Positions 1 through 64,000 of a stretch of DNA of 64,000 nucleotides are shown piece after piece; position 1 is the stretch's first letter; each line of letters begins with the position of its first letter. The stretch is from Verrucomicrobiota bacterium (GTDB lineage: Bacteria > Verrucomicrobiota > Verrucomicrobiia > Chthoniobacterales > UBA6821): contig JAIOPL010000010.1 of the NCBI GenBank assembly GCA_021413925.1, forward strand, positions 62,001-126,000, given 5' to 3'. The position numbers were made by a program, and so were the translations under genes. The notes beneath the pieces were generated by a model. It worked only from the letters and a program-made list of their open reading frames with translations. It was not told the DNA's origin and did no database searches.

Positions 1-1072
1 GCTGATCGGAGTCGGGCAGCTCCTCGAAGGGAAGATGCACGTCGATGTCTGCGGTTGCACAGGCCTTCAGAAGATCTCGCTGGCACTCGCGCGACTGACC
101 GCTCTGGAAGGGTTTCACCACACCTCCGGCTATGCTCAGGGAACGGTCCGGCATGACTCGGTCATAGTCGAGGCCGATCACCCGACCGAAGCCGCGGCAG
201 TCGGGACAGGCGCCGAGGGGATTATTGAAGCTGAAGAGACCGGGCGCCGGAGGACGGATATCGAGGTCGCAATGGGCGCAATGCCAGCCCGACGAGTGGG
301 GAAACTGTTCGCCGCTTTCAGGATCAATCAGAGTGACCCGATCCTTGCCGAGTCGCAGGGCGGTTTCGATTGCCTCGGTGAGGCGCCCGCGTTCCTCCTC
401 GGTGATGGCCAGACGATCCTGGATGACCTGCACGACAGCGGGCAGTTGGGTCAGCTGTGTGGGCTCATCCGTCCGATGGATGGTTCCCTCGATCCAGATC
501 CGGAGATATCCCTGCTCCTGGAGGAAGGTGAAAAAGTCGGCCGGTGAGCGGGGAAGGGGTGGCACCTCTGTCTCTTCCTCCGATACTTCCGATCGCGTGG
601 CGACGGGGAAGGTCACAAGCATCCGCCTTCCCGAGAGGGAGGACATAAGCGAAGAGGTGACTGACTCGGGTGACTCCGGTGTGACAGGGCGTCCGCATCC
701 GGGGCAGGAGGCCGTGGCGGCGCGCGCCATCAGCAGCTTCAGGTAGTCGTTGATCTCTGTGATCGTACCGACCGTCGAGCGGGTGGTCTTGACGCTGTTG
801 CTCTGCTCGATGGCAATCGCCGGAGGAATCCCCTCGATGGTGGTCGCACGGGGCTTGTCCATCCGGTCGAGGAACTGCCTCGTGTAGGGGCTGAAAGTCT
901 CGACATAGCGTCTCTGTCCCTCCGCATAGATGGTATCGAAGGCGAGGCTCGATTTGCCCGATCCGCTGGGGCCCGTAACGACAATGAGCGACCCTGTGGG
1001 AAGGTCGAGGTCGATGCCCTTGAGATTATTCTGCGTGACGCCCTGAAGGCGGATCCTTGGAGACTCAGTCAC
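1..1072 (-). CDS. uvrA: UvrA, excinuclease ABC subunit A (N-terminal part, cut by window edge)
   Basis: ATPase that recognises DNA damage with UvrB in nucleotide excision repair. About 357 codons are present and the C-terminal part lies beyond position 1. The Walker A motif GPSGSGKSS is at residues 34-42, followed by the UvrA signature region (YAEGQRRYVETFSPYTRQF) and CxxC pairs of the zinc modules, including CPDCRGFG. The chosen start is GTG at 1072-1070, because a stop codon lies two codons upstream in frame and no ATG precedes the conserved N-terminus. It lies 49 nt downstream of the HU-like gene on the same strand. Identification is firm; only the start is uncertain. Confidence 0.95.
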   Translation of the reverse strand, partial: MTESPRIRLQGVTQNNLKGIDLDLPTGSLIVVTGPSGSGKSSLAFDTIYAEGQRRYVETFSPYTRQFLDRMDKPRATTIEGIPPAIAIEQSNSVKTTRSTVGTITEINDYLKLLMARAATASCPGCGRPVTPESPESVTSSLMSSLSGRRMLVTFPVATRSEVSEEETEVPPLPRSPADFFTFLQEQGYLRIWIEGTIHRTDEPTQLTQLPAVVQVIQDRLAITEEERGRLTEAIETALRLGKDRVTLIDPESGEQFPHSSGWHCAHCDLDIRPPAPGLFSFNNPLGACPDCRGFGRVIGLDYDRVMPDRSLSIAGGVVKPFQSGQSRECQRDLLKACATADIDVHLPFEELPDSDQ

Positions 1073-1121
1073 CGGCTAAGTTTTTTTGGTTGGGGGGGGA
1101 GCGGTCTGGCTTGCTTAGGCT

Positions 1122-1460
1122 CTAGGCCGCAGCGTTCCCGCTGTGAGCCGGCTGACTCTTGAGCTCTTCGGTGCGAAGCAATACCCGCTGGCGCATGATC
1201 TTTCCTGACTTGAACTTCACAGTCGCACGCGAGGGGATGGGCACGTCGACATCGGGTTGGTTCGGATTCCTTCCCACGCGGGAACGGGTGAGGCGCACCT
1301 CGAACACGCCAAAATTCCTCAACTCGACTCCGTCGCCTTTGGCTAGGGCCTCCGTGATATGGTCGAGCGTCTTCTGGATGACGTTGAAGACATCACTCTG
1401 GATCAGGCCCGTTTCGTTACTGATGGCAATGACGAGGTCGCGTTTGGTGAGGTTGGCCAT
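1122..1460 (-). CDS. HU/IHF-family DNA-binding protein
   Basis: Small nucleoid protein of 112 residues that would bend and compact DNA as a dimer. The N-terminal helices (MANLTKRDLVIAISNETG) and the beta-arm with the conserved RxGRNPxQ motif (SRVGRNPNQP, around residues 60-69) are typical of HU/IHF. The C-terminal tail after residue 90 is longer than in E. coli HU and may be disordered. The leader on the coding strand is rich in C and A (acaaccaccataacatc) and has no Shine-Dalgarno sequence. It lies between malQ and uvrA on the same strand. Whether it acts as HU (non-specific) or IHF (site-specific) cannot be told from sequence alone. Confidence 0.93.
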   Translation of the reverse strand: MANLTKRDLVIAISNETGLIQSDVFNVIQKTLDHITEALAKGDGVELRNFGVFEVRLTRSRVGRNPNQPDVDVPIPSRATVKFKSGKIMRQRVLLRTEELKSQPAHSGNAAA

Positions 1461-1591
1461 GATGAGAAGATGTTATGGTGGTTGTTTTCTCTATCGGGGG
1501 CCAGAGAAGAAAAGAAATGTCCTACAGAAAGAACTCTCTGATAGCAAGAAACAAAACTAAAAGAAAACCCTTCCTAAGGAATCTGCAGAAC

Positions 1592-3298
1592 TCAACATCT
1601 GCCATTCTTGAGCACCGCCGAACGCCACCAAGCCAGCAGCTCGTGATGGCAGGCATTCCACTCGGAGATAGGCTCGGCAATACGGGCCGTCCAGTTGGCG
1701 GATCCTACGGCCCCCGGTACGTTGAAGCGCTGGCTTGTCCCGAAGAGGTCCGTGATCATCGGGATCGCGATCCAGGAATTGCAGGCCAAGATTCCTTCCA
1801 TGAGAGCTCGATGAACAATATCGCCGAAGGAAGTCACCGGATCGATCTCCGGATGGGCTGAGAAGAGGAGGAGTTCATTGAGGATTTTGCGGCAACCCGC
1901 CTCTTCTTCCCCGCCATGAGCCAAGCCTGCTTGCCATGCTTCCCACTGAGTAATCATTGGCGCGTGGTCGTGGGTTGCGTAGGTGGCGACCGAGATGCGG
2001 TCGTAAGTTTCCCCACCCTTCATGGTGCCGTCGGGGTTTCGCTCCCACATCGGGATCTTGAAGCCTGGAAGCCCCATCCTGGCCATGACTGGGCGGACAT
2101 ACGGCGCGACTTCCCCGAGATCCTCGGCGATGAGGCGATGATCGCCGAGTTCCTCGTTCAGGATGCCGAGCAGCACCTCGCCGTGGCGTTCGTTGTGGAA
2201 GCGGTTCCCGGGCGTGCTGTCATCGAAGTCGATGAACCCCGGCAGTGGGCCGCCTGTCTTAGCCCGGGCCTCCTCGTCGGAGATTCCGGTGAATTCGGCA
2301 TTGCGCTGCGGCGGCCACGGGAAGCTGTAGATGCGGAAGAACCCGAGTGCATGATCGACGCGCAGCAGATGAAACACCGACCGAAGCAGTCGGAGACGCC
2401 TGCGCCACCAGAGGAAGTTATTCCGGGCCATCACATCCCAGCGGTAGAGAGGGAACCCCCAGTTCTGCCCCCACTGCTCCGTGAAGGGATCGCTCTTGAA
2501 GACATGCTCCGGGGGCGCGCCGCAAGAGCGCGTAGGGTCGAACTCCTCCGGTGAGGCGAAGACATCAGCACCGCCCGCGGCCACGCCGACCGGCACATCG
2601 CCGATCAGGGCAACCCCCATGACCTCCGCGAGATCTGCCACCGCAGACCACTGGGAGAAGGCAGTCCACTGCACGAAGGCAAAAAAGAGCCGTTGCTCCT
2701 CCACGTCAGCACGCTCTTCCTCGGGAAGGGATGCAAGCCAGACTCGGGCCGATTTGGTATTCCGCTGGGTCAAGGGCCAGCTGGAGGTATCTTCCACGTG
2801 GTGATTGATCTCCAGTAGCACGCGGTAGAGCGTATAATCCGGCAGCCATGAGGAATGCTGGTCCAGGAAACGAGCAAAGAGCTTCGAGCGTCCACTGCGC
2901 CCGTCGCCTTTGCGGAAGCGCTTCCAGGCGGCTTCGAGAAGTTCCCGCTTGAGCGCTTTGACCCTTGTGTAATTCACCGGTCCGGTGCGAAGCGCTGCTA
3001 GGTCATGGCGTTCCGTGATCTGCCGATAGTCGCCGGGAGTCAGTTCCGGGAGCCTCGAGGGATGGGTGGTGATCGTGGAGGGCTCCAGCGCGAAGGCGCT
3101 CAGGACATTGTAGGGGCTGTGGTCGCCGCCTGTTTCATTGACCGGCAGGATCTGTACGGCGCGGAAATTGTTCCCCGCGGCCCATTCGATCACTTCGCTG
3201 AGAGCCTCCGTATCGCCGACACCCAGATCGTGCCTGCCACGCAAGGCGAAGAGGGGAACCAGAAGTCCCGCGATTTTTTTCTCAGGATCAAGCGTCAT
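1592..3298 (-). CDS. malQ: 4-alpha-glucanotransferase (GH77, amylomaltase)
   Basis: Cytoplasmic enzyme of 568 residues that moves alpha-1,4-glucan segments between maltodextrins or glycogen-derived chains. GH77 catalytic motifs are visible: the nucleophile Asp in RVDHALGF (D315), the acid/base Glu in AEDLG (E392) and the third Asp in THDHAP (D444). The N-terminal GVGDTEAL and LPVNETGGDHSPYN segments are also family-like. The length fits the shorter bacterial amylomaltases. It is transcribed divergently from the metal-dependent hydrolase at 3413. A weak hairpin with a T-rich tail (near 1571-1581 on the minus strand) follows it, but I do not call it a terminator. Confidence 0.93.
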   Translation of the reverse strand: MTLDPEKKIAGLLVPLFALRGRHDLGVGDTEALSEVIEWAAGNNFRAVQILPVNETGGDHSPYNVLSAFALEPSTITTHPSRLPELTPGDYRQITERHDLAALRTGPVNYTRVKALKRELLEAAWKRFRKGDGRSGRSKLFARFLDQHSSWLPDYTLYRVLLEINHHVEDTSSWPLTQRNTKSARVWLASLPEEERADVEEQRLFFAFVQWTAFSQWSAVADLAEVMGVALIGDVPVGVAAGGADVFASPEEFDPTRSCGAPPEHVFKSDPFTEQWGQNWGFPLYRWDVMARNNFLWWRRRLRLLRSVFHLLRVDHALGFFRIYSFPWPPQRNAEFTGISDEEARAKTGGPLPGFIDFDDSTPGNRFHNERHGEVLLGILNEELGDHRLIAEDLGEVAPYVRPVMARMGLPGFKIPMWERNPDGTMKGGETYDRISVATYATHDHAPMITQWEAWQAGLAHGGEEEAGCRKILNELLLFSAHPEIDPVTSFGDIVHRALMEGILACNSWIAIPMITDLFGTSQRFNVPGAVGSANWTARIAEPISEWNACHHELLAWWRSAVLKNGRC

Positions 3299-3412
3299 AG
3301 GGATTCAGCGTTTCCTTAGCCTGAAGGCGGCAGGGTGGGCTTGCAAGATTTCAGAAGTCTTTTGAAGCATTCTCGCTTGGCGCTGAACGAAGAACCCAGG
3401 ATGATGACATCC

Positions 3413-4093
3413 ATGAAGGTCACCTACTACGGCCACTCCTGCTTTTCCGTCGAGGTCTCCGGCAAGACTCTCCTCTTCGATCCCTTCATCACACCCAACC
3501 CCCTGGCTTCTTCCATCAACTATGCCAATCTGCACCCCGATTACATTCTGATCTCGCACGGACATTTCGACCATGTCGCCGATGTGGAGGCGATCGCGCG
3601 TCTGAGCGGCGCGACGCTTATCGGCAACTATGAGGTTATTCAATGGTTCGGCGGCAAGGGAATCGAGAAGATCCATCCCATGAACTCCGGCGGTTCCTGG
3701 ACCTTCGACTTCGGCCGAGTCACCTTCACCCCGGCAATTCACTCCAGTAGCATGCCGGACGGTACCTACGGTGGACAACCCGGAGGCTTCCGGGTGGAGA
3801 CACCTGAGGGGGCATTTTATTACAGCGGCGATACCGCGCTCAACCGGGATATGGAGCTGATTGGGCAGGCGGGCCTTTTGAAATTCGCAGTTCTCTGCGT
3901 TGGAGATAACTTCACCATGGGTGTGAAGGAAGCCGTGATGGCCGCGGAATGGCTCGGGTGCACGGAAATCCTAGGGGTGCATTACGATACATTTCCCCTG
4001 ATTGCCATCGACCATGGGGCGGCTAAGAAGGCCTTTGAGAAGGAGGGAAAGAATCTCCATCTCATGGAAATCGGTTCGGAGAGGGAGTTCTAG
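3413..4093 (+). CDS. Metal-dependent hydrolase, UPF0173 / metallo-beta-lactamase fold
   Basis: Protein of 226 residues from the chosen start. It begins MKVTYYGHSCF, the usual N-terminus of UPF0173 proteins, which is why the ATG at 3413 is preferred over ATGs at 3401, 3404 and further upstream; an AGGA lies about 11 nt before it. The metallo-beta-lactamase motif HGHFDHVAD (around residues 57-65), the Asp of YSGDTAL and the late His of GVHYDTFPLI should form a two-metal site. The substrate of this family is not established. Nothing in the neighbourhood (malQ divergent, rho downstream) points to a pathway. Confidence 0.9.
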   Translation: MKVTYYGHSCFSVEVSGKTLLFDPFITPNPLASSINYANLHPDYILISHGHFDHVADVEAIARLSGATLIGNYEVIQWFGGKGIEKIHPMNSGGSWTFDFGRVTFTPAIHSSSMPDGTYGGQPGGFRVETPEGAFYYSGDTALNRDMELIGQAGLLKFAVLCVGDNFTMGVKEAVMAAEWLGCTEILGVHYDTFPLIAIDHGAAKKAFEKEGKNLHLMEIGSEREF

Positions 4094-4542
4094 AGGGATT
4101 GCCGAGAAAGGCGTTGACATGCCGGACCGGTATGATTTCATTTACTCAAGTTTCGGTCTTTTCGGATCTCTCCCCATACGGTTGCCGGTGAGTTGAAGTA
4201 ACCTCGGCAGGTTGGTTTTGGAGATCCGTACCAACCCAATTGCAGATCAGCAGATCATTCATTCCAACAAGGAAGTGGTCATCGGTACGACGGAAAGCCG
4301 CTGTTGATAAATCAGCGATCCAGATCGTCACCGGGTCACCTGATCCCATGCCGGAGTGATTTCAAGTTTTTCCCCTCACCTCATCATCTAGAGCCTAAAT
4401 CGCTAGAGTCTCCCCTTTCTCTCCCAACAGTCTGACAGCCCCAAGTCTTCCCCCCCTTCAAAAAATCACCTCTGACCTAACAGTCTAAAAGCCTTCAGTC
4501 TTCCCCCCATCACCCATCCCCAATTTCCTATCCCCTATTTTC
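4094..4542. other. Intergenic region before rho, no gene seen
   Basis: This stretch of about 450 bases has no convincing reading frame. A TTGACA at 4114-4119 is followed by TATGAT at 4131-4136, but the 11-nt gap is too short for a standard sigma-70 promoter. From about 4430 on the sequence becomes a pyrimidine-rich low-complexity run with units such as cctaacagtct and cttccccccat. That style recurs in the accessory region at 44-63 kb. A long untranslated leader for rho mRNA is possible, since rho leaders often carry autoregulation sites, but I see no defined structure. Confidence 0.5.
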
Positions 4543-6072
4543 ATGAGCGACGATCAACAGCCCCAGCCCCAGCCCCAATCACAGCCCGAGCCCTCTTCAC
4601 GTTCCCACGAACAGGCTCCCTCTCAGCAATCCAACTCCGATTCGTCTGCAGGCCAAGCCGGTAGCTCCGAGGGAGGTCAGCAGGCAAGCCCTCAAGGAGG
4701 TGGAGGTGGAGGAGGAGGCCGCAGGTTTGATAACAACCGCCGTGGTGGCGGCGGTGGCGGTGGTGGAGGAGGACGCAATCAGCGTGGACGCCGACCCTTC
4801 CGCAACAATCGCCAGGACAACCGTGGCGACCGCGCTCCAAATGATCAGGGAGGACAAGGTGGTCAGGGTGGGCAGGGTTTTCAGGGAGAACATGGCCCGG
4901 GCCCCGATGAATTTGCCGAGCCTGTGCCCGGATCTGCAGGAGCCGCGCCTCATGACGGACCTCCACCCGAGCCTACTTACGCCGAGGGGATCGTCGAAGT
5001 CTCCGGCAAGGGATTTGGTTTCCTCCGCGAGGCGAAGCGCGCCTACTCCGCCACTCAGAACGACATCTTCATCACCCCTGAGGTGATCCGTCAGTACAAT
5101 CTGCGTGACGGAGTCCTCATCAAGGGTGAGACCCGACGTGGTCCCCGAGGGATCCAGCTCTTCCGCGCCACCGAGATCGAGGGTGATGATCCGGCAAAAT
5201 TCATCAACATTCCTCTCTTCGAGGAACTCACCACGATCAGCCCGAACAAACGCATCAGGCTCGAGACCACGCCGGAGCGCTTCACCACCCGCGTGATCGA
5301 CCTGATGACCCCCGTGGGCAAGGGCCAACGCGGACTCATTGTGGCTCCTCCTCGCACCGGCAAGACAACCCTTCTGCAGCATATCGCCGATGCCGTGGTG
5401 AAGAACCACCCCGAGATGAAGCTCCTCATCCTCCTGGTCGACGAGCGTCCCGAGGAGGTTACCGAAATCCGCCGCACCATTCCCCAGGCCGAGCTCTATG
5501 CGAGCTCCAACGACAGCGATATCCGCAGCCACACCCGCATCGCCCAGATCGCTATCGACCGCGCCAAACGTCTTGTCGAGCAGGGCAAGGATGTTTTTGT
5601 CCTGATGGACTCACTCACACGTATCGGACGTGCATTCAACAACGCGCAGGGGGGCGGGGGTCGCACCATGAGTGGAGGTATGGATGCCCGTGCCATGGAG
5701 ATCCCCCGCAAGCTCTTCGCGGCCGCGCGCAATACCGAGGAGGCCGGATCACTCACCATCATGGCTACTGCCCTAATCGACACCAACAGCCGCATGGATG
5801 ACCTGATCTTTCAGGAATTCAAGGGCACCGGCAACATGGAGCTCGTCCTCGATCGCAAGATCAGCGACCAGCGCATCTATCCGGCCGTCGACATCTTCCT
5901 CTCCGGCACCCGGCGCGAGGAACTCCTCCTTACCCCTGACGAGATGCATAAAATCAATATCATCCGCCGTGGACTCGCTGGTCACAAGCCGATTGAGGCG
6001 ATCGAGCGGCTATTATTCTTCATCCGTCGTTATCCGACGAATGCGGAACTGCTCAAAAACATCCCTGGTTAA
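4543..6072 (+). CDS. rho: Transcription termination factor Rho with disordered N-terminal extension
   Basis: Hexameric RNA helicase of 509 residues that ends transcription. Residues 1-145 are a low-complexity stretch: first Gln/Pro/Ser, then Gly runs with Arg/Asn, then repeated GGQ. The usual Rho_N helical domain is not recognisable. The cold-shock-like RNA-binding domain starts near residue 148 (EGIVEVSGKGFGFLR). The Walker A motif is APPRTGKTT (268-276), followed by LLVDERPEEVTEI and the Q- and R-loop region (DSLTRIGRAFN). The core is complete and should be active. No Shine-Dalgarno sequence precedes the ATG (ccctattttcATG). The N-terminal extension resembles the disordered inserts found in Rho of some other phyla. 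Confidence 0.96.
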   Translation: MSDDQQPQPQPQSQPEPSSRSHEQAPSQQSNSDSSAGQAGSSEGGQQASPQGGGGGGGGRRFDNNRRGGGGGGGGGGRNQRGRRPFRNNRQDNRGDRAPNDQGGQGGQGGQGFQGEHGPGPDEFAEPVPGSAGAAPHDGPPPEPTYAEGIVEVSGKGFGFLREAKRAYSATQNDIFITPEVIRQYNLRDGVLIKGETRRGPRGIQLFRATEIEGDDPAKFINIPLFEELTTISPNKRIRLETTPERFTTRVIDLMTPVGKGQRGLIVAPPRTGKTTLLQHIADAVVKNHPEMKLLILLVDERPEEVTEIRRTIPQAELYASSNDSDIRSHTRIAQIAIDRAKRLVEQGKDVFVLMDSLTRIGRAFNNAQGGGGRTMSGGMDARAMEIPRKLFAAARNTEEAGSLTIMATALIDTNSRMDDLIFQEFKGTGNMELVLDRKISDQRIYPAVDIFLSGTRREELLLTPDEMHKINIIRRGLAGHKPIEAIERLLFFIRRYPTNAELLKNIPG

Positions 6073-6143
6073 TTTTTAAGGCTTGGAAGGATAGAGCAAG
6101 GAGAGGGCCTTCAACGGCATCCGAAATTCCTGCGAGTCGAACA

Positions 6144-6171
6144 CAAAAAAACGGCCGGATTGCTCCGGCCG
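6144..6171 (-). terminator. Rho-independent terminator for the 6199-6567 gene
   Basis: A perfect 8-bp stem, CGGCCGGA / TCCGGCCG (6152-6159 with 6164-6171), has a 4-nt loop. Read on the minus strand it is followed by a run of T (plus-strand caaaaaaa at 6144-6151), so it terminates the minus-strand gene that stops at 6199. It may also stop plus-strand rho transcripts, though that side lacks a T run. Confidence 0.85.
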
Positions 6172-6198
6172 CTTTCGAGAGTGATGAATGAAAAGTGA

Positions 6199-6567
6199 TT
6201 AGTTCTTCTTAGGCTTGATGGGGGTCGAAGCAGGAGCCGCATTGGTTCCTCGAGCCGACTGTTGGGCCTGAATCTGCTGGGCCAGGTTCTGGACGGCCTG
6301 CTGGAGATCGGTGAGGGGTACCCATCCGATCAGGTTACCCTGCTGTCCGGTGGACTTATCGGCAAAGGAAGCCGCATTTAGAAGGCGAGCCTCACCGGTC
6401 TTCGTATTCCACTGAACCACAGAGTCCACCTGCTTATCAGCGATGGTGACCTTCGTCGCGATGCACTGGAAGGTGCCTCCATTATTGGTAGCCGTGTCAG
6501 CCTTGGCTGCGGAGAGTGAGAGAGTGAGCACCGAAGCGGCAATGAGGGAAGTAGTGAGGAATTTCAT
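6199..6567 (-). CDS. Small secreted protein of unknown function
   Basis: Predicted exported protein of 122 residues. It has a clear signal peptide (MKFLTTSLIAASVLTLSLSA, likely cut after AKA near residue 23). The mature part has one cysteine, a GWVPLTDL segment, and then a Gln/Ala-rich helix (about residues 85-110) that could form a coiled coil. The tail is Pro/Lys-rich. No family was recognised. It stands alone, convergent with rho, and has its own strong terminator, which suggests independent and possibly high expression. The leader lacks a Shine-Dalgarno sequence. Confidence 0.8.
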   Translation of the reverse strand: MKFLTTSLIAASVLTLSLSAAKADTATNNGGTFQCIATKVTIADKQVDSVVQWNTKTGEARLLNAASFADKSTGQQGNLIGWVPLTDLQQAVQNLAQQIQAQQSARGTNAAPASTPIKPKKN

Positions 6568-6647
6568 GAATGAGTGAAAATATTGAGATTCATTATGGAA
6601 TCAAGCCTCTAGGGTTCCTGCCAGTCTATCTCGCCTCTACGAGCCGA

Positions 6648-6965
6648 TTACAAATCGAGCCATTCCTTCAGTTTGCCGTCGAGGGTTGCCACATCCTCGG
6701 CGCTCAGTCTTCCCACGATTTTACGTACGAGTTGGGATTCCACGGTCGCCAGTTGACCCTTCACCACGCTGGGAACATTCAGGCCGCAGGACTGCCATCC
6801 GCTGAGGGGAAAGTCCCCATGTTTCAGGCGCGACGTGATCGGGACTAGGAAAAGATCACCGCCCGTGGAGCCATGGCCGATAACGATTGCCGGGCGTACC
6901 TTGGTGCTGCTCAGATCCGAGAACGGAATCGGCAGCAGCACCACATCATTGCGAGAGCAGTTCAT
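6648..6965 (-). CDS. MazF/PemK-type toxin
   Basis: Toxin of 105 residues, probably an mRNA endoribonuclease. It shows the family pattern: early GD/ND...VLLPIPFSDLSSTKVRPAIVI, then LVPITSRLKHGDFPL, and a late GQLATVESQLVRK containing the conserved Thr and Ser. The start codon lies inside the end of the antitoxin gene (20-nt overlap), so the two are translated together. The pair is on the minus strand, upstream of the small secreted protein. All main motifs are present, so it is probably intact. Confidence 0.9.
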   Translation of the reverse strand: MNCSRNDVVLLPIPFSDLSSTKVRPAIVIGHGSTGGDLFLVPITSRLKHGDFPLSGWQSCGLNVPSVVKGQLATVESQLVRKIVGRLSAEDVATLDGKLKEWLDL

Positions 6966-7185
6966 TGTAGACGTCGTCTTCAGAGTTATCCCACACCTTC
7001 ATTAGTTCCTGCTTTGAGGATTCGATCCACGCACGGTTCTCCTGAGCGGGTGAGGGGATGATCCCAACAAACTGCTCCAGGCAGTAGAGCAATTCCTGAT
7101 TCAGGGAGCGGCGGTTCCGGGCAGCGCGCTGCTTGAGGGCTACACGCAGCTCCTGAGGCACATCCTTCAGAGTGATTGTTGACAC
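6946..7185 (-). CDS. Ribbon-helix-helix antitoxin for the adjacent MazF-type toxin
   Basis: Protein of 79 residues. The first half (STITLKDVPQELRVALKQRA, then ARNRRSLNQELLYCLEQF) is a FitA/Arc-like ribbon-helix-helix DNA-binding domain. The acidic C-terminal part (WDNSEDDVYNELLSQ) is the usual place for toxin binding. It overlaps the toxin start by 20 nt and would repress its own promoter through DNA binding. The predicted order, antitoxin first and toxin second, is standard for Type II systems. Confidence 0.88.
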   Translation of the reverse strand: MSTITLKDVPQELRVALKQRAARNRRSLNQELLYCLEQFVGIIPSPAQENRAWIESSKQELMKVWDNSEDDVYNELLSQ

Positions 7186-7300
7186 ATTGGAATCTTAAAG
7201 GATCCATAATGAATGTCAAATGGATGTCTTTAGGAAATTATGGCCCCCAACGCGAGTCTTGCTGTCTTCATTCTTCGGGTGCAGCGGCGAGCGTCCAGAG

Positions 7301-7410
7301 TTAGGAGCTATTGGTGGCGAAGTTCACAGTGCCGTTGATGACGAGGCTGTTCGTTCCGCTCGGAGCGATCGAGCCGTTGTTCATCACGTTTCCGTTAATG
7401 GTGCCGTTTC
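7301..7410 (-). pseudogene. Fragment of an autotransporter-repeat surface protein
   Basis: Read on the minus strand, this segment encodes GNGTINGNVMNNGSIAPSG followed by NSLVINGTVNFATNSS and a stop at 7301-7303. This is the pattern of beta-helical autotransporter-associated strand repeats (GxxxGxVxNNGxIxPG). There is no start codon, and both sides are unrelated sequence; the C-rich run at 7411-7417 breaks the frame upstream. It is best read as the 3' remnant of a large surface protein gene. The surrounding bases 7186-7543 hold no other gene. Confidence 0.5.
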
Positions 7411-7543
7411 CCCCCCGAGACTATTGGAGGCACCTGAGTAGAGGGGGCTCCTGGGATTAGGGGCTTTTAAGATGGGAGGCGGTCATAAACCCCACTTAAT
7501 TTTCCTCTTTTTATCTTTTTTACGTTGACCGCTTTCTCTTTTG

Positions 7544-7583
7544 GTGGGAAAAAGTGGGGCGTAGTGGCGAAAAGTGGTCTATT
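7544..7583 (+). promoter_or_regulatory. Putative MraZ operator: four GTGG repeats at 10-nt spacing
   Basis: GTGG occurs at 7544, 7554, 7564 and 7574, an exact 10-nt period, with AAA before three of the four copies. MraZ proteins of other bacteria bind arrays of short G-rich direct repeats at this spacing just upstream of mraZ, which fits autoregulation of the dcw cluster. A TTGACC at 7525-7530 would be a possible -35 box, placing the repeats over the -10 and start region. The -10 box itself is not clear. Confidence 0.75.
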
Positions 7584-7600
7584 TTCCCATTGCATCCCAA

Positions 7601-8053
7601 ATGTCCAAAACAACCCCCATCGCGATCAGCTACGCCGGGACTTTCGAGAGGTCCATGGATGCGAAGAATCGTGTCACGATCCCAGCAGCTTGGTTGAGCG
7701 GGGGCCCGGATGAGTTCCATGCGATCCCTGGACCATCGGGCGATTGTCTCATCGTGATGCCTCCGGCGGAGTTCGATTCGATCGAATCGCGCATTGAGCA
7801 GAGCGGTGCTCCCGCGCCCGAACGGCGCAAGGCAATTCGCCAATTTTATGGACAGGCGCGCTCAGTTTCTGCGGACAGCAACGGCAGGATCCTTCTTCCC
7901 GATGAGCAGTGTGATTCCGTCAAGCTCAAGGGAGACGTCGTGCTGGTAGGCGGCCGCAGCCGTTTTGAAATATGGAACGCCACGCGTTGGTCCGAAGTCA
8001 GCGCTGCGGAATCCGCTTCTTACCGGCAGGTGGCCGAGTTGATCGGTCTCTGA
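7601..8053 (+). CDS. mraZ: MraZ, transcriptional regulator of the dcw cluster
   Basis: Protein of 150 residues with two AbrB-like halves. The first has YAGTFERSMDAKNRVTIPA and the second has SVSADSNGRILLP, which are the two DxxGRxxxP-type signature loops; the first carries DAKNRVTIP. MraZ forms a ring and binds repeat DNA at its own promoter. The ATG at 7601 is preferred to the upstream in-frame start at 7574, because 7574 falls inside the operator repeats. It is the first gene of the dcw cluster, and no Shine-Dalgarno sequence is visible. Confidence 0.93.
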   Translation: MSKTTPIAISYAGTFERSMDAKNRVTIPAAWLSGGPDEFHAIPGPSGDCLIVMPPAEFDSIESRIEQSGAPAPERRKAIRQFYGQARSVSADSNGRILLPDEQCDSVKLKGDVVLVGGRSRFEIWNATRWSEVSAAESASYRQVAELIGL

Positions 8054-8168
8054 GCCGCATGAACCGATGACCCGCCTCCAATACAAACTTAGACGCAACA
8101 GATTCCTCAGGGCCCATCACGACCTCGCGACGACAACCTTCTCTCCTTCCACACCGTCCACCTATTTC

Positions 8169-9119
8169 ATGAGCACCTCTTTCCGCCACGAACCCGTTCT
8201 GGCCAAGGAGGTCGTCGAATTCCTGCGCCCCGCTCCCGGCCGTACCATCATTGATGGGACCCTGGGGGGGGGAGGCCACAGCAGCCTGCTGCTGAAGGGC
8301 GGGGCGCGGGTTATCGGTTTTGATCGCGATCCGGAGGCTCTGGCCCACACACGAGAGTTTCTTGTCTCCCATAGCGAAAGCTTCACCGCAGTGGAGGGGA
8401 ATTTTACCAGTGCTGCGGAAGCGTTGCCTGCCCTTGGAATCAGCCAGGTTAACGGAGTATTACTCGACCTCGGGGTCTCTTCCCACCAACTCGACACCCC
8501 GGAGCGAGGGTTTTCCTTCCAGCGTGAAGGGCCTCTCGACATGCGCATGGGAAACACCGGAATAACCGCCGCTGACCTTGTGAACACGGCACCTGCCCCA
8601 GAGCTCGCCCGAATCTTCCGGGAGTATGGCGATGAGCCACGCGCCATTCAGTTTGCGGCACGTATAGTTAGGGCACGTGAGAAAAAGCAGATTGTAAGCA
8701 CCGCAGAGCTTGCCGAGTTGATAGCTGCGGGACGTACGGGGCCTCGTCATCCTGCGACTCGTGTCTTCCAGGCGCTCCGCATCGCCGTGAATGACGAGAT
8801 CGGCTCGCTGGAACGTGCATTGCCCGCGTTCACGTCCCTTCTGGCACCCGGAGGACGGCTGGCCGTCATTACCTTCCACTCGCTGGAGGATAGGATCGTG
8901 AAGCATTTCTTCCGCCGTCACGCCATGAGCGAGATCGACGATCCCACATGGCCCGCTCCCCGTCCCAACCCCGAGCACCTTTTTGAGGCGCTCACCCCGC
9001 GATCAGTGACAGCCTCGCCAGGCGAGCTTTCCTCCAATCCCCGTTCACGAAGCGCCCGGTTGAGGGTTGTCGAACGACTCGGATCAACCTCAACGCTGAA
9101 ACAGGGAGTCCGACCATGA
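8169..9119 (+). CDS. rsmH: RsmH, 16S rRNA (cytosine-1402 N4) methyltransferase
   Basis: SAM-dependent methyltransferase of 316 residues, formerly MraW. It starts with the typical FRHEPVLAKEVVEFL. The SAM loop is DGTLGGGGHS, followed by GVLLDLGVSSHQLD, ERGFSFQREGPLDMRM, and near the end RLAVITFHSLEDRIVKHFF. The ATG at 8169 matches the family N-terminus; in-frame starts further upstream add an unconserved tail. It follows mraZ and overlaps the ftsL-like gene by 4 nt (ATGA), so the two are translationally coupled. Confidence 0.96.
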   Translation: MSTSFRHEPVLAKEVVEFLRPAPGRTIIDGTLGGGGHSSLLLKGGARVIGFDRDPEALAHTREFLVSHSESFTAVEGNFTSAAEALPALGISQVNGVLLDLGVSSHQLDTPERGFSFQREGPLDMRMGNTGITAADLVNTAPAPELARIFREYGDEPRAIQFAARIVRAREKKQIVSTAELAELIAAGRTGPRHPATRVFQALRIAVNDEIGSLERALPAFTSLLAPGGRLAVITFHSLEDRIVKHFFRRHAMSEIDDPTWPAPRPNPEHLFEALTPRSVTASPGELSSNPRSRSARLRVVERLGSTSTLKQGVRP

Positions 9120-9520
9120 GCGTGAATCGCCGCCGCACCACGAACGTAATTGAGGTGAATTATCTCGCTGGGTGGCTTACCATGATCTTTCTGATCGGCC
9201 TTGGAGGGCTTTTCTTCGTCTATCTGAAGAACCAGCAGCATGCGGTCGGCAATCAGTCTCGCATGATCGAGGCATCCCTCCGCGAGGAGGAGGCCAGGGA
9301 CGACGCGCTGAAGGCGAAGATCACCTCCATGACGTCACGCGGGGCACTGCAGCGCCGCCTGGACGATGGATACATAACGCTTCAGGCGATCCGCGACACG
9401 GCGATCGCCCGCGTCACGCCACCTACCCTGGCTGAAGTTGACGGGGTTCTGCGCACAGCCTCGCACGATCCGGAAAGCCGGTTCGGTCCCGGGGCTCCCC
9501 AGCGCGCCGTTAACAGGTGA
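9116..9520 (+). CDS. ftsL: FtsL-like division protein
   Basis: Small bitopic membrane protein of 134 residues. A short cytoplasmic start is followed by a single membrane segment (LAGWLTMIFLIGLGGLFFVY, about residues 17-36) and then a helical, charged stretch (about 40-85) likely to form a coiled coil. FtsL sequences are poorly conserved, so the call rests on topology, size and position: it lies between rsmH and ftsI and overlaps each by 4 nt, the usual place of ftsL. The C-terminal Pro/Arg-rich tail after residue 100 is longer than in E. coli. Confidence 0.75.
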   Translation: MSVNRRRTTNVIEVNYLAGWLTMIFLIGLGGLFFVYLKNQQHAVGNQSRMIEASLREEEARDDALKAKITSMTSRGALQRRLDDGYITLQAIRDTAIARVTPPTLAEVDGVLRTASHDPESRFGPGAPQRAVNR

Positions 9521-11256
9521 AGGGTATGGGCAGGCGCATCGGGCTTGTCTGCGCCCTCCTGGTACTCGTCTTCACCGCTTTTGCATGGCGGTTGATCCAC
9601 CTGCAGGTCCTCAAGCACGACTATTATCAAGAAATAGCCGCGGATAAGCACGAGAGCAGACAAGTGATTTTAGCTCGCAGAGGGCGTATCCTCGACAGAA
9701 ACGGCGAGGAACTAGCAGTGAATATTCCCGTGCAGATGGTCTATGCTGATGGCTCCCGCATTCATGACCCGGCGGCGCTCGCCATGCTGGCGGCTCCGTT
9801 TCTGGAACTGCCCGTCAAGGAACTCACGGAGAAGCTCACGACTAAGAGTAAGTATGTGGTCATTCGGAAACGAGTCTCCGAGGAGAAAGCCCAGGACATG
9901 ATAAGGGCACTTGAGAAAGCGAATCTCCACGGCCTCTATCTTCAGGAAGGATCCGTGAGGAGTTATCCCAATGGGGAGATGCTTTGCGATGTGTTGGGAT
10001 ACGTTGATCACACGGGGCACGGGGCCGACGGTATCGAGAAAACCTGCGATGAAGAGCTGAGAGGGCAGGAGGGTCTTCGAATGATCGAACACGACCGTAA
10101 GGGAAGGGAGATCGTTGTCTATCGGGGGCAGGAGCAACCTCCCGAGAACGGCTCGGATATCCGCCTTTCCATCGATATGGGACTGCAGGCGATCGCGGAG
10201 CGCGAGGTAGATGAGGCCTACAAGACAAATCACCCCGCCTCGGCGACGGCTATTCTTGCAGATCCCAATACAGGCGAGATCCTAGCGCTTGCCAGCAGGC
10301 CGAACTACGACCCGAACAAATTCAACGAGGCGAAGCCCGATCAACTGCGTAACCGCGCCATCTCGGACATGTACGAACCGGGATCGGTCTTCAAGATCAT
10401 CGTCACATCAGCCGCATATAATGAGGGGATCGTCGACGACAAGACCCGGATCTTTTGTGAGAACGGACACTTTTCCTACGGGGGGAAGATAATCAAGGAC
10501 CACCATGGTAGCGGCGATCTTAGTATTCCCGAGATCCTCATTAAGTCTTCTAACGTCGGTGCCGCCAAGATCTCCCTGAGAATGAAGGATCAGATGTTCT
10601 ATGACTATGTCAGGAAATACGGATTTGGAACCCGCACCGGAATCCCTCTTCCTGGGGAAATCTCGGGGCTGGTAAACCCGCCGCACCGTTGGGATATGCT
10701 GACAAAGACACGCATGGCTTTTGGCCAGTCAATCAGCGTGACACCGATCCAGATGGTGATGGCGATGTCCGCGATCGCCAACGGCGGCAAGCTCTTGAAG
10801 CCTAAACTCGTTCTGAGCAAGGGTGAGGGAAGCGCTGAACTTCAAGAGCCTCCCGTCGCCCAAGTGGTGAAGGCAGAGAGTGCCAACTACATCGCCAATG
10901 CGCTGGAGAAGGTAGTCAGCAACCAGGGAACTGCACCGCTGGCCCGGGTCGAGGGGTACCGCGTCGCCGGCAAGACGGGTACCGCCCAGAAAATCAGTCC
11001 CCATGGAGGATACCTACAAGGGCGCTTCATCGTCTCGTTTGCCGGATTTTTCCCAGTCAATAAACCCAGAATCATGGGAATCGTCATCGTGGACGACGCC
11101 AAGTTGGGCGAGACAGCAAACTACGGCGGTTCGGTGGCCGGCCCCGTCTTTTCAAAAATCGGAGGGAAAACAGCCCGTTACCTCGATATGAACCCCGAAC
11201 CTGGGGAATCCCTATCCAAAACGGGTTCCAGCATGGGCGCCGTTAGTGCCCGATGA
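9517..11256 (+). CDS. ftsI: FtsI / PBP3-type septal peptidoglycan transpeptidase
   Basis: Class B penicillin-binding protein of 579 residues that cross-links septal peptidoglycan with FtsW. One N-terminal membrane anchor (about residues 8-29) precedes the pedestal domain. The transpeptidase motifs are complete: SVFK with the acyl-serine S290 and K293, SSN at 344-346, and KTG at 486-488. The GTG start at 9517 overlaps the ftsL stop (GTGA); an ATG at 9526 is an alternative. It also overlaps murE by 4 nt. No PASTA domains follow. Confidence 0.95.
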   Translation: MKGMGRRIGLVCALLVLVFTAFAWRLIHLQVLKHDYYQEIAADKHESRQVILARRGRILDRNGEELAVNIPVQMVYADGSRIHDPAALAMLAAPFLELPVKELTEKLTTKSKYVVIRKRVSEEKAQDMIRALEKANLHGLYLQEGSVRSYPNGEMLCDVLGYVDHTGHGADGIEKTCDEELRGQEGLRMIEHDRKGREIVVYRGQEQPPENGSDIRLSIDMGLQAIAEREVDEAYKTNHPASATAILADPNTGEILALASRPNYDPNKFNEAKPDQLRNRAISDMYEPGSVFKIIVTSAAYNEGIVDDKTRIFCENGHFSYGGKIIKDHHGSGDLSIPEILIKSSNVGAAKISLRMKDQMFYDYVRKYGFGTRTGIPLPGEISGLVNPPHRWDMLTKTRMAFGQSISVTPIQMVMAMSAIANGGKLLKPKLVLSKGEGSAELQEPPVAQVVKAESANYIANALEKVVSNQGTAPLARVEGYRVAGKTGTAQKISPHGGYLQGRFIVSFAGFFPVNKPRIMGIVIVDDAKLGETANYGGSVAGPVFSKIGGKTARYLDMNPEPGESLSKTGSSMGAVSAR

Positions 11257-12776
11257 GTATCCCTGCCATGAATCTAGAAAACCTACTTCAATCCACCCCG
11301 GTGATTTCCGTCATGGGAAGTCCCGATGTCATGCTCACGGGCCTGAGTTGCGATTCGCGATCTGTCCGCGTCGGCGACCTCTTTTTTGCGATTTCAGGAT
11401 CCATTGAAAACGGAATCCACTATGTAAGCCAGGCGATCGAAAAGGGAGCCGTTGCGGTCGTGACAGATGAAGACATTTCCCGAAAAGAGATTCCCTCGAT
11501 AGAGGGGGTTCCTGTTGTGAGGGTTCCCGATGCGCGTTTGGCGATGGCGACCCTGGCATCTACCTTCTACGGACATCCCTCGGCATCGCTAGCCGTGGCC
11601 GGTGTCACCGGAACGAATGGCAAGACCACCACGGCCTGGATCATCAGGCATCTCTGCGATGCAGTCGGCCGTCCTTGCGGGCTTGTCGGGACGATTGAGT
11701 ACGTCCTTCCGGGTATTGTCGAGCCGGCTTCCAGGACCACGCCAGAGTCGATCGACCTGCAGAGGATGCTGGCCATCATGAGAGACGGGGGATTTCGGGC
11801 AGCATCCCTTGAAGTCTCCAGCCATGCGCTGATGCAGCACCGCGTTGGAGGGGTCGAGTTCGACGCCGCCGTCTTTACCAATCTCACCCAGGACCATCTC
11901 GACTACCACGGATCCATGGAGGAGTACTTCGAGGCGAAACGCATGCTCTTCACGGGACTTACAAAGCAGACCAAGAAAAAGGGTCGAGCGATCATCAACT
12001 CGGATGACCGTTACGGGCATCGTCTCCTCGACCGTGTTCAGGGTGTCCCGATCATCACCTACGGTCAGGGAAGTGGCTGTCATTTCCGCGCCAGTGACAT
12101 TGCTTACACTGCGGCAGGCACCATCTTCCGATTGGATGCCAAGGGAAGAAGCTATCTGGTCAGGACTCCGCTGATCGGTCTCTTCAATGTTTACAACACC
12201 ATCGCCGCATTGGCCGCTACCTCGGCTATGGGACTTGAACTGCGCCGTGCCATCGCTGCTGTAGCAACGATCCCCCAAGTTCCAGGACGCCTGGAGCGCG
12301 TTCCCGTAAAGCGGAATTTCCAGGCTTTTGTCGACTACGCCCACACGCCGGATGCGCTGGTGAATGTGCTCGGTACACTCCGGCAGCTGAACCCCGGCAA
12401 CATCATCACGGTTTTCGGTTGCGGTGGTGACCGTGACCGAACCAAGCGTCCTCTCATGGCGGCTGCCGCCGAGCAGAATTCGGATCGCGTGATTCTGACC
12501 TCCGACAATCCTCGCGGCGAGGATCCTCTGGAGATTATGAACGAGGCAGCAAAAGGCTTCCGTGCCCGGGGCCACGAAAGCTATGTCGACCGTGAGAGCG
12601 CCATCAGGCGTGCTGTGGAGATCGCGGCGCCAGGGGATATCGTGCTGGTGGCGGGCAAGGGCCACGAGGATTACCAGGAGACAGAGTCCGGGCGTCACCC
12701 TTTTGACGACGTCAGGGTCACTGCCCGCGCGATGGCTGGAAAGGAGTTTGATGAGAGGGAGGAACCGAGACGATGA
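11253..12776 (+). CDS. murE: MurE, UDP-MurNAc-tripeptide synthetase (meso-diaminopimelate type)
   Basis: Cytoplasmic ATP-dependent ligase of 507 residues that adds the third amino acid of the stem peptide. The ATP loop is GTNGKTT (120-126). The residues that choose the amino acid are DNPR (418-421), the motif found in enzymes that add meso-diaminopimelate rather than lysine. The segment FVDYAHTPDAL and the GGDRDRTKR loop are also conserved. It overlaps ftsI and murF by 4 nt each. This predicts a Gram-negative-type DAP peptidoglycan. Confidence 0.96.
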   Translation: MSIPAMNLENLLQSTPVISVMGSPDVMLTGLSCDSRSVRVGDLFFAISGSIENGIHYVSQAIEKGAVAVVTDEDISRKEIPSIEGVPVVRVPDARLAMATLASTFYGHPSASLAVAGVTGTNGKTTTAWIIRHLCDAVGRPCGLVGTIEYVLPGIVEPASRTTPESIDLQRMLAIMRDGGFRAASLEVSSHALMQHRVGGVEFDAAVFTNLTQDHLDYHGSMEEYFEAKRMLFTGLTKQTKKKGRAIINSDDRYGHRLLDRVQGVPIITYGQGSGCHFRASDIAYTAAGTIFRLDAKGRSYLVRTPLIGLFNVYNTIAALAATSAMGLELRRAIAAVATIPQVPGRLERVPVKRNFQAFVDYAHTPDALVNVLGTLRQLNPGNIITVFGCGGDRDRTKRPLMAAAAEQNSDRVILTSDNPRGEDPLEIMNEAAKGFRARGHESYVDRESAIRRAVEIAAPGDIVLVAGKGHEDYQETESGRHPFDDVRVTARAMAGKEFDEREEPRR

Positions 12777-14134
12777 ATCCGCTTTCTCTTTCCGAGATAG
12801 CCGGAATGTGCGGGGCAGCTCTTATTGCCGGCAATTCCGAAGATATAGTGCGCCGTGTCGCCAAGGATACGCGCTCGATCGAGGCCGGTGATCTCTATGT
12901 CGCACTCAGGGGGGAACGTTTCGACGGGAATCAATTTATTGCTGAAGCCGCTGCAAAGGGAGCCGTTGCGGCTCTCTGCGATGGTGAACCTCCGGCGGGT
13001 CTGCCTCAGGGGTTTGGTATTCTGGATACACAGGATTCCCTGACAGGACTCGCGCTCCTTGCCTCAGCGTGGCGGTCCAGACTCACACTGCGTGCCATTG
13101 CCATCACCGGCAGTAGCGGTAAGACCTCAGTGAAGGATTTTACAGCGGCTGTGCTTCGCTCATCCCTACGCACAACAGCAACCCTGGGTAATCTGAATAA
13201 TGAGATCGGTCTTCCTCTCTCCATACTGGCGGCCGATCTGGAGGATGAGGCTGCCGTATGGGAGATAGGAATGAATCACCGCCATGAGATCGCACCTCTT
13301 AGCGGATTGGCCAGGCCGGAGATCGGCATCATCACAAATGTCGGAACCGCCCACATCGAGCATCTCGGGAGTCGTGAAGAAATCGCGGCCGAGAAGGGGG
13401 ATCTTCTAGAAAAGCTGCCGTCCGGGGGATATGCGATCATCCCGGCTGAGGATGATTTTTCCAAGGAACTCGGTTCCAGAACATCGGCCCGGGTCTTGCA
13501 GGTTGGGTTCGATCGGGGAGACCTCCGGGCCACGGGGATTCGATACGGCATGGATGAGACACGTTTTGTGATCGAGGGAGAGTTCGGAAGATCCGAAGCC
13601 ATTCTCCCGGCGCCGGGTCGGCATATGGTCGGCAATGCCCTTCTGGCGATTGCGGCTGGATTGCAGTGTGGCATCACGCTGGAGAAGTGTATTTCGGGAC
13701 TTGCTGGCGTCACCTTGACTTCAGGACGACTGGCCAAGATGATCCGGCGAGGCGTGACTTTTCTGGACGACACCTACAATGCGAATCCCGAATCGATGAT
13801 AGCCGCTCTTGAGACGCTTGAGAGACTTTCCCTGCCGGGTCGCAAGATTGCTGTTCTTGGCAGGATGGGGGAATTGGGAATACATGCGGCTACGGGATAT
13901 GAAAGCGTAGGCACCAAGGCTGCGGTCGTACTCTCCACGCTGATAACCGTGGGTGAAGAAGCTTCCGCAATCGCTGATACGGCTTCGAAGGCAGGACTTT
14001 CGGATGTGCACGTTGTTTCTGACAATGCTGCGGCCGCCCAACTTCTCTCCTCATTTGCCACTCAGGGCGACCTGATCCTGCTGAAAGCCAGCAGGAGCGC
14101 GCGCATGGAGGAAGTCCTTCAACACTTCAACTGA
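12773..14134 (+). CDS. murF: MurF, UDP-MurNAc-tripeptide D-alanyl-D-alanine ligase
   Basis: Ligase of 453 residues that adds the D-Ala-D-Ala dipeptide, the last cytoplasmic step before the lipid carrier. The ATP loop is GSSGKTSVKDF (around residues 111-121). LGNLNNEIGLPLS, WEIGMNHRHEI, NVGTAHIEHLGS and DDTYNANPESM are typical MurF blocks. It overlaps murE by 4 nt and is followed 19 nt later by mraY. No anomalies were seen. Confidence 0.96.
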   Translation: MNPLSLSEIAGMCGAALIAGNSEDIVRRVAKDTRSIEAGDLYVALRGERFDGNQFIAEAAAKGAVAALCDGEPPAGLPQGFGILDTQDSLTGLALLASAWRSRLTLRAIAITGSSGKTSVKDFTAAVLRSSLRTTATLGNLNNEIGLPLSILAADLEDEAAVWEIGMNHRHEIAPLSGLARPEIGIITNVGTAHIEHLGSREEIAAEKGDLLEKLPSGGYAIIPAEDDFSKELGSRTSARVLQVGFDRGDLRATGIRYGMDETRFVIEGEFGRSEAILPAPGRHMVGNALLAIAAGLQCGITLEKCISGLAGVTLTSGRLAKMIRRGVTFLDDTYNANPESMIAALETLERLSLPGRKIAVLGRMGELGIHAATGYESVGTKAAVVLSTLITVGEEASAIADTASKAGLSDVHVVSDNAAAAQLLSSFATQGDLILLKASRSARMEEVLQHFN

Positions 14135-14153
14135 ACATCCAACCCATCACACG

Positions 14154-15272
14154 ATGCTCTATTACCTGTCACAATTCGGATCTCTCCTGCACGGGGTGCA
14201 GATAGGAAAAGCCCTGAATGTTTTTCAATACATCTCCTTCCGCGCTCTCTGCGCCGGGCTCACTTCCTTCCTGATCTGCCTGATGTTCGGTAATATGGTC
14301 ATTCGCCGCCTGGTCGAGCTGAAGCTGGGACAACCGATCCGAAGCGCCGAGGAAGTCCACCGACTCAATGAACTTCATGGCGGAAAGAAGGGAACCCCAA
14401 CCATGGGGGGTATCCTGCTCATTGCGGCCGTGGTTTTTTCCACTCTGATCTGGGCGCGTCCTGACAACCCTTTTGTCTGGATCTGTCTCATCACGGTCCT
14501 CTTTCTCGGAGCGCTTGGATTTTATGACGATTGGCTGAAGGTGACGAAGAAAAGTTCGGCAGGCATCAGCAGTCGTCTCAAGTTTGTTCTTCAATGCGGC
14601 CTCGCGGCCGGAATCACAGCATTCTTTCTCCTCTCTCCCTCTCTGGCCAAGCAGGCGCAGCAACTCTACATCCCGTTCATGAAGGGCCCTGTTTTAAGCC
14701 TCGGCATTTTCTGGACCTATATTTTCTATTTACTGATCATCGTCGGATCCTCGAACGCAGTGAATCTAACCGATGGACTCGACGGACTAGCCTCGGGATG
14801 CACGGTCATGGCCGGGATCTGCTTTGGCGTCTTCACCTATCTGGCCGGAAACAGCAAGGCGGCCCTCTACCTTCAGATTCCGTATTACGGGTTTTCCGGC
14901 GAACTGGCTGTTGTGAGTCTTGCCTTGGCGGGCGCGGCACTCGGGTTTCTCTGGTGGAACTGCCATCCAGCCAAAGTCTTCATGGGTGACACGGGGTCCC
15001 TGGCGATCGGAGGTCTGCTTGGCGTGCTCGCGATCTGCTGCAAGCAGGAACTGATGCTTGCCATCGTCGGAGGGGTTTTTGTCGCCGAGGCGCTCTCGGT
15101 CATCCTTCAGGTAGCCAGCTTCAAGCTGACTGGAAAACGCATCTTCAAGATGTCGCCGCTACACCACCATTTCGAACTTTCCGGATGGAAGGAAAACACA
15201 GTTACCGTGCGGTTCTGGATCATGGCCATTGTGTTCGGACTTCTTGGCATCGCCACCCTGAAGTTGCGCTGA
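14154..15272 (+). CDS. mraY: MraY, phospho-MurNAc-pentapeptide transferase
   Basis: Polytopic inner-membrane enzyme of 372 residues that transfers phospho-MurNAc-pentapeptide to undecaprenyl phosphate, making lipid I. About ten hydrophobic segments are visible. Signature motifs include GKKGTPTMGG, the Asp-rich FYDDWLKV, NLTDGLDGLASG, FMGDTGSLAIGG and the histidine motif LHHHFE. The length and order match the family. It sits between murF and murD in the cluster. Confidence 0.97.
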   Translation: MLYYLSQFGSLLHGVQIGKALNVFQYISFRALCAGLTSFLICLMFGNMVIRRLVELKLGQPIRSAEEVHRLNELHGGKKGTPTMGGILLIAAVVFSTLIWARPDNPFVWICLITVLFLGALGFYDDWLKVTKKSSAGISSRLKFVLQCGLAAGITAFFLLSPSLAKQAQQLYIPFMKGPVLSLGIFWTYIFYLLIIVGSSNAVNLTDGLDGLASGCTVMAGICFGVFTYLAGNSKAALYLQIPYYGFSGELAVVSLALAGAALGFLWWNCHPAKVFMGDTGSLAIGGLLGVLAICCKQELMLAIVGGVFVAEALSVILQVASFKLTGKRIFKMSPLHHHFELSGWKENTVTVRFWIMAIVFGLLGIATLKLR

Positions 15273-15281
15273 CCCGTGCCC

Positions 15282-16667
15282 ATGAACGCCTCATCCAATC
15301 CCTACGCTGGCAAGAAGGCCGTCGTCCTCGGCTTGGGGAGAAGCGGTCTCGCCGCGGCGCGCCTGCTCAAGCGCTCTGGTGCCGAGGTGACAGTCTGTGA
15401 CAGCGGGGAATCGTCTGTTCTTAGCGAACGGGCGGAACTCTTGCGTAAGGAAGGGATCAGCGTTCTCACGGGAGCTGATGCCGCGGGGGATTCCATCATT
15501 CACGATATCGCGGTCCTGAGCCCTGGGATCGAGGAGACGGCAGCTATCGTCGTGAATGTCCTAAGGAAGGGCATTCCGCTGATCGGCGAGCTCGAGCTGG
15601 CTTTTACGATCTGCCCCTTTCCGGTAGTCGCGATCACAGGCACCAATGGGAAAACAACCACGACGGAACTTACCACACTGATGCTCCGTGGAGCGGGACT
15701 CAGGGCGGCCTCCTGCGGGAATATTGGAACCCCCATGTCGGAGCTGCTGGACGGAGTATTGACCTGGGATGTGCTGGTTGTTGAGGTCAGCTCATTCCAG
15801 CTTGAGACCATCAAGACATTCCGTCCGAAGGTCTCCGTATGGCTCAACCTCAGTCCCAATCATCTCGACCGCTATCCCTCGATGCATGAGTATCGGGAAG
15901 CAAAGCTCAGGATCTTTGAGAATCAAACCGCAGGGGACTGGGCGGTGATTCCTGCGGATACAAAGGATCTGGAACTTTCCAAGATCAGAGCAAGGCGGGT
16001 CAGCTTCAGTACCACGGATCCTTCTGCAGATCTTTCTCTCAACGACAATCTTAGGATCCAGCATGAGGGGAAAGTGCTACTCGATCTGTCCACGACCCGG
16101 CTCCGCGGTCCACACAATGCCGCCAATGTTATGGCCGCCTTTGCTGCCGGCATCGCGCTTGGTGCCGATACGGGCATGATGGCCGATGCGATCCGGGAGT
16201 ATACCCCGCCGGCTCATCGCTGTGAATTCATCGGGGAGTATGATGGCATCAGCTGGATCAATGATTCCAAAGCAACAACCCTCGATGCCATGGAGCAGGC
16301 GATTCGCTCCGTGACGGGACCCCTCATCCTGATCGCCGGTGGAAAGGACAAAGGTTTTGAATTCCTACCCATCGCCGACCTTGTCCGTGAGCGTGTGAGC
16401 CTGGCGATTCTCATTGGTGAAATGCGCCATCGGATTGCAAGGGATTGGGCGCCTCTTCGCTGCCTCGAGGCAGAGAGCCTCCAGGAGGCGGTTTTGACCG
16501 CCCGAAAAGAAGCCAAACCCGGAACGACTATTCTTTTCTCACCCGGCACCTCCTCATTCGATATGTTCCGCGATTATGTGGAGCGCGGGGAGACATTCAG
16601 AAGGCTTGTGAAGGAATCCATGGGCACAGGGTTTTCCCTCACTCAAGGAGCCACACACAACCCCTAG
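15282..16667 (+). CDS. murD: MurD, UDP-MurNAc-L-alanine D-glutamate ligase
   Basis: Cytoplasmic ligase of 461 residues from the ATG at 15282; a GTG at 15276 is an in-frame alternative. The N-terminal Rossmann part shows VLGLGRSGLAAARLL. The ATP loop is ITGTNGKTTTTEL, followed by GNIGTPMSELL, EVSSFQLET, NLSPNHLDRY, and the C-terminal INDSKATTLDAMEQAI and LIAGGKDKG. These are all MurD hallmarks. It follows mraY after 9 nt. A 66-nt gap follows, so the LysM gene may have its own leader. Confidence 0.96.
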   Translation: MNASSNPYAGKKAVVLGLGRSGLAAARLLKRSGAEVTVCDSGESSVLSERAELLRKEGISVLTGADAAGDSIIHDIAVLSPGIEETAAIVVNVLRKGIPLIGELELAFTICPFPVVAITGTNGKTTTTELTTLMLRGAGLRAASCGNIGTPMSELLDGVLTWDVLVVEVSSFQLETIKTFRPKVSVWLNLSPNHLDRYPSMHEYREAKLRIFENQTAGDWAVIPADTKDLELSKIRARRVSFSTTDPSADLSLNDNLRIQHEGKVLLDLSTTRLRGPHNAANVMAAFAAGIALGADTGMMADAIREYTPPAHRCEFIGEYDGISWINDSKATTLDAMEQAIRSVTGPLILIAGGKDKGFEFLPIADLVRERVSLAILIGEMRHRIARDWAPLRCLEAESLQEAVLTARKEAKPGTTILFSPGTSSFDMFRDYVERGETFRRLVKESMGTGFSLTQGATHNP

Positions 16668-16733
16668 AAAAAATAATCTTTTAGCTCTTCAACAACCACA
16701 ACACCTAGTAAATCAAATAGGATACTCCAACCC

Positions 16734-17846
16734 ATGAATCCGATGACTCCGAAACGTACCCGTCGGCTCCGCGCTCGCGCTGCAACCATGCCCGCTCCAG
16801 AAGAGGAGTTTGAGGACTATGGTCCCGAACCGAACATGAAGCTCTCTCATGCCTTCCTGGTGGTTCTTCTTCTTCATGTGGTGGCTGTGGCCGGACTTTA
16901 CGCCTTTAATTCCATGAAGGCCGGCAAGGTCTCTCCCACCAAGACGGCTCGCTCCACCGAGCCTGCGGCCTCTCAAAATCAGCCATCGAACGGCCAAGGT
17001 CCCGGTAATGCCGGTGGTTCTGGTTCTGGCTCTGGTCCAGGCAAAGAGCCTCCAGCACCTTCCAAGGCCCCTCTTGTCGCCAAAGTGAGCGAGGCTCCCA
17101 AGGCAGTGAAGGCCGCTACTGAAAGCGTTGCCAAGCAGACGAAGCAGACCTCGACTGCAACCACGCCTCAGAAGGGATTACTCGCAAGCGCCGGGAACAT
17201 GATTGGGAAAACCCTTGGCGCCTCGGGCATCGGTGCCGCTGCTGTGTCAACGTCCTCTGCTCAGGAACCGGCGACTGCAACTTCCCCGGCATCTCAAGCG
17301 CCTCAAGCATCCCAAGTGGCAGGGTCATCCGGAATTCCCGCAACAGCGAACACCTATATGGTCAAGGCGGGAGACACTCTCACGCGCATTGCCTCCTCAC
17401 TGGGAGTGGCGATTCCCGAACTCGAAAAGGTGAACGGAATGACAGAAAAGTCCGTGCTTCAGGTTGGCCAGATCCTCAAGGTTCCTACCAAAGTGATGAG
17501 CCAGGCAGTATCTGATGTCTCGGCCCAGGCTGGAAAGGTTGTGGAAAGCGTGCAGCAGGCGCCTGCTGCAGTTGCTGGCGCAGTCACCGCGGCGTCTGCG
17601 GCGCTTACGGGAGCAACTCCAGCAGCGGATGCCGCTGCGGTAGCGGCACCTGGTGAGGATCAGGGGCCGACCACCGAGTACACCGTCGTCAAGGGTGACA
17701 GCCCTTACAAGATTGCCAAAAAATTCAAGATCACTCCCGATCAGCTAATGAAGGCGAATGGCATCACCGATCCGAAGAAGATCCAGATCGGTCAGAAGCT
17801 GAAGATTCCCTCTTCCGCTACGTCATCCAAGAAAGCGGCCCAGTAA
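16734..17846 (+). CDS. Membrane-anchored protein with two LysM domains
   Basis: Protein of 370 residues. An N-terminal basic cytoplasmic stretch (about 1-40) is followed by one membrane segment (AFLVVLLLHVVAVAGLYAF, about 40-58) and a long Ala/Ser/Pro/Gly-rich linker (about 65-200). LysM 1 lies near 205-250 (YMVKAGDTLTRIASSLGV) and LysM 2 near 318-365 (YTVVKGDSPYKIAKKF). LysM domains bind N-acetylglucosamine of peptidoglycan, so the protein should tether the membrane to the wall. No catalytic domain is present. Its position between murD and ftsW inside the dcw cluster suggests a role in septal wall synthesis. The leader is CA-rich without a Shine-Dalgarno sequence. Confidence 0.88.
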   Translation: MNPMTPKRTRRLRARAATMPAPEEEFEDYGPEPNMKLSHAFLVVLLLHVVAVAGLYAFNSMKAGKVSPTKTARSTEPAASQNQPSNGQGPGNAGGSGSGSGPGKEPPAPSKAPLVAKVSEAPKAVKAATESVAKQTKQTSTATTPQKGLLASAGNMIGKTLGASGIGAAAVSTSSAQEPATATSPASQAPQASQVAGSSGIPATANTYMVKAGDTLTRIASSLGVAIPELEKVNGMTEKSVLQVGQILKVPTKVMSQAVSDVSAQAGKVVESVQQAPAAVAGAVTAASAALTGATPAADAAAVAAPGEDQGPTTEYTVVKGDSPYKIAKKFKITPDQLMKANGITDPKKIQIGQKLKIPSSATSSKKAAQ

Positions 17847-17900
17847 ACGTCTCTAAAACCCTCTCGCAACCGTCGCAGAGCACTTCAGAATCCAGGAGCC

Positions 17901-19046
17901 GTGCAGCGCAGCAGCATCTACCTCCTCCTGATCTCCGTGGTCGGGCTTCTTGCCCTTGGAGTGGTGATGCTTTTCAGCACAAGCGCTTATGCCCAGGAGA
18001 GTCACGGTGACATCTACTATTTTGTCAAAAAGGATATCTTCTGGCTGATCATCGGCGTGGGGGTCTGTGTTGTGGGCGCGATGACCGATTATCATCTCTG
18101 GCAGCGCACGTGGAAAATCTGTTTCGGGGTCTCAGTCCTCCTGCTCGCTCTCTGCTTCGTTCCCCACGTTGGAATGAAGATCAACGGGTCACATCGCTGG
18201 CTTAATCTGCACATGCTTGTATTCCAGCCTAGCGAGTTCGGGAAAATCTCGGTGGTTTTTTTCCTCGCCTGGTGGTTTTCCCGCAAAGAGACGGATCCCC
18301 GGAAATTTCTGGACGGATTCGTGATTCCGATCGGTGTCGTGGCCATCATCATGGGCCTTATTGCCAAGGAGGTGGATCTCGGTACGGCAGCCCTCATTGG
18401 AGCGACGACGCTCGCCATCTGTCTGGTGGGGGGTGCCAATTGGGTGATCATCGCCGGACTTTGCGGAGTGGGACTTACGGGGCTGGTTGGAATCGCCATG
18501 CTGATTCCGGAACGCGCCGCCCGGATGATGACCTTCATGCATCCCGATTCCGACAAGTTGGGCAAAGGACTCCAGCAATGGCAGGCCCTAATCGCATTCG
18601 GCTCCGGCGGATTCGAGGGTCTTGGGCTCGGGGAGGGACGTCAGAAGATGCTCTACCTGCCCTACGCCCACACCGACTTCATCTTCCCGATGATCGGGGA
18701 GGAATTGGGACTCCGATTCACATGGCTCGTCCTCCTGGGATTCATTCTCATCATCCTCTGCGGTGGCCTGATCGCTGCCAATGCCAAGGATCGCTTCGGA
18801 AAACTTCTCGCCATGGGAATCCTCCTGTTGATCTCGTTGCAGGCAGCGGTCAATATCGGGATGACGACCTCGATGCTTCCCAACAAAGGGATGCCTCTGC
18901 CCTTCATCAGTTACGGGGGAAGCAACATGGCCGTTTGTCTCTTCATGATTGGAATCCTTGTCAACATTCACCGCACCGGCACCCCGATCGCTCCCGCTAC
19001 GGAGAGGCAGGTCGTCCTCGCGGGACGATCCGTTCCCAGAATCTAG
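17901..19046 (+). CDS. ftsW: FtsW, SEDS-family septal peptidoglycan polymerase
   Basis: Polytopic membrane protein of 381 residues that polymerises lipid II with FtsI. About ten membrane segments are visible, with SEDS motifs such as GSHRWLNL, FQPSEFGKI, KEVDLGTAAL, YAHTDFIFPMIGEELG and the C-terminal LPFISYGGSNM. The start is GTG at 17901, with AGGAG just before it. RodA is a related alternative, but the location between the mur genes of the dcw cluster favours FtsW. Confidence 0.94.
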   Translation: MQRSSIYLLLISVVGLLALGVVMLFSTSAYAQESHGDIYYFVKKDIFWLIIGVGVCVVGAMTDYHLWQRTWKICFGVSVLLLALCFVPHVGMKINGSHRWLNLHMLVFQPSEFGKISVVFFLAWWFSRKETDPRKFLDGFVIPIGVVAIIMGLIAKEVDLGTAALIGATTLAICLVGGANWVIIAGLCGVGLTGLVGIAMLIPERAARMMTFMHPDSDKLGKGLQQWQALIAFGSGGFEGLGLGEGRQKMLYLPYAHTDFIFPMIGEELGLRFTWLVLLGFILIILCGGLIAANAKDRFGKLLAMGILLLISLQAAVNIGMTTSMLPNKGMPLPFISYGGSNMAVCLFMIGILVNIHRTGTPIAPATERQVVLAGRSVPRI

Positions 19047-19055
19047 GAATCACGC

Positions 19056-20189
19056 ATGGCGGTCCCCAAACAATTCGTCATCGCCTGTGGAGGTACCGGA
19101 GGGCATCTCTTTCCCGGTCTTGCGGTCGCTGAGGTCCTGCATGACCGCGGCAATGAGGTCCTGTTGCTTGTCTCGGAGAAGGAGATCGATGCTGTGGCGC
19201 TGAGGGATCATGCCGAGTTCCGGTGCGAGAAGCTTCCCTCCATCGGAATGCCCGCACTCCTCTCTCCGGCATTTCTACGATTCCTGAAGCGGGGTTGGGA
19301 GAGCTTCAGCACCTGCAGGCAGCTCTACTCGCGCTATCAGCCCGCCGGGGTGCTTGGGATGGGGGGATTTACCTCCGCGGCTCCCCTGCTGGCGGCGCGT
19401 CTGTCAGGCATTCCCTGCTACCTGCACGAATCCAACGCGATTGCCGGCCGGGCTAACCGTCTCGCTTCACGTTGGACCGATCGCGTTCTTCTGGGATTGA
19501 AGGTCTGCGAATCCTCCTTTCCGAAGAGCACCTGCATCGTGACAGGAACTCCGGTGCGCCGTAATCTCGGGACCCCTCTGCCCAAGGGGGAGGCGCGTGC
19601 CGCATTCGGACTGGATCCGGAACTGCCGACACTCCTGGTGATGGGTGGGAGCCAGGGTGCCGCCGGAATTAACCGGCTCCTTTTCCGCTCGGCCGCTTTT
19701 CTGAAGGATTTTCGCAACGAAGAGAACAAGCCCCTGCAAGTCATTCATCTCACCGGTGAGCGCGATGACAACCTGGCCGCCATCAATTACCAACGGGAGG
19801 GAATCGCCTCTCATGTTGCTTCCTTCCATCACAAGATGGAACAGGCTTATTCCGCTGCCGACCTTGTGGTGTCGCGTGCTGGCGCGGCAAGCCTCAGCGA
19901 GATTTCGCAGTTCTCGCTTCCGTCTCTCCTCATTCCCTTCCCCTTTGCAGCGGATCTGCACCAGCATCGCAATGCCGAGGCCTTCCGGGATGCCGGCGCT
20001 GCGGAGCTCATCGAGGAAAAGACGGCGGACCCTGAATCCTTCTCTCTCTTAATCCGGAACCTCCTCACCGACGTCAGGCGTCGCGAGCGCATGGCGGCTG
20101 CAGCCGGCTCCGTTCTGCCGCGCGGTGCTGCGGGACTTGTCGCCGACGTCATGGAGCAGGGGATCGTGACCCGGGAGGCTGTGCGATGA
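19056..20189 (+). CDS. murG: MurG, lipid II-forming N-acetylglucosaminyltransferase
   Basis: Peripheral membrane glycosyltransferase of 377 residues (GT28 family) that adds GlcNAc to lipid I. The N-terminal loop CGGTGGHLFPGLAVAE, the VLGMGGFTSAAPLLAA region, the HESNAIAGRANR motif, VMGGSQGAAGIN and the C-terminal SRAGAASLSEI with the following P/H/Q stretch (PFPFAADLHQHRNAE) are all characteristic. It starts 9 nt after ftsW and overlaps murC-murB by 4 nt. Confidence 0.96.
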   Translation: MAVPKQFVIACGGTGGHLFPGLAVAEVLHDRGNEVLLLVSEKEIDAVALRDHAEFRCEKLPSIGMPALLSPAFLRFLKRGWESFSTCRQLYSRYQPAGVLGMGGFTSAAPLLAARLSGIPCYLHESNAIAGRANRLASRWTDRVLLGLKVCESSFPKSTCIVTGTPVRRNLGTPLPKGEARAAFGLDPELPTLLVMGGSQGAAGINRLLFRSAAFLKDFRNEENKPLQVIHLTGERDDNLAAINYQREGIASHVASFHHKMEQAYSAADLVVSRAGAASLSEISQFSLPSLLIPFPFAADLHQHRNAEAFRDAGAAELIEEKTADPESFSLLIRNLLTDVRRRERMAAAAGSVLPRGAAGLVADVMEQGIVTREAVR

Positions 20190-22567
20190 TTTCCGAGAGG
20201 AGATGCGCCGGCGTCCGTCTTGAGGGTGCCGAACTGGCATCATTCCTTCTCGGCCCAGCATCACGTCGCATCCACCTCATCGGAGTAGCTGGTTCCGGTA
20301 TGAGTGGCATTGCGGCACTTCTATTGGCCCTCGGTCATCGTGTCAGCGGTTCGGACAAGGTAGACACCCAGGAAGTCGAGCGCCTGCGCCGCAAGGGTCT
20401 CGACTTTGAGTCTCCCCACGGCAGCCGCATGGTCGGCGATGCAGAACTGGTGATTTTTTCTTCTGCGATCCATGCCGGCAATCCTGCCTTTGATGCCGCT
20501 CTGGCTCTTAAAAAACCGATGGCACGTCGGGCCGAAGTCCTGGCCGCCGTGATGACCGGCAAGCAGGGAGTGGTGGTCTGCGGGATGCACGGAAAAACCA
20601 CGACCTCAGCCATGGCCGCCCATGTGCTGCGAGCCGGCGGTCTCAAGCCTTCCCACTATGTTGGGGCTGAAATCCCCATCCTCGGAACGAATGCCCGCTG
20701 GGACTCAGAAGGGACGCATCTGGTGGCCGAGGGGGACGAAAGCGACGGCACGCTAGTCCATTACCACCCGCGCCACGCGCTAGTGCTCAACATCGAACCC
20801 GAGCATCTCGACCACTACCGGGATCTCGCCGCGATCGATGCAGTTTTTTCCAAACTGCTCGGCCAGACTTCCGGCAAGGTCTACTTCTGGGCCGACGATC
20901 CCGGCGCCACGCGTATCTGTTCCACGCACCCTGGGGCTGTTCCTGCGGGGACAGGATCCCACTGCCATTATCAACTCGCGGAGGTGGAACAGTCGGGACT
21001 CACGATCCGCTTCGCGGTTTTCCGTGAAGGGGAACTGCTCGGTCGCATCCATCTTGGGATTCCTGGGTTACATAATGCCCAGAATGCCCTCCTGGTGATT
21101 GCACTGGCGACTGACTTGGGAATTCCCTTTTCCGTTATCGCCTCCTCGTTAGAAGCCTTCCGTGGAGCGAAGCGCCGCTTTGAGCTCAAGTATCAGGACG
21201 AGGAGTTCAGAGTCTTCGACGATTACGGCCATCATCCAACCGAAATTGCGGCAACGCTTGCGACGGCCAGGGTTGCCCTCCGTGACGCCGGGAAAGAAGG
21301 GGAAATTGGAAGAGAGGGCCGTCTTGTGGTTCTCTTCCAGCCTCACCGTTATTCCCGCACAGCTTCCCTTAAAGCCGAATTCGGAAGGTCCTTTGGAGAT
21401 GCCGACCTCGTCTTTGTAGCCCCTATCTATCCCGCCGGCGAAGCCCCCATCCCAGGAATCGATGAGGGGAGCGTGGTGGAGGCAGCCCGTGCCGAAGGCC
21501 ATCAGGGAATCACGCGCGCTGCTTCTGTGCTGGAGGCGGGATGTGCTGCAGCAGCCTCTCTCAGAGAAGGAGATATGGTCATCACCCTCGGTGCAGGAAA
21601 TATCCATGAGGCAGGTGCACTGATCGCCCGGGAATTGGTTCTTCGTGGAAAGCTTCGCAAGGCCATGGGCCCGGGTGTCATCAAAATGTCCGAACCGCTT
21701 TCCCGTCACACATCGATGAGGGTCGGCGGGCCAGCGCGTTTTTGGGTAGAGCCCGAGAGTGAGGAAGGGTTTTCGGAACTTGTCCGACTCTGCCACGACG
21801 AGGGGATACCCTTCATGGTCATGGGTCGCGGATCCAATCTCATTGTCCGGGACGGCGGTTTTCCCGGTGTCGTCGCCCATTTGTCCAAGGGTTGCTTCGC
21901 CGAGGCCTCGGTGGATGGGAATGAGGTTGTCGCCGGGGTCGGGATCCGACTCAAGCAACTGGCCGCCGTCGCCCGCAATGCCGGCCTTAGTGGGTTTGAA
22001 TGGATGGACGGCATCCCGGGAAACCTGGGTGGGGCATTGCGCATGAATGCGGGTGCCATGGGGGTTCAGACATTCGATCAGGTCGTCAGGATTCGCTTTG
22101 CCGATCGTGATGGAAACATCGTTTCCAGGACCCCGGAAGAAATCGAAGTGCGCTACCGCGATGTCCCGGTTCTGCATGACCATTACGCGCTCTCGGCCAC
22201 GCTCTCCGGAGAATTGGCCGACACCGGAAAGATAGACGACCTCCTCGGCGAATCGCTTCGCCACCGTAAGGAAACCCAGCCTGTGGCCGCCAGTTCCGGT
22301 TGCATCTTCAAGAATCCCGGTGAGATTTCTGCCGGCAAACTGATCGACCAACTGGGACTCAAGAACAGCGCTATCGGAGGTGCCCGCGTCTCCGAAGTCC
22401 ATGCGAACTTCATTGTCAATGACGGCGGCGCCACGGCCGCCGAGATCCTTGCCCTGATCAGGCGAATTCAGGATCAGGCCCGTCTGGAGCGCGGGATTGA
22501 GCTGGAGACTGAGGTTTCCATCATCGGTGAAGAACCGGAAGATCACGAAAATACCCATGACCACTGA
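20186..22567 (+). CDS. murC-murB: MurC-MurB fusion: UDP-MurNAc L-alanine ligase plus UDP-MurNAc dehydrogenase
   Basis: One frame of 793 residues carries two enzymes. Residues 1 to about 480 are MurC: GVAGSGMSGIAALLL at the start, ATP loop GMHGKTTT (133-140), EGDESDGTL, and the C-terminal DDYGHHPTEI. From about residue 492 (the MGPGVIKMSEPLSRHTSMRVGG region) it is MurB, the FAD enzyme that reduces enolpyruvyl-UDP-GlcNAc to UDP-MurNAc: GRGSNLIV, GIPGNLGGALRMNAGA, the catalytic Ser in SSGCIFKNP and the Glu in SEVHANFIVN. The two reactions are consecutive. The fusion appears intact, with no stop or frameshift between the parts. It overlaps murG and ddl. Confidence 0.95.
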   Translation: MISERRCAGVRLEGAELASFLLGPASRRIHLIGVAGSGMSGIAALLLALGHRVSGSDKVDTQEVERLRRKGLDFESPHGSRMVGDAELVIFSSAIHAGNPAFDAALALKKPMARRAEVLAAVMTGKQGVVVCGMHGKTTTSAMAAHVLRAGGLKPSHYVGAEIPILGTNARWDSEGTHLVAEGDESDGTLVHYHPRHALVLNIEPEHLDHYRDLAAIDAVFSKLLGQTSGKVYFWADDPGATRICSTHPGAVPAGTGSHCHYQLAEVEQSGLTIRFAVFREGELLGRIHLGIPGLHNAQNALLVIALATDLGIPFSVIASSLEAFRGAKRRFELKYQDEEFRVFDDYGHHPTEIAATLATARVALRDAGKEGEIGREGRLVVLFQPHRYSRTASLKAEFGRSFGDADLVFVAPIYPAGEAPIPGIDEGSVVEAARAEGHQGITRAASVLEAGCAAAASLREGDMVITLGAGNIHEAGALIARELVLRGKLRKAMGPGVIKMSEPLSRHTSMRVGGPARFWVEPESEEGFSELVRLCHDEGIPFMVMGRGSNLIVRDGGFPGVVAHLSKGCFAEASVDGNEVVAGVGIRLKQLAAVARNAGLSGFEWMDGIPGNLGGALRMNAGAMGVQTFDQVVRIRFADRDGNIVSRTPEEIEVRYRDVPVLHDHYALSATLSGELADTGKIDDLLGESLRHRKETQPVAASSGCIFKNPGEISAGKLIDQLGLKNSAIGGARVSEVHANFIVNDGGATAAEILALIRRIQDQARLERGIELETEVSIIGEEPEDHENTHDH

Positions 22568-23480
22568 ATCATCCTTCGATCCCCGTAACCGTTGCCTTGT
22601 TGTTCTCAAGGGAGGCCCCGGTTCCGAGCGTGAGGTCTCTCTCCGCTCCGGTGCCTCCGTGGCCGCCGCACTCAGGAATGCCGGAGCGCATGTCGAGGAG
22701 ATCGAGCTTGCAGGCACGGAGGTGGCTATTCCGGAAGGGACCGAACTTGTCTTCAATCTGATCCACGGAACCTTCGGCGAGGATGGAGGGCTCCAGCAAG
22801 TGCTCGACGAACGTGGTGTAGCTTACACGGGTGAGGGGGCCGAGCAGAGTCGTGTGGCCTTTGACAAGATCCTGACCAAGCAGGCTTTGGTAAAAGCCGG
22901 TGTGCCGACGCCTCGTTTCGAGATCTTGCGTGAAGGGTCGCCTCCCACGCTTCCCCTGCCAATCGTCATCAAGGCCCCACGTCAGGGATCGAGTGTCGGC
23001 GTTCATCTCATCCATGAGCCTTCTGGAATCGACCAGGCCCTTGCCGACTGCCTCCTTCACGGTGAGGAGATCCTTGTCGAGGAGCTGGTGACGGGAAGGG
23101 AACTGACCGTGGGCGTGATCGGCGATCAGGTGCTACCTGTGGTCGAGATCAGGCCGAACGAGGGATTTTACGACTACACCAACAAGTACACCAAGGGAGC
23201 CACGGAGTATCTGGTGCCAGCACCCCTCTCTTCCTCGGAGACAGAAGCCGTACAGGTAGTGGCGCTAGCCGCAGTGAGCGCTCTCGGGCTGAGCGTCTAC
23301 AGCCGGGTCGACGTCCTGCTCACCCCTGCCGGCCCCACCGTTCTGGAAATCAACACCATCCCCGGAATGACGGAAACCAGCCTGCTTCCCAAAGCAGCGG
23401 CCGCCATGGGGCTCGATTTTACAGCCCTTTGCTGCAGAATAGCGGAACGATCACTCAACTCCCGAACTGCCCGCGCATGA
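22557..23480 (+). CDS. ddl: D-alanine--D-alanine ligase
   Basis: ATP-grasp enzyme of 307 residues that makes the D-Ala-D-Ala dipeptide used by MurF. Visible motifs are LKGGPGSEREVSLRSG, FNLIHGTFGEDG, the ATP-binding PIVIKAPRQGSSVGV, LVEELVTGRELTVGV and the metal site VLEINTIPGMTETSLLPKA. The ATG at 22557, inside the last codons of murC-murB (11-nt overlap), gives the family N-terminus; an earlier in-frame start at 22497 would add unconserved residues. It overlaps ftsQ by 4 nt. Confidence 0.95.
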   Translation: MTTESSFDPRNRCLVVLKGGPGSEREVSLRSGASVAAALRNAGAHVEEIELAGTEVAIPEGTELVFNLIHGTFGEDGGLQQVLDERGVAYTGEGAEQSRVAFDKILTKQALVKAGVPTPRFEILREGSPPTLPLPIVIKAPRQGSSVGVHLIHEPSGIDQALADCLLHGEEILVEELVTGRELTVGVIGDQVLPVVEIRPNEGFYDYTNKYTKGATEYLVPAPLSSSETEAVQVVALAAVSALGLSVYSRVDVLLTPAGPTVLEINTIPGMTETSLLPKAAAAMGLDFTALCCRIAERSLNSRTARA

Positions 23481-24451
23481 ACACACGACGCAATACTCGA
23501 GGGAACAGACGCAAAGGAGTCGGCCCCGCGCGCCGTCAGCACCTCCTCGAGGTGAATGTGCGAACGGCCAGCATGAAACGTCAGCATCGCGGCAAGGCGA
23601 GAGGCTTCCTTTGGAAAGCATTCTTCATCGTGATCGTGGCCGTCCTGCTGGCCGTCGGAGCGCGGATGGCCTGCGGGAAATTCTTTTTCAAGAACCCCGA
23701 ATATAATCTTAAGCACCTCGTCACCCATCTTAACGGGGTTCTGACCCTGGAGGAGTTGGTGAACCTGACTGGCTTCACCGAGGGGAAGAACATCTTCGGC
23801 CTCGACCTTGAGCAGGCGAACCAGAAACTGACTGCCCTTCCCGAGGTCCGCTCCGTGAGCATCGAACGGATGTTGCCCGACACCATCGAAGTGGGGTTGG
23901 AGCCGCGGGCTCCCGTTTTTCTGTTTGTTGCCCCGGGAGAGAGCGAAGCGGCCGCCGGTGAATCGTTCATCCCCGGCAAGAGTTTCCTCTGCGATAAGGA
24001 TGGAGTGATGATGCGTCCCGCTAGACTCGATGACAGATTCCTTGAGCTTCCCGTGCTTCGCGGCGTTTCTCTGGGCAGTGCTCTCCCTGGCAAGAAATTG
24101 GAGAGTTCGTCACTCGCCACAGCCCTCCTGTTAAGGCAGGCGCTCTCTGAACTTCCCGAAGAGACTTTTCGGATTAGCTCGATCGATGTTTCCAAGCCCT
24201 ATGCCGCCGTCGTGACCGATGCCTCGGGTGCGAAATTCACGTTTGGAACTCTTGGAGAGGCCGACATGCCGTCGCAGCTCGATCGTCTTCGCAAGCTGCT
24301 CGACCATTGCCAGGAAACCGGCCGCAAGATTCAAACCGCCAACCTCATGGTCAGTCGCAATACGCCCGTCACTTTTGTGCTTACGCCCGAGCAAGGGTCT
24401 GACAAAATAGCACCCGTGGCATCCTCCAAAAAAACCCCGAAGCATAACTAG
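23477..24451 (+). CDS. ftsQ: FtsQ/DivIB division protein
   Basis: Bitopic membrane protein of 324 residues. A basic cytoplasmic tail (about 1-40) is followed by one membrane segment (FLWKAFFIVIVAVLLAVGAR, about 38-57). Then comes a POTRA-like domain with the typical LTLEELVNLTGFTEGKNIFG and a beta region ending LPDTIEVGLEPRAPV. FtsQ links early and late division proteins through FtsL and FtsB. The ATG at 23477 overlaps the ddl stop; upstream starts are in frame but lie inside ddl. No ftsB gene was recognised in the cluster. Confidence 0.85.
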   Translation: MNTRRNTRGNRRKGVGPARRQHLLEVNVRTASMKRQHRGKARGFLWKAFFIVIVAVLLAVGARMACGKFFFKNPEYNLKHLVTHLNGVLTLEELVNLTGFTEGKNIFGLDLEQANQKLTALPEVRSVSIERMLPDTIEVGLEPRAPVFLFVAPGESEAAAGESFIPGKSFLCDKDGVMMRPARLDDRFLELPVLRGVSLGSALPGKKLESSSLATALLLRQALSELPEETFRISSIDVSKPYAAVVTDASGAKFTFGTLGEADMPSQLDRLRKLLDHCQETGRKIQTANLMVSRNTPVTFVLTPEQGSDKIAPVASSKKTPKHN

Positions 24452-24475
24452 CCCCCGGCAACCAATTTTCCCGCC

Positions 24476-25699
24476 ATGGCCAACGAGCAAATCTTTGTGG
24501 GACTCGAGATCGGAACGACGAAGATCAGCGTCATCGTCGCCGAAGCCAGGGCCGATGATCAGATTAGCATTCTCGGAGTGGGGGAGACCCCGTCACGAGG
24601 CGTGCGCAAGGGGGAGATCGTCGATATGGAGACGGTCACCGAGTGCGTCCGCGAGGCAATCCTCGACGCCGAGGACAAGACGAATGTTGAAATCGGCAAT
24701 GTCTGGGTCGCAATCACCGGTTCTCATCTGGCGAGCTTCAATAACCGTGGCTCCCTGGCTCTTCCCGGCGAGAGGCAGATCGAACCCGAGGACCTGGAGG
24801 CCGTGGAGGTGAATGCGAAGGAGGTCGCCATACCGACACCGAACACCTTTCTCCACACCATTCTGCAAGCCTACCACGTCGACGGAAACCAGAACATCAT
24901 CGATCCCCTCAAGTCGGAGGGAGCGCTGCTGGAGGCTGATTTTCACATTGTCCACGGGATTAAGACACGCATTCACAACACCCTCCGCTGCATCGAGTCG
25001 CTCAAGATCGGCATTGAGGATGTCGTGCTCAGTTCGCTTGCCAGTGCCCAGGTTGTGCTTTCCCAGGATCAGAAAAACTACGGGGCCCTCATGATCGACA
25101 TCGGTGGCGGAACGACCGATTACCTAGTCTATATCGACGGAGCCATCCGCCATAGCGGCGTGCTGGCTCTCGGAGGGGACCACATCACCAATGACATTTC
25201 CGTGGGGCTCAGACTGCCGATTGCCAGGGCTGAACATCTCAAGATCGAGGAGGGTTCAGCATCCGATCCGGCGGTTTCGCAGGGTGGGATTATCTCACTC
25301 AAGAACGACCCCAGATTCCTCGGCTGCGATGTCGACCGCGCTTCCCTTGAAGCGATCATTCACCTCCGAGTGAAGGAAATCTTCGAACTGATCCGCCGCG
25401 ACATCGAGTCATCCGGTGAGGGGATGATGGATCTCATCCGGGGGGTCATGATCACAGGGGGCTGTTCCAAGCTGAAGGGAATCGCTCAGGTCGCCGAGGA
25501 GGTCTTTGACATTCCGGTGGAGCTCACGCGCGCCCGTAATGTCAGTGGAGCCACCCAGATCTTCGAGGACCCGCAGTACTCCACCGCAATCGGACTGACC
25601 AAATACGCGAGGCTCGTGACCAAGAACATCGCGCCCGAGAGCATGATCGATCGCCTCACTCACGGACTTGGCAGCCTCTTCAAGAAACGTTCCCGATGA
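24476..25699 (+). CDS. ftsA: FtsA, actin-like membrane anchor of the division ring
   Basis: Protein of 407 residues with the actin-ATPase fold. The phosphate-1 loop is VGLEIGTTKISVIVAEA and the phosphate-2 loop is MIDIGGGTTDYLVY. The SHS2 insert region lies near residues 85-165 and the adenosine motif near IRGVMITGGCSKLKG. The C-terminal MIDRLTHGLGSLFKKRSR is the amphipathic helix that attaches FtsA to the membrane. All parts look normal. It overlaps the ftsZ gene by 4 nt. In this organism its partner FtsZ is degenerate, which makes the intact FtsA notable. Confidence 0.95.
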   Translation: MANEQIFVGLEIGTTKISVIVAEARADDQISILGVGETPSRGVRKGEIVDMETVTECVREAILDAEDKTNVEIGNVWVAITGSHLASFNNRGSLALPGERQIEPEDLEAVEVNAKEVAIPTPNTFLHTILQAYHVDGNQNIIDPLKSEGALLEADFHIVHGIKTRIHNTLRCIESLKIGIEDVVLSSLASAQVVLSQDQKNYGALMIDIGGGTTDYLVYIDGAIRHSGVLALGGDHITNDISVGLRLPIARAEHLKIEEGSASDPAVSQGGIISLKNDPRFLGCDVDRASLEAIIHLRVKEIFELIRRDIESSGEGMMDLIRGVMITGGCSKLKGIAQVAEEVFDIPVELTRARNVSGATQIFEDPQYSTAIGLTKYARLVTKNIAPESMIDRLTHGLGSLFKKRSR

Positions 25700-26991
25700 G
25701 CACCTCACCATCCCGTCGCATCCTGGTCGGTGTTGGCAATGCCGGTGTTACCGTGCTCGACCTGCTTTCCGTCGAGCACCCGGGCATGACCGGACTTCTG
25801 GCCGTCAATAATGATCCCGATTCGCTGAATGCCTCCATTGTCCGTGAAAAAATCGAGGTGCCCGAGGGAGATCCGGGGGAGGGTTTCCGCGTGATCGACG
25901 AGGAGTTCGGCCGGACCGTTGAGGGGGCTTCCGCAGTCATTCTTTGCGGCGGCCTCGGTGGTGAGACAGGTTCCTTCCTTCTGTCGGCCCTGGCCATTCG
26001 TGCCAAGTCGGCTGGCCTGACCACGATGGCCTGTGTCGGCATGCCCTTCTCCTTCGAGGGAAAGCACAAGAGGGACCTTGCAGAGCGGTCCTTGGAGAAG
26101 TTGCAGGAGATTTGTGATGCAGTGGTCGTGATCGGGAATGATCAACTCTCAGGCGGCTCTCCATCCATAGCCGCCGTGGGTGAGGCCTTCGTGCTTTCCG
26201 ACCGGACACTGCTAGCCGCGCTTCTGGCGCTGACCGGAATGCTCTCCACTTCGGGACCCGTGAAGATCACCCGTACTGACATTCACAATGTGCTCGGTAA
26301 ACCTGGGGCACTTACCCATTTCGGATTCGGGAAGGCCGAGGGATCCAATCGTCTCCACGAGTCGCTGGAAAGAGCCCTGAAGAGTCCCCTCCTGACGATG
26401 CCCGGCAAGGGATCGGCCCTCAAGGAGTCGTCGATGATTCTTCTTCTTCTCCGAGGGGCCAAGGACATTTCCTTTGCAGAGGTTCAGACCATTGTCGGTA
26501 AAATTGAACAAATTGCCGGTGATAGCTGTCAAATAAAAGTAGGAGTCCATGCGGATGGGCCTCTCGGATCAGCCTTGGAGCTCTATCTCTTGGCCTCTTC
26601 CGGAGGGACCGTCAGGAAGCCTGCCAAAACAAGTGAAAGCAACGAAACCGGCGAACCGATCAGTCCGAATAGCCCAATCAGTCGGATTGGGGCAATCGGG
26701 ACACAGTTGCCCCAAGCACCCCAACCAACTGGTGAGGAGGAGATGCCTTCGGGACACAGTGAAGGGGGAGAGGGTGCTGACGGGCTCTTTCCGGTTCAGG
26801 CAAGGCCTGCTTCCAAGTCTGGAAAGAAGTCCGCTGCCGCTTCCAAGCAGATGCAGGGCACGCTGGCTCTGGACACCTACCAGCGGGGTCGCTTCGACAA
26901 GAGCGAGCCGACCATCGTCGAGGGTGAAGATCTCGACGTTCCCACCTTTCTTCGCAAGGGGATCAAGCTCAACCCACCCAGCAGGAAATAG
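25696..26991 (+). CDS. ftsZ: Divergent FtsZ (degenerate tubulin signature and T7 loop)
   Basis: Protein of 431 residues at the ftsZ position. The fold is recognisable: VGVGNAGVTVLDLL at the start, LLAVNNDPDSL, and MPFSFEGKHKRDLAE, which matches the conserved PFxFEGxxR block. The tubulin signature GGGTGTG is replaced by GLGGETGS (residues 86-93). The T7 catalytic loop NxDFxD is KITRTD (190-195), so by motif alignment the first catalytic Asp is Thr. Residues 280-410 are a long variable linker. The C-terminal peptide DLDVPTFLRKG (412-422) matches the FtsA-binding tail. It is likely to polymerise and bind FtsA, but GTP hydrolysis may be weak or changed. Confidence 0.88.
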   Translation: MSTSPSRRILVGVGNAGVTVLDLLSVEHPGMTGLLAVNNDPDSLNASIVREKIEVPEGDPGEGFRVIDEEFGRTVEGASAVILCGGLGGETGSFLLSALAIRAKSAGLTTMACVGMPFSFEGKHKRDLAERSLEKLQEICDAVVVIGNDQLSGGSPSIAAVGEAFVLSDRTLLAALLALTGMLSTSGPVKITRTDIHNVLGKPGALTHFGFGKAEGSNRLHESLERALKSPLLTMPGKGSALKESSMILLLLRGAKDISFAEVQTIVGKIEQIAGDSCQIKVGVHADGPLGSALELYLLASSGGTVRKPAKTSESNETGEPISPNSPISRIGAIGTQLPQAPQPTGEEEMPSGHSEGGEGADGLFPVQARPASKSGKKSAAASKQMQGTLALDTYQRGRFDKSEPTIVEGEDLDVPTFLRKGIKLNPPSRK

Positions 26992-27006
26992 CGGATAAGT
27001 CCCCCT

Positions 27007-29577
27007 ATGAAACCCGACAAATTCACAGCCAAGATGCAGGAGGCCTTTAACGGGGCGATCGACATCGCCTCAGGTCTCGGCCAGCAGGAGATCGGGAACG
27101 AGCATTTCCTGCTCTCGCTACTCGCTCAGAGCGAAGGCCTCACCCGTCCGGTCTTGGAGAAGATGGGAGTGGCAGTTCAGCCTTTCATTGCCAAGCTCGA
27201 GTCGGCCTCCGCAGCTCTGCCCAAGGTGCACGGAGGTGCCCAGCCCTTTGTTGGCAATGAACTTCGCAAGAGCATCGACTCCGCCGAGGGGGAGATGGCA
27301 AAGCTCAAGGATGAGTTTCTTTCCGCAGAACACTACCTTCTAGCCCTGAGTCAGGAGAAGAATGCCACCGCGAAGTTGCTCCAAGAGACTGGCGTCACTC
27401 ACCAGACACTGATGAAGGCCCTGGTCGAGATCCGTGGCAGCCAGCGTGTCACCGACCAGAACCCCGAGGGAAAATACCAGACACTGGAGAAATACGGCCG
27501 CGACATTACCGAGCTTGCCCGCAAGGGGAAAATCGACCCCGTCATCGGGCGCGACGAGGAGATCCGTCGCACCATGCAGGTCCTCTCCAGGCGTACCAAG
27601 AATAACCCCGTGCTCATCGGCGAGCCCGGCGTCGGCAAGACGGCCATCGTTGAGGGACTTGCCCGCCGTATCGTCAGCGGGGATGTTCCCGATTCGCTCA
27701 AGAATAAGCGCCTGGTCGCCATGGATATCGGCGCGATGGTGGCTGGAGCCAAGTTTCGCGGCGAGTTCGAGGACCGTCTGAAGGCTTTCCTGAAGGAAGT
27801 TACAGCCTCGGAGGGGGAGATCATCCTCTTTATCGACGAGCTTCACACCATCGTCGGCGCCGGTGCCGCCGAGGGATCGATGGATGCCTCCAATCTCCTC
27901 AAGCCCCAGCTTGCCCGCGGAGAACTCCGCACGATCGGCGCGACCACCCTTGACGAGTACCGCAAGTACATCGAGAAGGACGCCGCCTTGGAGCGTCGCT
28001 TCCAGCCCGTGAAGGTCGACGAACCGAGTGTCGAGGACACGATTGCTATCCTGCGCGGCCTCAAGGAGCGCTACGAGGTCCACCATGGCGTCCGCATCCA
28101 GGATGCCGCGCTTGTCGCCGCCGCCGTCCTTTCCCACCGCTACATCTCCGACCGCTTCCTTCCCGACAAGGCTGTCGATCTGATCGACGAGGCCGCTTCC
28201 CGACTAAAGATCGAGATCGAGTCGATGCCGACCGAGATCGACCAGATGGAACGTCAGATCATGATGCTCGAGATGGAGCGCCAGGCCCTCCGCAAGGAAA
28301 AGGATGCCGCCAGCAAAGAGCGCCTGGAGAAGCTCGAGAAGGAACTCGCAGAGACAAAGGAAACCGGATCGGGATTGAAAGCCCGCTGGCAGAAGGAGAA
28401 GGAAGAGATCGGCAAGTCCCAGAAGATCAACGAGCAGATCGAAGCGATGAAGAACGAGCTTGTGATCGCCCAACGTCAGGGTGATTTCGCCAAGGCGAGC
28501 GAGATCCAGTACGGGCGCATTCCGGAACTCCAAACCAAGCTTGAGGAGCATAATGCCAAGCTCGCCAAAAGCGGCCAATCCGCCCTACTCCAGGAAGAGG
28601 TTACCGAAGAGGATATCGCCAAGGTGGTCTCCGTCTGGACCGGAATCCCCGTCTCCAACCTCCAGGAGGGAGAGAGGCAAAAGCTGGTCAAGATGGAGGA
28701 GCGCCTTATCGAGCGTGTGGTGGGACAGGCTCAGGCCATCAAGGCCGTTTCCAACGCCGTCCGCCGTGCCCGAGCCGGCCTTCAGGAAGAGAACCGCCCC
28801 ATCGGTTCCTTCATGTTCCTCGGCCCCACCGGTGTCGGTAAGACGGAGCTTTCCAAGGCTCTGGCCGAGTTCCTTTTTGACGACGAGAACGCCATCGTCC
28901 GGCTCGACATGTCCGAGTACATGGAGAAGCACACCGTGGCTCGTCTCATCGGAGCTCCTCCCGGATACGTGGGTTACGAGGAGGGTGGCCAGCTCAGCGA
29001 GGCCGTTCGCCGGAAGCCCTACTCTGTGATCCTCTTTGACGAGGTGGAGAAGGCCCACGGCGATGTCTTCAATGTCCTCCTCCAAGTCCTCGATGACGGA
29101 CGGATCACCGATGGTCAGGGCCGCACGGTCGACTTCAAGAACACTGTGATCATCATGACGAGTAATATCGGCAGCCAATACATCATGGAGGATCTGGCTG
29201 TGGAGGAACGGAATAAGCGTGTCATGGAGGCGCTTCGCGGCCACTTCCGCCCCGAGTTCCTGAACCGCGTTGATGAGATCGTCATCTTCGACCGCCTCAC
29301 CGACAAGGAGATCGGCAAGATCGTCGATATCCAGCTCGCCCGTCTCTCCAGCCGCCTTGGCAAGCAGAAGCTCCATCTGGAACTCAGCGACAAGGCCCGC
29401 GCTTATCTGGCCAAGGAGGGCTACGATCCCGCCTACGGCGCCCGTCCGCTCAAGCGCGTCATCCAGCAGAAGATCCTCGATCCCCTCAGCATGGAGATCC
29501 TGGATGGAAAGATCCACGAGGGTCAGACCATCAAGGCGGATGTTGCCGGCGGGGAACTCGTCTTCAAGACGAAGTAG
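27007..29577 (+). CDS. clpB: ClpB disaggregase chaperone
   Basis: AAA+ protein of 856 residues that rescues aggregated proteins with DnaK. It has the N-terminal double Clp_N repeat (about 1-150), nucleotide domain 1 with Walker A GEPGVGKT (205-212), the coiled-coil middle domain (about 405-530) that separates ClpB from ClpA/ClpC, and nucleotide domain 2 with GPTGVGKTE (near 606-614). The C-terminal [11 protein letters not shown] motif is present. It starts only 15 nt after ftsZ, so it may be read from the dcw transcript as well as from a heat-shock promoter. No HrcA/CIRCE site was seen. Confidence 0.97.
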
Positions 29578-29589
29578 ATCCTAAATTTC

Positions 29590-29934
29590 ATGTCTCTCCG
29601 TGAAGTAACGATCAAGGAGGGACTTCCGACGCTTGAGGAAGCCAAGCGCCGACTCCTGCTGGAAGTGAGGCGTTGCCACGGAGACGGTATCTCCGTTCTC
29701 AAGATCATCCACGGCTACGGTTCGGGTGGCCGTGGAGGGGTGCTGAGAACGGGCCTAAGAAAAGTCTTCGCCGAGTACCAGCGCGACGGTGACATCCTGG
29801 GATATGCTTCAGGAGAAGAGTTCTCGATCTTTCACCCAGTTTCCCTGGAAATGATCACGCTTGCCCCGGAGCTCCGTACCGATCGGGATCTGGAGCGCTC
29901 CAATCCCGGCGTCAGCTTCCTATGGATCCAATAA
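29590..29934 (+). CDS. Smr-domain protein
   Basis: Protein of 114 residues. The core LKIIHGYGSGGRGGVLRTGLR matches the Smr (small MutS-related) domain HGxGxG...LR signature, and the preceding LTLEEA-like helix is GLPTLEEAKRRLLLEV. Free-standing Smr proteins are nucleases or RNA-linked factors in some bacteria; the role here is unknown. It starts 12 nt after clpB with no Shine-Dalgarno sequence (ctaaatttcATG). The C-terminal 30 residues have no clear match. Confidence 0.8.
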   Translation: MSLREVTIKEGLPTLEEAKRRLLLEVRRCHGDGISVLKIIHGYGSGGRGGVLRTGLRKVFAEYQRDGDILGYASGEEFSIFHPVSLEMITLAPELRTDRDLERSNPGVSFLWIQ

Positions 29935-29960
29935 TGGATTCAGTAGGAATTTAGAAGGAT

Positions 29961-30371
29961 CTACCCCACCCAGCGGAACTCGACCGTGGCGTCGACTTCC
30001 GGAGCTAGGCTCTGCTTCACTGGGCAGGCCTTCGCGGCATTCTCGAGCAAAGTGCGCTGCGGGTGATCAGAGGGCAGGGGGATTGTCATCACGGACTTGA
30101 GGCCGACGATGCGACGTGGAAGATCGGGACTCATCTCCTTGCCGATTGAGACGGTTGTCCCCTTGAGGTCGATGCCATGCCTTTCTGCAGCGATTCCCAT
30201 GACCGTCATCATACAGTTGGCGACAGCCGTGGCGACCAGATCGGTGGGCGAGAAACTCTCACCCTTGCCGTGGTTGTCGAGCGGTGCATCGGTGATCAGC
30301 TTGACGCCGGAGGGGCCATGGGTGGAGGTGCAGCGGAGACCGCCGTCGTAGGTGGAAGTGATGGTTACCAT
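29961..30371 (-). CDS. OsmC/Ohr-family protein
   Basis: Protein of 136 residues. OsmC-type features are GESFSPTDLVATAVANCMMTVMG with the conserved Cys near residue 53, and a second Cys in AAKACPVKQSLAP near residue 117. The two cysteines form the peroxidase site of OsmC/Ohr proteins, which reduce organic hydroperoxides. It is convergent with the Smr gene and divergent from rmuC. The subtype (OsmC or YhfA-like) cannot be fixed from sequence alone. Confidence 0.88.
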   Translation of the reverse strand: MVTITSTYDGGLRCTSTHGPSGVKLITDAPLDNHGKGESFSPTDLVATAVANCMMTVMGIAAERHGIDLKGTTVSIGKEMSPDLPRRIVGLKSVMTIPLPSDHPQRTLLENAAKACPVKQSLAPEVDATVEFRWVG

Positions 30372-30457
30372 TGAGCTGACAAAATAGCAGAATTCCTTGG
30401 AGAAAAAGAGGAATTGAGAGGAAAATCACGCGACTTCCGGGTAACGTCGTCCCTGTC

Positions 30458-31831
30458 ATGGAACTGTTCCTGCTCTCACTCATCGTTGTTTTGCTGATCG
30501 CGGTGCTAGTGATTCAGCTAAGAAAGCCTGGTGTTTCCACGTCTTCTTCCCAAGGTACAAGCCCTGAGGAGATCGTAGCCAAGCTGGAGCAGATTCGCGC
30601 CATGCACGATCAGCATGCGGCCGTCCTGAGCAAGGAACTCGACCTCACCCGTCAGGAGGCCGCCACCCATGCTCGTGACGGCCGCACAGAGATCGTGACC
30701 ATGCTCAATCAGGGTAACGCCTCACTCCTGAACGGACTGACCCTCCTCGGACAGACCCAGAATGATCGCCTGCAGTCCTTCTCCGAGACCATCACGGCAC
30801 TCACCAGTGCCAACGACACGAAGTTCGAGAGCATTCGCGCCACCATGGAGACCAAGCTTAAGGAGCTGCGTGACGACAATGCCCTCCGTCTTGAGGAGAT
30901 GCGCCGCACCGTTGATGAGAAGCTCCAGGGGACCCTGGAGAAGCGCCTCGGCGAATCCTTCAAGCAAGTCTCCGATCGTCTCGAGCAGGTTCACCGCGGA
31001 CTCGGCGAGATGCAGAACCTCGCCATCGGTGTCGGGGATCTAAAGAAAGTCCTCACCAACGTGAAGACACGCGGCGGTTGGGGCGAGGTTCAGCTGGGAG
31101 CATTGCTGGAGCAGATGCTCACGCCGGCCCAGTATGAGAAGAACGTGAAGACGAATCCCTCCTCCGGGGAGATCGTTGAGTATGCAATCAAGCTTCCGGG
31201 CAAGGGAGAGGATGATTCCGTCGTCTGGCTGCCCGTGGATGCCAAGTTCTTCATCGAGGACTTCAAGCGCCTTCACGAGGCCCAGGAGCGAGCCGACCTG
31301 GTTGCTATCGAGGAATCGACTAAGGCGCTGCGCGATGCCGTTCTCAAGTGCGCCAAGGACATCTCCTCCAAGTACCTCAACCCTCCCCACACCACCGACT
31401 TCGGCGTTATGTTCGTCCCGACCGAGGGACTCTTTGCCGAGATCATCCGCATTCCGGGAGTCATCGAGGATTTGCAGGGCAAGCACCGCGTCGTCCTGGC
31501 GGGACCCACGACCTTCGCAGCTCTCCTGAACAGCCTCCAAATGGGCTTCAAGACACTCACGATCCAGAAGCAGTCAAGCGAGGTCTGGAAGACCCTCAGC
31601 GATGTGAAGGCCGAGTTTGCCAAGTTCGGCGACTCCTTGGACGCCGTGAAAAAGAAGCTTCTGGAAGCATCCAACAAGATCGAGTCCGTCGGCACACGTT
31701 CCCGGGCTATTGAGCGCAGCCTCCGTAATGTGGAGAGCCTTCCTGGTCAACCAACGGCTCCAGCCCTTGATATTGATGATCTGCTCAAGATCGAGGAATC
31801 CGAATCCGACGCTCGGGAAGAGAGAGAGTAG
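30458..31831 (+). CDS. rmuC: RmuC-family DNA recombination protein
   Basis: Protein of 457 residues. An N-terminal membrane segment (LFLLSLIVVLLIAVLVIQL, about 3-21) is followed by a long coiled coil (about 40-190). The C-terminal RmuC domain has the conserved KTRGGWGEVQLGALLEQML, LPVDAKFFIEDFKRL, FVPTEGLFAEI and VVLAGPTTFAALLNSLQMGF. RmuC has a nuclease-like fold and in E. coli limits inversions between repeats, an interesting match to a repeat-rich genome. It is transcribed alone. Confidence 0.92.
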   Translation: MELFLLSLIVVLLIAVLVIQLRKPGVSTSSSQGTSPEEIVAKLEQIRAMHDQHAAVLSKELDLTRQEAATHARDGRTEIVTMLNQGNASLLNGLTLLGQTQNDRLQSFSETITALTSANDTKFESIRATMETKLKELRDDNALRLEEMRRTVDEKLQGTLEKRLGESFKQVSDRLEQVHRGLGEMQNLAIGVGDLKKVLTNVKTRGGWGEVQLGALLEQMLTPAQYEKNVKTNPSSGEIVEYAIKLPGKGEDDSVVWLPVDAKFFIEDFKRLHEAQERADLVAIEESTKALRDAVLKCAKDISSKYLNPPHTTDFGVMFVPTEGLFAEIIRIPGVIEDLQGKHRVVLAGPTTFAALLNSLQMGFKTLTIQKQSSEVWKTLSDVKAEFAKFGDSLDAVKKKLLEASNKIESVGTRSRAIERSLRNVESLPGQPTAPALDIDDLLKIEESESDAREERE

Positions 31832-31909
31832 TGTTCCCCGTTTTTCAATAAGCTGATTCCTTAGGGGTTCCAACTTTGGAGGTTGGTCGTTCCGCCCGAT
31901 ACTTCGGGA

Positions 31910-33019
31910 ATGAAAGACTCCTTCGGTCCAGACAGTCCTCAGCCGACAGATCATGGTAAATGGCTTCCCGGGGGATCATCCCACAGGCATATCCTCTCGC
32001 AGAGTTGGCTCATCCGGACGCACCCACTCGTTTACTCCGCACTGACGCTTATCCCTTTGTTCCTGAGCGTCTTCGTGATCCTGCATTTTCTCGAGTCGAG
32101 AGGCGTTCCGATGACACGTTCGGTCAGGTTGCCAATCGATTCCATGTCTGAGAAATTCGCTGGTGCATCCCTCTACTCCCCACTTGCATCTGCCTTCCGC
32201 GTGGCATTACCCCCGTCGATTGATATTCTCGACGACGACATCGGTGTTTCAACCCTCCCGTCTTGCTCCGAGCTTTTCTTTGCCAAGAGAAAACCTTCCC
32301 TTGGTCCTTCCGCCACAATTACAGGTCCTTCGTTGAGCTCCACGGGGCTCCCTCTCGTCTTCATCATCGGATTCGACCACGGGAATGAGAGAAGCCGTCT
32401 TTTGACAATGCTGGCGCTTGAGAACCTGCTCAAGACCACGAATCTCAGAAGCATAGCCTTTGAATTTTCAAGCGACCTTCAGAGCTCCTTCAACAAGTAC
32501 TACGCCTCCCCCAAGAGAGCTGGTGACAAGCAGGAATTCGCTAGCTCGATGATCGCCCACTGCCCCCTGTCGGCTTACTTGGACAATCGTCAGAAGGCTG
32601 AGTGTGCCCGCAGGTTGCTCGGGACGGAAAGCATCATGAGCGTCCTGGATGTTGCCGAACTGGCATCCCGATACAAGGCCACCGTTGTCCTTGTTGATAC
32701 ACCGATGGCCACTGTGAGTATGACTGATCCGATGATTTCTTACCGCAACCAGATCATTGCCAAGAACGTGCTCAGGAACGTGCACGGAGACAAAGTTCTC
32801 CTTATTGTCGGCTCAGCCCATACGGGTCACGGCGATCTGGGATTGAGTCTCGATGACCGCCTCATGAGCCTTGGTGCCCGTACGCTCAGCATCAATGTTG
32901 CCGCTCAGAAGGTTCCTCCCCGTCGTGACTGGGGGACCAACCACGCCAGCGCCGACTTCAGGATCTCCGATCCCATGGAACTCGCCTCCCTTCTCGCCAG
33001 GAGGTATCCTGGGATGTGA
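31910..33019 (+). CDS. Membrane-anchored ChaN/Tiki/EreA-like protein
   Basis: Protein of 369 residues with an N-terminal anchor (about residues 42-60, YSALTLIPLFLSVFVILHF) and an extracytoplasmic domain. Two blocks suggest the superfamily that includes ChaN, TraB/PrgY, Tiki and erythromycin esterase: an early FIIGFDHGNERSRLL and a late RNQIIAKNVLR plus LLIVGSAHTGHGDLGLSL. In relatives the first block has Glu-His; here it is Asp-His, so activity may differ. The ATG at 31910 was chosen over a TTG at 31883. It overlaps the next gene, an amidase, so a periplasmic or wall-related role is likely. The family assignment is inference. Confidence 0.55.
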   Translation: MKDSFGPDSPQPTDHGKWLPGGSSHRHILSQSWLIRTHPLVYSALTLIPLFLSVFVILHFLESRGVPMTRSVRLPIDSMSEKFAGASLYSPLASAFRVALPPSIDILDDDIGVSTLPSCSELFFAKRKPSLGPSATITGPSLSSTGLPLVFIIGFDHGNERSRLLTMLALENLLKTTNLRSIAFEFSSDLQSSFNKYYASPKRAGDKQEFASSMIAHCPLSAYLDNRQKAECARRLLGTESIMSVLDVAELASRYKATVVLVDTPMATVSMTDPMISYRNQIIAKNVLRNVHGDKVLLIVGSAHTGHGDLGLSLDDRLMSLGARTLSINVAAQKVPPRRDWGTNHASADFRISDPMELASLLARRYPGM

Positions 33020-33951
33020 TGGATTCCGTGAAGCGATTTCGGCACCCTTCACTCACGATTTTCCTCACCGGTCTCCTTGCATTTCTCACGGTCTTCACGA
33101 ACGGCGTTTTTGCCGCCGGGGAGGTGACGGTGATCATTGACCCGGGTCATGGGGGAACGAATATTACCGGGACACACCTCCTGAAGTCGAACTCCTCGCC
33201 CAACAACGCCACCTCTCCCTCGGGCCTCAGGGAGAAGGATCTCACACTCGAGCTTTCCCAGGAGATCCAGCGCGCCTTTGAATCGGAACGCGGTCCCAAT
33301 CGCACACCGAAGATCCGCTGCATCCTCACCAGGACCAATGACTGGAACCCCGACTTCGCCCAGCGGGCCAAGGTGGCAGCCGACGCTCTGAATCCCGCGG
33401 CTCTGGTCAGCATCCACTTCAATACCTTCCGCCACGGAGCAGCCCTCGGTACGGTGGCCCTGATCCACAGCATGTTTTTCAACCCCAACCACGAGGACGA
33501 CCTCCGTTTTGCAGACGGGCTTACAGCGGCTACCTCCGCGGCTGTACGGAACTTTCTCCCCCGCTCACCGGCGATGGATTCCCTCAACGACTACCACATC
33601 CATGACGGCACGGGCGCCTACCTCTTCTATCAGATGCAGAGATATCCGCAGCTCGACAAGGTTCCCAAATGTTTTCTGGAGATCGAGTTCATCGACCGGA
33701 AGGATGTGCAGGGAAAGCTCCTGGACCAACGCTTGGTAACCTTCCCTGTGATCGCGAAGGCGATCGCTGACTACATCTCATGCTATCTTCAGGAGTATCC
33801 TCAGGGGAGCTCCGTTCTCAGCCAGCCGGAGGATGAATCGGCCGATGAGAAGTTCATGGATGAACACAAAAAAGCGGAGTCCCCTTTCGGGAACTCCGCC
33901 TTGATTGATTGGTTTCTTGGGGCCTTCCGGCGACCCAATTTGCCGGATTAG
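33019..33951 (+). CDS. N-acetylmuramoyl-L-alanine amidase (Amidase_3)
   Basis: Exported zinc amidase of about 310 residues that cuts the bond between MurNAc and the stem peptide. A signal peptide (about 1-33) is followed by the zinc motif IDPGHGG, a Glu in [11 protein letters not shown], His in VSIHFNT, and the late catalytic Glu in [10 protein letters not shown]. The start is ATG at 33019, overlapping the upstream stop (TGATG); a GTG at 33016 is an alternative. The last 30 residues are encoded over a minus-strand terminator hairpin and overlap the RRM gene end by 4 nt, so the tail is probably not functionally constrained. Confidence 0.9.
33869..33901 (-). terminator. Rho-independent terminator of the RRM gene, inside the amidase gene
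   Basis: The stem GCGGAGT-CCC pairs with GGG-A-ACTCCGC around a CTTTC loop. On the minus strand it is followed by a T run (plus-strand aaaaaa just before 33874). It ends transcripts of the minus-strand RRM gene, whose stop is at 33948-33950, and it lies wholly within the last codons of the plus-strand amidase. Confidence 0.8.
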
Positions 33952-34265
33952 TAGCGGCGAGGACCGCGATCGCGGTCGCCTCCTCCGAACGAGCGGCCAC
34001 CACCACCGCCCTGGGGACGATCCTCGCGGGGACGTGCCTCATTGACGGTCAGGTTGCGACCCTGGAAATCCTTGCCCTCGAGAGCACTGATAGCTGCATT
34101 GCCTTCCTCGGCGTTGCCCATGGTGACAAAGCCGAATCCGCGGGAACGGCCGGTCTCACGATCGGTAACAAGGGCGACGTCTGTCGGCTTGCCGTACTGT
34201 GTGAAGAGCTCGCGGAGATCCTGGTCGGTGGTGTCAAAGGTCAGATTGCCTACGTATAGTTTCAT
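33948..34265 (-). CDS. Glycine-rich RRM RNA-binding protein
   Basis: Protein of 105 residues. One RRM domain covers residues 1-80, with RNP2 KLYVGNL at the start and RNP1 RGFGFVTM near residues 43-50. The tail is Gly/Arg-rich ([20 protein letters not shown]) and should bind RNA non-specifically. Such proteins in cyanobacteria and other bacteria are often cold-induced RNA chaperones. The leader on the minus strand is long and CA-rich (caacaccaacaaaaaaacac) without a Shine-Dalgarno sequence. It has its own strong terminator and overlaps the amidase gene tail-to-tail. Confidence 0.93.
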
Positions 34266-34607
34266 ATGATGTGTTTTTTTGTTGGTGTTGAAATCTGCTA
34301 ATCAGAGCTGTTCCCGAGAACCGGGTTTCAAATCACCATCGAAAAAATCAACGGGCAATCCACCATGCAACGAATCACTAAATATCGAACTCCTTCAAAG
34401 TGAACGGCTTTCCATGTTTTGCAAGATAAAATAAAGAAATGCGCTTGATGGCTCAGCGAAAGTCCGAGGAGACTTTTTGATAATTTTATTAGTGTGCGGG
34501 CAGAAACAGAGTAGAGTAATCGCCTATTGAGTTACTCAGCCCATTTCTTTTCCACTCTTGCGGGCTCTCCTTTGAGCCTTCCTACGAGAGCCCTACTTTC
34601 CTTCTGA
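34266..34607. other. Divergent intergenic region between the RRM gene and a small gene
   Basis: About 340 bases without a gene. The part next to 34265 is probably the long leader of the RRM mRNA. A hairpin with an 8-bp stem, GGGCTCTC (34562-34569) with GAGAGCCC (34586-34593), lies 14 nt before the start at 34608 and could affect its translation. AT-rich sequence at 34475-34495 may hold promoters, but no box pair is convincing. Confidence 0.45.
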
Positions 34608-34856
34608 ATGGGCATCGGGACTAAGAACAGGCAGAACCAGACAGCCGAACTCTGCAAGGAGCACCTCCGGGGCACCTATGCCTCGCAGGGAGTCTTGGTG
34701 GAGGACTTCATCGGGGAGATTGAGGGTTCCGGAAAGTCCAAGGACATCTTGAAATGGGCCCAGTTCACCAACATGGACCGGGATACCGCAGCCATGCTCG
34801 AGAGACTCGACGAGAAATTCAACAAATGGCTAAACGGTGACGTTGGCGACCTTTAG
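34608..34856 (+). CDS. Small protein of unknown function
   Basis: Protein of 82 residues without a signal peptide. It is acidic and helical in its second half (LKWAQFTNMDRDTAAMLERL). No family was recognised. It begins 14 nt after a GC-rich hairpin and is followed by another small gene at 34905 in the same direction, with which it may form a unit. A regular codon pattern and the lack of competing frames support it, but proof is missing. Confidence 0.5.
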   Translation: MGIGTKNRQNQTAELCKEHLRGTYASQGVLVEDFIGEIEGSGKSKDILKWAQFTNMDRDTAAMLERLDEKFNKWLNGDVGDL

Positions 34857-34904
34857 TCGCTACCGCACCTGTGTCAATAACCCACAACACCAACAGAACA
34901 ACCC

Positions 34905-35090
34905 ATGGTTAAAATCAATTACGGATTCGAGAAGCGCAGGAAAGAAATGGAGAAAAAGCGCAAGAAGGAAGAAAAGAAAAAAGCCAAGGCCGAAGGGAAG
35001 CCCTCAAGCGACTACGATATCGTCGAGAATCCAGACGCTGTCGTGGAGACTCCAGAGGACTCTACGGAAACTCCTCCGACTGCCCAATAA
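34905..35090 (+). CDS. Small Lys/Glu-rich protein
   Basis: Protein of 61 residues. Residues 8-32 are almost all Lys, Glu and Arg (KRRKEMEKKRKKEEKKKAK), a single charged helix; the C-terminal half is acidic with many Thr and Pro. No family was recognised. Similar short Lys-rich proteins sometimes bind nucleic acid, but this is only a guess. The leader is CA-rich (acaacaccaacagaacaaccc) directly before the ATG, like those of the HU, RRM and LysM genes. An imperfect GC-rich hairpin (gctcgggag with ctcccaagc) follows near 35112-35135. Confidence 0.55.
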   Translation: MVKINYGFEKRRKEMEKKRKKEEKKKAKAEGKPSSDYDIVENPDAVVETPEDSTETPPTAQ

Positions 35091-35157
35091 TAGACCCGAC
35101 CCCTGTGACAAAGCTCGGGAGGAATCTCCCAAGCCGGGTTGCGGTACACTTTAGAAC

Positions 35158-35427
35158 CTAGTTCGATTTTGGAATGAAGGCGTTGATAGCCTGGGAGCCT
35201 ATGCTTCCAGCGCCGGCACTCACGGCACCGATCGCGACAGGACTAGAGCCTCTCATCATGGCTCCTGTACCCGCGCCGATGCCTGTAGCCGTAGCGGTCT
35301 GAACAACCGCTGCCCCCATAGGAGTCATCACCGAACGGGTGTTTCCATATCGGTCGGTGACCGTCGTGCAGCCGCTCGTGACCAATAGAAGGATCGTGGA
35401 GACCGTTACGGGGATCGTAGTTTTCAT
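35158..35427 (-). CDS. Small lipoprotein with glycine-zipper segment
   Basis: Protein of 89 residues with a lipoprotein signal: the hydrophobic stretch TVSTILLLVTSGC has a lipobox ending at Cys20. The mature part has alternating Gly/Ala (TATGIGAGTGAMMRG, AIGAVSAGAGSIGSQA), a glycine-zipper pattern that can insert into or stiffen membranes. No known family beyond that. It is convergent with the 34905 gene and stands alone. The expected location is the outer membrane or periplasm. Confidence 0.72.
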   Translation of the reverse strand: MKTTIPVTVSTILLLVTSGCTTVTDRYGNTRSVMTPMGAAVVQTATATGIGAGTGAMMRGSSPVAIGAVSAGAGSIGSQAINAFIPKSN

Positions 35428-35543
35428 TGGGGTAACCTCGACCCGACAGGAAGCCCTTTCAAAGCGAAGAGACTAAGCGTTCGGCTTAAGTTTCCAGGCT
35501 GTAGATTTTCGAACTCAGGCAGTGAGCTAATCACCGACTGATG

Positions 35544-38018
35544 TTAATTCTTTTTGAGGATTTCGATGTCGTGCTCTGCCTTGGCGATGACCCGTTTCAC
35601 GGCTAGGAAGCTATCGGGACTCACCGATATGGAGTCGATTCCGTTCTTCACGAGGAAACGCGCGAAATCCGGATGGTCGCTGGGCGCCTGGCCGCAGATT
35701 CCCGTGTGGATCCCGCTTTTTCTGGCCCTGGAAAGCAGATCCGTGATCGCCGTCATCACGGCCTCGTCGCGCTCTTCGAAGAGGTGGCTCAGGATGCCGC
35801 TGTCGCGATCGACACCCAGCACCAGCTGGGTGAGGTCATTGGATCCAATCGAGAAGCCATCGAACCGCTGCGCGAATCGCTCCGCCAGGATCACGTTGGA
35901 GGGGATCTCGGCCATCACGTAGACCTGAAGCCCGTCACGGTGACGGACCAGTCCGTTCTTGGTCATTTCTCCCAGCACCTTGTCCGCTTCGTGTATCGTC
36001 CTGCAGAAGGGGATCATCACCACGATGTTGTCGAGTCCCAGCTCCTCCCTCGCCATCCGGACGGCACGGCACTCGAGAGCGAAGCCCTCGCGGTATCCCT
36101 CGCTGTAGTAGCGGCTCGAGCCTCTCCATCCGAGCATCGGGTTCTCCTCCTTTGGTTCAAATGACGCGCCGCCGATCAGCTGGGCGTATTCATTGGTCTT
36201 GAAATCACTCATCCGCACGATCACTGGCTTGGGATAATGAGCGGCCGCGATCCTGGAGATCCCTCGGGCCATTGTGTCGATGAAGTAGCGGGTCTTGTCC
36301 TTGTAACCCTTGGTCAGTTTCTCGATCTCACTCCTTACCACGGGATCCTTCAGCTGCTTGAAGTGGACGAGAGCCATCGGGTGGATCTTGATCAAATTCC
36401 CGATGATGAACTCCATACGGGCCAGGCCGACCCCGTCGCTCGGAAGCCTCCACCATCGGAACGCGGTGCTAGGGTCGCCCGCATTCACCATCAGCTTTGT
36501 CCGGGTCTTTGTGATCTTCGTGGTGTCGATCTCGCGGACCTCGAAATCCAGGATCCCTGCGTAGACAGATCCTTTTTCCCCCTCGGCGCATGAGACCGTA
36601 ACCTGGCTCCCGTTTTTGAGCATGCGTGTGGCGTCACCGGTCCCGACGATCGCGGTGAGTCCGAGTTCTCGGCTGATGATCGCGGCGTGGCTGGTCCTGC
36701 CCCCGTGATCGGTCACGATGGCTGAGGCCTTTTTCATGATCGGGACCCAGTCCGGATCGGTGATCCTTGTCACAAGGACGGATCCCTCCACGAACTGCCC
36801 GATTTGAGCAACGCTCTCCAGGAAGCAGACCTTGCCTGTCGCGATGGAGTCACCCACGGCCAGTCCGCTGGCGAGCAGGCGCCCCTTTTCTTTCAGCCGG
36901 TAGGTCTTGAGTGCTGCCGACTTCAAGCGCGATTGGACGGTTTCCGGACGTGCCTGAATAAGATAGAGAGCGCCCTTGGGGCCATTTTTAGCCCACTCCA
37001 TGTCCATCGGCCGCCCGTAGTGCTTCTCGATGATGCAGGCCCACCGTGCGAGCTGGAGGACTTCCTCGTCATTCAGGACAAAGCTGGAGCGCTCCTTCTC
37101 GGTGGTGTTCGCCAGCCGTGTAGAGAAGGAATGGGAGTGAGTTCGTGAATCTCCTGCCTTCGCGTAGACCAACTTCTTTTTTTTTGGCCCGAGCGTCTTT
37201 TCGATGATCGGCTTAAGTGACGTTTTCCCCAGCAGCGGCTTGAAGACCCTGTACTCATCGGGCTCCACCATCCCCTGGACCACGGTTTCTCCCAGACCCC
37301 AGGTGCAATCGATCAGCACACAGCCCGGGAACCCCGTCTCCGTATCGATCGAGAACATAACACCCGATCCTGCCCTGTCCGAACGGATCATCTCCTGAAC
37401 TCCGACCGAGAGGGCCACCTTCATCTGGTCGTACCCGTGGTTCATGCGGTAGATGATCGCCCTGTCGGTGAAGAGCGAGGCATAGCACTTCCTGCAGGCC
37501 TCAAGCAGCGCCTTTTCGCCGCGGATATTCAGGAAGGACTCCTGCTGACCCGCAAAGCTGGCCTCCGGCAGATCCTCCGCCGTCGCGCTGCTGCGTACCG
37601 CCACACTTTCCACAGTGTGGCCGCAGCGCTGCTTCATTTCCCGGTAGGCGCCTGTCAGTTTCTCAGCCATCGCGCTCGGGAACTCGCCCTTCAGGATCAT
37701 CTTCCGGACAGCGGCTCCGACAGCAGGCAGGTTGCTGTTATCTTTTTTCAGTCCGGCTAGACAGAGGGAGATCGGCCCGTTCAGATCATTGGCTTGCAGA
37801 AACTCCCGGTAAGCCTCAGCCGTCGTTGCGAATCCGTTCGGGACCCTGATGCCCGCGTCGCCCAGAGTGCTGATCATCTCGCCCAGAGAGGCGTTTTTTC
37901 CTCCCACGATGTGGACATGGGATCGGTTGGTGTCCGAAAACCAGCGTATCCAATGCTGGGAGTTGGAGTGCGAGGAGGAGTTCTTGGAGCTAGGGCTGTG
38001 GGGAGGAGTTTTTTTCAT
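35544..38018 (-). CDS. ppsA: Phosphoenolpyruvate synthase
   Basis: Enzyme of 824 residues that makes PEP from pyruvate and ATP. The N-terminal ATP-grasp domain has VGGKNASLGEMI and VAVRSSATAEDLPEASFAGQ. The swivelling phosphohistidine domain has TDHGGRTSHAAIISRELG (His phosphorylated). The C-terminal PEP/pyruvate barrel ends with GICGQAPSDHPDFARFLV, carrying the catalytic Cys. The first 25 residues are Ser-rich and extra. It starts 2 nt after ldhA, so both are on one transcript. Confidence 0.95.
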   Translation of the reverse strand: MKKTPPHSPSSKNSSSHSNSQHWIRWFSDTNRSHVHIVGGKNASLGEMISTLGDAGIRVPNGFATTAEAYREFLQANDLNGPISLCLAGLKKDNSNLPAVGAAVRKMILKGEFPSAMAEKLTGAYREMKQRCGHTVESVAVRSSATAEDLPEASFAGQQESFLNIRGEKALLEACRKCYASLFTDRAIIYRMNHGYDQMKVALSVGVQEMIRSDRAGSGVMFSIDTETGFPGCVLIDCTWGLGETVVQGMVEPDEYRVFKPLLGKTSLKPIIEKTLGPKKKKLVYAKAGDSRTHSHSFSTRLANTTEKERSSFVLNDEEVLQLARWACIIEKHYGRPMDMEWAKNGPKGALYLIQARPETVQSRLKSAALKTYRLKEKGRLLASGLAVGDSIATGKVCFLESVAQIGQFVEGSVLVTRITDPDWVPIMKKASAIVTDHGGRTSHAAIISRELGLTAIVGTGDATRMLKNGSQVTVSCAEGEKGSVYAGILDFEVREIDTTKITKTRTKLMVNAGDPSTAFRWWRLPSDGVGLARMEFIIGNLIKIHPMALVHFKQLKDPVVRSEIEKLTKGYKDKTRYFIDTMARGISRIAAAHYPKPVIVRMSDFKTNEYAQLIGGASFEPKEENPMLGWRGSSRYYSEGYREGFALECRAVRMAREELGLDNIVVMIPFCRTIHEADKVLGEMTKNGLVRHRDGLQVYVMAEIPSNVILAERFAQRFDGFSIGSNDLTQLVLGVDRDSGILSHLFEERDEAVMTAITDLLSRARKSGIHTGICGQAPSDHPDFARFLVKNGIDSISVSPDSFLAVKRVIAKAEHDIEILKKN

Positions 38019-38020
38019 GG

Positions 38021-39031
38021 TCAGTTGCGTCTATTGGCGGTCGTCACCTGGTTCTCGGGTACCACCGCGTGATGCTCGTAGTCAGAGATGTTTTGGATCG
38101 TCGTCTCGGCGATGTTGTGGAGCGCACTGTCCGTGAAGAATCCCTGGTGGCCCGTGACGATCACGTTGGGAAAAGTCAGTAGCCTCATGAAAAAGTCGTC
38201 CTGGATGATCTCGCACGAGAGATCCTCAAAGAAGAGGTCCCCTTCCTCCTCGTAGACATCCAGACCCAGGAAACCGATCTGGCCGCTCTTCAGACCTCCG
38301 ATCACGGCCGCCGTGTCGATGATCCCGCCCCTGCTTGTGTTGATGATCATGACACCCCTCTTCATCTGAGTGAGGGCCTGAGCGTCGATCATGTGATGGG
38401 TCTCAGGATTCAGGGGGACATGCAGCGAGATGATGTCGCTCTTTTCCCAGAGCTCGCTGAGGTAGACATAGCGCCCGCCCATCTCGGCGCACTCCAGGTT
38501 CTGGAATGGATCGCAGGCCAGAACCTCCATGCCGAAACCCCGCATGATCCTCACCATGTTCAGGCCGATCTTTCCCGTTCCCAAGATGCCGATTGTCTTC
38601 CCGTAGAGCTCGAATCCCATCAGTCCATCGAGCGAGAAATTACCGTCCCTCACACGGTTGAACGCCCTAGGAATCTTCCTGTCCAGCGCCAGGATCAGAG
38701 CCACCGCATGCTCTGCCACCCCGTGCGATGAGTAGGCCGGGATTCTGGTCACCGTGATCCCAAGCTCCCTTGCTGCGGTGAGGTCGACATTGTTGAAGCC
38801 TGCACAGCGAAGGGCGATCAGACGGGTCCCGTGCTCAGCCAGTTTGGTCAGGACTGCGCGGCTCAGCTTGTCGTTGACGAAGGCGCAGATGCCCTCGAAT
38901 CCAAAGCCCAGGCCACAGGTGCCCAGGGAGAGGTGGGGCTTGAAGTAAACAAGCTCGTGTGAATGGTCTCTGTTGGCCCAGTTGAGAAATTCCTCGTCGT
39001 AGGACTTGGAGTTGAACACAGCGACCCTCAT
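38021..39031 (-). CDS. ldhA: D-lactate dehydrogenase-like 2-hydroxyacid dehydrogenase
   Basis: NAD-dependent enzyme of 336 residues. The cofactor loop is GILGTGKIGLNMV, the catalytic Arg is in NTSRGGIID, the Glu in LGLDVYEEEGD, and the acid-base His in VTGHQGFFTDSAL, which is typical of D-lactate dehydrogenase (LdhA type). It converts D-lactate and pyruvate. It is the first gene of an operon with ppsA, which suggests a flow from D-lactate through pyruvate to PEP for gluconeogenesis. A G-rich tract lies just upstream (39082-39108). Confidence 0.92.
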   Translation of the reverse strand: MRVAVFNSKSYDEEFLNWANRDHSHELVYFKPHLSLGTCGLGFGFEGICAFVNDKLSRAVLTKLAEHGTRLIALRCAGFNNVDLTAARELGITVTRIPAYSSHGVAEHAVALILALDRKIPRAFNRVRDGNFSLDGLMGFELYGKTIGILGTGKIGLNMVRIMRGFGMEVLACDPFQNLECAEMGGRYVYLSELWEKSDIISLHVPLNPETHHMIDAQALTQMKRGVMIINTSRGGIIDTAAVIGGLKSGQIGFLGLDVYEEEGDLFFEDLSCEIIQDDFFMRLLTFPNVIVTGHQGFFTDSALHNIAETTIQNISDYEHHAVVPENQVTTANRRN

Positions 39032-39081
39032 GACTCATTCCTCGGCGTTGGGGTCGGAGTTGGGGTTTAGGAATTGGGGCC

Positions 39082-39108
39082 GGGACTGGGACTGGGACCG
39101 GGACCGGG
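39082..39108 (+). other. G-quadruplex-capable tract upstream of ldhA
   Basis: Five GGG runs at 39082, 39088, 39094, 39100 and 39106 are separated by exactly 3 nt each (act, act, acc, acc). This matches the standard intramolecular G-quadruplex pattern. The tract lies in the 78-nt gap upstream of ldhA, on the strand that is the template for ldhA. Looser G-runs with the same style extend back to about 39049. Confidence 0.6.
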
Positions 39109-39109
39109 T

Positions 39110-39484
39110 TTAGGCCCGGGGGGGCTTGCTCATGGCGGCCCGTAGCATCGTGTCGTGCTCGGCCTCCAGGATTCCCTGCTCCACGAGTCTGGCACTCACA
39201 CTGTGACCCTCCTGATCGGTATCCTCGCTGGGTGACTCGTAGCCGGTCTCCTCTTTGGAGGCATCAGCCTCGCTCAGGCGTTCGACCTCGGGGGTATCGA
39301 GTTCTGTTCCCCCGGTCAGCTCGCTGAGCGCCTCGTCCCAGTCCTCTTTCTGGATCTGGTTGTCGGGACGGTTGTTGATCAGCGCGATTTCGGAGGCACG
39401 GATCTTCACCATCTCCCAGTTTACCGTGCCGAGGCCGGAGAGTTTACTTGCAATACTTCCCTGCGTGAGTGGATTTGTTTTCAT
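39110..39484 (-). CDS. Protein of unknown function, acidic C-terminal half
   Basis: Protein of 124 residues without a signal peptide. Residues 20-57 (WEMVKIRASEIALINNRP then KEDWDEALSEL) recall the DUF2934 pattern, which has an Arg/Ala/Glu helix, an N/G-R-P turn and a Trp-rich second helix, but the match is loose. The rest is rich in Glu, Ser and Thr and probably disordered. It lies just upstream of the G-rich tract and ldhA on the same strand and may be a separate unit. Confidence 0.5.
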   Translation of the reverse strand: MKTNPLTQGSIASKLSGLGTVNWEMVKIRASEIALINNRPDNQIQKEDWDEALSELTGGTELDTPEVERLSEADASKEETGYESPSEDTDQEGHSVSARLVEQGILEAEHDTMLRAAMSKPPRA

Positions 39485-39598
39485 GGTTGGTTCCTTGATC
39501 CAAGGATCCGACCGCCCACGTACTCGCGCAAAAACTAACCCCTAAGTGGAACGCTTATTCTTCGGCTGTCCGCCTTTTCTGCCTGTGAATCTAACGTG

Positions 39599-39964
39599 TT
39601 AACCCAATGGCAGTTTTCGCAGGCGAGCTCGTTCCTCATCGCAGGAAAGCATGCAACCAGCCAACAGATGTGAAACGAATTTTTCAGCGATCTTCAGGAT
39701 CAGATCAGCGGCCGGAGTGGCTGTCATCCCCTCCATTCGGAATCTTATAACGCTCGGACCTTTGGCTCCGGAAAGAGCCAGGATAGCATGAAAATCCGCA
39801 TCGAGCGTCACTACGATACGATCCTCCTGCGAGGCATGCTTCAGGATCAATTCATCAGCAGTTTTGGCCATGCCGATTTCCGAGACATGGACGGCATCCT
39901 CGCCGGCCGATCGTAACAGATCAGCGGCCCTCAGGGGCAACCCCTGATCAAGCAGCCACCGCAT
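39599..39964 (-). CDS. DUF5615 PIN-like protein, putative toxin
   Basis: Protein of 121 residues with a PIN-like fold: Asp6 in WLLDQGLP, a Glu in VSEIGMAKTADE and Asp54/Asp56 in VVTLDADFHAI form the likely metal site. DUF5615 proteins are found next to DUF433 proteins, as here, and the pairs are thought to be toxin-antitoxin systems with an RNase toxin. The start lies within the end of the DUF433 gene (17-nt overlap). All acidic positions appear intact. Confidence 0.85.
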   Translation of the reverse strand: MRWLLDQGLPLRAADLLRSAGEDAVHVSEIGMAKTADELILKHASQEDRIVVTLDADFHAILALSGAKGPSVIRFRMEGMTATPAADLILKIAEKFVSHLLAGCMLSCDEERARLRKLPLG

Positions 39965-40193
39965 GGCCGCTATTCAGTAATACCGTCTGGTCCGGCAGAT
40001 AGAGCGCCGCGTAGCGGATCGCTTGAGCCACATCCGCATCTTCCAGATCAGGGTAATCCTTCTTACGCTCGGCCGCGTCGGGATAGAGGGCTGCAATCTC
40101 CAGCACCCGACGCACGGTCAGACGCATTCCGCGCAGGCAGGGTTGCCCGTTCATCACGGCCGGATCCACGGTAATTCTATCCAAGGATTGCAT
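39948..40193 (-). CDS. DUF433 protein, putative antitoxin partner of the DUF5615 protein
   Basis: Protein of 81 residues. The core RITVDPAVMNGQPCLRGMRL followed by TVRRVLEIAALY, a Tyr-Pro-Asp-Leu (YPDLEDADVAQAIRYA) block, is the standard DUF433 helix-turn-helix pattern. It overlaps the DUF5615 gene downstream by 17 nt, so the pair is co-translated. A second, solitary DUF433 gene lies at 45824-46009. Confidence 0.87.
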   Translation of the reverse strand: MQSLDRITVDPAVMNGQPCLRGMRLTVRRVLEIAALYPDAAERKKDYPDLEDADVAQAIRYAALYLPDQTVLLNSGHAVAA

Positions 40194-40274
40194 ACCTCAC
40201 CCTTACTCCTGCCATCATCCGTTCACAACCCGTTTCTGTCGTGCCCGGGGCAACTACCCCACTACCGACTGAGC

Positions 40275-40448
40275 CTACTTCTTGGCTTTTGTCTTCGTAG
40301 GAACGGGGTGGGCTTCAATAAAGTCCCTCACCGATCGTACCACCACATCACTCAGAGTGACATCGGCTTTGTCGGCGATGGCCTGAAGTAGGTCTTTTTC
40401 GTCCGTGGGAATGCGGACTGTCATGATCCCGTCGCGTTTTTTAGGCAT
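40275..40448 (-). CDS. Small ribbon-helix-helix protein (57 residues)
   Basis: A short frame read from ATG at 40448 (minus strand) to TAG at 40275. The protein starts MPKKRDGIMTVRIPTDEKDL, then QAIADKADVTLSDVVVRSV, and ends with a Lys-rich tail. The strand-helix-helix pattern (TVRIP, then LLQAIAD, then LSDVVVRSVRDFI) fits a CopG/Arc-like DNA-binding domain, as in free-standing regulators or orphan antitoxins. No toxin partner is adjacent; the DUF433/DUF5615 pair downstream has its own antitoxin. Confidence 0.65.
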   Translation of the reverse strand: MPKKRDGIMTVRIPTDEKDLLQAIADKADVTLSDVVVRSVRDFIEAHPVPTKTKAKK

Positions 40449-40576
40449 ATGGAAACCTAGGAGGTCATACCTCGGAGCGCAAAATATAATTCGTAAGGCA
40501 AACGCTTATTCGCACGATTTCTTAGAAAAGCGAAGCTGAAGCGTTATTGGTAAAATTACCTTTCGGATACTTAGCG

Positions 40577-42184
40577 TTAATTTCCTGGGCCCTTGTTCGT
40601 AAATTTGAGCTGAGAATCCGGAGAGATCCTCTCGAGCCTCGAGGCCACCGCGATGGGAAAGATCGCCAAGGCAAAGAGCGCCGCAACGACCATCTGCGCC
40701 CGTAGGGTAAGGGGGTGCCAACCATCAGGAGCCGTGATGCAGAGAATGGCAATCAGGCCACCCAAATAGGCGATCCACCAGAGCCCGTTCCGCATTTCAA
40801 GGAGCCGTCCCCGCAGCCACTGGGGCACCAGAAATAGGATCGTGGGTAGCAGAATCGCGCCGGTGGCACAGAGCACAGAGGTCTTTCCGCTCCAGAGAAT
40901 CGACCAAGTTGCCATGACAAAGGCCAGCCTGCACCAGAGCCCAGCAGCGAGCAGGCGGAATGGCCTCTTCACCCCGGGAAGCTGTTTGCGTAGCGCCATG
41001 AGACTCACGGGTCCGACCGCCAGCGCGATCACTATGGTGGCTGTCAGGAAACCGACGATCCTCTGCCAGCTCGGCCCTCCGAAGAGCATGATAATCCCGA
41101 TCACCAGACTGCTGATCAGACCCACCCAGGGGACGGATTGGTCATTCAGGCGCTGGAAGCATTTTGGGAGAAGCTCGCATTTACCCATCATCCAGCTCAC
41201 GCGTGCCGAGACCCCCATGTAGGCCATGGCAGTGGCTCCGGGCGAGAGCACCGCATCGACAAGGAGGAGATTGGCCACCCAGATCAGGCCAGCCCCTAGG
41301 GCTATCGCCACCAGGGGACCTCCGTGGGCTGTCAGCACGAGTTGGCTCCACCCGTGGGTGAGTTGGCTCGGGTCGACCGAGACCAGAAAAGCGAGCTGGA
41401 GGACCATGTAGATCGCCAGAGAGATTGCTAGCCCCATACCCATGGAGAGGGGGACATCGCGCTGGGGGCGCTTGGATTCTCCAGCCAGATTCATCGCTGT
41501 CTGAAATCCGAAGAGACTAAAGAGCACCCCTCCTGTGCTCACCGCCGTCAGGATCTCGTCGCGGATGGTCCCGTCCCAAGGGATCTTCTCTACCAGGTTG
41601 CCCCAGTGCGATTGCTTCACCATGAGGGTCACGGAAACCAGCAGCGGGATCGTCAGCTTCCAGAAAGTCAGACCGTCGACCCACCTGGACAGAATCCCGA
41701 TTCCGCTCAGATTGATCCAGGCAAAGAGGCACAACATCACCGCCGCACATCCTATCCCCCCGGTGCTCAGGATCTGTTCGTTGCCCACAGTGATCGTGAG
41801 CCACGGGAACTTGCTCGCCAGATACTGCATCATCGCAAGCACCTCGATCGCGGGGATCGAGACATAGGAGATCCAGACGCTCCAGCCTCCGATAAATCCG
41901 GATGTCCTTCCGTGGGTAAGCAGGGGGATCTCCGCAAGGGCGCCGGAACTTGTCACAAGCGCCCCCAACTCCGCGAAGACGATCCCGATTCCGAACGACA
42001 TCAGGCCCCCGAAAAGCCAGGCCAAGAGACTGGCCGGGCCGGCAAACTTGGCGCAGAGATACGGCGCGAAGAGCCAACCCGATCCTATCGTCCCGGTCAC
42101 GACAGCGAACGTCATGCTCCAGAGGCCGAGTTGGCGCTTCAGTCCCATGTCGGAGCCCGTGTTGTCGCGTGATGGATCGGGCAT
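40577..42184 (-). CDS. APC-superfamily amino-acid permease
   Basis: Membrane protein of 535 residues with about 12-14 hydrophobic segments. The first segment shows the APC pattern GTIGSGWLFAP, the unwound glycine motif that binds substrate, followed by GIVFAELGALVTSSGALAEIP. Such proteins import amino acids or polyamines with H+ or exchange them. The exact substrate cannot be deduced; the neighbourhood gives no biosynthetic clue. The end of the gene is close to a short AT-rich spacer before the RHH gene. Confidence 0.88.
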   Translation of the reverse strand: MPDPSRDNTGSDMGLKRQLGLWSMTFAVVTGTIGSGWLFAPYLCAKFAGPASLLAWLFGGLMSFGIGIVFAELGALVTSSGALAEIPLLTHGRTSGFIGGWSVWISYVSIPAIEVLAMMQYLASKFPWLTITVGNEQILSTGGIGCAAVMLCLFAWINLSGIGILSRWVDGLTFWKLTIPLLVSVTLMVKQSHWGNLVEKIPWDGTIRDEILTAVSTGGVLFSLFGFQTAMNLAGESKRPQRDVPLSMGMGLAISLAIYMVLQLAFLVSVDPSQLTHGWSQLVLTAHGGPLVAIALGAGLIWVANLLLVDAVLSPGATAMAYMGVSARVSWMMGKCELLPKCFQRLNDQSVPWVGLISSLVIGIIMLFGGPSWQRIVGFLTATIVIALAVGPVSLMALRKQLPGVKRPFRLLAAGLWCRLAFVMATWSILWSGKTSVLCATGAILLPTILFLVPQWLRGRLLEMRNGLWWIAYLGGLIAILCITAPDGWHPLTLRAQMVVAALFALAIFPIAVASRLERISPDSQLKFTNKGPGN

Positions 42185-42275
42185 GGGATTAAATCAGCGG
42201 TTCTCTAGATAGGAGGTTGATTTGCCAATGTCAAAACAGTGGCTCAGGTGTTGTTGTGACGCCTGACTTCCGGGC

Positions 42276-42518
42276 GTGAACAATCACCTACTCAATCTCT
42301 CAATCGGAAAGCTTCCTCAACCGGAAGGCCCCGATCTCTTCACCGATTATGCCTTACCGTCCGGGGCGCTTGTTCGAGGTCTGTTTCATGGGCTGAGTGG
42401 GGAATATATGGGGGTTGTCAGCTGGGTGAGGGGGAAACTTCCGACACATCCAATGTGGTACTTGTCACCCAAAAATCAAATGGAGATTTCAGCTCCGGAA
42501 AAAAATTCTGAGACCTAG
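42276..42518 (+). CDS. Doubtful small open frame
   Basis: A frame of 80 codons starting with GTG. The predicted product starts NNHLLNLSIGKLPQPEGPD and has no recognised domain. It has no Shine-Dalgarno sequence and its end overlaps the start of the CTAGGAC element at 42515. It may simply be an open stretch of the intergenic region 42185-42557. Listed because this gap otherwise holds no gene before 42558. Confidence 0.2.
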   Translation: MNNHLLNLSIGKLPQPEGPDLFTDYALPSGALVRGLFHGLSGEYMGVVSWVRGKLPTHPMWYLSPKNQMEISAPEKNSET

Positions 42519-42532
42519 GACACTCGGTGACT
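42515..42532 (+). promoter_or_regulatory. CTAGGAC element, copy 1
   Basis: CTAGGACACTCGGTGACT, 43 nt before the ATG of the RHH gene at 42558. It is one of five copies in the window with near-constant spacing to a start codon (consensus CTAGGACRCTYRGYGWCY). A weak -10-like hexamer, CAGGAT, begins 30 nt after the element start, which would place a transcript start close to the ATG. Confidence 0.6.
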
Positions 42533-42557
42533 GGGTTGCCGTGGCAGGATGTGGCGT

Positions 42558-42713
42558 ATGGAAACCACCGACATCCGCATCCCCGCCAATATCCTCGCCC
42601 TCCTGGAAGCCACCGCCTTTGCCAATGGCTACGAACCCGAAGAGGTAATCATTGCTGCCATCGAAGCATTTCTCGAGAGCGAGCATAACCCTCCCTATGA
42701 AACTGAAAGGTGA
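42558..42713 (+). CDS. Small ribbon-helix-helix-like protein (51 residues)
   Basis: A short frame from ATG 42558 to TGA at 42711-42713. The product (METTDIRIPANILALLEATA, then FANGYEPEEVIIAAIEAFLE) has the strand-helix-helix layout of CopG-type regulators: a TDIRIP beta strand, then two helices. It is preceded by the CTAGGAC element and lies upstream of the WYL regulator gene. It could be a DNA-binding repressor or antitoxin; it is also a candidate to bind the CTAGGAC element in its own promoter, which is speculative. Confidence 0.6.
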   Translation: METTDIRIPANILALLEATAFANGYEPEEVIIAAIEAFLESEHNPPYETER

Positions 42714-42766
42714 CAGAGTGTTAAATCCCATTGAGTTCATTGTGGGACTTGGACATAAAGGGGCCC

Positions 42767-43879
42767 ATGTCACGCATTGCCGCCAAGGCCTCTCTCAAGC
42801 CGTCTCCCAAGACTTCCCGTGCACGTTCGGTCAAGCCGGCTAAGTCATCTAAGTCCCCTAAGCCTTCCAAGTCTGCTAAATCAGTTAAGCCCGTCCAGAA
42901 TCACGGGCGCTCGGCACGCCTGCCGATGTATCGGATGCTCCAGATCCATGATCTTCTGAAGGAGGGTAAGTTCCCCAACTGCCAGGCTCTTTCCTCTGAC
43001 TTCGAGGTCTCCTACAAGACCGTCCAGCGCGACATCGACTTCATGCGGGATCAGCTCCAGCTGCCGATCGAGTATGATTCTGCACGCAGGGGTTTTCTCT
43101 ATACGAGAGAGGTGAAGAACTTCCCCTCCGTCACCCTTCAGGAGGGGGAAGTGGTGGCTCTCTTGGTAGCCCAGAAGGCCGCTGAGCAGTACCGGGGGAC
43201 TCCCTTCGAGAAGCTCCTAAACACTGCCTTCACCCGTCTCGTCGAGGGACTACCCTCCAAGGTTGAGATTTCTTTGAGAGACCTGAGCGAGGCCGTCTCC
43301 TTCCGCCCGCCCGGTCCCCCAGCCACAGATCTCGGAAGCTTCCAGACCCTTTCCAATGCCTTGATGGACTTGCAGGAAATCTCCTTCCAGTACTGCAAGC
43401 CCGGCGACGGCTCCGGCAGCGAACGCCGCGTCCAGCCCTACCATCTCGGCTGCATAGGCGGCATCTGGTACCTGATCGGGTTTGACCTGGCTCGCAATGC
43501 CATCCGCACCTTCGCGCTCGCCCGCATCTCCGATCCCAAGACCCTCAACCGCCGCTTCACACGTCCCAAGGGATTCTCCCTCGACAACATGCTCAGCGAC
43601 AGCTTCTCCGCCTTCGAGACCCAGAATGCCCAGCAGGTCCGCATTCTTCTGGATCCTCTTGCCGCTTCCCTCACCGGAGAGCGCAAATGGCATCCCACCC
43701 AGAAGATGACCTTCAGGAAGGACGGGTCCGCAGAGCTTTCCCTTAAGGTTGGCCTGGCTCCTGATCTCGAGGCCTGGATCATGGCATGGGGCCCTCGGGC
43801 CAAGGTGCTTTCTCCCCCGGCACTCAAGAGTCGGATCGCAGCCGCACTCCAGCAAGCGGTCATGCAGTACCAGAAATAA
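42767..43879 (+). CDS. WYL-domain transcriptional regulator
   Basis: Protein of 370 residues. An N-terminal Lys/Ser/Pro-rich tail (about 1-50) precedes a winged helix (about 55-110) with MYRMLQIHDLLKEGKFPNCQ and SYKTVQRDIDFMRDQLQLPI, the DeoR/HTH_11 pattern. The WYL domain follows with GGIWYLIGFDLARNAIRTFA. WYL proteins sense ligands, often nucleic-acid fragments or nucleotides, and frequently control defence genes. The ATG at 42767 has AAAGGGG just upstream; an earlier in-frame start at 42731 lacks this. It could regulate the accessory genes around it. Confidence 0.88.
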   Translation: MSRIAAKASLKPSPKTSRARSVKPAKSSKSPKPSKSAKSVKPVQNHGRSARLPMYRMLQIHDLLKEGKFPNCQALSSDFEVSYKTVQRDIDFMRDQLQLPIEYDSARRGFLYTREVKNFPSVTLQEGEVVALLVAQKAAEQYRGTPFEKLLNTAFTRLVEGLPSKVEISLRDLSEAVSFRPPGPPATDLGSFQTLSNALMDLQEISFQYCKPGDGSGSERRVQPYHLGCIGGIWYLIGFDLARNAIRTFALARISDPKTLNRRFTRPKGFSLDNMLSDSFSAFETQNAQQVRILLDPLAASLTGERKWHPTQKMTFRKDGSAELSLKVGLAPDLEAWIMAWGPRAKVLSPPALKSRIAAALQQAVMQYQK

Positions 43880-43964
43880 AACATTTTCCCCCATCCAGAT
43901 CTTTCAGTGCCTCGGAGTTGATGTGGATTTTGATCACGCACGGCCATTCCTCCGCTTTGGGTCG

Positions 43965-44149
43965 TGTAAGAAGTAGGATTTTACGCTGTGCCTCCGACAG
44001 CCCTCGACGCTCGACTTCAGCCTCCCTCCTAACAGCCTAACAGTCCTCAGCCTAACCACCTAATCCCTCACTTTTAACCGCTCCTGCAGCGCCGTTGGCG
44101 CTTAATACCCTTCAGCCTTCAGCTTTTCGCCTTTCGCCTTTCTTTACCC
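43965..44149. repeat. Intergenic repeat block, copy with related sequence at 46600-46735
   Basis: This block starts taagaagtaggattttacg and continues with ccctcgacgctcgacttcag, runs of cctaacag units, a GCGCC-gtt-GGCGC hairpin (near 44092-44104) and a tail of cctttcg units. The first 80 or so bases align with 46597-46700, where the same opening follows the hicA stop codon. With 43880-43964 it fills the gap between the WYL gene and the lipoprotein gene; no gene was seen in it. Confidence 0.6.
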
Positions 44150-44167
44150 CTAGGACGCTCAGTGACC
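44150..44167 (+). promoter_or_regulatory. CTAGGAC element, copy 2
   Basis: CTAGGACGCTCAGTGACC, 44 nt before the ATG of the lipoprotein at 44194. It directly follows a pyrimidine-rich repeat tail. Unlike the other copies, its gene also has a strong Shine-Dalgarno sequence (TAGGAGG near 44177-44183). Confidence 0.65.
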
Positions 44168-44193
44168 TAGCTCGTGTAGGAGGATGTTCGCCC

Positions 44194-44727
44194 ATGAATA
44201 TCAAACCTACTCAGTCCTCACCACTCCTCGCCTTCATGCGAGGGTCCTTAGCCCAAGTTGTCATCGGAGGCTCCTGCCTCGGAATGACCGCATGCGCCAG
44301 CATTGTCAGTAAGTCCTCCTACCCGGTCACCATCTCCAGTAACCCTCCCGGTGCCTGCTTCACACTCAAGAAAGCCAACGGCATGGCAATGTCGACCGGG
44401 ACTACACCGGCCACCATCATCCTCAACTCTTCCAACGGTTACTTCCAACCCGCCAAGTATGTAGTTGAGTTCAACCGCAAGGGAGTCACCCAGACAGTTC
44501 CTCTCAATGCCTCCATCTGCGGATGGTATTTCGCCAACCTCCTCTTTGGAGGACTCATCGGCCTCCTCATTGTCGATCCAGCGACTGGTGCCATGTGGCG
44601 TCTTGATGACAACGTGATCGCCACCTTCAACCAGACAGCCTCAGTGGGTCATTCCCATGGACTGAAGATCTGCACGATCGACCAGGTCCCTCTTTCCCTG
44701 AGGAAGCATCTCTTGGCTCTGAACTGA
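44194..44727 (+). CDS. Putative lipoprotein with PEGA-like domain
   Basis: Protein of 177 residues from ATG 44194, chosen for the AGGAGG upstream. A hydrophobic stretch ends with the lipobox LGMTAC, so Cys is likely lipidated. The next part (YPVTISSNPPGACFTLKKAN then STGTTPATIILNSSNGYFQP) resembles a PEGA domain, a small beta fold found in surface proteins. A second hydrophobic segment (FANLLFGGLIGLLIV) lies near residue 115. It is followed 22 nt later by the vWA protein gene, so the two may be co-transcribed. Confidence 0.75.
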   Translation: MNIKPTQSSPLLAFMRGSLAQVVIGGSCLGMTACASIVSKSSYPVTISSNPPGACFTLKKANGMAMSTGTTPATIILNSSNGYFQPAKYVVEFNRKGVTQTVPLNASICGWYFANLLFGGLIGLLIVDPATGAMWRLDDNVIATFNQTASVGHSHGLKICTIDQVPLSLRKHLLALN

Positions 44728-44749
44728 AAACCCAAAAAAACAGAATACT

Positions 44750-45394
44750 ATGAACAATCTCACAGAAATCGCGTTCATTCTCGACCGATCCGGCTCCATG
44801 CAATCGATTGCAGAAGCAGCCGTGAATAGCTTCAACGAACTTCTTGCCCGGCAGCAAGCAGAGCATGATCAGACACCGGTTAAGATGTCCCTTGTGCTCT
44901 TCAACGCCGAGTATGAAGTCCCATTTGCATCCGTGAACGCCCCAGAGCTTCCACGCCTGCATATGGCAACCTACGCACCGGATGGCGGCACCGCTCTTCT
45001 GGATGCTATTGGCCGTACCATTGACGAATTGGGCCTTCGCCTCGCCGCTATGAGCGATACGGATCGCCCGGGCAAAGTCATCCTCGCCATCATGACCGAT
45101 GGTGAGGAGAACTCCTCACGCATCTTCAACTGGGAACAGATCAGCGAAAAGATCCGTCATCAGCAGGATGTCTACAAATGGGAGTTCCTCTTCCTTGGAG
45201 CCAACCAAGATGCCATTGCAACGGCTGGCAGGATGAACATATGTGCGAGCAAATCGGCCAACTTCTATTCTACTGATGCAGGCATGCGGAAATCCATGAG
45301 GGGTGTGGAGCAGAACTTCTTCGAGACGAAACACCGTGTGAGCGAGCCAACCCCACTTTCACAGTTGGTCGAGGAGGCCGACGACAAAGAGTAA
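44750..45394 (+). CDS. Von Willebrand factor A-domain protein
   Basis: Protein of 214 residues, mostly one vWA domain. The metal-ion site is complete: DRSGSM (DxSxS, residues 11-15), a Thr in DGGTALLDAIG, and Asp in IMTDGEENSS. No signal peptide or other domain is visible, so it is probably cytoplasmic. Similar stand-alone vWA proteins occur with phage-like or tellurite-resistance modules, but no such partners are here. The leader is A-rich (acccaaaaaaacagaatactATG). Confidence 0.88.
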   Translation: MNNLTEIAFILDRSGSMQSIAEAAVNSFNELLARQQAEHDQTPVKMSLVLFNAEYEVPFASVNAPELPRLHMATYAPDGGTALLDAIGRTIDELGLRLAAMSDTDRPGKVILAIMTDGEENSSRIFNWEQISEKIRHQQDVYKWEFLFLGANQDAIATAGRMNICASKSANFYSTDAGMRKSMRGVEQNFFETKHRVSEPTPLSQLVEEADDKE

Positions 45395-45402
45395 CCCCCT
45401 AC

Positions 45403-45455
45403 AGGCCCTCGACGTTGACGTCACTTATCGCCCGCAAAGCGGTGCCGCTCCTTTC
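45403..45455 (+). repeat. Hairpin repeat with GCAAAGCGGTGCC core, copy 1
   Basis: ggccctcgacgttgacgtca is followed by cttatcgcccgcaaagcggt and gccgctcc. It is related to 46744-46790 and to the reverse-strand copies at 58768-58815 and 62018-62055. In the best copies the core forms a stem GGCAC-TTTGC with GCAAAG-GTGCC. The surrounding gap 45395-45540 has no gene. Confidence 0.6.
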
Positions 45456-45540
45456 GTGCGCAGATTGACTCTCTTCTGATGCGGGGGAGGAGAGAAATCT
45501 TTTAGCTGTAGATGGGAGGGGTTTCTGTCAGAATATCACC

Positions 45541-45789
45541 ATGAGCATTAAGTCCATGGGTTCTCCTTTGGCGGGCAAAAAAGTTACCCTCGTGAAGAGG
45601 GAGGTATCGATTCTCCGCTCTAATGCAATTGTGTCTCTCGAGGGCTATAAGCCGACAAAACTTGATCGAGAGTTAGATCGACAGTTTATTTCAGGTCGTA
45701 TCACCCGTTCTCAGGCAATTGCCCGTATCAATAGGGAAGCACGGCTTCTAGCCAAGAAGTCTAAGGTTAGGGTGCTCGTTACTGCGTGA
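45541..45789 (+). CDS. VbhA-like orphan antitoxin
   Basis: Protein of 82 residues. The central part SNAIVSLEGYKPTKLDREL followed by ISGRITRSQAIARINRE resembles VbhA-type antitoxins that block Fic toxins: an inhibitory helix ending in EG, then a Pro-containing turn and a G-x-I-T/S-x-x-E/Q-A-I helix. The inhibitory motif (S/T)xxxEG is imperfect here because Ile takes the first position. No fic gene follows; the next gene is on the other strand. It is either an orphan or acts on a toxin elsewhere. The family call is inference. Confidence 0.55.
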   Translation: MSIKSMGSPLAGKKVTLVKREVSILRSNAIVSLEGYKPTKLDRELDRQFISGRITRSQAIARINREARLLAKKSKVRVLVTA

Positions 45790-45823
45790 TGGCAGCTTAT
45801 GGTCCGCAAGGGTTACCGGATCC

Positions 45824-46009
45824 CTATGCGTAGGCGATCGAGGCGCGGATATCCTCGGCCTCGAGATCGGGAAAATCCCTCAGGATCTCCTCTTGAGAGG
45901 CACCTCCAGCCAGCATCTCCAGAACATCCTTCACGCGGATACGCATTCCCCTGATGCAGGGACGGCCTCCGCACTGGGCGGGATTGAGAGTAATGCACTC
46001 CATGCACAT
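45824..46009 (-). CDS. Solitary DUF433 protein
   Basis: Protein of about 61 residues from ATG 46009; an ATG at 46003 and an upstream in-frame start at 46048 are also possible. The core (ITLNPAQCGGRPCIRGMRIR then VKDVLEMLAGGASQEEIL and FPDLEAEDIRASIAYA) is a full DUF433 domain. The DUF5615 partner expected just downstream on the minus strand is absent; that place is occupied by the convergent VbhA-like gene. It may be an orphan antitoxin, comparable to the paired copy at 39948-40193. Confidence 0.8.
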   Translation of the reverse strand: MCMECITLNPAQCGGRPCIRGMRIRVKDVLEMLAGGASQEEILRDFPDLEAEDIRASIAYA

Positions 46010-46147
46010 ACCAGTACTCTTGCATGCCGCACCAGTCAACCTCGGCAAGCTTTACAGCTATTAGGCCAACGGCCTTTTGTATGCAGGATGAGGCCCAGAC
46101 GAACTTGCCGGTTGAAACAAGGTCTTTAATCGCTTATTGAAGGGTTC

Positions 46148-46339
46148 ATGAAAGCGACTGGATTCACTTATTGGGAGTCGGACGGGCATTGGGTTGGATA
46201 CCTTGACCAATACCCCGACTACATCACCCAAGGAGAGAGTCTGGAGGATCTCAAGGAACATCTCGCCGATCTCTACAAGGATCTTACTTCAGGAGAGATC
46301 CCGCACGTTCTTCACCACGCAGAGTTGGAGCTCGCGTGA
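46148..46339 (+). CDS. hicB: HicB-like antitoxin
   Basis: Protein of 63 residues. FTYWESDGHWVGYLDQYPDY then ITQGESLEDLKEHLADLYKD is the short HicB fold that covers the HicA toxin. No DNA-binding domain is present, so it is the minimal form. The hicA start (GTG) overlaps the stop by 4 nt (GTGA), the usual arrangement. Because hicA is broken, this gene is probably a leftover or acts on a HicA encoded elsewhere. Confidence 0.82.
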   Translation: MKATGFTYWESDGHWVGYLDQYPDYITQGESLEDLKEHLADLYKDLTSGEIPHVLHHAELELA

Positions 46340-46608
46340 AGCGCAGGGATCTCGTCCGGGCGGTTGAAAAGGTGCGTGGGAACGCAGCTTAGTCATACCG
46401 AAGGTAGTCCGAGCATTGCTCGGATGCCTGATCGGGGACGATCGGCAGACAACTAGCTGGTGCCGTCTTCATTCGGCATGGGGGTAAGCACGACTGGTAT
46501 CAGAATCCGGCAACAGGGATCAGTCAGCCGATTCCCAGGCATACGGAGATTAATGAATTCCTAGCCCGAAGCATCCTTCGCAAGCTTGGCGGTGAGAGTA
46601 AGAAGTAA
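46336..46608 (+). pseudogene. hicA: hicA toxin gene interrupted by an 84-nt repeat insertion
   Basis: The first 12 codons (VKRRDLVRAVEK, 46336-46371) and the rest (AGAVFIRHGGKHDWYQNP, then PIPRHTEINEFLARSILRKL, from 46456) together form a normal 62-residue HicA, including the catalytic-His block GGKHDW. Between them lie 84 nt that carry in-frame stops (TAG at 46390-46392 and TGA at 46429-46431). Removing exactly those 84 nt restores the frame. No start codon follows the last stop before the conserved part, so the toxin should be inactive. Confidence 0.8.
46372..46455 (+). repeat. 84-nt insertion in hicA with a 62-nt repeated core
   Basis: The core 46388-46449 (cttagtcataccgaaggtag, then tccgagcattgctcgg, atgcctgatcgggg, ending atcggcaga) aligns with the reverse strand of 47678-47740 at about 84% identity with one gap. 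It contains a perfect hairpin CCGAGC-att-GCTCGG (46412-46426). It has no coding capacity, so it looks like a small non-autonomous repetitive element. Target duplications were not obvious. Confidence 0.75.
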
Positions 46609-46743
46609 GGATTTTACGCTGCGTCTCCCCGCTGGCCCCCAACAGCCCTCGACGCTAGACCCCTCGACCCTCGACTTCAGTCTCCCTGCAAAAAGCCCAA
46701 TAGCCTAATAGCCTAATAGCCTAATAGTCCTCAGCTTTCCTGA

Positions 46744-46990
46744 GCCCTCGACATTGACGGCACTTTACGCCCGCAAAGCGGTGCCGCCCCGTTGGGGCTA
46801 CGACTGCGTCGTAGTCTTCCGCGCTCCATCCGTGAAGCTTGGTTCGACCCATCGACGCTCGACTTCAGCCTCTACCTTGCAACTTTCCAACGTTTTACTT
46901 TTTAACCGCGCCTCAAGCGCCTCCCCATCTCCCATATCCCATATCCCATATCCGCGCCGTAGGCGCTTCATCCCATTCCCTTTATCTCTG
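46744..46990 (+). repeat. Composite intergenic repeat downstream of the ParE-like toxin gene
   Basis: Three modules follow each other. First, ccctcgacattgacggcact with the GCAAAGCGGTGCC hairpin. Second, a CTACGAC-tgc-GTCGTAG hairpin (46798-46814) and gcgctccatccgtgaagctt. Third, catcgacgctcgacttcagc leading to ctaccttgcaactttccaac and a GCGCC-gta-GGCGC hairpin. The first two modules match the reverse strand of 61925-62050; the third matches 47526-47651. The stretch 46609-46743 before it is low-complexity (cctaatag units). No gene lies in 46609-47005. Confidence 0.7.
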
Positions 46991-47005
46991 TGAAACTGAT
47001 CCTCT

Positions 47006-47281
47006 CTATTTCCCTGAAATCAGGCGATCGTAGTCGGAGTGATGCCCGATCCAGAACCATTGCAGCCCGTCCGGATGATTCGTCGCCAGGGCCCGGTAGT
47101 GAAGCCCTACTCTTACCGAATGGAGCAGTCCGATCTTCTTCAATCGGAGAGAGGGATGTGAGGGGTCGGACTTCAGCATGGCGAAGTTCTTGTCCGCCAG
47201 TTCACGGACAGCGTCAGGCAGTCGGTTGTAGGCCGCCCAGAAATCCGGGTCTGCAAAATGTTTCAACAACAGCGGGTTCAA
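47006..47281 (-). CDS. ParE/RelE-fold toxin
   Basis: Protein of 91 residues. The pattern HFADPDFWAAYNRLPDAVRE, then DKNFAMLKSDPSHPSLRLKK and VRVGLHYRALATN, ending WFWIGHHSDYDRLI, is typical of a RelE/ParE-like family with an H-x-x-Y-D motif near the C-terminus. Targets are mRNA on the ribosome or DNA gyrase; which one cannot be said. The start overlaps the antitoxin stop by 4 nt. The pair sits between two long, near-identical direct repeats. Confidence 0.85.
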   Translation of the reverse strand: MNPLLLKHFADPDFWAAYNRLPDAVRELADKNFAMLKSDPSHPSLRLKKIGLLHSVRVGLHYRALATNHPDGLQWFWIGHHSDYDRLISGK

Positions 47282-47475
47282 AGCGGGGTACAGCGACCCG
47301 CTTCGCGATGTTCTCCGGCTCGCTCCAACGCCTCATTTAGGCGTCCGGCTTTGGCATCGCGCTCGATTTGCCGATCCCACTGATCGGCGACAAACTCCTC
47401 AAACCACTGCGAAAAGACAGAAAGCTCCTGAGACGAGAGTTTCGCCACGGCGGTCTCGATTTCCTGAATGCTCAT
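47278..47475 (-). CDS. Antitoxin of the ParE/RelE-like pair
   Basis: Protein of 65 residues: SIQEIETAVAKLSSQELSVF, then QWFEEFVADQWDRQIERDAK, ending EHREAGRCTPL. This is a small helical antitoxin type often found directly before RelE/ParE-like genes, with the conserved WDxQIExD centre. No clear DNA-binding domain is present. It overlaps the toxin by 4 nt. Confidence 0.82.
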   Translation of the reverse strand: MSIQEIETAVAKLSSQELSVFSQWFEEFVADQWDRQIERDAKAGRLNEALERAGEHREAGRCTPL

Positions 47476-47516
47476 ATCTCATCATTACTCCTGCATCCCA
47501 CATCAGTCAACCTCGG

Positions 47517-47660
47517 CCAGGCCTCCGAAAGCCCTCGACGCTCGACTTCAGCCTCTACCTTGCAACTTTCCAACGTTTTACCTTTCAACTGCCCCTCTGG
47601 CGCCTCCCCATCTCCCATCTCCCATATCCCATATCCGCGCCTCTGGCGCTTAATACCCTA
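47517..47660 (+). repeat. Direct repeat upstream of the ParE-like pair, matching 46840-46975
   Basis: The stretch ccctcgacgctcgacttcag, then cctctaccttgcaactttcc, aacgttttac, the runs of cccat(at/ct) and a GCGCC-tct-GGCGC hairpin match 46856-46975 closely over about 125 nt. The two copies point the same way and enclose the toxin-antitoxin pair. The next bases (47661-47902) hold a second repeat type and no gene. Confidence 0.7.
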
Positions 47661-47677
47661 TCGCCTTTCGCCTTTTA

Positions 47678-47740
47678 TCTGCCGGTCATCCCCGACCAGG
47701 CATCCTCGCAAAAACTCGGACTACCTACGGTATGATTAAG
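47678..47740 (-). repeat. Second copy of the hicA-interrupting element core
   Basis: Read on the minus strand it is cttaatcataccgtaggtag followed by tccgagtttttgcgaggatg and cctggtcggggatgaccggc. It differs from the hicA insert at nine positions plus one gap. The central hairpin is lost in this copy. A related CTACC-tgc-GGTAG hairpin lies downstream at 47788-47800. Confidence 0.7.
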
Positions 47741-47861
47741 CCTCGTTTGATTCGCTCGCTCCCGCGAGTCTTACCCCTGTCGGGGCTACCTGCGGTAGTC
47801 TATCTCCTGCTTCCAAGCATTCGATTCCACGAGCCTTTTGCCTAACCACCTTTCTTAAAAG

Positions 47862-47879
47862 CTAGGACACTCAGTGTCT
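47862..47879 (+). promoter_or_regulatory. CTAGGAC element, copy 3
   Basis: CTAGGACACTCAGTGTCT, 41 nt before the ATG of the NPY-repeat protein at 47903. A TAGGCT hexamer starts 29 nt after the element start and ends 6 nt before the ATG, so a transcript from here would be nearly leaderless. Confidence 0.65.
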
Positions 47880-47902
47880 TGATCGGGTGGTAGGCTCTGT
47901 CC

Positions 47903-48334
47903 ATGAAACTACTCCTGACTCTCCTTGCCATTTCAGCATCTCTCCACGCCCAGGACTACTTGGGCCAGCTCAGTGCTAATCCCTATACCCCAGACTCCAC
48001 GGCAAATCCCTACGGCCAGTACGGCAGCCCGTACGGTCCGAACAGCATCAATAATCCCTACGGCGCCTATGGGAGTCCCTACTCCTCCACTAGCGTGAAC
48101 AATCCCTACACCACCGATGCTCCTCGGATCATCGCTCCGGATGGCACCTATCTGGGAAAGCTGAGTGCCAATCCCTACGCTCCTGATTCTACGGCCAATC
48201 CCTACGGTCAGTACGGAAGTCCTTACGCCCCAAACAGCATCAACAACCCTTATGGTCCCAACGGAAGCCCTTATTCCCCAACCAGCGCAAGAAACCCTTA
48301 CGCACCAAAGGGACCAGTCATCGTCCATCCCTAA
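47903..48334 (+). CDS. Secreted NPY-repeat protein
   Basis: Protein of 143 residues with a signal peptide (MKLLLTLLAISASLHAQ). The mature part is built of repeats around NPYGQYGSPYGPNSINNPYG and a longer unit that begins YLGKLSANPYAPDS or the like, present twice. It is rich in Asn, Pro, Tyr, Gly and Ser and has no charged core. Such repeats occur in exported proteins of unknown function in many bacteria. It is likely extracellular or surface-bound. It is preceded by the CTAGGAC element. Confidence 0.78.
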   Translation: MKLLLTLLAISASLHAQDYLGQLSANPYTPDSTANPYGQYGSPYGPNSINNPYGAYGSPYSSTSVNNPYTTDAPRIIAPDGTYLGKLSANPYAPDSTANPYGQYGSPYAPNSINNPYGPNGSPYSPTSARNPYAPKGPVIVHP

Positions 48335-48438
48335 TAACGTTCCCACTTAACCCAATGGGGCTGAACGCGCCGACTTCTGTATGAATCCCCATTACCCATA
48401 TCCTATCTCCCATACCCGCGCCTTAAGCGCTTAATCCT

Positions 48439-49050
48439 ATGGGCTTCTTCCGTTTTCGTCGCAGCATCAAGCTTTTCCCTGGGGTTCATTGGAACTTCGG
48501 GAAGAAGAGTACCTCCCTGAGTATTGGGGGGAGGGGAGCCCACTACACCATGGGAACCTCGGGCAGTAGATTTACGGCCGGTATTCCCGGGACAGGACTC
48601 TCCTACACCGACATCCACAGCAGTCATTCACGAGTTAGAGCCCGTCACCCTCGTATTCCAGAGCCATCTGAGGAATGGATCCGGAACAACCGGATTAACG
48701 TTAATATCCACACCGAAGACCGTAAGCCAGGAGAGCCACCAATCCGTCCTGACCAACTCGATACCATCAAGTCGATCCTTCCTGACTTCGACCTCAGTAA
48801 GGTGACTGATTACGGAGAGGTTCAGGCCGACAGCTTCATCGAGCAACTTCGCTACCAGCAGAAGGAGGCCTCCAAGACCCTCCTCAAGCAGTTCTACGCT
48901 GGCCACGGTCACGCCATCCCGAATGATTTCATCGACCACTGCTACGACAACCCCGATCAACCGTATCGAGCTCGGAAAAAGTGGGGGTGCGGGAACTGGT
49001 TCGTAATAGGGATCGCCCTCTGGGTGTTGATCTCCCTCCTGCGCAAATGA
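48439..49050 (+). CDS. DUF4236-domain membrane protein
   Basis: Protein of 203 residues. The N-terminus (MGFFRFRRSIKLFPGVHWNF, then SLSIGGRGAHYTMGTSGSRF and AGIPGTGLSYT) is the DUF4236 domain. The middle is charged and soluble, with a 60-residue helical part. The C-terminus ends in a short hydrophobic segment (WFVIGIALWVLISLL) that may anchor it. The function of DUF4236 is unknown. The ATG directly follows a gcgcttaatcct repeat end. It overlaps a small HTH-like frame by 4 nt (ATGA). Confidence 0.82.
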   Translation: MGFFRFRRSIKLFPGVHWNFGKKSTSLSIGGRGAHYTMGTSGSRFTAGIPGTGLSYTDIHSSHSRVRARHPRIPEPSEEWIRNNRINVNIHTEDRKPGEPPIRPDQLDTIKSILPDFDLSKVTDYGEVQADSFIEQLRYQQKEASKTLLKQFYAGHGHAIPNDFIDHCYDNPDQPYRARKKWGCGNWFVIGIALWVLISLLRK

Positions 49051-49247
49051 ACCAGCTTGAACTAGCAGAGAAGCTCGGCAGGCCTGCTCTCTGGATTAAT
49101 CGGATGCGGAAGCTTTGCAAACTGGGTTTGCTGAAGGACTCGGGATATCGGCGTAGAGCTGTGTTGCCCTGCGCTCGGAGTAGCTCGCTACACCTTCCCT
49201 TGGCCGCCTTGCTCTCCATCCGATTTTCCGAATCATGGCTGAAATGA
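49047..49247 (+). CDS. Small helix-turn-helix-like protein, possibly degraded
   Basis: A frame of 66 codons whose ATG overlaps the DUF4236 stop (ATGA). The first 40 residues (NQLELAEKLGRPALWINRMR, then KLCKLGLLKDSGYRRR) look like a winged-helix start: the LELAEKLGR helix and the turn. After residue 40 the sequence becomes unlike a protein domain (CARSSSLHLPLAA), so a frameshift or decay is possible. Alternatively it is only a coupled short gene of unknown role. Confidence 0.4.
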   Translation: MNQLELAEKLGRPALWINRMRKLCKLGLLKDSGYRRRAVLPCARSSSLHLPLAALLSIRFSESWLK

Positions 49248-49305
49248 ACCGAATCAACTCGTCAGGGCACTATCTGTGCGTTACATGTAATACACCGTTT
49301 TTTAT

Positions 49306-52038
49306 ATGGCCGTTCACCCTGAATTCCCCAGTTCACCGTTTGCACCGCTGATTCCTGAGCAGCGGTGGTTTCCGGCTGATGAGGCGATGCGGAGCACCGC
49401 CTATGAGAAGCTCCTCCCTCCTCTTGTTGCGAGCATTAGGAAGGAAGTCTTTGCATGGCGCGAAAGTGACTACAAAGGGGCTTCCCCGACCTCCATTGCA
49501 CTTCTCAGACATTGGTTTGAAACAGACCATCTCCTGGAGAACGCCAACGGAACACTTTCAACCTTCCGCTACTACTACGCTCAGAGAGAAGCGGTTGAGA
49601 CTGTGATTTGGCTTTATGAAGTCCGAAAGTCAAGGGACAAATACGACCTGATTCGTTTTGACGCATCGGGAGCGGTCTCTCCCGGAATGTTTCCTGAGGA
49701 TTGGCCCCGTTATGTCTCCAAGCTCGCAACTGGGGCTGGGAAAACGAAGGTGCTCTCCCTCCTGATTGCTTGGAGCTACTTCCACAAGCTCTATGAGCCC
49801 GATTCGGCCCTCGCCCGGAACTTCCTTGTCATTGCACCCAACATCATCGTCCTTGACCGTCTCCGCACAGATTTCGAGGGGTTGAAGATATTCTTCAATG
49901 ACCCGATTCTTCCTCCGAATGGACTCGATGGGAAAAACTGGCGGGATGATTTTCAGATCACTCTCCACATTCAGGATGATGTTCGCATTGTCAGACCCAC
50001 AGGCAATTTCTTCCTGACCAATATTCACCGCGTTTTCCTTGGCGATGTTCAGGAGCCGACCCTAGAGGATGATGACCTTCGTAATTACTTTTTCGATGAT
50101 GCTTTCGGTCCCAAGCCAGTCGGCAAAACCACGCATTCCAAGACTGACCTTGGCGAAATCATTCGCGAAATCGAGGAGCTGGCCGTCTTCAATGACGAGG
50201 CTCACCACATCCATGACCCCCGGATGGCATGGTTTAAATCCATCCAAAACATCCACCATAGGATGCTTCAGAAAGAGAGCCGTCTCTCTCTTCAAGTTGA
50301 TGTCACGGCAACGCCGCGCCATGACAATGGCGCAATCTTTGTTCAGACAGTCTCAGACTACCCACTGGTCGAAGCCATTCATCAGAATGTCGTCAAGCAT
50401 CCTGTCCTTCCCGATGCGGTTAGTAGGGCCAAGCTCCATGATAAGAAGAGCTCTATCTTCACGGAAAAATACGACGACTATTTGAAGCTGGGCGTCGAGG
50501 AATGGAAAAAGAGTTATGCCGAGCACCAGCAGCTAGGAAAAAAGGCTGTCCTCTTCGTCATGGTGGATGACACTAAGAATTGTGATGAGGTAGGGGAGTA
50601 TCTTCAGAAGATTTGCCCGGAGCTTGAGGGGGGCGTCTTGGTGATTCACACCAAGAACAATGGAGAAATTTCCGAGGCTTCAAGCGGCAAGAACAAGGAG
50701 GAACTCGAAAAACTCCGCAAGGAATCCAACGCGATTGATTCTCCAAAATCCCCTTACAAGGCCATCGTCTCCGTCCTGATGCTCAAAGAGGGCTGGGATG
50801 TTCGCAATGTCACCGTTATTTGCGGACTCCGTGCCTACGCCGCAAAGTCGAATATCCTTCCAGAGCAGACACTGGGCCGTGGACTTCGACGCATGTATTT
50901 CGGGAATGAAGCCGTGAGTGAGACGGTTTCCGTTCTTGGTACTCCGGCTTTCATGCAGTTTGTGGAATCCATCCAGAGTGAGGGCGTCACCTTCGAGCGT
51001 GTTCCCATGGGAGCAGGAGCCCAGAGACAAGATTCCATCGTTGTTGAGGTTGATTCTGAAAACGAGGAGAAGAACCTTGATGCCCTCGACATTTCTCTGC
51101 CGAAGCTCACCCGCCGTTATCAGCGTGAGTTTAAGAACCTAGCGAGAATCGACCCCGCCGCCTTTGGAAATCCGCGCATCCCAGTAAAGCCATTCACCCC
51201 TGAGCAGACCCGTGACATCGTTTTCAAGACGATGCTCGATGCCGAAGTTCACCACACCATTCGTATGGATGGTTCCGGCCCTGCTGATTTTCGCTCTGTT
51301 GTTGCTTTCTTCGCTCGCCAGCTCCTCAACGACCTTCGCCTCGTTGGTGGCTACGACATCCTCTATGGAAAGGTGAAAACCTTCATGTCGGACTATCTCT
51401 TTGAAGGCTCACCCCATGGCAGCGTCGATCTCGAAGACGCGGTGATTCTTCGGAATCTCTCCGAACCTGAAGCCGGAAAGATTCTTTATGACTCCTTCAA
51501 GAAGGCCATCAATGCGCTGACGATTCAGGAGACAGGGACAACTCGCATTGAGGATAGAATCCGTCTCAAAGAAACCCGCCCCTTCCGCACCGACTACCGA
51601 GCACATATCAATGCGACCAAGAGCATCTTCAACAAAGTTGTTGGAGAACCTCACTCGGGAGGCTTCGAGCTTCGTTTTGCGTCATTCTTGGAAAACGCTT
51701 ACGATGTTCAAGCGTTCGCCAAAAACTACATGGCTGTCGGCTTCAAACTCGATTATGTCCGCGCAAACGGCGACCTCTCCAACTACATCCCCGACTTCAT
51801 TGTTCGTACGACGGATGGCACGATTTGGATTGCAGAAACCAAAGGCCGAGCCGAGCTCGACCTTCCGCAGAAGATGGCCCGCCTAAAACAATGGTGCGAG
51901 GATGCGAGCAACGCTGAGAAAGAGGAAGGGGCCACTCAACGCTACGATTTCGTGTTTGTGGACCAGAGCGGATTTGAGACCCACCTGCCAAAGAGCTTCG
52001 CATCTTTGGCAACCAGCTTCACGGAATTCAAATCATGA
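49306..52038 (+). CDS. res: Type III-like restriction enzyme subunit Res (helicase-nuclease)
   Basis: Protein of 910 residues. A superfamily 2 helicase has Walker A ATGAGKT near residues 142-148, the DEAH box (FNDEAHHIHD) near 297, VTATPR, and motif VI QTLGRGLRRM. The C-terminal part has a PD-(D/E)xK nuclease: IPDFIVRTTDGTIWIAETKG, near residues 828-845. This is the layout of Res subunits of Type III systems, which cut only when complexed with Mod. It starts an island of five genes and overlaps the next gene by 4 nt. The mod gene comes third, unlike the usual mod-res order. Confidence 0.88.
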   Translation: MAVHPEFPSSPFAPLIPEQRWFPADEAMRSTAYEKLLPPLVASIRKEVFAWRESDYKGASPTSIALLRHWFETDHLLENANGTLSTFRYYYAQREAVETVIWLYEVRKSRDKYDLIRFDASGAVSPGMFPEDWPRYVSKLATGAGKTKVLSLLIAWSYFHKLYEPDSALARNFLVIAPNIIVLDRLRTDFEGLKIFFNDPILPPNGLDGKNWRDDFQITLHIQDDVRIVRPTGNFFLTNIHRVFLGDVQEPTLEDDDLRNYFFDDAFGPKPVGKTTHSKTDLGEIIREIEELAVFNDEAHHIHDPRMAWFKSIQNIHHRMLQKESRLSLQVDVTATPRHDNGAIFVQTVSDYPLVEAIHQNVVKHPVLPDAVSRAKLHDKKSSIFTEKYDDYLKLGVEEWKKSYAEHQQLGKKAVLFVMVDDTKNCDEVGEYLQKICPELEGGVLVIHTKNNGEISEASSGKNKEELEKLRKESNAIDSPKSPYKAIVSVLMLKEGWDVRNVTVICGLRAYAAKSNILPEQTLGRGLRRMYFGNEAVSETVSVLGTPAFMQFVESIQSEGVTFERVPMGAGAQRQDSIVVEVDSENEEKNLDALDISLPKLTRRYQREFKNLARIDPAAFGNPRIPVKPFTPEQTRDIVFKTMLDAEVHHTIRMDGSGPADFRSVVAFFARQLLNDLRLVGGYDILYGKVKTFMSDYLFEGSPHGSVDLEDAVILRNLSEPEAGKILYDSFKKAINALTIQETGTTRIEDRIRLKETRPFRTDYRAHINATKSIFNKVVGEPHSGGFELRFASFLENAYDVQAFAKNYMAVGFKLDYVRANGDLSNYIPDFIVRTTDGTIWIAETKGRAELDLPQKMARLKQWCEDASNAEKEEGATQRYDFVFVDQSGFETHLPKSFASLATSFTEFKS

Positions 52039-53708
52039 CTGAAGCTGAGCTCAATCAAACATTGCAACAGCTGATCTCTGCTTGGGAAGGCGAGTGTGTG
52101 GAATTCAAGGATGCAAACGACAACTTTTCCACTTCCGAAATTGGGAAATATTTCTCGGCACTGAGTAATGAGGCAAATCTCCGCAATATTCCTTCTGCTT
52201 GGCTGGTCTTTGGCGTGAGTAACGGAACACGCTCCATCATCGGAACCACGTATCGCGACAATAGAGAGCGTCTCGACAGCCTGAAACAGCAGATCGCACA
52301 AGACTCTGATCCATCCATCTCTTTCCGAGAGATCCATGAGTTAAAAACGCCGCAAGGCCGGATCATTCTTTTTCAAATACCCTCAGCTCCGCGTGGTATT
52401 CCTATTGCTTGGAAAACGCATTTCTACGCTCGCAATGGGGAAAGTCTGACGGGGCTTGATCTGACGAAGCTTGAGGAACTCCGTGCTCAACCTAGAGAAG
52501 GAGATTGGACTGCGTCTACATGTGATGGTGCAACTTTAGGTGATTTAGACCCCGCCGCTCTTCTGAAAGCCCGCGAGATATTCATCGGCAAATTCCGTGA
52601 TAGCATCCCCGAGGAAACCATACGGTCTTGGGATGAGATCACCTTTCTCGATAAAGCAAAGATCACCATTCAGGGGAAAATTACTCGCACTTGCCTACTT
52701 CTTCTCGGTCGTAGTGAGAGTACCCATTTTCTCTCACCTTCGGTTGCGGAATTGTCTTGGAAGCTTGAAGGTCCTGAGCGCGACTATCAGCATTTTTCTC
52801 CTCCTTTTCTTCTCGGAACCTCGCTTCTTTACCAGCGGATCAGAAACCTTCGCCTTACACTTCTTCCTCCTGGATCATTGCTCCCAATTGAGATTTCAAA
52901 ATATGACCAGCGGGTAGTACTCGAAGCATTGCATAACTGCATTGCGCATCAGGATTACACAAAGAACGAACGCGTTCTTGTCATCGAGCGGCCTAGCGAG
53001 TTGATCTTCCAGAATGCAGGAGAGTTTTTTGATGGAACCCCCACGGATTACATTCTAGGAACCCGCTCGCCCCGTCGTTATCGGAATCGTCATCTGGCAC
53101 AAGCCATGGTTCATCTCCGCATGATCGACACCATGGGATTTGGTATTCGTGATGTCATGTGGAAGGGGCAAGCTTCCCGATATTTACCCCTTCCTGACTT
53201 TGATCTTTCAGAACCGGGGCATGTAACCCTTCGTCTCCAAGGACGGTTTATAGACGAAAACTATAGTCGTACACTTCTGTCACACGCAGACCTTCCATGG
53301 CCGGATGTCTTGGCGTTGGATGCCGTTCAAAAAGGAGCCCTCCCTGACGACGAAAGCATCCAGTCGCTTCGCAAGCAGGGTTTGATTGAAGGCCGCAAGC
53401 CTCATTTTCATGTTGCTGCCGAAATTGCTGCTGTGACTGACAAGAAATCGGAATATATCCGTCACAAGGCATTCGATGATACTCATTTCTGTGAAATGAT
53501 TCTTGCCTTCCTCACACAGTTTGGTGAAGGAAGGAGGGAGGATTTTGAGCGCCTTTTGGACGGCAAGCTTTCTGACCTACTTACATCAGATCAAAAGAAA
53601 AGCAAAATCCATAACTTACTTCAGAAACTTAAGCGTAAAAATCGAATCAAAACTGAAGGCAAGACTAGTGGCTCCGTATGGAAACTAGTGATAAATAATC
53701 AACTTTAA
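52035..53708 (+). CDS. AlbA_2 / GHKL ATPase domain protein of the restriction island
   Basis: Protein of 557 residues. The N-terminus (about 10-150) is an AlbA_2 (Schlafen-like) domain: GECVEFKDANDNFSTSEIGK, AWLVFGVSNGT and HFYARNGESLTGL. A GHKL-type ATPase module follows (around residues 290-390): VLEALHNCIAHQDYTKNERV and FFDGTPTDYILG, RNRHLAQAM, IDTMGFGIRD. A winged-helix-like end has RREDFERLLDGKLSDLL. Such proteins accompany Type I and III systems and other defence genes; roles are unproven. Its stop codon lies in the first unit of a 10-nt tandem repeat. Confidence 0.8.
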   Translation: MTEAELNQTLQQLISAWEGECVEFKDANDNFSTSEIGKYFSALSNEANLRNIPSAWLVFGVSNGTRSIIGTTYRDNRERLDSLKQQIAQDSDPSISFREIHELKTPQGRIILFQIPSAPRGIPIAWKTHFYARNGESLTGLDLTKLEELRAQPREGDWTASTCDGATLGDLDPAALLKAREIFIGKFRDSIPEETIRSWDEITFLDKAKITIQGKITRTCLLLLGRSESTHFLSPSVAELSWKLEGPERDYQHFSPPFLLGTSLLYQRIRNLRLTLLPPGSLLPIEISKYDQRVVLEALHNCIAHQDYTKNERVLVIERPSELIFQNAGEFFDGTPTDYILGTRSPRRYRNRHLAQAMVHLRMIDTMGFGIRDVMWKGQASRYLPLPDFDLSEPGHVTLRLQGRFIDENYSRTLLSHADLPWPDVLALDAVQKGALPDDESIQSLRKQGLIEGRKPHFHVAAEIAAVTDKKSEYIRHKAFDDTHFCEMILAFLTQFGEGRREDFERLLDGKLSDLLTSDQKKSKIHNLLQKLKRKNRIKTEGKTSGSVWKLVINNQL

Positions 53709-53732
53709 TCAACTTTAATCAACTTTAATCAA
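53697..53732 (+). repeat. 10-nt tandem repeat between the ATPase gene and mod
   Basis: The unit AATCAACTTT occurs three times in a row (53697-53726) followed by AATCAA. The stop codon of the upstream gene (TAA, 53706-53708) spans the first and second units. The mod ATG is 15 nt after the array. A change in copy number would alter the distance between stop and start without touching either protein. Confidence 0.85.
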
Positions 53733-53747
53733 GTTCACGACAACCCC

Positions 53748-56096
53748 ATGGCTAGAGAAGCACATTACGACCTAACCGAGCCTGAGAAGCGCGACCTCAT
53801 CAAGCTCATCGAGCAGGGTCGGCCTCTCCCCGAAAAATACCGCTTTCTTCTCTTTGAGGATAAGCGGGAGGTGGAGCTTGTCTGGAATGGAAAGAGCCGA
53901 GATGTCTGCACGGCTGTCCTTCCATTTCAGACTCTTGAGCATATCGATGAGCCACGGAGAGAGAAGGCTCAGGAGGAAGAGCTGGGTTTTGACATGGGAG
54001 GTCGTCAGGTCAAAGGGTGGACGAATAAACTCATCTGGGGTGACAACAAGCTCATTCTCGCCTCGCTGAAGAGCGGAGCCCTACGGAGGCAGATTGAGGA
54101 TGCCGGGGGTTTAAAGCTCATCTATATCGACCCTCCTTTCGATGTCGGAGCCGACTTCTCCATGGATATCGAGATAGGAGGGGAGACCTTCCACAAGGAG
54201 CCGAACTTACTAGAGCAAATCGCCTACCGGGACACCTGGGGTCGTGGAGCCGACTCCTTCATCTCCATGATTTATGAGCGGCTTATCCTGATGCGGGATT
54301 TGCTGCATGAGGAGGGGAGTATTTTTGTTCATATAGGCCCGAAGCTCGCACCACATACACGCCTGATTTGTGACGAGCTATTTCAAAACAAAAATTTATT
54401 GGGCGAGATTGTTTGGCAAAGAACAGACCCACACAACGATGCGGTAAATAAGTTGGGTGTGGTAACAGATAGAATCCTATGGTTTGAGAAAAGCGACCGG
54501 AATTACTACAATTCCGATATTGAGCGAACTGCTCTTTCTGATTCTGCGGAAGCTGAATATTCACTCCTTGAACTAGAAAATGGAGAAGTTGTGAATTACA
54601 GAGGCAATGAATCCGAGAAGGGAAAACGATTCAAACTTGAGAACGCGACTTGGAAAGGCAGTAAGAATAGGTTTGTTTGGAGAGGAGCCTCTCCATCGTC
54701 TAAAAGAGAATGGATTCATGACTTTCAAGGGATGGAAGACGCATTAGCTAAAGGTGAGCTATATCTTCGCAATGAAGAAGTTGGGTCTGCGCGTTGTGCA
54801 AAGCGGTATTTGGAGCAGGTTAAGGGTATACCACTTCAAGACATTTGGGATGAAGTTGGTCGCATGAAAGGCGGAACAGATTATCCAACCCAAAAGCCAG
54901 AGCGACTTTTAGAGAGAATTATTAATATTGCGTCAAAGGAGGGGGATTTGATTGCCGACTTCTTCTGCGGTTCGGGTACGACCGCTGCGGTGGCTGAAAA
55001 GCTGGGTCGCAAGTGGATTGCCACCGACCTGGGAAAATTCGGTATTCATACGACCCGAAAACGACTCATCGGTGTTCAGCGGGAGATGAAAACCTCCGGT
55101 AAATCCTTTCGCGCATTTGAGGTGCTGAATCTTGGGCGCTATGAGCGCCAAGCCTATCTGAATATTTCAGGACGACTGACCGGAAAGAAGCGGGAGCAGG
55201 CCCTCGCCAAGAAGGAGAATGATTTTAGAGAATTGATTCTTAAAGCCTATAAAGCAGAACCCCTGTCAGAATCCGGATTTTTTCATGGGAAGCAGGGCGG
55301 CAGGCTTGTCGTCATTGGTCCCATCAACCTTCCCGTTGGGCGACTCTTCGTTGAGGAAATCGTGATGGAGAGCCGGAAGCGCGGAGCGACACGGGTTGAT
55401 ATTCTCGCCTTCGAGTTTGAGATGGGTCTCTTTCCTGCTGTTCTTGAGGAAGCCAAATCAAAGGGAATCGACCTTGCTCCAAAAACGATTCCCCCAGAGG
55501 TCTTTGACCGTCGTGCAGTAGAGAGGGGCCAAGTCCGCTTCCACGATGTCGCCTACATCGAGGTGACTCCTCGCGTGGACAAACAGAATCCGCTCTTGCT
55601 GACAGTCGAGCTCTCCGATTTCTCCGTCTATTACTCGCAAGGCATCGCCGAGTCGATTGCTGCCGAGTTGAAGGAGGGCAAGAGCGAAGTGGTTTGCGAA
55701 CAGGGACAGCTCATCAAGTTGAACAAGGACAAGGAGGGTGTTGTCACCCGTGATGTCTTGACCAAGAAATGGACCGACTGGGTTGATTACTGGGCCATCG
55801 ACTTCGATTACGAGAGCAGGAAGGAAATCATCAAGGTCGCGAAGAACATGGGTGTCGAAGGGGCCCTTCCCGGTGCTGCTGACACAGCGGAGTTTCTCGA
55901 CTTTGAGGAACGCTGGACTGGCGCCTACATCTTCGAGAATGAGTGGCAGAGTTTCCGAACCCGTAAGGACCGCGACCTTGAACTTGTTTCAGCCGCTCAT
56001 ACCTACGAGAAGCCGGGCCGCTACACCATCGCCGTCAAAGTCATCGACATCTTCGGTAACGACACCATGACCCTTATTCCAGTGACCGTAGGATAA
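53748..56096 (+). CDS. mod: Type III-like Mod DNA methyltransferase
   Basis: Protein of 782 residues. Motif IV is YIDPPFDVGADF (near residues 126-137) and motif I is FFCGSGTTAAVAEKLGRK (near 404-421). This order, IV before I, marks beta-class amino-methyltransferases, which give N6-methyladenine or N4-methylcytosine. Between the two motifs lies the target-recognition region, much richer in A+T than its flanks. The C-terminal half (from about 490) has no known methyltransferase part; the last 60 residues (GAYIFENEWQ ... TLIPVTVG) look like a PKD-type beta fold. It should methylate the site that Res would cut. Confidence 0.87.
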   Translation: MAREAHYDLTEPEKRDLIKLIEQGRPLPEKYRFLLFEDKREVELVWNGKSRDVCTAVLPFQTLEHIDEPRREKAQEEELGFDMGGRQVKGWTNKLIWGDNKLILASLKSGALRRQIEDAGGLKLIYIDPPFDVGADFSMDIEIGGETFHKEPNLLEQIAYRDTWGRGADSFISMIYERLILMRDLLHEEGSIFVHIGPKLAPHTRLICDELFQNKNLLGEIVWQRTDPHNDAVNKLGVVTDRILWFEKSDRNYYNSDIERTALSDSAEAEYSLLELENGEVVNYRGNESEKGKRFKLENATWKGSKNRFVWRGASPSSKREWIHDFQGMEDALAKGELYLRNEEVGSARCAKRYLEQVKGIPLQDIWDEVGRMKGGTDYPTQKPERLLERIINIASKEGDLIADFFCGSGTTAAVAEKLGRKWIATDLGKFGIHTTRKRLIGVQREMKTSGKSFRAFEVLNLGRYERQAYLNISGRLTGKKREQALAKKENDFRELILKAYKAEPLSESGFFHGKQGGRLVVIGPINLPVGRLFVEEIVMESRKRGATRVDILAFEFEMGLFPAVLEEAKSKGIDLAPKTIPPEVFDRRAVERGQVRFHDVAYIEVTPRVDKQNPLLLTVELSDFSVYYSQGIAESIAAELKEGKSEVVCEQGQLIKLNKDKEGVVTRDVLTKKWTDWVDYWAIDFDYESRKEIIKVAKNMGVEGALPGAADTAEFLDFEERWTGAYIFENEWQSFRTRKDRDLELVSAAHTYEKPGRYTIAVKVIDIFGNDTMTLIPVTVG

Positions 56097-56098
56097 TC

Positions 56099-56728
56099 AT
56101 GAAACACATGATCTATGCCTCAGCAACTTATAAGGCGTCGGCCTTTAACTGTCCTTTGTGCCATGCCTATTCAAACCAAGTATGGAGTATCACCTATAAA
56201 GTAGTAAGTCACCCAATGGGCATAAATGGGTTGGATATTTGCACTTGTTCTCACTGCCACGAATATTCCGTCTGGTTTAACGAGAATATGATATTTCCTT
56301 TTAACTCTATTGCGCCCCATGCCCATGCCGATCTACCAGTGGAAATAAAAGTTGATTATGAAGAAGCACGAACAATCTTCTCGATTTCGCCGAGGGGAGC
56401 ATGCGCGCTTCTTCGTCTTTGTGTAGAGAAGCTATGCTGTCATCTCTTAGGCAGAAACGTGTCGATAAATACAGGAATAGGTGAACTGGTAAAAAATGGT
56501 TTAAATCAACAAGTCCAAAAGAGCATGGATACCATCAGAGTTTTAGGAAATGAAGCCGTTCATGCTGGTCAAATTGACATCAACGATGATCCCAATGTAG
56601 CGATAAAACTTTTTGGCCTGATTAATTTTATCTGTGAGGATCAAATAACTCGCCCGAGAGAAATAGATAAACTTTTCAACTCATTGCCTGAAGAGAAACT
56701 CAAAGGGATCGAAAATAGGGATAAGTAG
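56099..56728 (+). CDS. DUF4145-domain protein of the restriction island
   Basis: Protein of 209 residues. An N-terminal zinc ribbon has CPLCHAY and CTCSHCHEYS. The DUF4145 core has SISPRGACALLRLCVEKLC, then IRVLGNEAVHAGQID and a final helical part. DUF4145 proteins are common neighbours of restriction systems and may serve as HEPN-like effector or adaptor proteins, but this is not proven. It starts 2 nt after mod and has a lower G+C content than its neighbours, which suggests separate origin. Confidence 0.8.
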   Translation: MKHMIYASATYKASAFNCPLCHAYSNQVWSITYKVVSHPMGINGLDICTCSHCHEYSVWFNENMIFPFNSIAPHAHADLPVEIKVDYEEARTIFSISPRGACALLRLCVEKLCCHLLGRNVSINTGIGELVKNGLNQQVQKSMDTIRVLGNEAVHAGQIDINDDPNVAIKLFGLINFICEDQITRPREIDKLFNSLPEEKLKGIENRDK

Positions 56729-56730
56729 CC

Positions 56731-57339
56731 ATGATCGTTTACGTGCTTACCAATCCAGCGATGCCCGGTCTCGTGAAGATCGGGCGCACTGATAACACTG
56801 ATGCAAATAGCCGCATTGGTCAGCTCTATACAACGGGCGTACCTGTCCCCTTCACGCTTGAGTATGCGTGCAAGGTCTCTAATCCCGACGATGTGGAGAA
56901 GGCGCTTCATATCGCCTTCGGTCCTCAGCGGATAAATCCAAAGCGCGAGTTCTTCCAGATCGAACCTGAGCAAGCCATTGCAATCCTGCGGCTACTCAAT
57001 ACGGAGGATGCCACAGAGGAAGTCTCTGCCCAGAAATCCGACATTGATCCAGAGTCAGCCCAAGCGGCAGTCGCTCTGAAATCCCGTCGCCCGAATCTGA
57101 ACTTCCTAGAGGTAGGCATTCCGATCGGGTCAGTCCTTCATTCTACAGAAGATGACTCCACCGCCACGGTCATCTCAGCTAAGAAGGTAACTTTTAGCGG
57201 CGATGAAATGTCCCTGACCGCCGCTACGCGTATCATGCTCGGCCTCGACTACAGCGTGCAGCCCTCACCCTACTGGACCTACAACGGCCGTCCCCTACGC
57301 GATCTCTACAACGAGACTTATACCGCAGTAGATCAATAG
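56731..57339 (+). CDS. GIY-YIG-type nuclease with RAMA/DUF4357-like C-terminus
   Basis: Protein of 202 residues. The N-terminus (VYVLTNPAMPGLVKIGRT, RIGQLYTTGVP, VEKALHIAFGPQRINPKREF) is the T5orf172 variant of the GIY-YIG fold. The C-terminus (VGIPIGSVLHS, KKVTFSGDEMSLTAATRIML, SPYWTYNGRPLRDL) matches the small domain often joined to restriction nucleases and methyltransferases. It starts 2 nt after the DUF4145 gene and ends the island operon. It may cut DNA or act as a sensor of modification. Confidence 0.8.
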   Translation: MIVYVLTNPAMPGLVKIGRTDNTDANSRIGQLYTTGVPVPFTLEYACKVSNPDDVEKALHIAFGPQRINPKREFFQIEPEQAIAILRLLNTEDATEEVSAQKSDIDPESAQAAVALKSRRPNLNFLEVGIPIGSVLHSTEDDSTATVISAKKVTFSGDEMSLTAATRIMLGLDYSVQPSPYWTYNGRPLRDLYNETYTAVDQ

Positions 57340-57660
57340 ATGGAAATTGAGGCCCCGGTATCCTTTACGAATCGTAGTAGCTTGCGGCTTCCCCTTGCCC
57401 AGTCACCCCTAGGCCACCTGGAACATTCACAAACATTTTTCCTGAGTTCTTGAGTTCCAAATTAAAAACCTCTGCGTCCTCTGCGCCTCCGCGCGAGTAA
57501 AATCCTAAATCTCCTTCTTGGTCTCTGCGATTGTTGACCCAGCCGTTACGGACGCGCGAGAACATTCACCAGAATCTCAAAGAGGCAGGTCTCCCTGCGG
57601 GCTCTCGTGATCTCATGAAGGCTTTTTGCGAGCGCCCTTCTTTTTTTCCGTGAAAAGAGT
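57340..57660. other. Intergenic region after the restriction island
   Basis: About 320 bases with no gene. It has a stretch ctctgcgtcctctgcgcctc near 57470-57495, a low-complexity run that is echoed at 62992-63014 (ctctgcgatctctgcacctc). No terminator with a clear hairpin and T run was found. Confidence 0.4.
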
Positions 57661-57948
57661 TCAGTTACTTGGTCCGAAGATCACGGCGTTCCCATTGTGG
57701 ACACGGGTAACCGTTACGGGGCCACCATCGGGCCATGAGACGATCGAGCCGTTCCCCTTGGCATCGAGACGAGAATGGATATTACCAGTCTGCCTTGTGC
57801 CGTCCTTCAAGGTGATGTCGTAGACCCCGTTGTTCACCGTTCCCGATTGAATCTGGGAAGGGTTGACAGGTAGCCCGACGACTTGGGCTTGGATCGACTG
57901 GGTTGCAGAGAGGCAAATCGCCAAGAGTGTGAAGAGTTGGGATTTCAT
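57661..57948 (-). CDS. Small secreted protein of unknown function
   Basis: Protein of 95 residues with a signal peptide (MKSQLFTLLAICLSATQSIQ, cut near AQA). The mature part (VYDITLKDGTRQTGNIHSRL, then GSIVSWPDGGPVTVTRVHNG) looks like a small beta-sheet protein. No family was recognised. ATG 57948 is 4 nt after the stop of the repeat-protein gene at 57953, so both are on one transcript, driven from the CTAGGAC element upstream. In-frame starts further upstream fall inside the preceding gene. Confidence 0.7.
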   Translation of the reverse strand: MKSQLFTLLAICLSATQSIQAQVVGLPVNPSQIQSGTVNNGVYDITLKDGTRQTGNIHSRLDAKGNGSIVSWPDGGPVTVTRVHNGNAVIFGPSN

Positions 57949-57952
57949 GAAT

Positions 57953-58330
57953 TTATTTTCCGAGAAAAGGTAATCCGCCACTGCATCGATCTTTGTTGCC
58001 AGTCCCCCAATAGCCGCCGCTTCCGTCCGAGGAGATATGACCATCCTTGGTCCAATAACCTCCGCTCCCGTCTGAGCTGACATGACCATCCTTGGTCCAG
58101 TAGCCACCTTGACCATCAGAGGAAACATGCCCCCCCTTGGTCCAATACCCCCCGCTTCCATCTGAAGATACGTGACCATCCTTGGTCCAGTAGCCGCCAT
58201 TTCCGTCTGAGCTGACATGACCGCACGGGGTCCAATATCCTCCGCTGCCATCCGAGGAGATGTGGTCGGCGAGTACCGAGCCCAAGGGAATAAGGAGGAG
58301 AGCTGCGATCAGGAGAGGGTTTGAGTTCAT
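57953..58330 (-). CDS. Secreted GHVSSDGxGGYWT repeat protein, copy A
   Basis: Protein of 125 residues. A signal peptide (MNSNPLLIAALLLIPLGSVL, cut after ADH region) precedes six tandem units of about 15 residues, GHVSSDGSGGYWTKD and close variants, and a Cys-containing end. The His/Ser/Asp/Gly/Tyr/Trp-rich repeats suggest a repetitive beta structure and possibly metal or sugar binding, but nothing is known. It has a paralogue at 61512-61883. The CTAGGAC element is upstream, and an 8-nt tandem repeat of about 35 units lies just beyond it. Confidence 0.75.
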   Translation of the reverse strand: MNSNPLLIAALLLIPLGSVLADHISSDGSGGYWTPCGHVSSDGNGGYWTKDGHVSSDGSGGYWTKGGHVSSDGQGGYWTKDGHVSSDGSGGYWTKDGHISSDGSGGYWGTGNKDRCSGGLPFLGK

Positions 58331-58354
58331 GACGACACTATCGCACACCTACTA

Positions 58355-58372
58355 AGTCGCTGAGTGTCCTAG
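58355..58372 (-). promoter_or_regulatory. CTAGGAC element, copy 4
   Basis: Read on the minus strand, CTAGGACACTCAGCGACT, 42 nt before the ATG at 58330. A GATAGT hexamer begins 30 nt after the element start and ends 6 nt before the ATG. The leader has no Shine-Dalgarno sequence. Confidence 0.65.
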
Positions 58373-58380
58373 GTCTGAAG

Positions 58381-58665
58381 AAAGGTGGAAAGGTGGAAAA
58401 GTGGAAAGGTGGAAAGGTGGAAGGGTTGAAGGGTGGAAGGGTTGAAGGGTTGAAGGGTGGAAGGGTGGAAGGGTGGACGGGTGGAAGGGTTGAAGGGTTG
58501 AAGGGTTGAAGGGTTGAAGGGTTGAAGGGTTGAAGGGTTGAAGGGTTGAAGGGTTGAAGGGTTGAAGGGTTGAAGGGTTGAAGGGTTGAAGGGTTGAAGG
58601 GTTGAAGGGTTGAAGGGTTGAAGGGTTAAAAGGTGGAAAGGTGGAAAGGTGGAAAGGTGGAGAGG
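58381..58665. repeat. 8-nt tandem repeat array (VNTR), about 35 units
   Basis: The main unit is GGGTTGAA, with variants GGGTGGAA and GGTGGAAA at both ends. The middle part (from about 58488 to 58625) is almost perfect. It lies 9 nt beyond the CTAGGAC element of the gene at 57953-58330, on its upstream side. Because 8 is not a multiple of 3, the array is open in several frames and yields a spurious repeat protein when read on the minus strand. Confidence 0.9.
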
Positions 58666-58767
58666 TGCATACGTAGGCGTGGGAACGCCTCGGATAGATC
58701 CCGCAGAGGCGGGACCCGAAGGGTGAACCAATTCTCTGGGAAGAGATGCGGAGAAATTGCCTCTAAG

Positions 58768-58885
58768 GCAAGCCCGTGAGGGCGGCACCGCTTTGCTGGA
58801 GCAAAGTGCCGTTCAACTGAGCGGGAGCGAACGAGTCCAAGGCTGAAGGCCGAAGGCTGTTAGGCTGTTAGGCTGTTAGGGGGAA
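58768..58885 (-). repeat. Hairpin repeat with GCAAAGCGGTGCC core, copy on minus strand
   Basis: The core on the plus strand is ggcaccgctttgctggagca followed by aagtgcc, an imperfect palindrome of about 27 nt. It is followed by aggctgaaggccgaaggctg and ttaggctg units, the reverse complement of the cctaacag units at 44036-44060. No gene was seen in 58665-58953. Confidence 0.6.
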
Positions 58886-58953
58886 ACTAGGGAGATGGAC
58901 GAAGCTGGAAGAGTAGCCAGATGACACGGGATTAGCTTGAAAGTGAGGGGGTT

Positions 58954-59187
58954 TTGGAGGATTGGATAGTCGTGAGGATTAATCCGTCCAGAATCTCAAC
59001 CAGCCCAAGCTGGAGGAAGTCGGTTGTCCTGACGAAGGGACAGCGCCTTGGAGCACGCTGGGCGACCTTGATCGAGAAACTGGAAGGCGATCCCTCGGTG
59101 ACTCCGAGACTTAAGGATCAGGCTTTGGCCTGTCTCTGTGCCTACAAGGGGCTGAATTATGAGCATGAACGAGCCGCGGCAAGATGA
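58954..59187 (+). CDS. Doubtful small protein
   Basis: A frame of 77 codons starting with an alternative start codon; the product (EDWIVVRINPSRISTSPSWR, then LTKGQRLGARWATLIEKLEG) is basic and has no known domain. It is the only sizable open frame in the gap 58331-59262 that is not made of repeats. Its codon pattern is plausible but not decisive. It is preceded by a repeat block, as are other small genes in this region. Confidence 0.3.
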   Translation: MEDWIVVRINPSRISTSPSWRKSVVLTKGQRLGARWATLIEKLEGDPSVTPRLKDQALACLCAYKGLNYEHERAAAR

Positions 59188-59262
59188 GTGCTTGGTGAAG
59201 CCGCAGCCATCGCATACCTCAAGGTCCTCCTGGCTTTCTGAGGTCGTGTGAAGGGGGAGCTT

Positions 59263-60000
59263 TTACGCCCCCTTGAAGAGTCGTAGGGCGTTCTCTTCAG
59301 GGAGGCCGGCATCGAGGATCCGCTGCGCTGCTTTCTGAATGTCGTAGCTGACACGACGCAGGGTAAAGCTGTGCTCCTCAGGGTGGTAGATGCCGTAGGT
59401 GGCTCGCGTGGAGCCATCGCGGGGTTGGCCGACCGAACCGACATTGATCGCGCACGCTCTGGTGCGGTCGAGCAGGACCTCACCCTCGCCGGGAATGCCG
59501 AAGCCGACATCCAGATCTCCTTTGAGCAATGCGATCTCGGGCTTGTGGGTGTGGCCGAAGAAGCTCACCGGAGTACGTTGCTTCTCAAAGTGCCGGAGGA
59601 AGTCCGTACTCCCCTTCAGGTACTCGAAGGAGTCTGGCATGTGTAGTGTGGCGTGGACGATGGTGATCGCTCCCACCTCGGCACTCAGCGGCAGGGAGCG
59701 GATCCATTGCTTTTCCTCTTTGGTAAGGGCCTTCTGGGCGTGGAGTATCCCGTCACGGACGCGCCGTTCTAAGTTGTAGTCATCGAGATTCACCAGGGTG
59801 TAGGCGTCATGGTTGCCGATCACCGTGGCCTTGGAGCGCTCCCTCACGAGACGGAGGCACTCTGCCGGAGCGGCTCCGTACCCGACGATGTCTCCGAGGC
59901 AGAGGATCTCGGTGATTCCCTGCTGGTCGATGTCTCTGAGGACGGCCTGGAGGGCGTCGATGTTGGCGTGAATATCGGATATGAGGGCGGTTTTGGGCAT
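59263..60000 (-). CDS. Calcineurin-like metallophosphoesterase
   Basis: Protein of 245 residues with all metal motifs: SDIHAN (DxH) at the start, CLGDIVGYG (GD), GNHDAY (GNHD), VHATLH and FGHTH. It resembles YfcE-like and ApaH-like cytoplasmic phosphoesterases that cleave phosphodiesters or dinucleotides; the substrate is unknown. A free-standing gene, convergent with the doubtful small frame at 58954. Nothing nearby suggests a pathway. Confidence 0.9.
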   Translation of the reverse strand: MPKTALISDIHANIDALQAVLRDIDQQGITEILCLGDIVGYGAAPAECLRLVRERSKATVIGNHDAYTLVNLDDYNLERRVRDGILHAQKALTKEEKQWIRSLPLSAEVGAITIVHATLHMPDSFEYLKGSTDFLRHFEKQRTPVSFFGHTHKPEIALLKGDLDVGFGIPGEGEVLLDRTRACAINVGSVGQPRDGSTRATYGIYHPEEHSFTLRRVSYDIQKAAQRILDAGLPEENALRLFKGA

Positions 60001-60140
60001 GGGGTAGGCGGAGGGTTAGAAGGATAAAAAGGTTAAAAGTTAGAACGTACGAAGGCGGAGGAGGCGACCGAAGCGGATGAGGATGGGCAGAGAATTAGCC
60101 ACATAAGGCACAAGAGGCACAGCGAAGGAGAAGAAGTGGG

Positions 60141-60905
60141 CTAGGTCTCAAATACCTGAACGTCGATGGTGAGGGTGACGAGGGAGCCGTCGGGGAGTTT
60201 GGCTGTAAAGACGTTGTAGGGGACGGCGTCCCAGACGTGGATCAGCTGGCCTCTTGTTTCCTTGCTCCAGACGCCGGGATCACTCTCGTGGAAGCCCTGA
60301 CGGGTGAAGAAGGTTCTGATCTCTTTGAGCGTGGCCTCCCTGCCCCAGATAAAGGGCTGGGAAATGACCACTTGGGGGATCGGGTTGTCCAGGTAGACTA
60401 TCCCCTCTAGGCGGATGTCGTCGTAGAAGTACCTGTTCTGGCCATCAAGGCCCAAGAGATAGTCGCCCGCATTCAAGGAATGGCCGACGGCTCCGTTCCC
60501 GAAGTCATCGGCGTGGGTGAGCTTGATGACTCTGGCCGAATGATGATCGCCCCAGACGGTGTGCTCGCTGCCGTCACCTACAAAGGGGCGGCCATTGATA
60601 ACGGTACCCCGGAACATCTCGGGATCCAGGATGAGCCTTTTCTGGTCAGCCCAGGACTCAAGGGCTCTTATCTCCCGGAGTCCGATCTCGCGTCTTTCCG
60701 CTTGGCTGACTTCTTCCCCTCTCCGAAACCGTTGAGAGAGGCCTGGGCTAGCATCTGCTTTGCTGTGATCTTTCGATCGAAGGAGAGCAAGCGCGCCTGC
60801 AAGGTTCTCTCGTGTGTCTCGGGCGGGTGATTTCGTGTCGGGTTCTCCGTATTCATTGGTGTGGATGAGGCGTGGGCTGGGTGTTGTGGTGGTGGTTCTT
60901 TTCAA
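60141..60905 (-). CDS. Protein-kinase-like protein of the phage polyvalent-protein type
   Basis: Protein of 254 residues without a signal peptide. Residues 1-60 look disordered. The core has GSEHTVWGDHHSARVIKLTH (a Glu and a Lys as in kinase nucleotide sites), then NRYFYDDIRLEGIVYLDNPI, VISQPFIWGREATLKEIRTF and DAVPYNVFTAKLPDGSLVTL with a final Asp. This pattern recalls the small kinase-like domain of phage and mobile-element polyvalent proteins. The call is by pattern memory only; catalytic residues are not certain. If right, it hints at past mobile-element input here. Confidence 0.5.
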   Translation of the reverse strand: MKRTTTTTPSPRLIHTNEYGEPDTKSPARDTRENLAGALALLRSKDHSKADASPGLSQRFRRGEEVSQAERREIGLREIRALESWADQKRLILDPEMFRGTVINGRPFVGDGSEHTVWGDHHSARVIKLTHADDFGNGAVGHSLNAGDYLLGLDGQNRYFYDDIRLEGIVYLDNPIPQVVISQPFIWGREATLKEIRTFFTRQGFHESDPGVWSKETRGQLIHVWDAVPYNVFTAKLPDGSLVTLTIDVQVFET

Positions 60906-60991
60906 GGCGTGGATGGGTGCTTGTTGTTTGGAGGAGGGTGGATTGGGTTATCGGGTTTTGGTAATGGGGTATCGGGGGTAGAGTCCGTTGA

Positions 60992-61414
60992 TTACTCGAG
61001 GTCCGGCTTCAGTAGCTTCAGGGCTCCAGACACATCCTCCTTGGCCAGTAGCTTCTCGATCGCACGGACCAGCTTTGCCTCTGGCCAGATGGTCCATGAA
61101 GCGTAGGGCTGTCCCAAAGTACGGTCCCCCTGCCACATATGCTCCCAGGAACCACCAAAGCGCCATGGGCGGGAGGGAACGATCAGGTGGGGGTATGTCC
61201 TCAGGAACTGCAGGGGGACAATCGTTCCCCGAACCCCATGCTCGTCCATCTCCAGGTCATCGATACGTGCCAAGCAGATGAACCTTTCTCTGTAAATGAC
61301 CTTGCTCTCGTGGAGATTCTCAAAGAAGGGAGCCCAAATGGAGCGACGGAAAACCGGGTCGCCATAGTCGTATCTCAGGTCAGGGTGTTTTTTTTGGAGT
61401 TCTTTCAGGGTCAT
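60992..61414 (-). CDS. Protein of unknown function
   Basis: Protein of 140 residues from ATG 61414 (MTLKELQKKHPDLRYDYGDP); an upstream in-frame start exists at 61477 but extends into a non-conserved region. Features are many aromatic residues (SIWAPFFENLHESK, WRFGGSWEHMWQGD, SWTIWPEAKLVRAIEKLL) and a helical C-terminus. No signal peptide and no family recognised. It lies upstream of the kinase-like gene on the same strand, 86 nt away, and may be co-transcribed. Confidence 0.6.
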   Translation of the reverse strand: MTLKELQKKHPDLRYDYGDPVFRRSIWAPFFENLHESKVIYRERFICLARIDDLEMDEHGVRGTIVPLQFLRTYPHLIVPSRPWRFGGSWEHMWQGDRTLGQPYASWTIWPEAKLVRAIEKLLAKEDVSGALKLLKPDLE

Positions 61415-61511
61415 AGGGCTTTTGGTTGGTTGGTTGTTGCTGTTTCTGTGACGGGCATGGTTTTGCGAAAAACACACACCCCTCTACCCTATGTGTTTGA
61501 TTTCCGAAGGA

Positions 61512-61883
61512 TCAGTGACCCCATGGATTGCAGCCTTTGCCCCCCGGGGTCCAAAAACCGCCATGGCCGTCTGAGCTGACATGTCCGCTCGGGGTCCAGT
61601 AACCACCTTGGCCATCTGAAGAAACATGACCTTTTCGAGTCCAGTAACCGACCTGACCATCAGAGGAGACATGGCCGTTACGCGTCCAGTAACCACCTTG
61701 CCCGTCCGAGGAGACATGACCTTCACGTGTCCAGTAGCCGCCCTGACCGTCGGAGGAGACATGTCCGCAACTTGTCCAGTAACCACCCTGACCATCGGAG
61801 CTGATATGGTCGCCGGCCAGCGCCACACCGAGGCCTACGCAGGGGAGAATGAGAACTGTGGTGAGGAGAAGCTTCAGGTTCAT
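61512..61883 (-). CDS. Secreted GHVSSDGxGGYWT repeat protein, copy B
   Basis: Protein of 123 residues, paralogue of the one at 57953-58330. A signal peptide (MNLKLLLTTVLILPCVGLGV) is followed by seven repeat units such as GHVSSDGQGGYWTREGHVSS and a Cys-containing end; the first unit is DHISSDGQGGYWTSCGHV in both copies (with Pro for Ser in copy A). No function is known. The CTAGGAC element and a long composite repeat lie upstream. Confidence 0.75.
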   Translation of the reverse strand: MNLKLLLTTVLILPCVGLGVALAGDHISSDGQGGYWTSCGHVSSDGQGGYWTREGHVSSDGQGGYWTRNGHVSSDGQVGYWTRKGHVSSDGQGGYWTPSGHVSSDGHGGFWTPGGKGCNPWGH

Positions 61884-61906
61884 ACTCCAATGTAGCACGT
61901 GATACC

Positions 61907-61924
61907 GGACACCAAGCGTCCTAG
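61907..61924 (-). promoter_or_regulatory. CTAGGAC element, copy 5
   Basis: Read on the minus strand, CTAGGACGCTTGGTGTCC, 41 nt before the ATG at 61883. A good -10-like TACATT with an upstream TGC begins 30 nt after the element start and ends 5 nt before the ATG. Confidence 0.65.
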
Positions 61925-62060
61925 GTCTGAAGTCGAGCGTCGAGTAGTCGAGAGTCGAGATGTCGAACCAAGCTCCACGGATAGAGCGCGGCAGACTACG
62001 TCGCAGTCGTATCTCCAACGAGGAGGCACTGCTTTGCGGGAGCAAAGTGTCGTAAAAGCC
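61925..62060 (-). repeat. Composite intergenic repeat matching 46744-46870
   Basis: On the minus strand the order is: cactttgctcccgcaaagca, then tacgactgcgacgtagtctg, ccgcgctctatccgtggagc, ttggttcgac, and tcgacgctcgacttcagacc. The same order with about 80% identity appears on the plus strand at 46760-46870. Here it abuts the CTAGGAC element and so forms the upstream flank of repeat-protein copy B. With 62061-62118 it fills a gap of about 280 nt without a gene. Confidence 0.7.
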
Positions 62061-62118
62061 AAAGGTTGTAGACCTGTTAGCGGGAAACTAGGGAGAGGAT
62101 AAAAGGCTGTTAGGGGGG

Positions 62119-62158
62119 ATGAAGGGCGCCTTGCCGTTTTTTTATCCCAAGCTATACT
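62119..62158 (+). promoter_or_regulatory. Promoter of the zeta-like toxin-antitoxin pair
   Basis: TTGCCG (62131-62136) and TATACT (62153-62158) are separated by 16 nt, a fair sigma-70 promoter. The ATG at 62165 lies 6 nt after the -10 box, so the mRNA may be leaderless. The preceding GATGAAGGGCGCC is repeated at 63094-63106 with the same spacing to an ATG. Confidence 0.6.
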
Positions 62159-62164
62159 TGAGCC

Positions 62165-62359
62165 ATGGCTGAATCTTCACAGGTTATCAAGGACGCCGAT
62201 ACTGAGGCGCTGGAGTTGCAGGAAGCCCTTAAGTCTGTTGGGGAATCCCTCCGTTCGGCTGTCGTGAATGTCTTGGGGGGAAAGATGACCTATGGTCAGT
62301 TCAAGGCGATCCATCAGAGCAAGAAGCAGGCGGCCAAACCTGAAGCCGTGCGTGGCTGA
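62165..62359 (+). CDS. Putative antitoxin of the zeta-like toxin
   Basis: Protein of 64 residues, helical and without a signal peptide: SQVIKDADTEALELQEALKS, then VGESLRSAVVNVLGGKMTYG. It has no clear sequence family, but its size, helical content and overlap with the kinase gene fit a toxin-neutralising role. The stop (62357-62359) overlaps the GTG start of the zeta gene (62352). A good promoter box pair lies just before the ATG. Confidence 0.65.
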   Translation: MAESSQVIKDADTEALELQEALKSVGESLRSAVVNVLGGKMTYGQFKAIHQSKKQAAKPEAVRG

Positions 62360-62984
62360 GAGGAAACCAGTTCTTGTTGTGATTGCGGGACCAAATGGTT
62401 CCGGGAAAACAGTTCTCACTGATATTCTGAGAGGACGTCATGATTGGACTGAGGGTCTTGTTGAGGTGAATCCAGACAGGATTGCCCAAGAGGAATTCGG
62501 TGATTGGAATAATCCCAAAGCAATACTTAAAGCTGCAGAAAAAGCGGAAAAAATCCGTGAGGAATGTCTCCTTACGAAGCAGGGATTGCTCTTTGAGACG
62601 GTTCTTTCGACTCCCGGTAAGGTTGAATTTATGAGGAGAGCCAAGCAGGCTGGATTCTTTGTGCGTCTTGTCTATGTAGCGACTGACAGCCCTGAGATTA
62701 ATGTGATGAGAGTTGCATGGCGTACCGCCCGAGGGGGCCATGATGTTCCGGAGGATAAGATCGTGAAGCGATATGCCAGATCATTGAATCTTGCCGTAGA
62801 TGCGGCTCGAGTGGCTGACCGAGCTTATTTTGTTGATAACTCTAGGGACGCGGAGAATTCGATGGAAATGACTGCTCCCTTTACGGTCTTTCGCACGGTG
62901 GATGGTATGGTGGCCAAGGAGTATGTGGAATCGGATAATCTCCCATCTTGGACTGTTCCCATCCATGAGGCTCTCATGGGATGA
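62352..62984 (+). CDS. Zeta-toxin-like P-loop kinase
   Basis: Protein of 210 residues from GTG 62352. Walker A is AGPNGSGKTVL near residues 12-22, followed by VNPDRIAQEEFG and GLLFETVLSTPGKVEFMRRA, both typical of zeta toxins, which phosphorylate UDP-N-acetylglucosamine or similar substrates. The lid Arg region (RVAWRTARGGHDVPEDKI) is also family-like. It overlaps the small upstream gene by 8 nt. Related P-loop kinases with other substrates are a possible alternative. Confidence 0.82.
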   Translation: MAERKPVLVVIAGPNGSGKTVLTDILRGRHDWTEGLVEVNPDRIAQEEFGDWNNPKAILKAAEKAEKIREECLLTKQGLLFETVLSTPGKVEFMRRAKQAGFFVRLVYVATDSPEINVMRVAWRTARGGHDVPEDKIVKRYARSLNLAVDAARVADRAYFVDNSRDAENSMEMTAPFTVFRTVDGMVAKEYVESDNLPSWTVPIHEALMG

Positions 62985-63093
62985 TCTAACTCTGCGATCT
63001 CTGCACCTCTGCGCGAGACACTCGGTTGGCCACAAGATGCACAGGAAGCACAAGTGGGGAGGGGCCATCAATTAGACCGAAGGCTTTTAGGGA

Positions 63094-63183
63094 GATGAAG
63101 GGCGCCATGCCGATGTCCTGCATTTGGGCTAGGATTACTCCATGACAACGCTTACGGACTTCATGAGCCCGAAGAACTTGTGA
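63094..63183 (+). other. Decayed second copy of the zeta-pair leader
   Basis: GATGAAGGGCGCC followed by ATGCCG (63107-63112) and TAGGAT (63130-63135, 17-nt gap), then an ATG at 63142 that opens a frame of only 13 codons (TTLTDFMSPKNL). It copies the promoter layout at 62119-62165. It may mark a lost gene. The whole gap 62985-63344 has no gene otherwise. Confidence 0.4.
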
Positions 63184-63344
63184 GCCTCCTCCGGAACGCG
63201 GCAATGGTCCCGGGAGATCGCGCAATGCGGTTGGGATCATACCGATATGATCGAGGTGGATGAGGAAAAGAAAAGAATAAGTAGTTAGATTAGGTGTCCG
63301 GAGTTGAAGTCCCGACAGCTGAGCGGAAGATGAATTTGTAACCT

Positions 63345-64000
63345 ATGAGTATCAAGTCCCACAAAGCACGCTCTTGGAACTATGAAGACGAGTTGAGGGG
63401 ACTTCAGGTTGAGTTGGCACACTTGCAAGCTTGGGTTGTAAAGAGTGGTGCGCGCATTGTTGTGGTGTTCGAAGGACGAGACGCTGCTGGCAAGGGCGGG
63501 ATGATCAAGCGGATCACCGAGCGTCTCAGTCCTCGGGTATTCCGCATCGTGGCGCTGCCCACACCGACCGATCGCCAGAAGACGCAGCTCTACATGCAGC
63601 GTTACATGGAGCAAATGCCAGCGGCCGGCGAGGTCGTGATTTTCGATCGTAGTTGGTACAACCGCCCGGGCGTTGAGAGGGTGATGGGCTTTTGCAGCGA
63701 GCGCGATGCCAAGCGCTATCTGGAACTGACACCGCATTTTGAGGCTTATATGATCGATTCCGGAATCACGCTCGTTAAGTACTTCCTGACCGTCAGTGAG
63801 GAGGAGCAGGAGAAGCGTTTCCGCCGCCGCATGCACGACCCCCTTAGGCAGTGGAAGCTCAGCCCTATGGACATTGAGTCCTATCGTCGCTGGTGGGATT
63901 ACTCAGTCGCCTATGACGAGATGCTCCGAATGACGGACACTCCACAGTCGCCATGGTGGATAGTTCCGTCAGACGACAAAAAGCACGCGCGCATCAACTG
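63345..64000 (+). CDS. ppk2: Polyphosphate kinase 2 family protein (cut by window edge)
   Basis: The first 218 codons are present. Walker A VVFEGRDAAGKGGMIKRITE and Walker B VVIFDRSWYNRPGVERVMGF are the PPK2 hallmarks, with FLTVSEEEQEKRFRRRMHDP and LSPMDIESYRRWWDY further on. PPK2 enzymes transfer phosphate between polyphosphate and nucleoside phosphates, most often making GTP or ATP. The subclass cannot be fixed from the part seen. The chosen start is ATG 63345. It does not seem linked to the genes before it. Confidence 0.93.
   Translation, partial: MSIKSHKARSWNYEDELRGLQVELAHLQAWVVKSGARIVVVFEGRDAAGKGGMIKRITERLSPRVFRIVALPTPTDRQKTQLYMQRYMEQMPAAGEVVIFDRSWYNRPGVERVMGFCSERDAKRYLELTPHFEAYMIDSGITLVKYFLTVSEEEQEKRFRRRMHDPLRQWKLSPMDIESYRRWWDYSVAYDEMLRMTDTPQSPWWIVPSDDKKHARIN

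Follow-up and report, generated by a model that had tools for sequence, protein, structure and literature searches.

An FtsZ lacking canonical GTPase motifs in a freshwater family of Chthoniobacterales

Results

The ftsZ locus

The window analysed here is a stretch of 64,000 nucleotides from Verrucomicrobiota contig JAIOPL010000010.1. It carries a dcw set made up of mraZ, rsmH, ftsI, murE, murF, mraY, murD, ftsW, murG, a murC-murB fusion, ddl, ftsQ, ftsA and ftsZ, in agreement with an earlier sequence-only reading that had described an otherwise complete cluster with ftsA next door. FtsA, FtsQ, FtsW, FtsI, FtsK and MreB are each encoded. The ftsZ frame is uninterrupted, its start overlaps the last codons of ftsA, directly upstream, and ftsA was likewise found on the ftsZ loci of the family to which this genome belongs (family f1, see below). 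A gene for a LysM-domain protein (16734-17846) lies between murD and ftsW within the cluster. The features are listed below by window position; residues named for comparison (N43, Gln47, Gly107, Arg142, N207, D209, D212 and so on) follow E. coli numbering, given in brackets where it accompanies the protein's own.

7574-23480, +, remaining dcw genes: mraZ, rsmH, murE, murF, mraY, murD, murG, murC-murB fusion, ddl
9517-11256, +, ftsI
17901-19046, +, ftsW
23429-24451, +, ftsQ, with a POTRA domain
24476-25699, +, ftsA, 407 aa, slow-evolving
25696-26991, +, ftsZ (derived FtsZ), 431 aa, from the ORF and from profile and structure matches
25729-25746, +, T1 loop GVGNAG (GVGGGG in E. coli)
25807-25821, +, T2/H2 N38-D42 (NNDPD), with N43 and D45 retained and Gln47 replaced by Asp
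25864-25869, +, T3 junction E57-G58, site of a nine-residue deletion of the gamma-phosphate loop
25951-25974, +, T4 GLGGETGS, with E90 in place of Gly107
26056-26070, +, E121 (E138, retained) to K125 (Arg142 replaced by Lys)
26137-26202, +, guanine-side residues N148 (N165), F165 (F182) and D169 (position 186), all retained
26254-26280, +, T7 G187-D195, GPVKITRTD, with K190 (N207), T192 (D209), R193 (F210) and D195 (D212)
26602-26844, +, disordered, fast-evolving linker (low pLDDT; dN/dS about 0.14-0.70)
26881-26967, +, conserved C-terminal tail QRGRFDKSEPTIVEGEDLDVPTFLRKGIK with the predicted FtsA-binding peptide

Identity and copy number

The ftsZ product matched the Pfam models Tubulin (PF00091, 8.7e-14) and FtsZ_C (PF12327, 4.1e-8), both above cut-off, and scored 113 bits with the NCBIfam ftsZ equivalog TIGR00065, whose cut-off is 295.2 bits. 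In an AlphaFold monomer model built on an alignment of 50 relatives the core reached a pLDDT of ~95, and the best 50 matches listed by Foldseek against the PDB were all FtsZ (1rlu_A: TM 0.83, 25% identity). At the level of motifs, the canonical T4 signature GGGTGTG is replaced by GLGGETGS, and the T3 motif GxGAG, which contacts the gamma-phosphate, is deleted here as in all 20 family f1 members compared. As judged from these data, descent and position mark the protein as an FtsZ orthologue, one that does not carry the motifs of a canonical GTP-hydrolysing FtsZ.

The sequence-only reading had allowed for a second ftsZ or a BtubA/B pair elsewhere in the genome (2.4 Mb, 95.5% complete); a search of it with the Tubulin model detected no second FtsZ or tubulin. 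Nor does the protein itself belong with BtubA/BtubB, being the product of a single gene that scores 53 bits with that model, against about 177-199 bits for BtubA/B-like pairs elsewhere in the class. Throughout family f1 there is one ftsZ copy per genome. In another genome (G243, contigs C9 and C1), five tubulin/FtsZ matches comprise two BtubA/B-like pairs and one FtsZ-like gene.

Distribution of the derived type

Family f1 consists of freshwater 'Spartobacteria'/Chthoniobacterales MAGs, UBA6821 included, and the isolate names apparently point to lakes or reservoirs for many of them. Among its 22 genomes, 20 have a readable ftsZ core, in one (G021) only a fragment lies at the edge of a contig, and ftsZ went undetected in one that is 86% complete; no FtsZ match was found in G020 or G050, each 86% complete, probably through incompleteness. 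The derived type is common to all 20 readable genomes. When a family f1 profile was run against 213 genomes of the order, the family's own members clearly outscored all others, which within this set confines the type to family f1. A MAG labelled 'Proteobacteria bacterium' (L091, RFPR01000018.1) carries a family f1 ftsZ and is probably mislabelled.

Changes in the nucleotide pocket

The family was compared with 33 sequences drawn from 12 other order families. T3 residues G69 and A70 are missing from 20/20 family f1 members, while G69 and G71 are present in 33/33 of the other sequences; in predicted models the turn from strand to helix takes 5 residues here and 14 in an order-mate. The possibility that this gap is an alignment artefact was rejected, as it was stable over three gap settings and three references. 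Gly107 of T4 is retained in 2/20 members against 33/33 elsewhere in the order, the family having Glu (15), Asp (2), Val (1) or Gly (2) at this position. Gln47, kept in 25/33 of the other sequences, is kept in none of the 20 and is Glu or Asp in 19. Position 142, Arg in 32/33 order sequences, is Lys in 13 members, Arg in three and Thr or Ala in four. The T1 change of G20 to Asn occurs in 20/20 members and also in 13/33 sequences of other families. Unchanged are the residues that we take to face the guanosine, as in established FtsZ structures: E138, N165, F182 and an Asp at position 186.

On the T7 side, position 207 is Lys or Arg and position 210 Arg or Lys in every one of the 20 members. Basic residues at both positions together, or an acid at 107, were found in 0/154 of the other sequences, and T7 (204-212) carries a net charge of +1 or more in 20/20 members and in 0/154 others, E. 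coli having -2. Mean charge over the phosphate-facing loops is -2.75 in family f1 and, with f2 set aside, +0.67 in the order's other families; the E. coli value is +2. Charge is, on these alignments, reversed at the interface between nucleotide pocket and T7 in family f1; acidic pocket loops do occur elsewhere in the phylum, without the basic T7. A rough check of ten relatives added later from the next-best-scoring families found T4 and T7 readable in eight, all with GGG and without paired basic residues, and T3 readable and intact in seven, the pattern match falling at other sites in the remainder.

Other Verrucomicrobiota FtsZs, in separate lineages, are also degenerate. L160 (PSRM01000190.1) has a T3 with a ~35-residue P/S/T-rich insert and T4 GGNAG; L189 (G318) has no T3 and T4 GGKTG; and in L158 (MWDV01000094.1) T3 is rewritten or missing. 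All three keep the C-terminal tail, and they suggest that T3 has been lost or rewritten repeatedly. Families f16, f31 and f40-f42 (e.g. L166, L184, L190) matched FtsZ very weakly and show additional degeneration of the pocket motifs; the f31 sequences lack N165, and some of these genomes have two tubulin-superfamily matches.

The T7 loop across the phylum

The sequence-only reading had given T4 as GLGGETGS and T7 as KITRTD without its first Asp, and the translation bears both out; it had also left room for that Asp elsewhere in the loop, and the alignment shows no such relocation. T7 reads K-I-T-R-T-D here and N-V-D-F-A-D in E. coli. However, the loss of Asp209, which was what had made the protein appear notable, does not set it apart: N207 and D209 were each found in 0/33 sequences from the 12 other order families, so that the first-Asp loss is an old lineage trait, and we rejected it as a distinguishing mark. 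In class families f15 and f18, D209 is likewise present in 0/4 sequences, one of which comes from a genome that also encodes bacterial tubulins. The full N-x-D-x-x-D triad occurs in only 6/174 sampled Verrucomicrobiota FtsZs, the other 168 departing from it as this protein does, in a sample that is weighted to Chthoniobacterales and in which the T7 alignment is uncertain for the weakest sequences. Class families f14, f17, f21 and f22 (e.g. L061, L063, L196, L197, L204) show the reverse of the Chthoniobacterales pattern, with N207 and D209 in 25/25 sequences and D212 lost in 25/25. The remaining T7 Asp, D212, is retained here and in 17/20 family f1 members, three members of genus g2 having His instead. 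Position 211, Thr in this protein, is an additional acid in many order-mates (GFDD).

Selection and history

In close pairs, dN/dS was 0.05-0.12 for the core, about 0.14-0.70 for the linker and 0-0.075 for the tail; the core is under strong purifying selection and the tail under stronger still. The tail of this protein, GEDLDVPTFLRKG, includes the peptide DLDVPTFLRKG, whose core residues are invariant over family f1, and the sequences uphold the earlier view of a conserved, predicted FtsA-binding tail.

A tree inferred with the T3, T4 and T7 columns left out placed family f1 in a single clade (SH-aLRT 99) near f7, f8 and f10, with f2 as a possible sister, a placement that calls for caution given the long branches. 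The stem of the family measures 0.79 changes per site for FtsZ and 0.22 for FtsA of the same genomes; as FtsZ and FtsA distances stand at about 1.5:1 in the core of the order, FtsZ was accelerated on this stem. Order-conserved columns were changed in 17/63 cases for FtsZ against 8/108 for FtsA (Fisher p = 0.001); within FtsZ, the nucleotide loops showed no significant excess of changed columns (12/38 vs 5/25, Fisher p = 0.39). The charge pattern had a single origin, on a long stem, so its presence in 20/20 members counts as one event followed by conservation. Within the family, positions 207 and 210 exchange only like charge; the tree shows three residue changes between K and R at 207, with the charge constant throughout. 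To judge from the alignments, the pattern suggests an interface that was remodelled and has since come under constraint, rather than decay. Family-specific loss of MinC or ZapA was considered as a cause and rejected, since Pfam models detected neither in any of the 56 relatives of the order sample searched.

Discussion

Our data leave the earlier observation largely right, place the emphasis elsewhere, and make the underlying phenomenon stronger than it had appeared. The sequence-only reading had missed the T3 deletion, the loss of Gln47, the loss of Arg142 in most members and the two new conserved basic residues of T7. Its proposal of a filament with little or altered GTP turnover gains support from the T3 deletion, the Gly-to-Glu change in T4 and the reversed interface charge, but the reason it gave, the T7 Asp, falls away, this residue being lost order-wide.

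The significance of these changes can be gauged from the S. aureus FtsZ filament, whose numbering is that of E. coli plus one. There, T7 of one subunit meets the phosphates, Mg2+ and K+ of its neighbour; D210 and D213 in the T7 of one subunit, with G72 in the T3 of the next, hold the catalytic water; N208 and Q48 hold K+ across the interface; R143 behaves like an arginine finger, R143K lowering GTPase activity about 6-fold; and N208L, D210N and D213N abolish assembly (PMC8936486). Family f1 has no equivalents of G72, D210, N208 and Q48, and its position 143 is mostly the equivalent of R143K. As several residues critical for assembly or GTPase activity in S. aureus are missing from the native protein, it must work differently, and from these absences we infer that family f1 FtsZ would not run the usual GTP cycle.

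We tentatively favour the reading that the single, vertically inherited ftsZ encodes a working division scaffold with a rebuilt GTP site, whose subunit contact would do without a gamma-phosphate cycle. By alignment, the protein has lost the T3 loop, the third T4 glycine, Gln47, mostly Arg142, and Asn207 and Asp209 of T7; it has kept the guanine side of the pocket, the fold and the FtsA tail, with acids now placed on the phosphate side of the pocket and a pair of basic residues on T7. FtsA binding and filament formation would be retained, with a subunit contact independent of the GTP gamma-phosphate. Lys or Arg stands where Asn held K+, and Asp or Glu where Gln stood, as if a covalent positive charge had replaced the ion and acids had replaced the phosphate; Lys190 and Arg193 of one subunit are suggested to meet Asp42 and Glu90 of the next, taking over the roles of K+ and phosphate. 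GDP or guanosine may be bound as a structural cofactor. With no GTP cycle, ring turnover would need another source, such as FtsA, wall synthesis or proteolysis. The strongest form of this proposal, in which direct acid-base pairs of the protein replace the K+/phosphate bridge and the Z-ring of a whole family polymerises without a gamma-phosphate/GTP cycle, we regard as rather doubtful. Against the scaffold reading as a whole speaks Asp212, kept in 17/20 members and not obviously needed by a protein that would not hydrolyse GTP. The single origin of the charge pattern, the lack of significant enrichment of changed columns in the nucleotide loops and the acidic pocket loops found in other parts of the phylum also count against it.

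That same residue, together with the retained guanine side, would fit an enzyme in which Lys190 and Arg193 reach in trans to the GTP/GDP phosphates of the neighbour, replacing Arg142, K+ and T3, with GTP response or hydrolysis by other chemistry. In known filaments T7 does enter the nucleotide site of the adjoining subunit (PMC8936486), and the basic pair is conserved in 20/20; however, the acids at 107 and 47 would repel phosphates unless they bind metal, and T3 is lost, so we consider this unlikely.

Alternatively, the protein could be an ordinary but slow FtsZ that binds GTP and polymerises, with low turnover through Asp212 and backbone contacts, its changes being drift tolerated in a lineage pre-adapted to a weak T7. 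An entire order retains FtsZ without N207 and D209, Asp212 is mostly kept, the stem branch is long, and the nucleotide loops hold no significant concentration of the changed columns. This too we judge unlikely, and slightly more so, as no other family of the order varies in T3 or Gly107, like-for-like exchange has preserved the new charges, and three genus g2 members have His at 212.

The tail as the most constrained part, beside a linker free to vary, might instead indicate an adaptor that partners FtsA without forming filaments, the septum being organised by FtsA or wall enzymes, and the FtsZ of Nitrosopumilus maritimus, with degenerate motifs, is non-polymerising in yeast (PMC3684127). The strong constraint on the core, T7 interface included, makes such an adaptor improbable. 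An error of frame or assembly, or a decaying gene whose place has been taken by a second FtsZ that escaped detection, could be suspected from the weak family score, from the MAG data and from a genome that is 95.5% complete, but intact frames, dN/dS well below 1, the recurrence of the same features in 20 genomes and a single ftsZ copy per genome rule this out for the family overall and leave it a very slight chance here.

Published work counts verrucomicrobial FtsZs among the most divergent of Bacteria (PMC9871819, PMC1845146). With the canonical FtsZs of E. coli, S. aureus and M. tuberculosis the protein shares the fold, FtsZ_C, the guanine-side residues, an FtsA-type tail and the dcw position by ftsA; unlike them it has no T3, has Glu for Gly107, a basic T7 without Asn207 and Asp209, an acid at 47 and a sub-cut-off NCBIfam score. 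Other Chthoniobacterales and Verrucomicrobiales-like families have, as family f1 has, lost Asp209 and mostly kept Asp212, and the tail RGRFEKSEPTI..GEDLDVPTFLR is nearly identical between order-mates and family f1, but their FtsZs retain T3, Arg142 and the GGG of T4, and their T7 is acidic or neutral. Verrucomicrobium spinosum FtsZ, likewise divergent in sequence, in a dcw context and from the same phylum, was in contrast published as canonical, with the signature GGGTGSG (PMC1845146); ftsZ and ftsA are essential in that species (PMC12283558). The nearest analogue is N. maritimus FtsZ, whose GTP-binding motif (AGKAGSA) and T7 are degenerate (PMC3684127); Cdv is the presumed division machinery of that archaeon, whereas here FtsA, the tail and dcw are intact and ftsZ is the sole tubulin-family candidate found. 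In the openly accessible papers that our literature search covered, neither a T3 deletion nor a charge swap in FtsZ was described.

Division with a hydrolysis-poor FtsZ has a precedent. As summarised in PMC4383033, E. coli FtsZ(D212A/G) is hydrolysis-deficient, with low-GTPase filaments that still yield septa, and FtsZ(D212G) is reported to be functional in division and able to constrict liposomes. Unlike the present protein, these mutants carry one laboratory substitution each in a pocket that is intact elsewhere, and they were studied partly beside wild-type FtsZ.

Conclusions

Most of the Verrucomicrobiota FtsZs sampled lack part of the T7 catalytic set that is often taken as universal, opposite Asp residues being lost by lineage. 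Laboratory mutants have been used to ask whether the GTP cycle and treadmilling of FtsZ are essential to constriction or serve mainly to place wall synthesis. Family f1 offers a natural experiment, with one FtsZ that has no T3 and a charge-reversed interface beside intact FtsA and wall enzymes. Because the GTP machinery appears largely lost and the protein is nonetheless preserved by selection, the family would provide a natural test of the division ring's need for GTP turnover.
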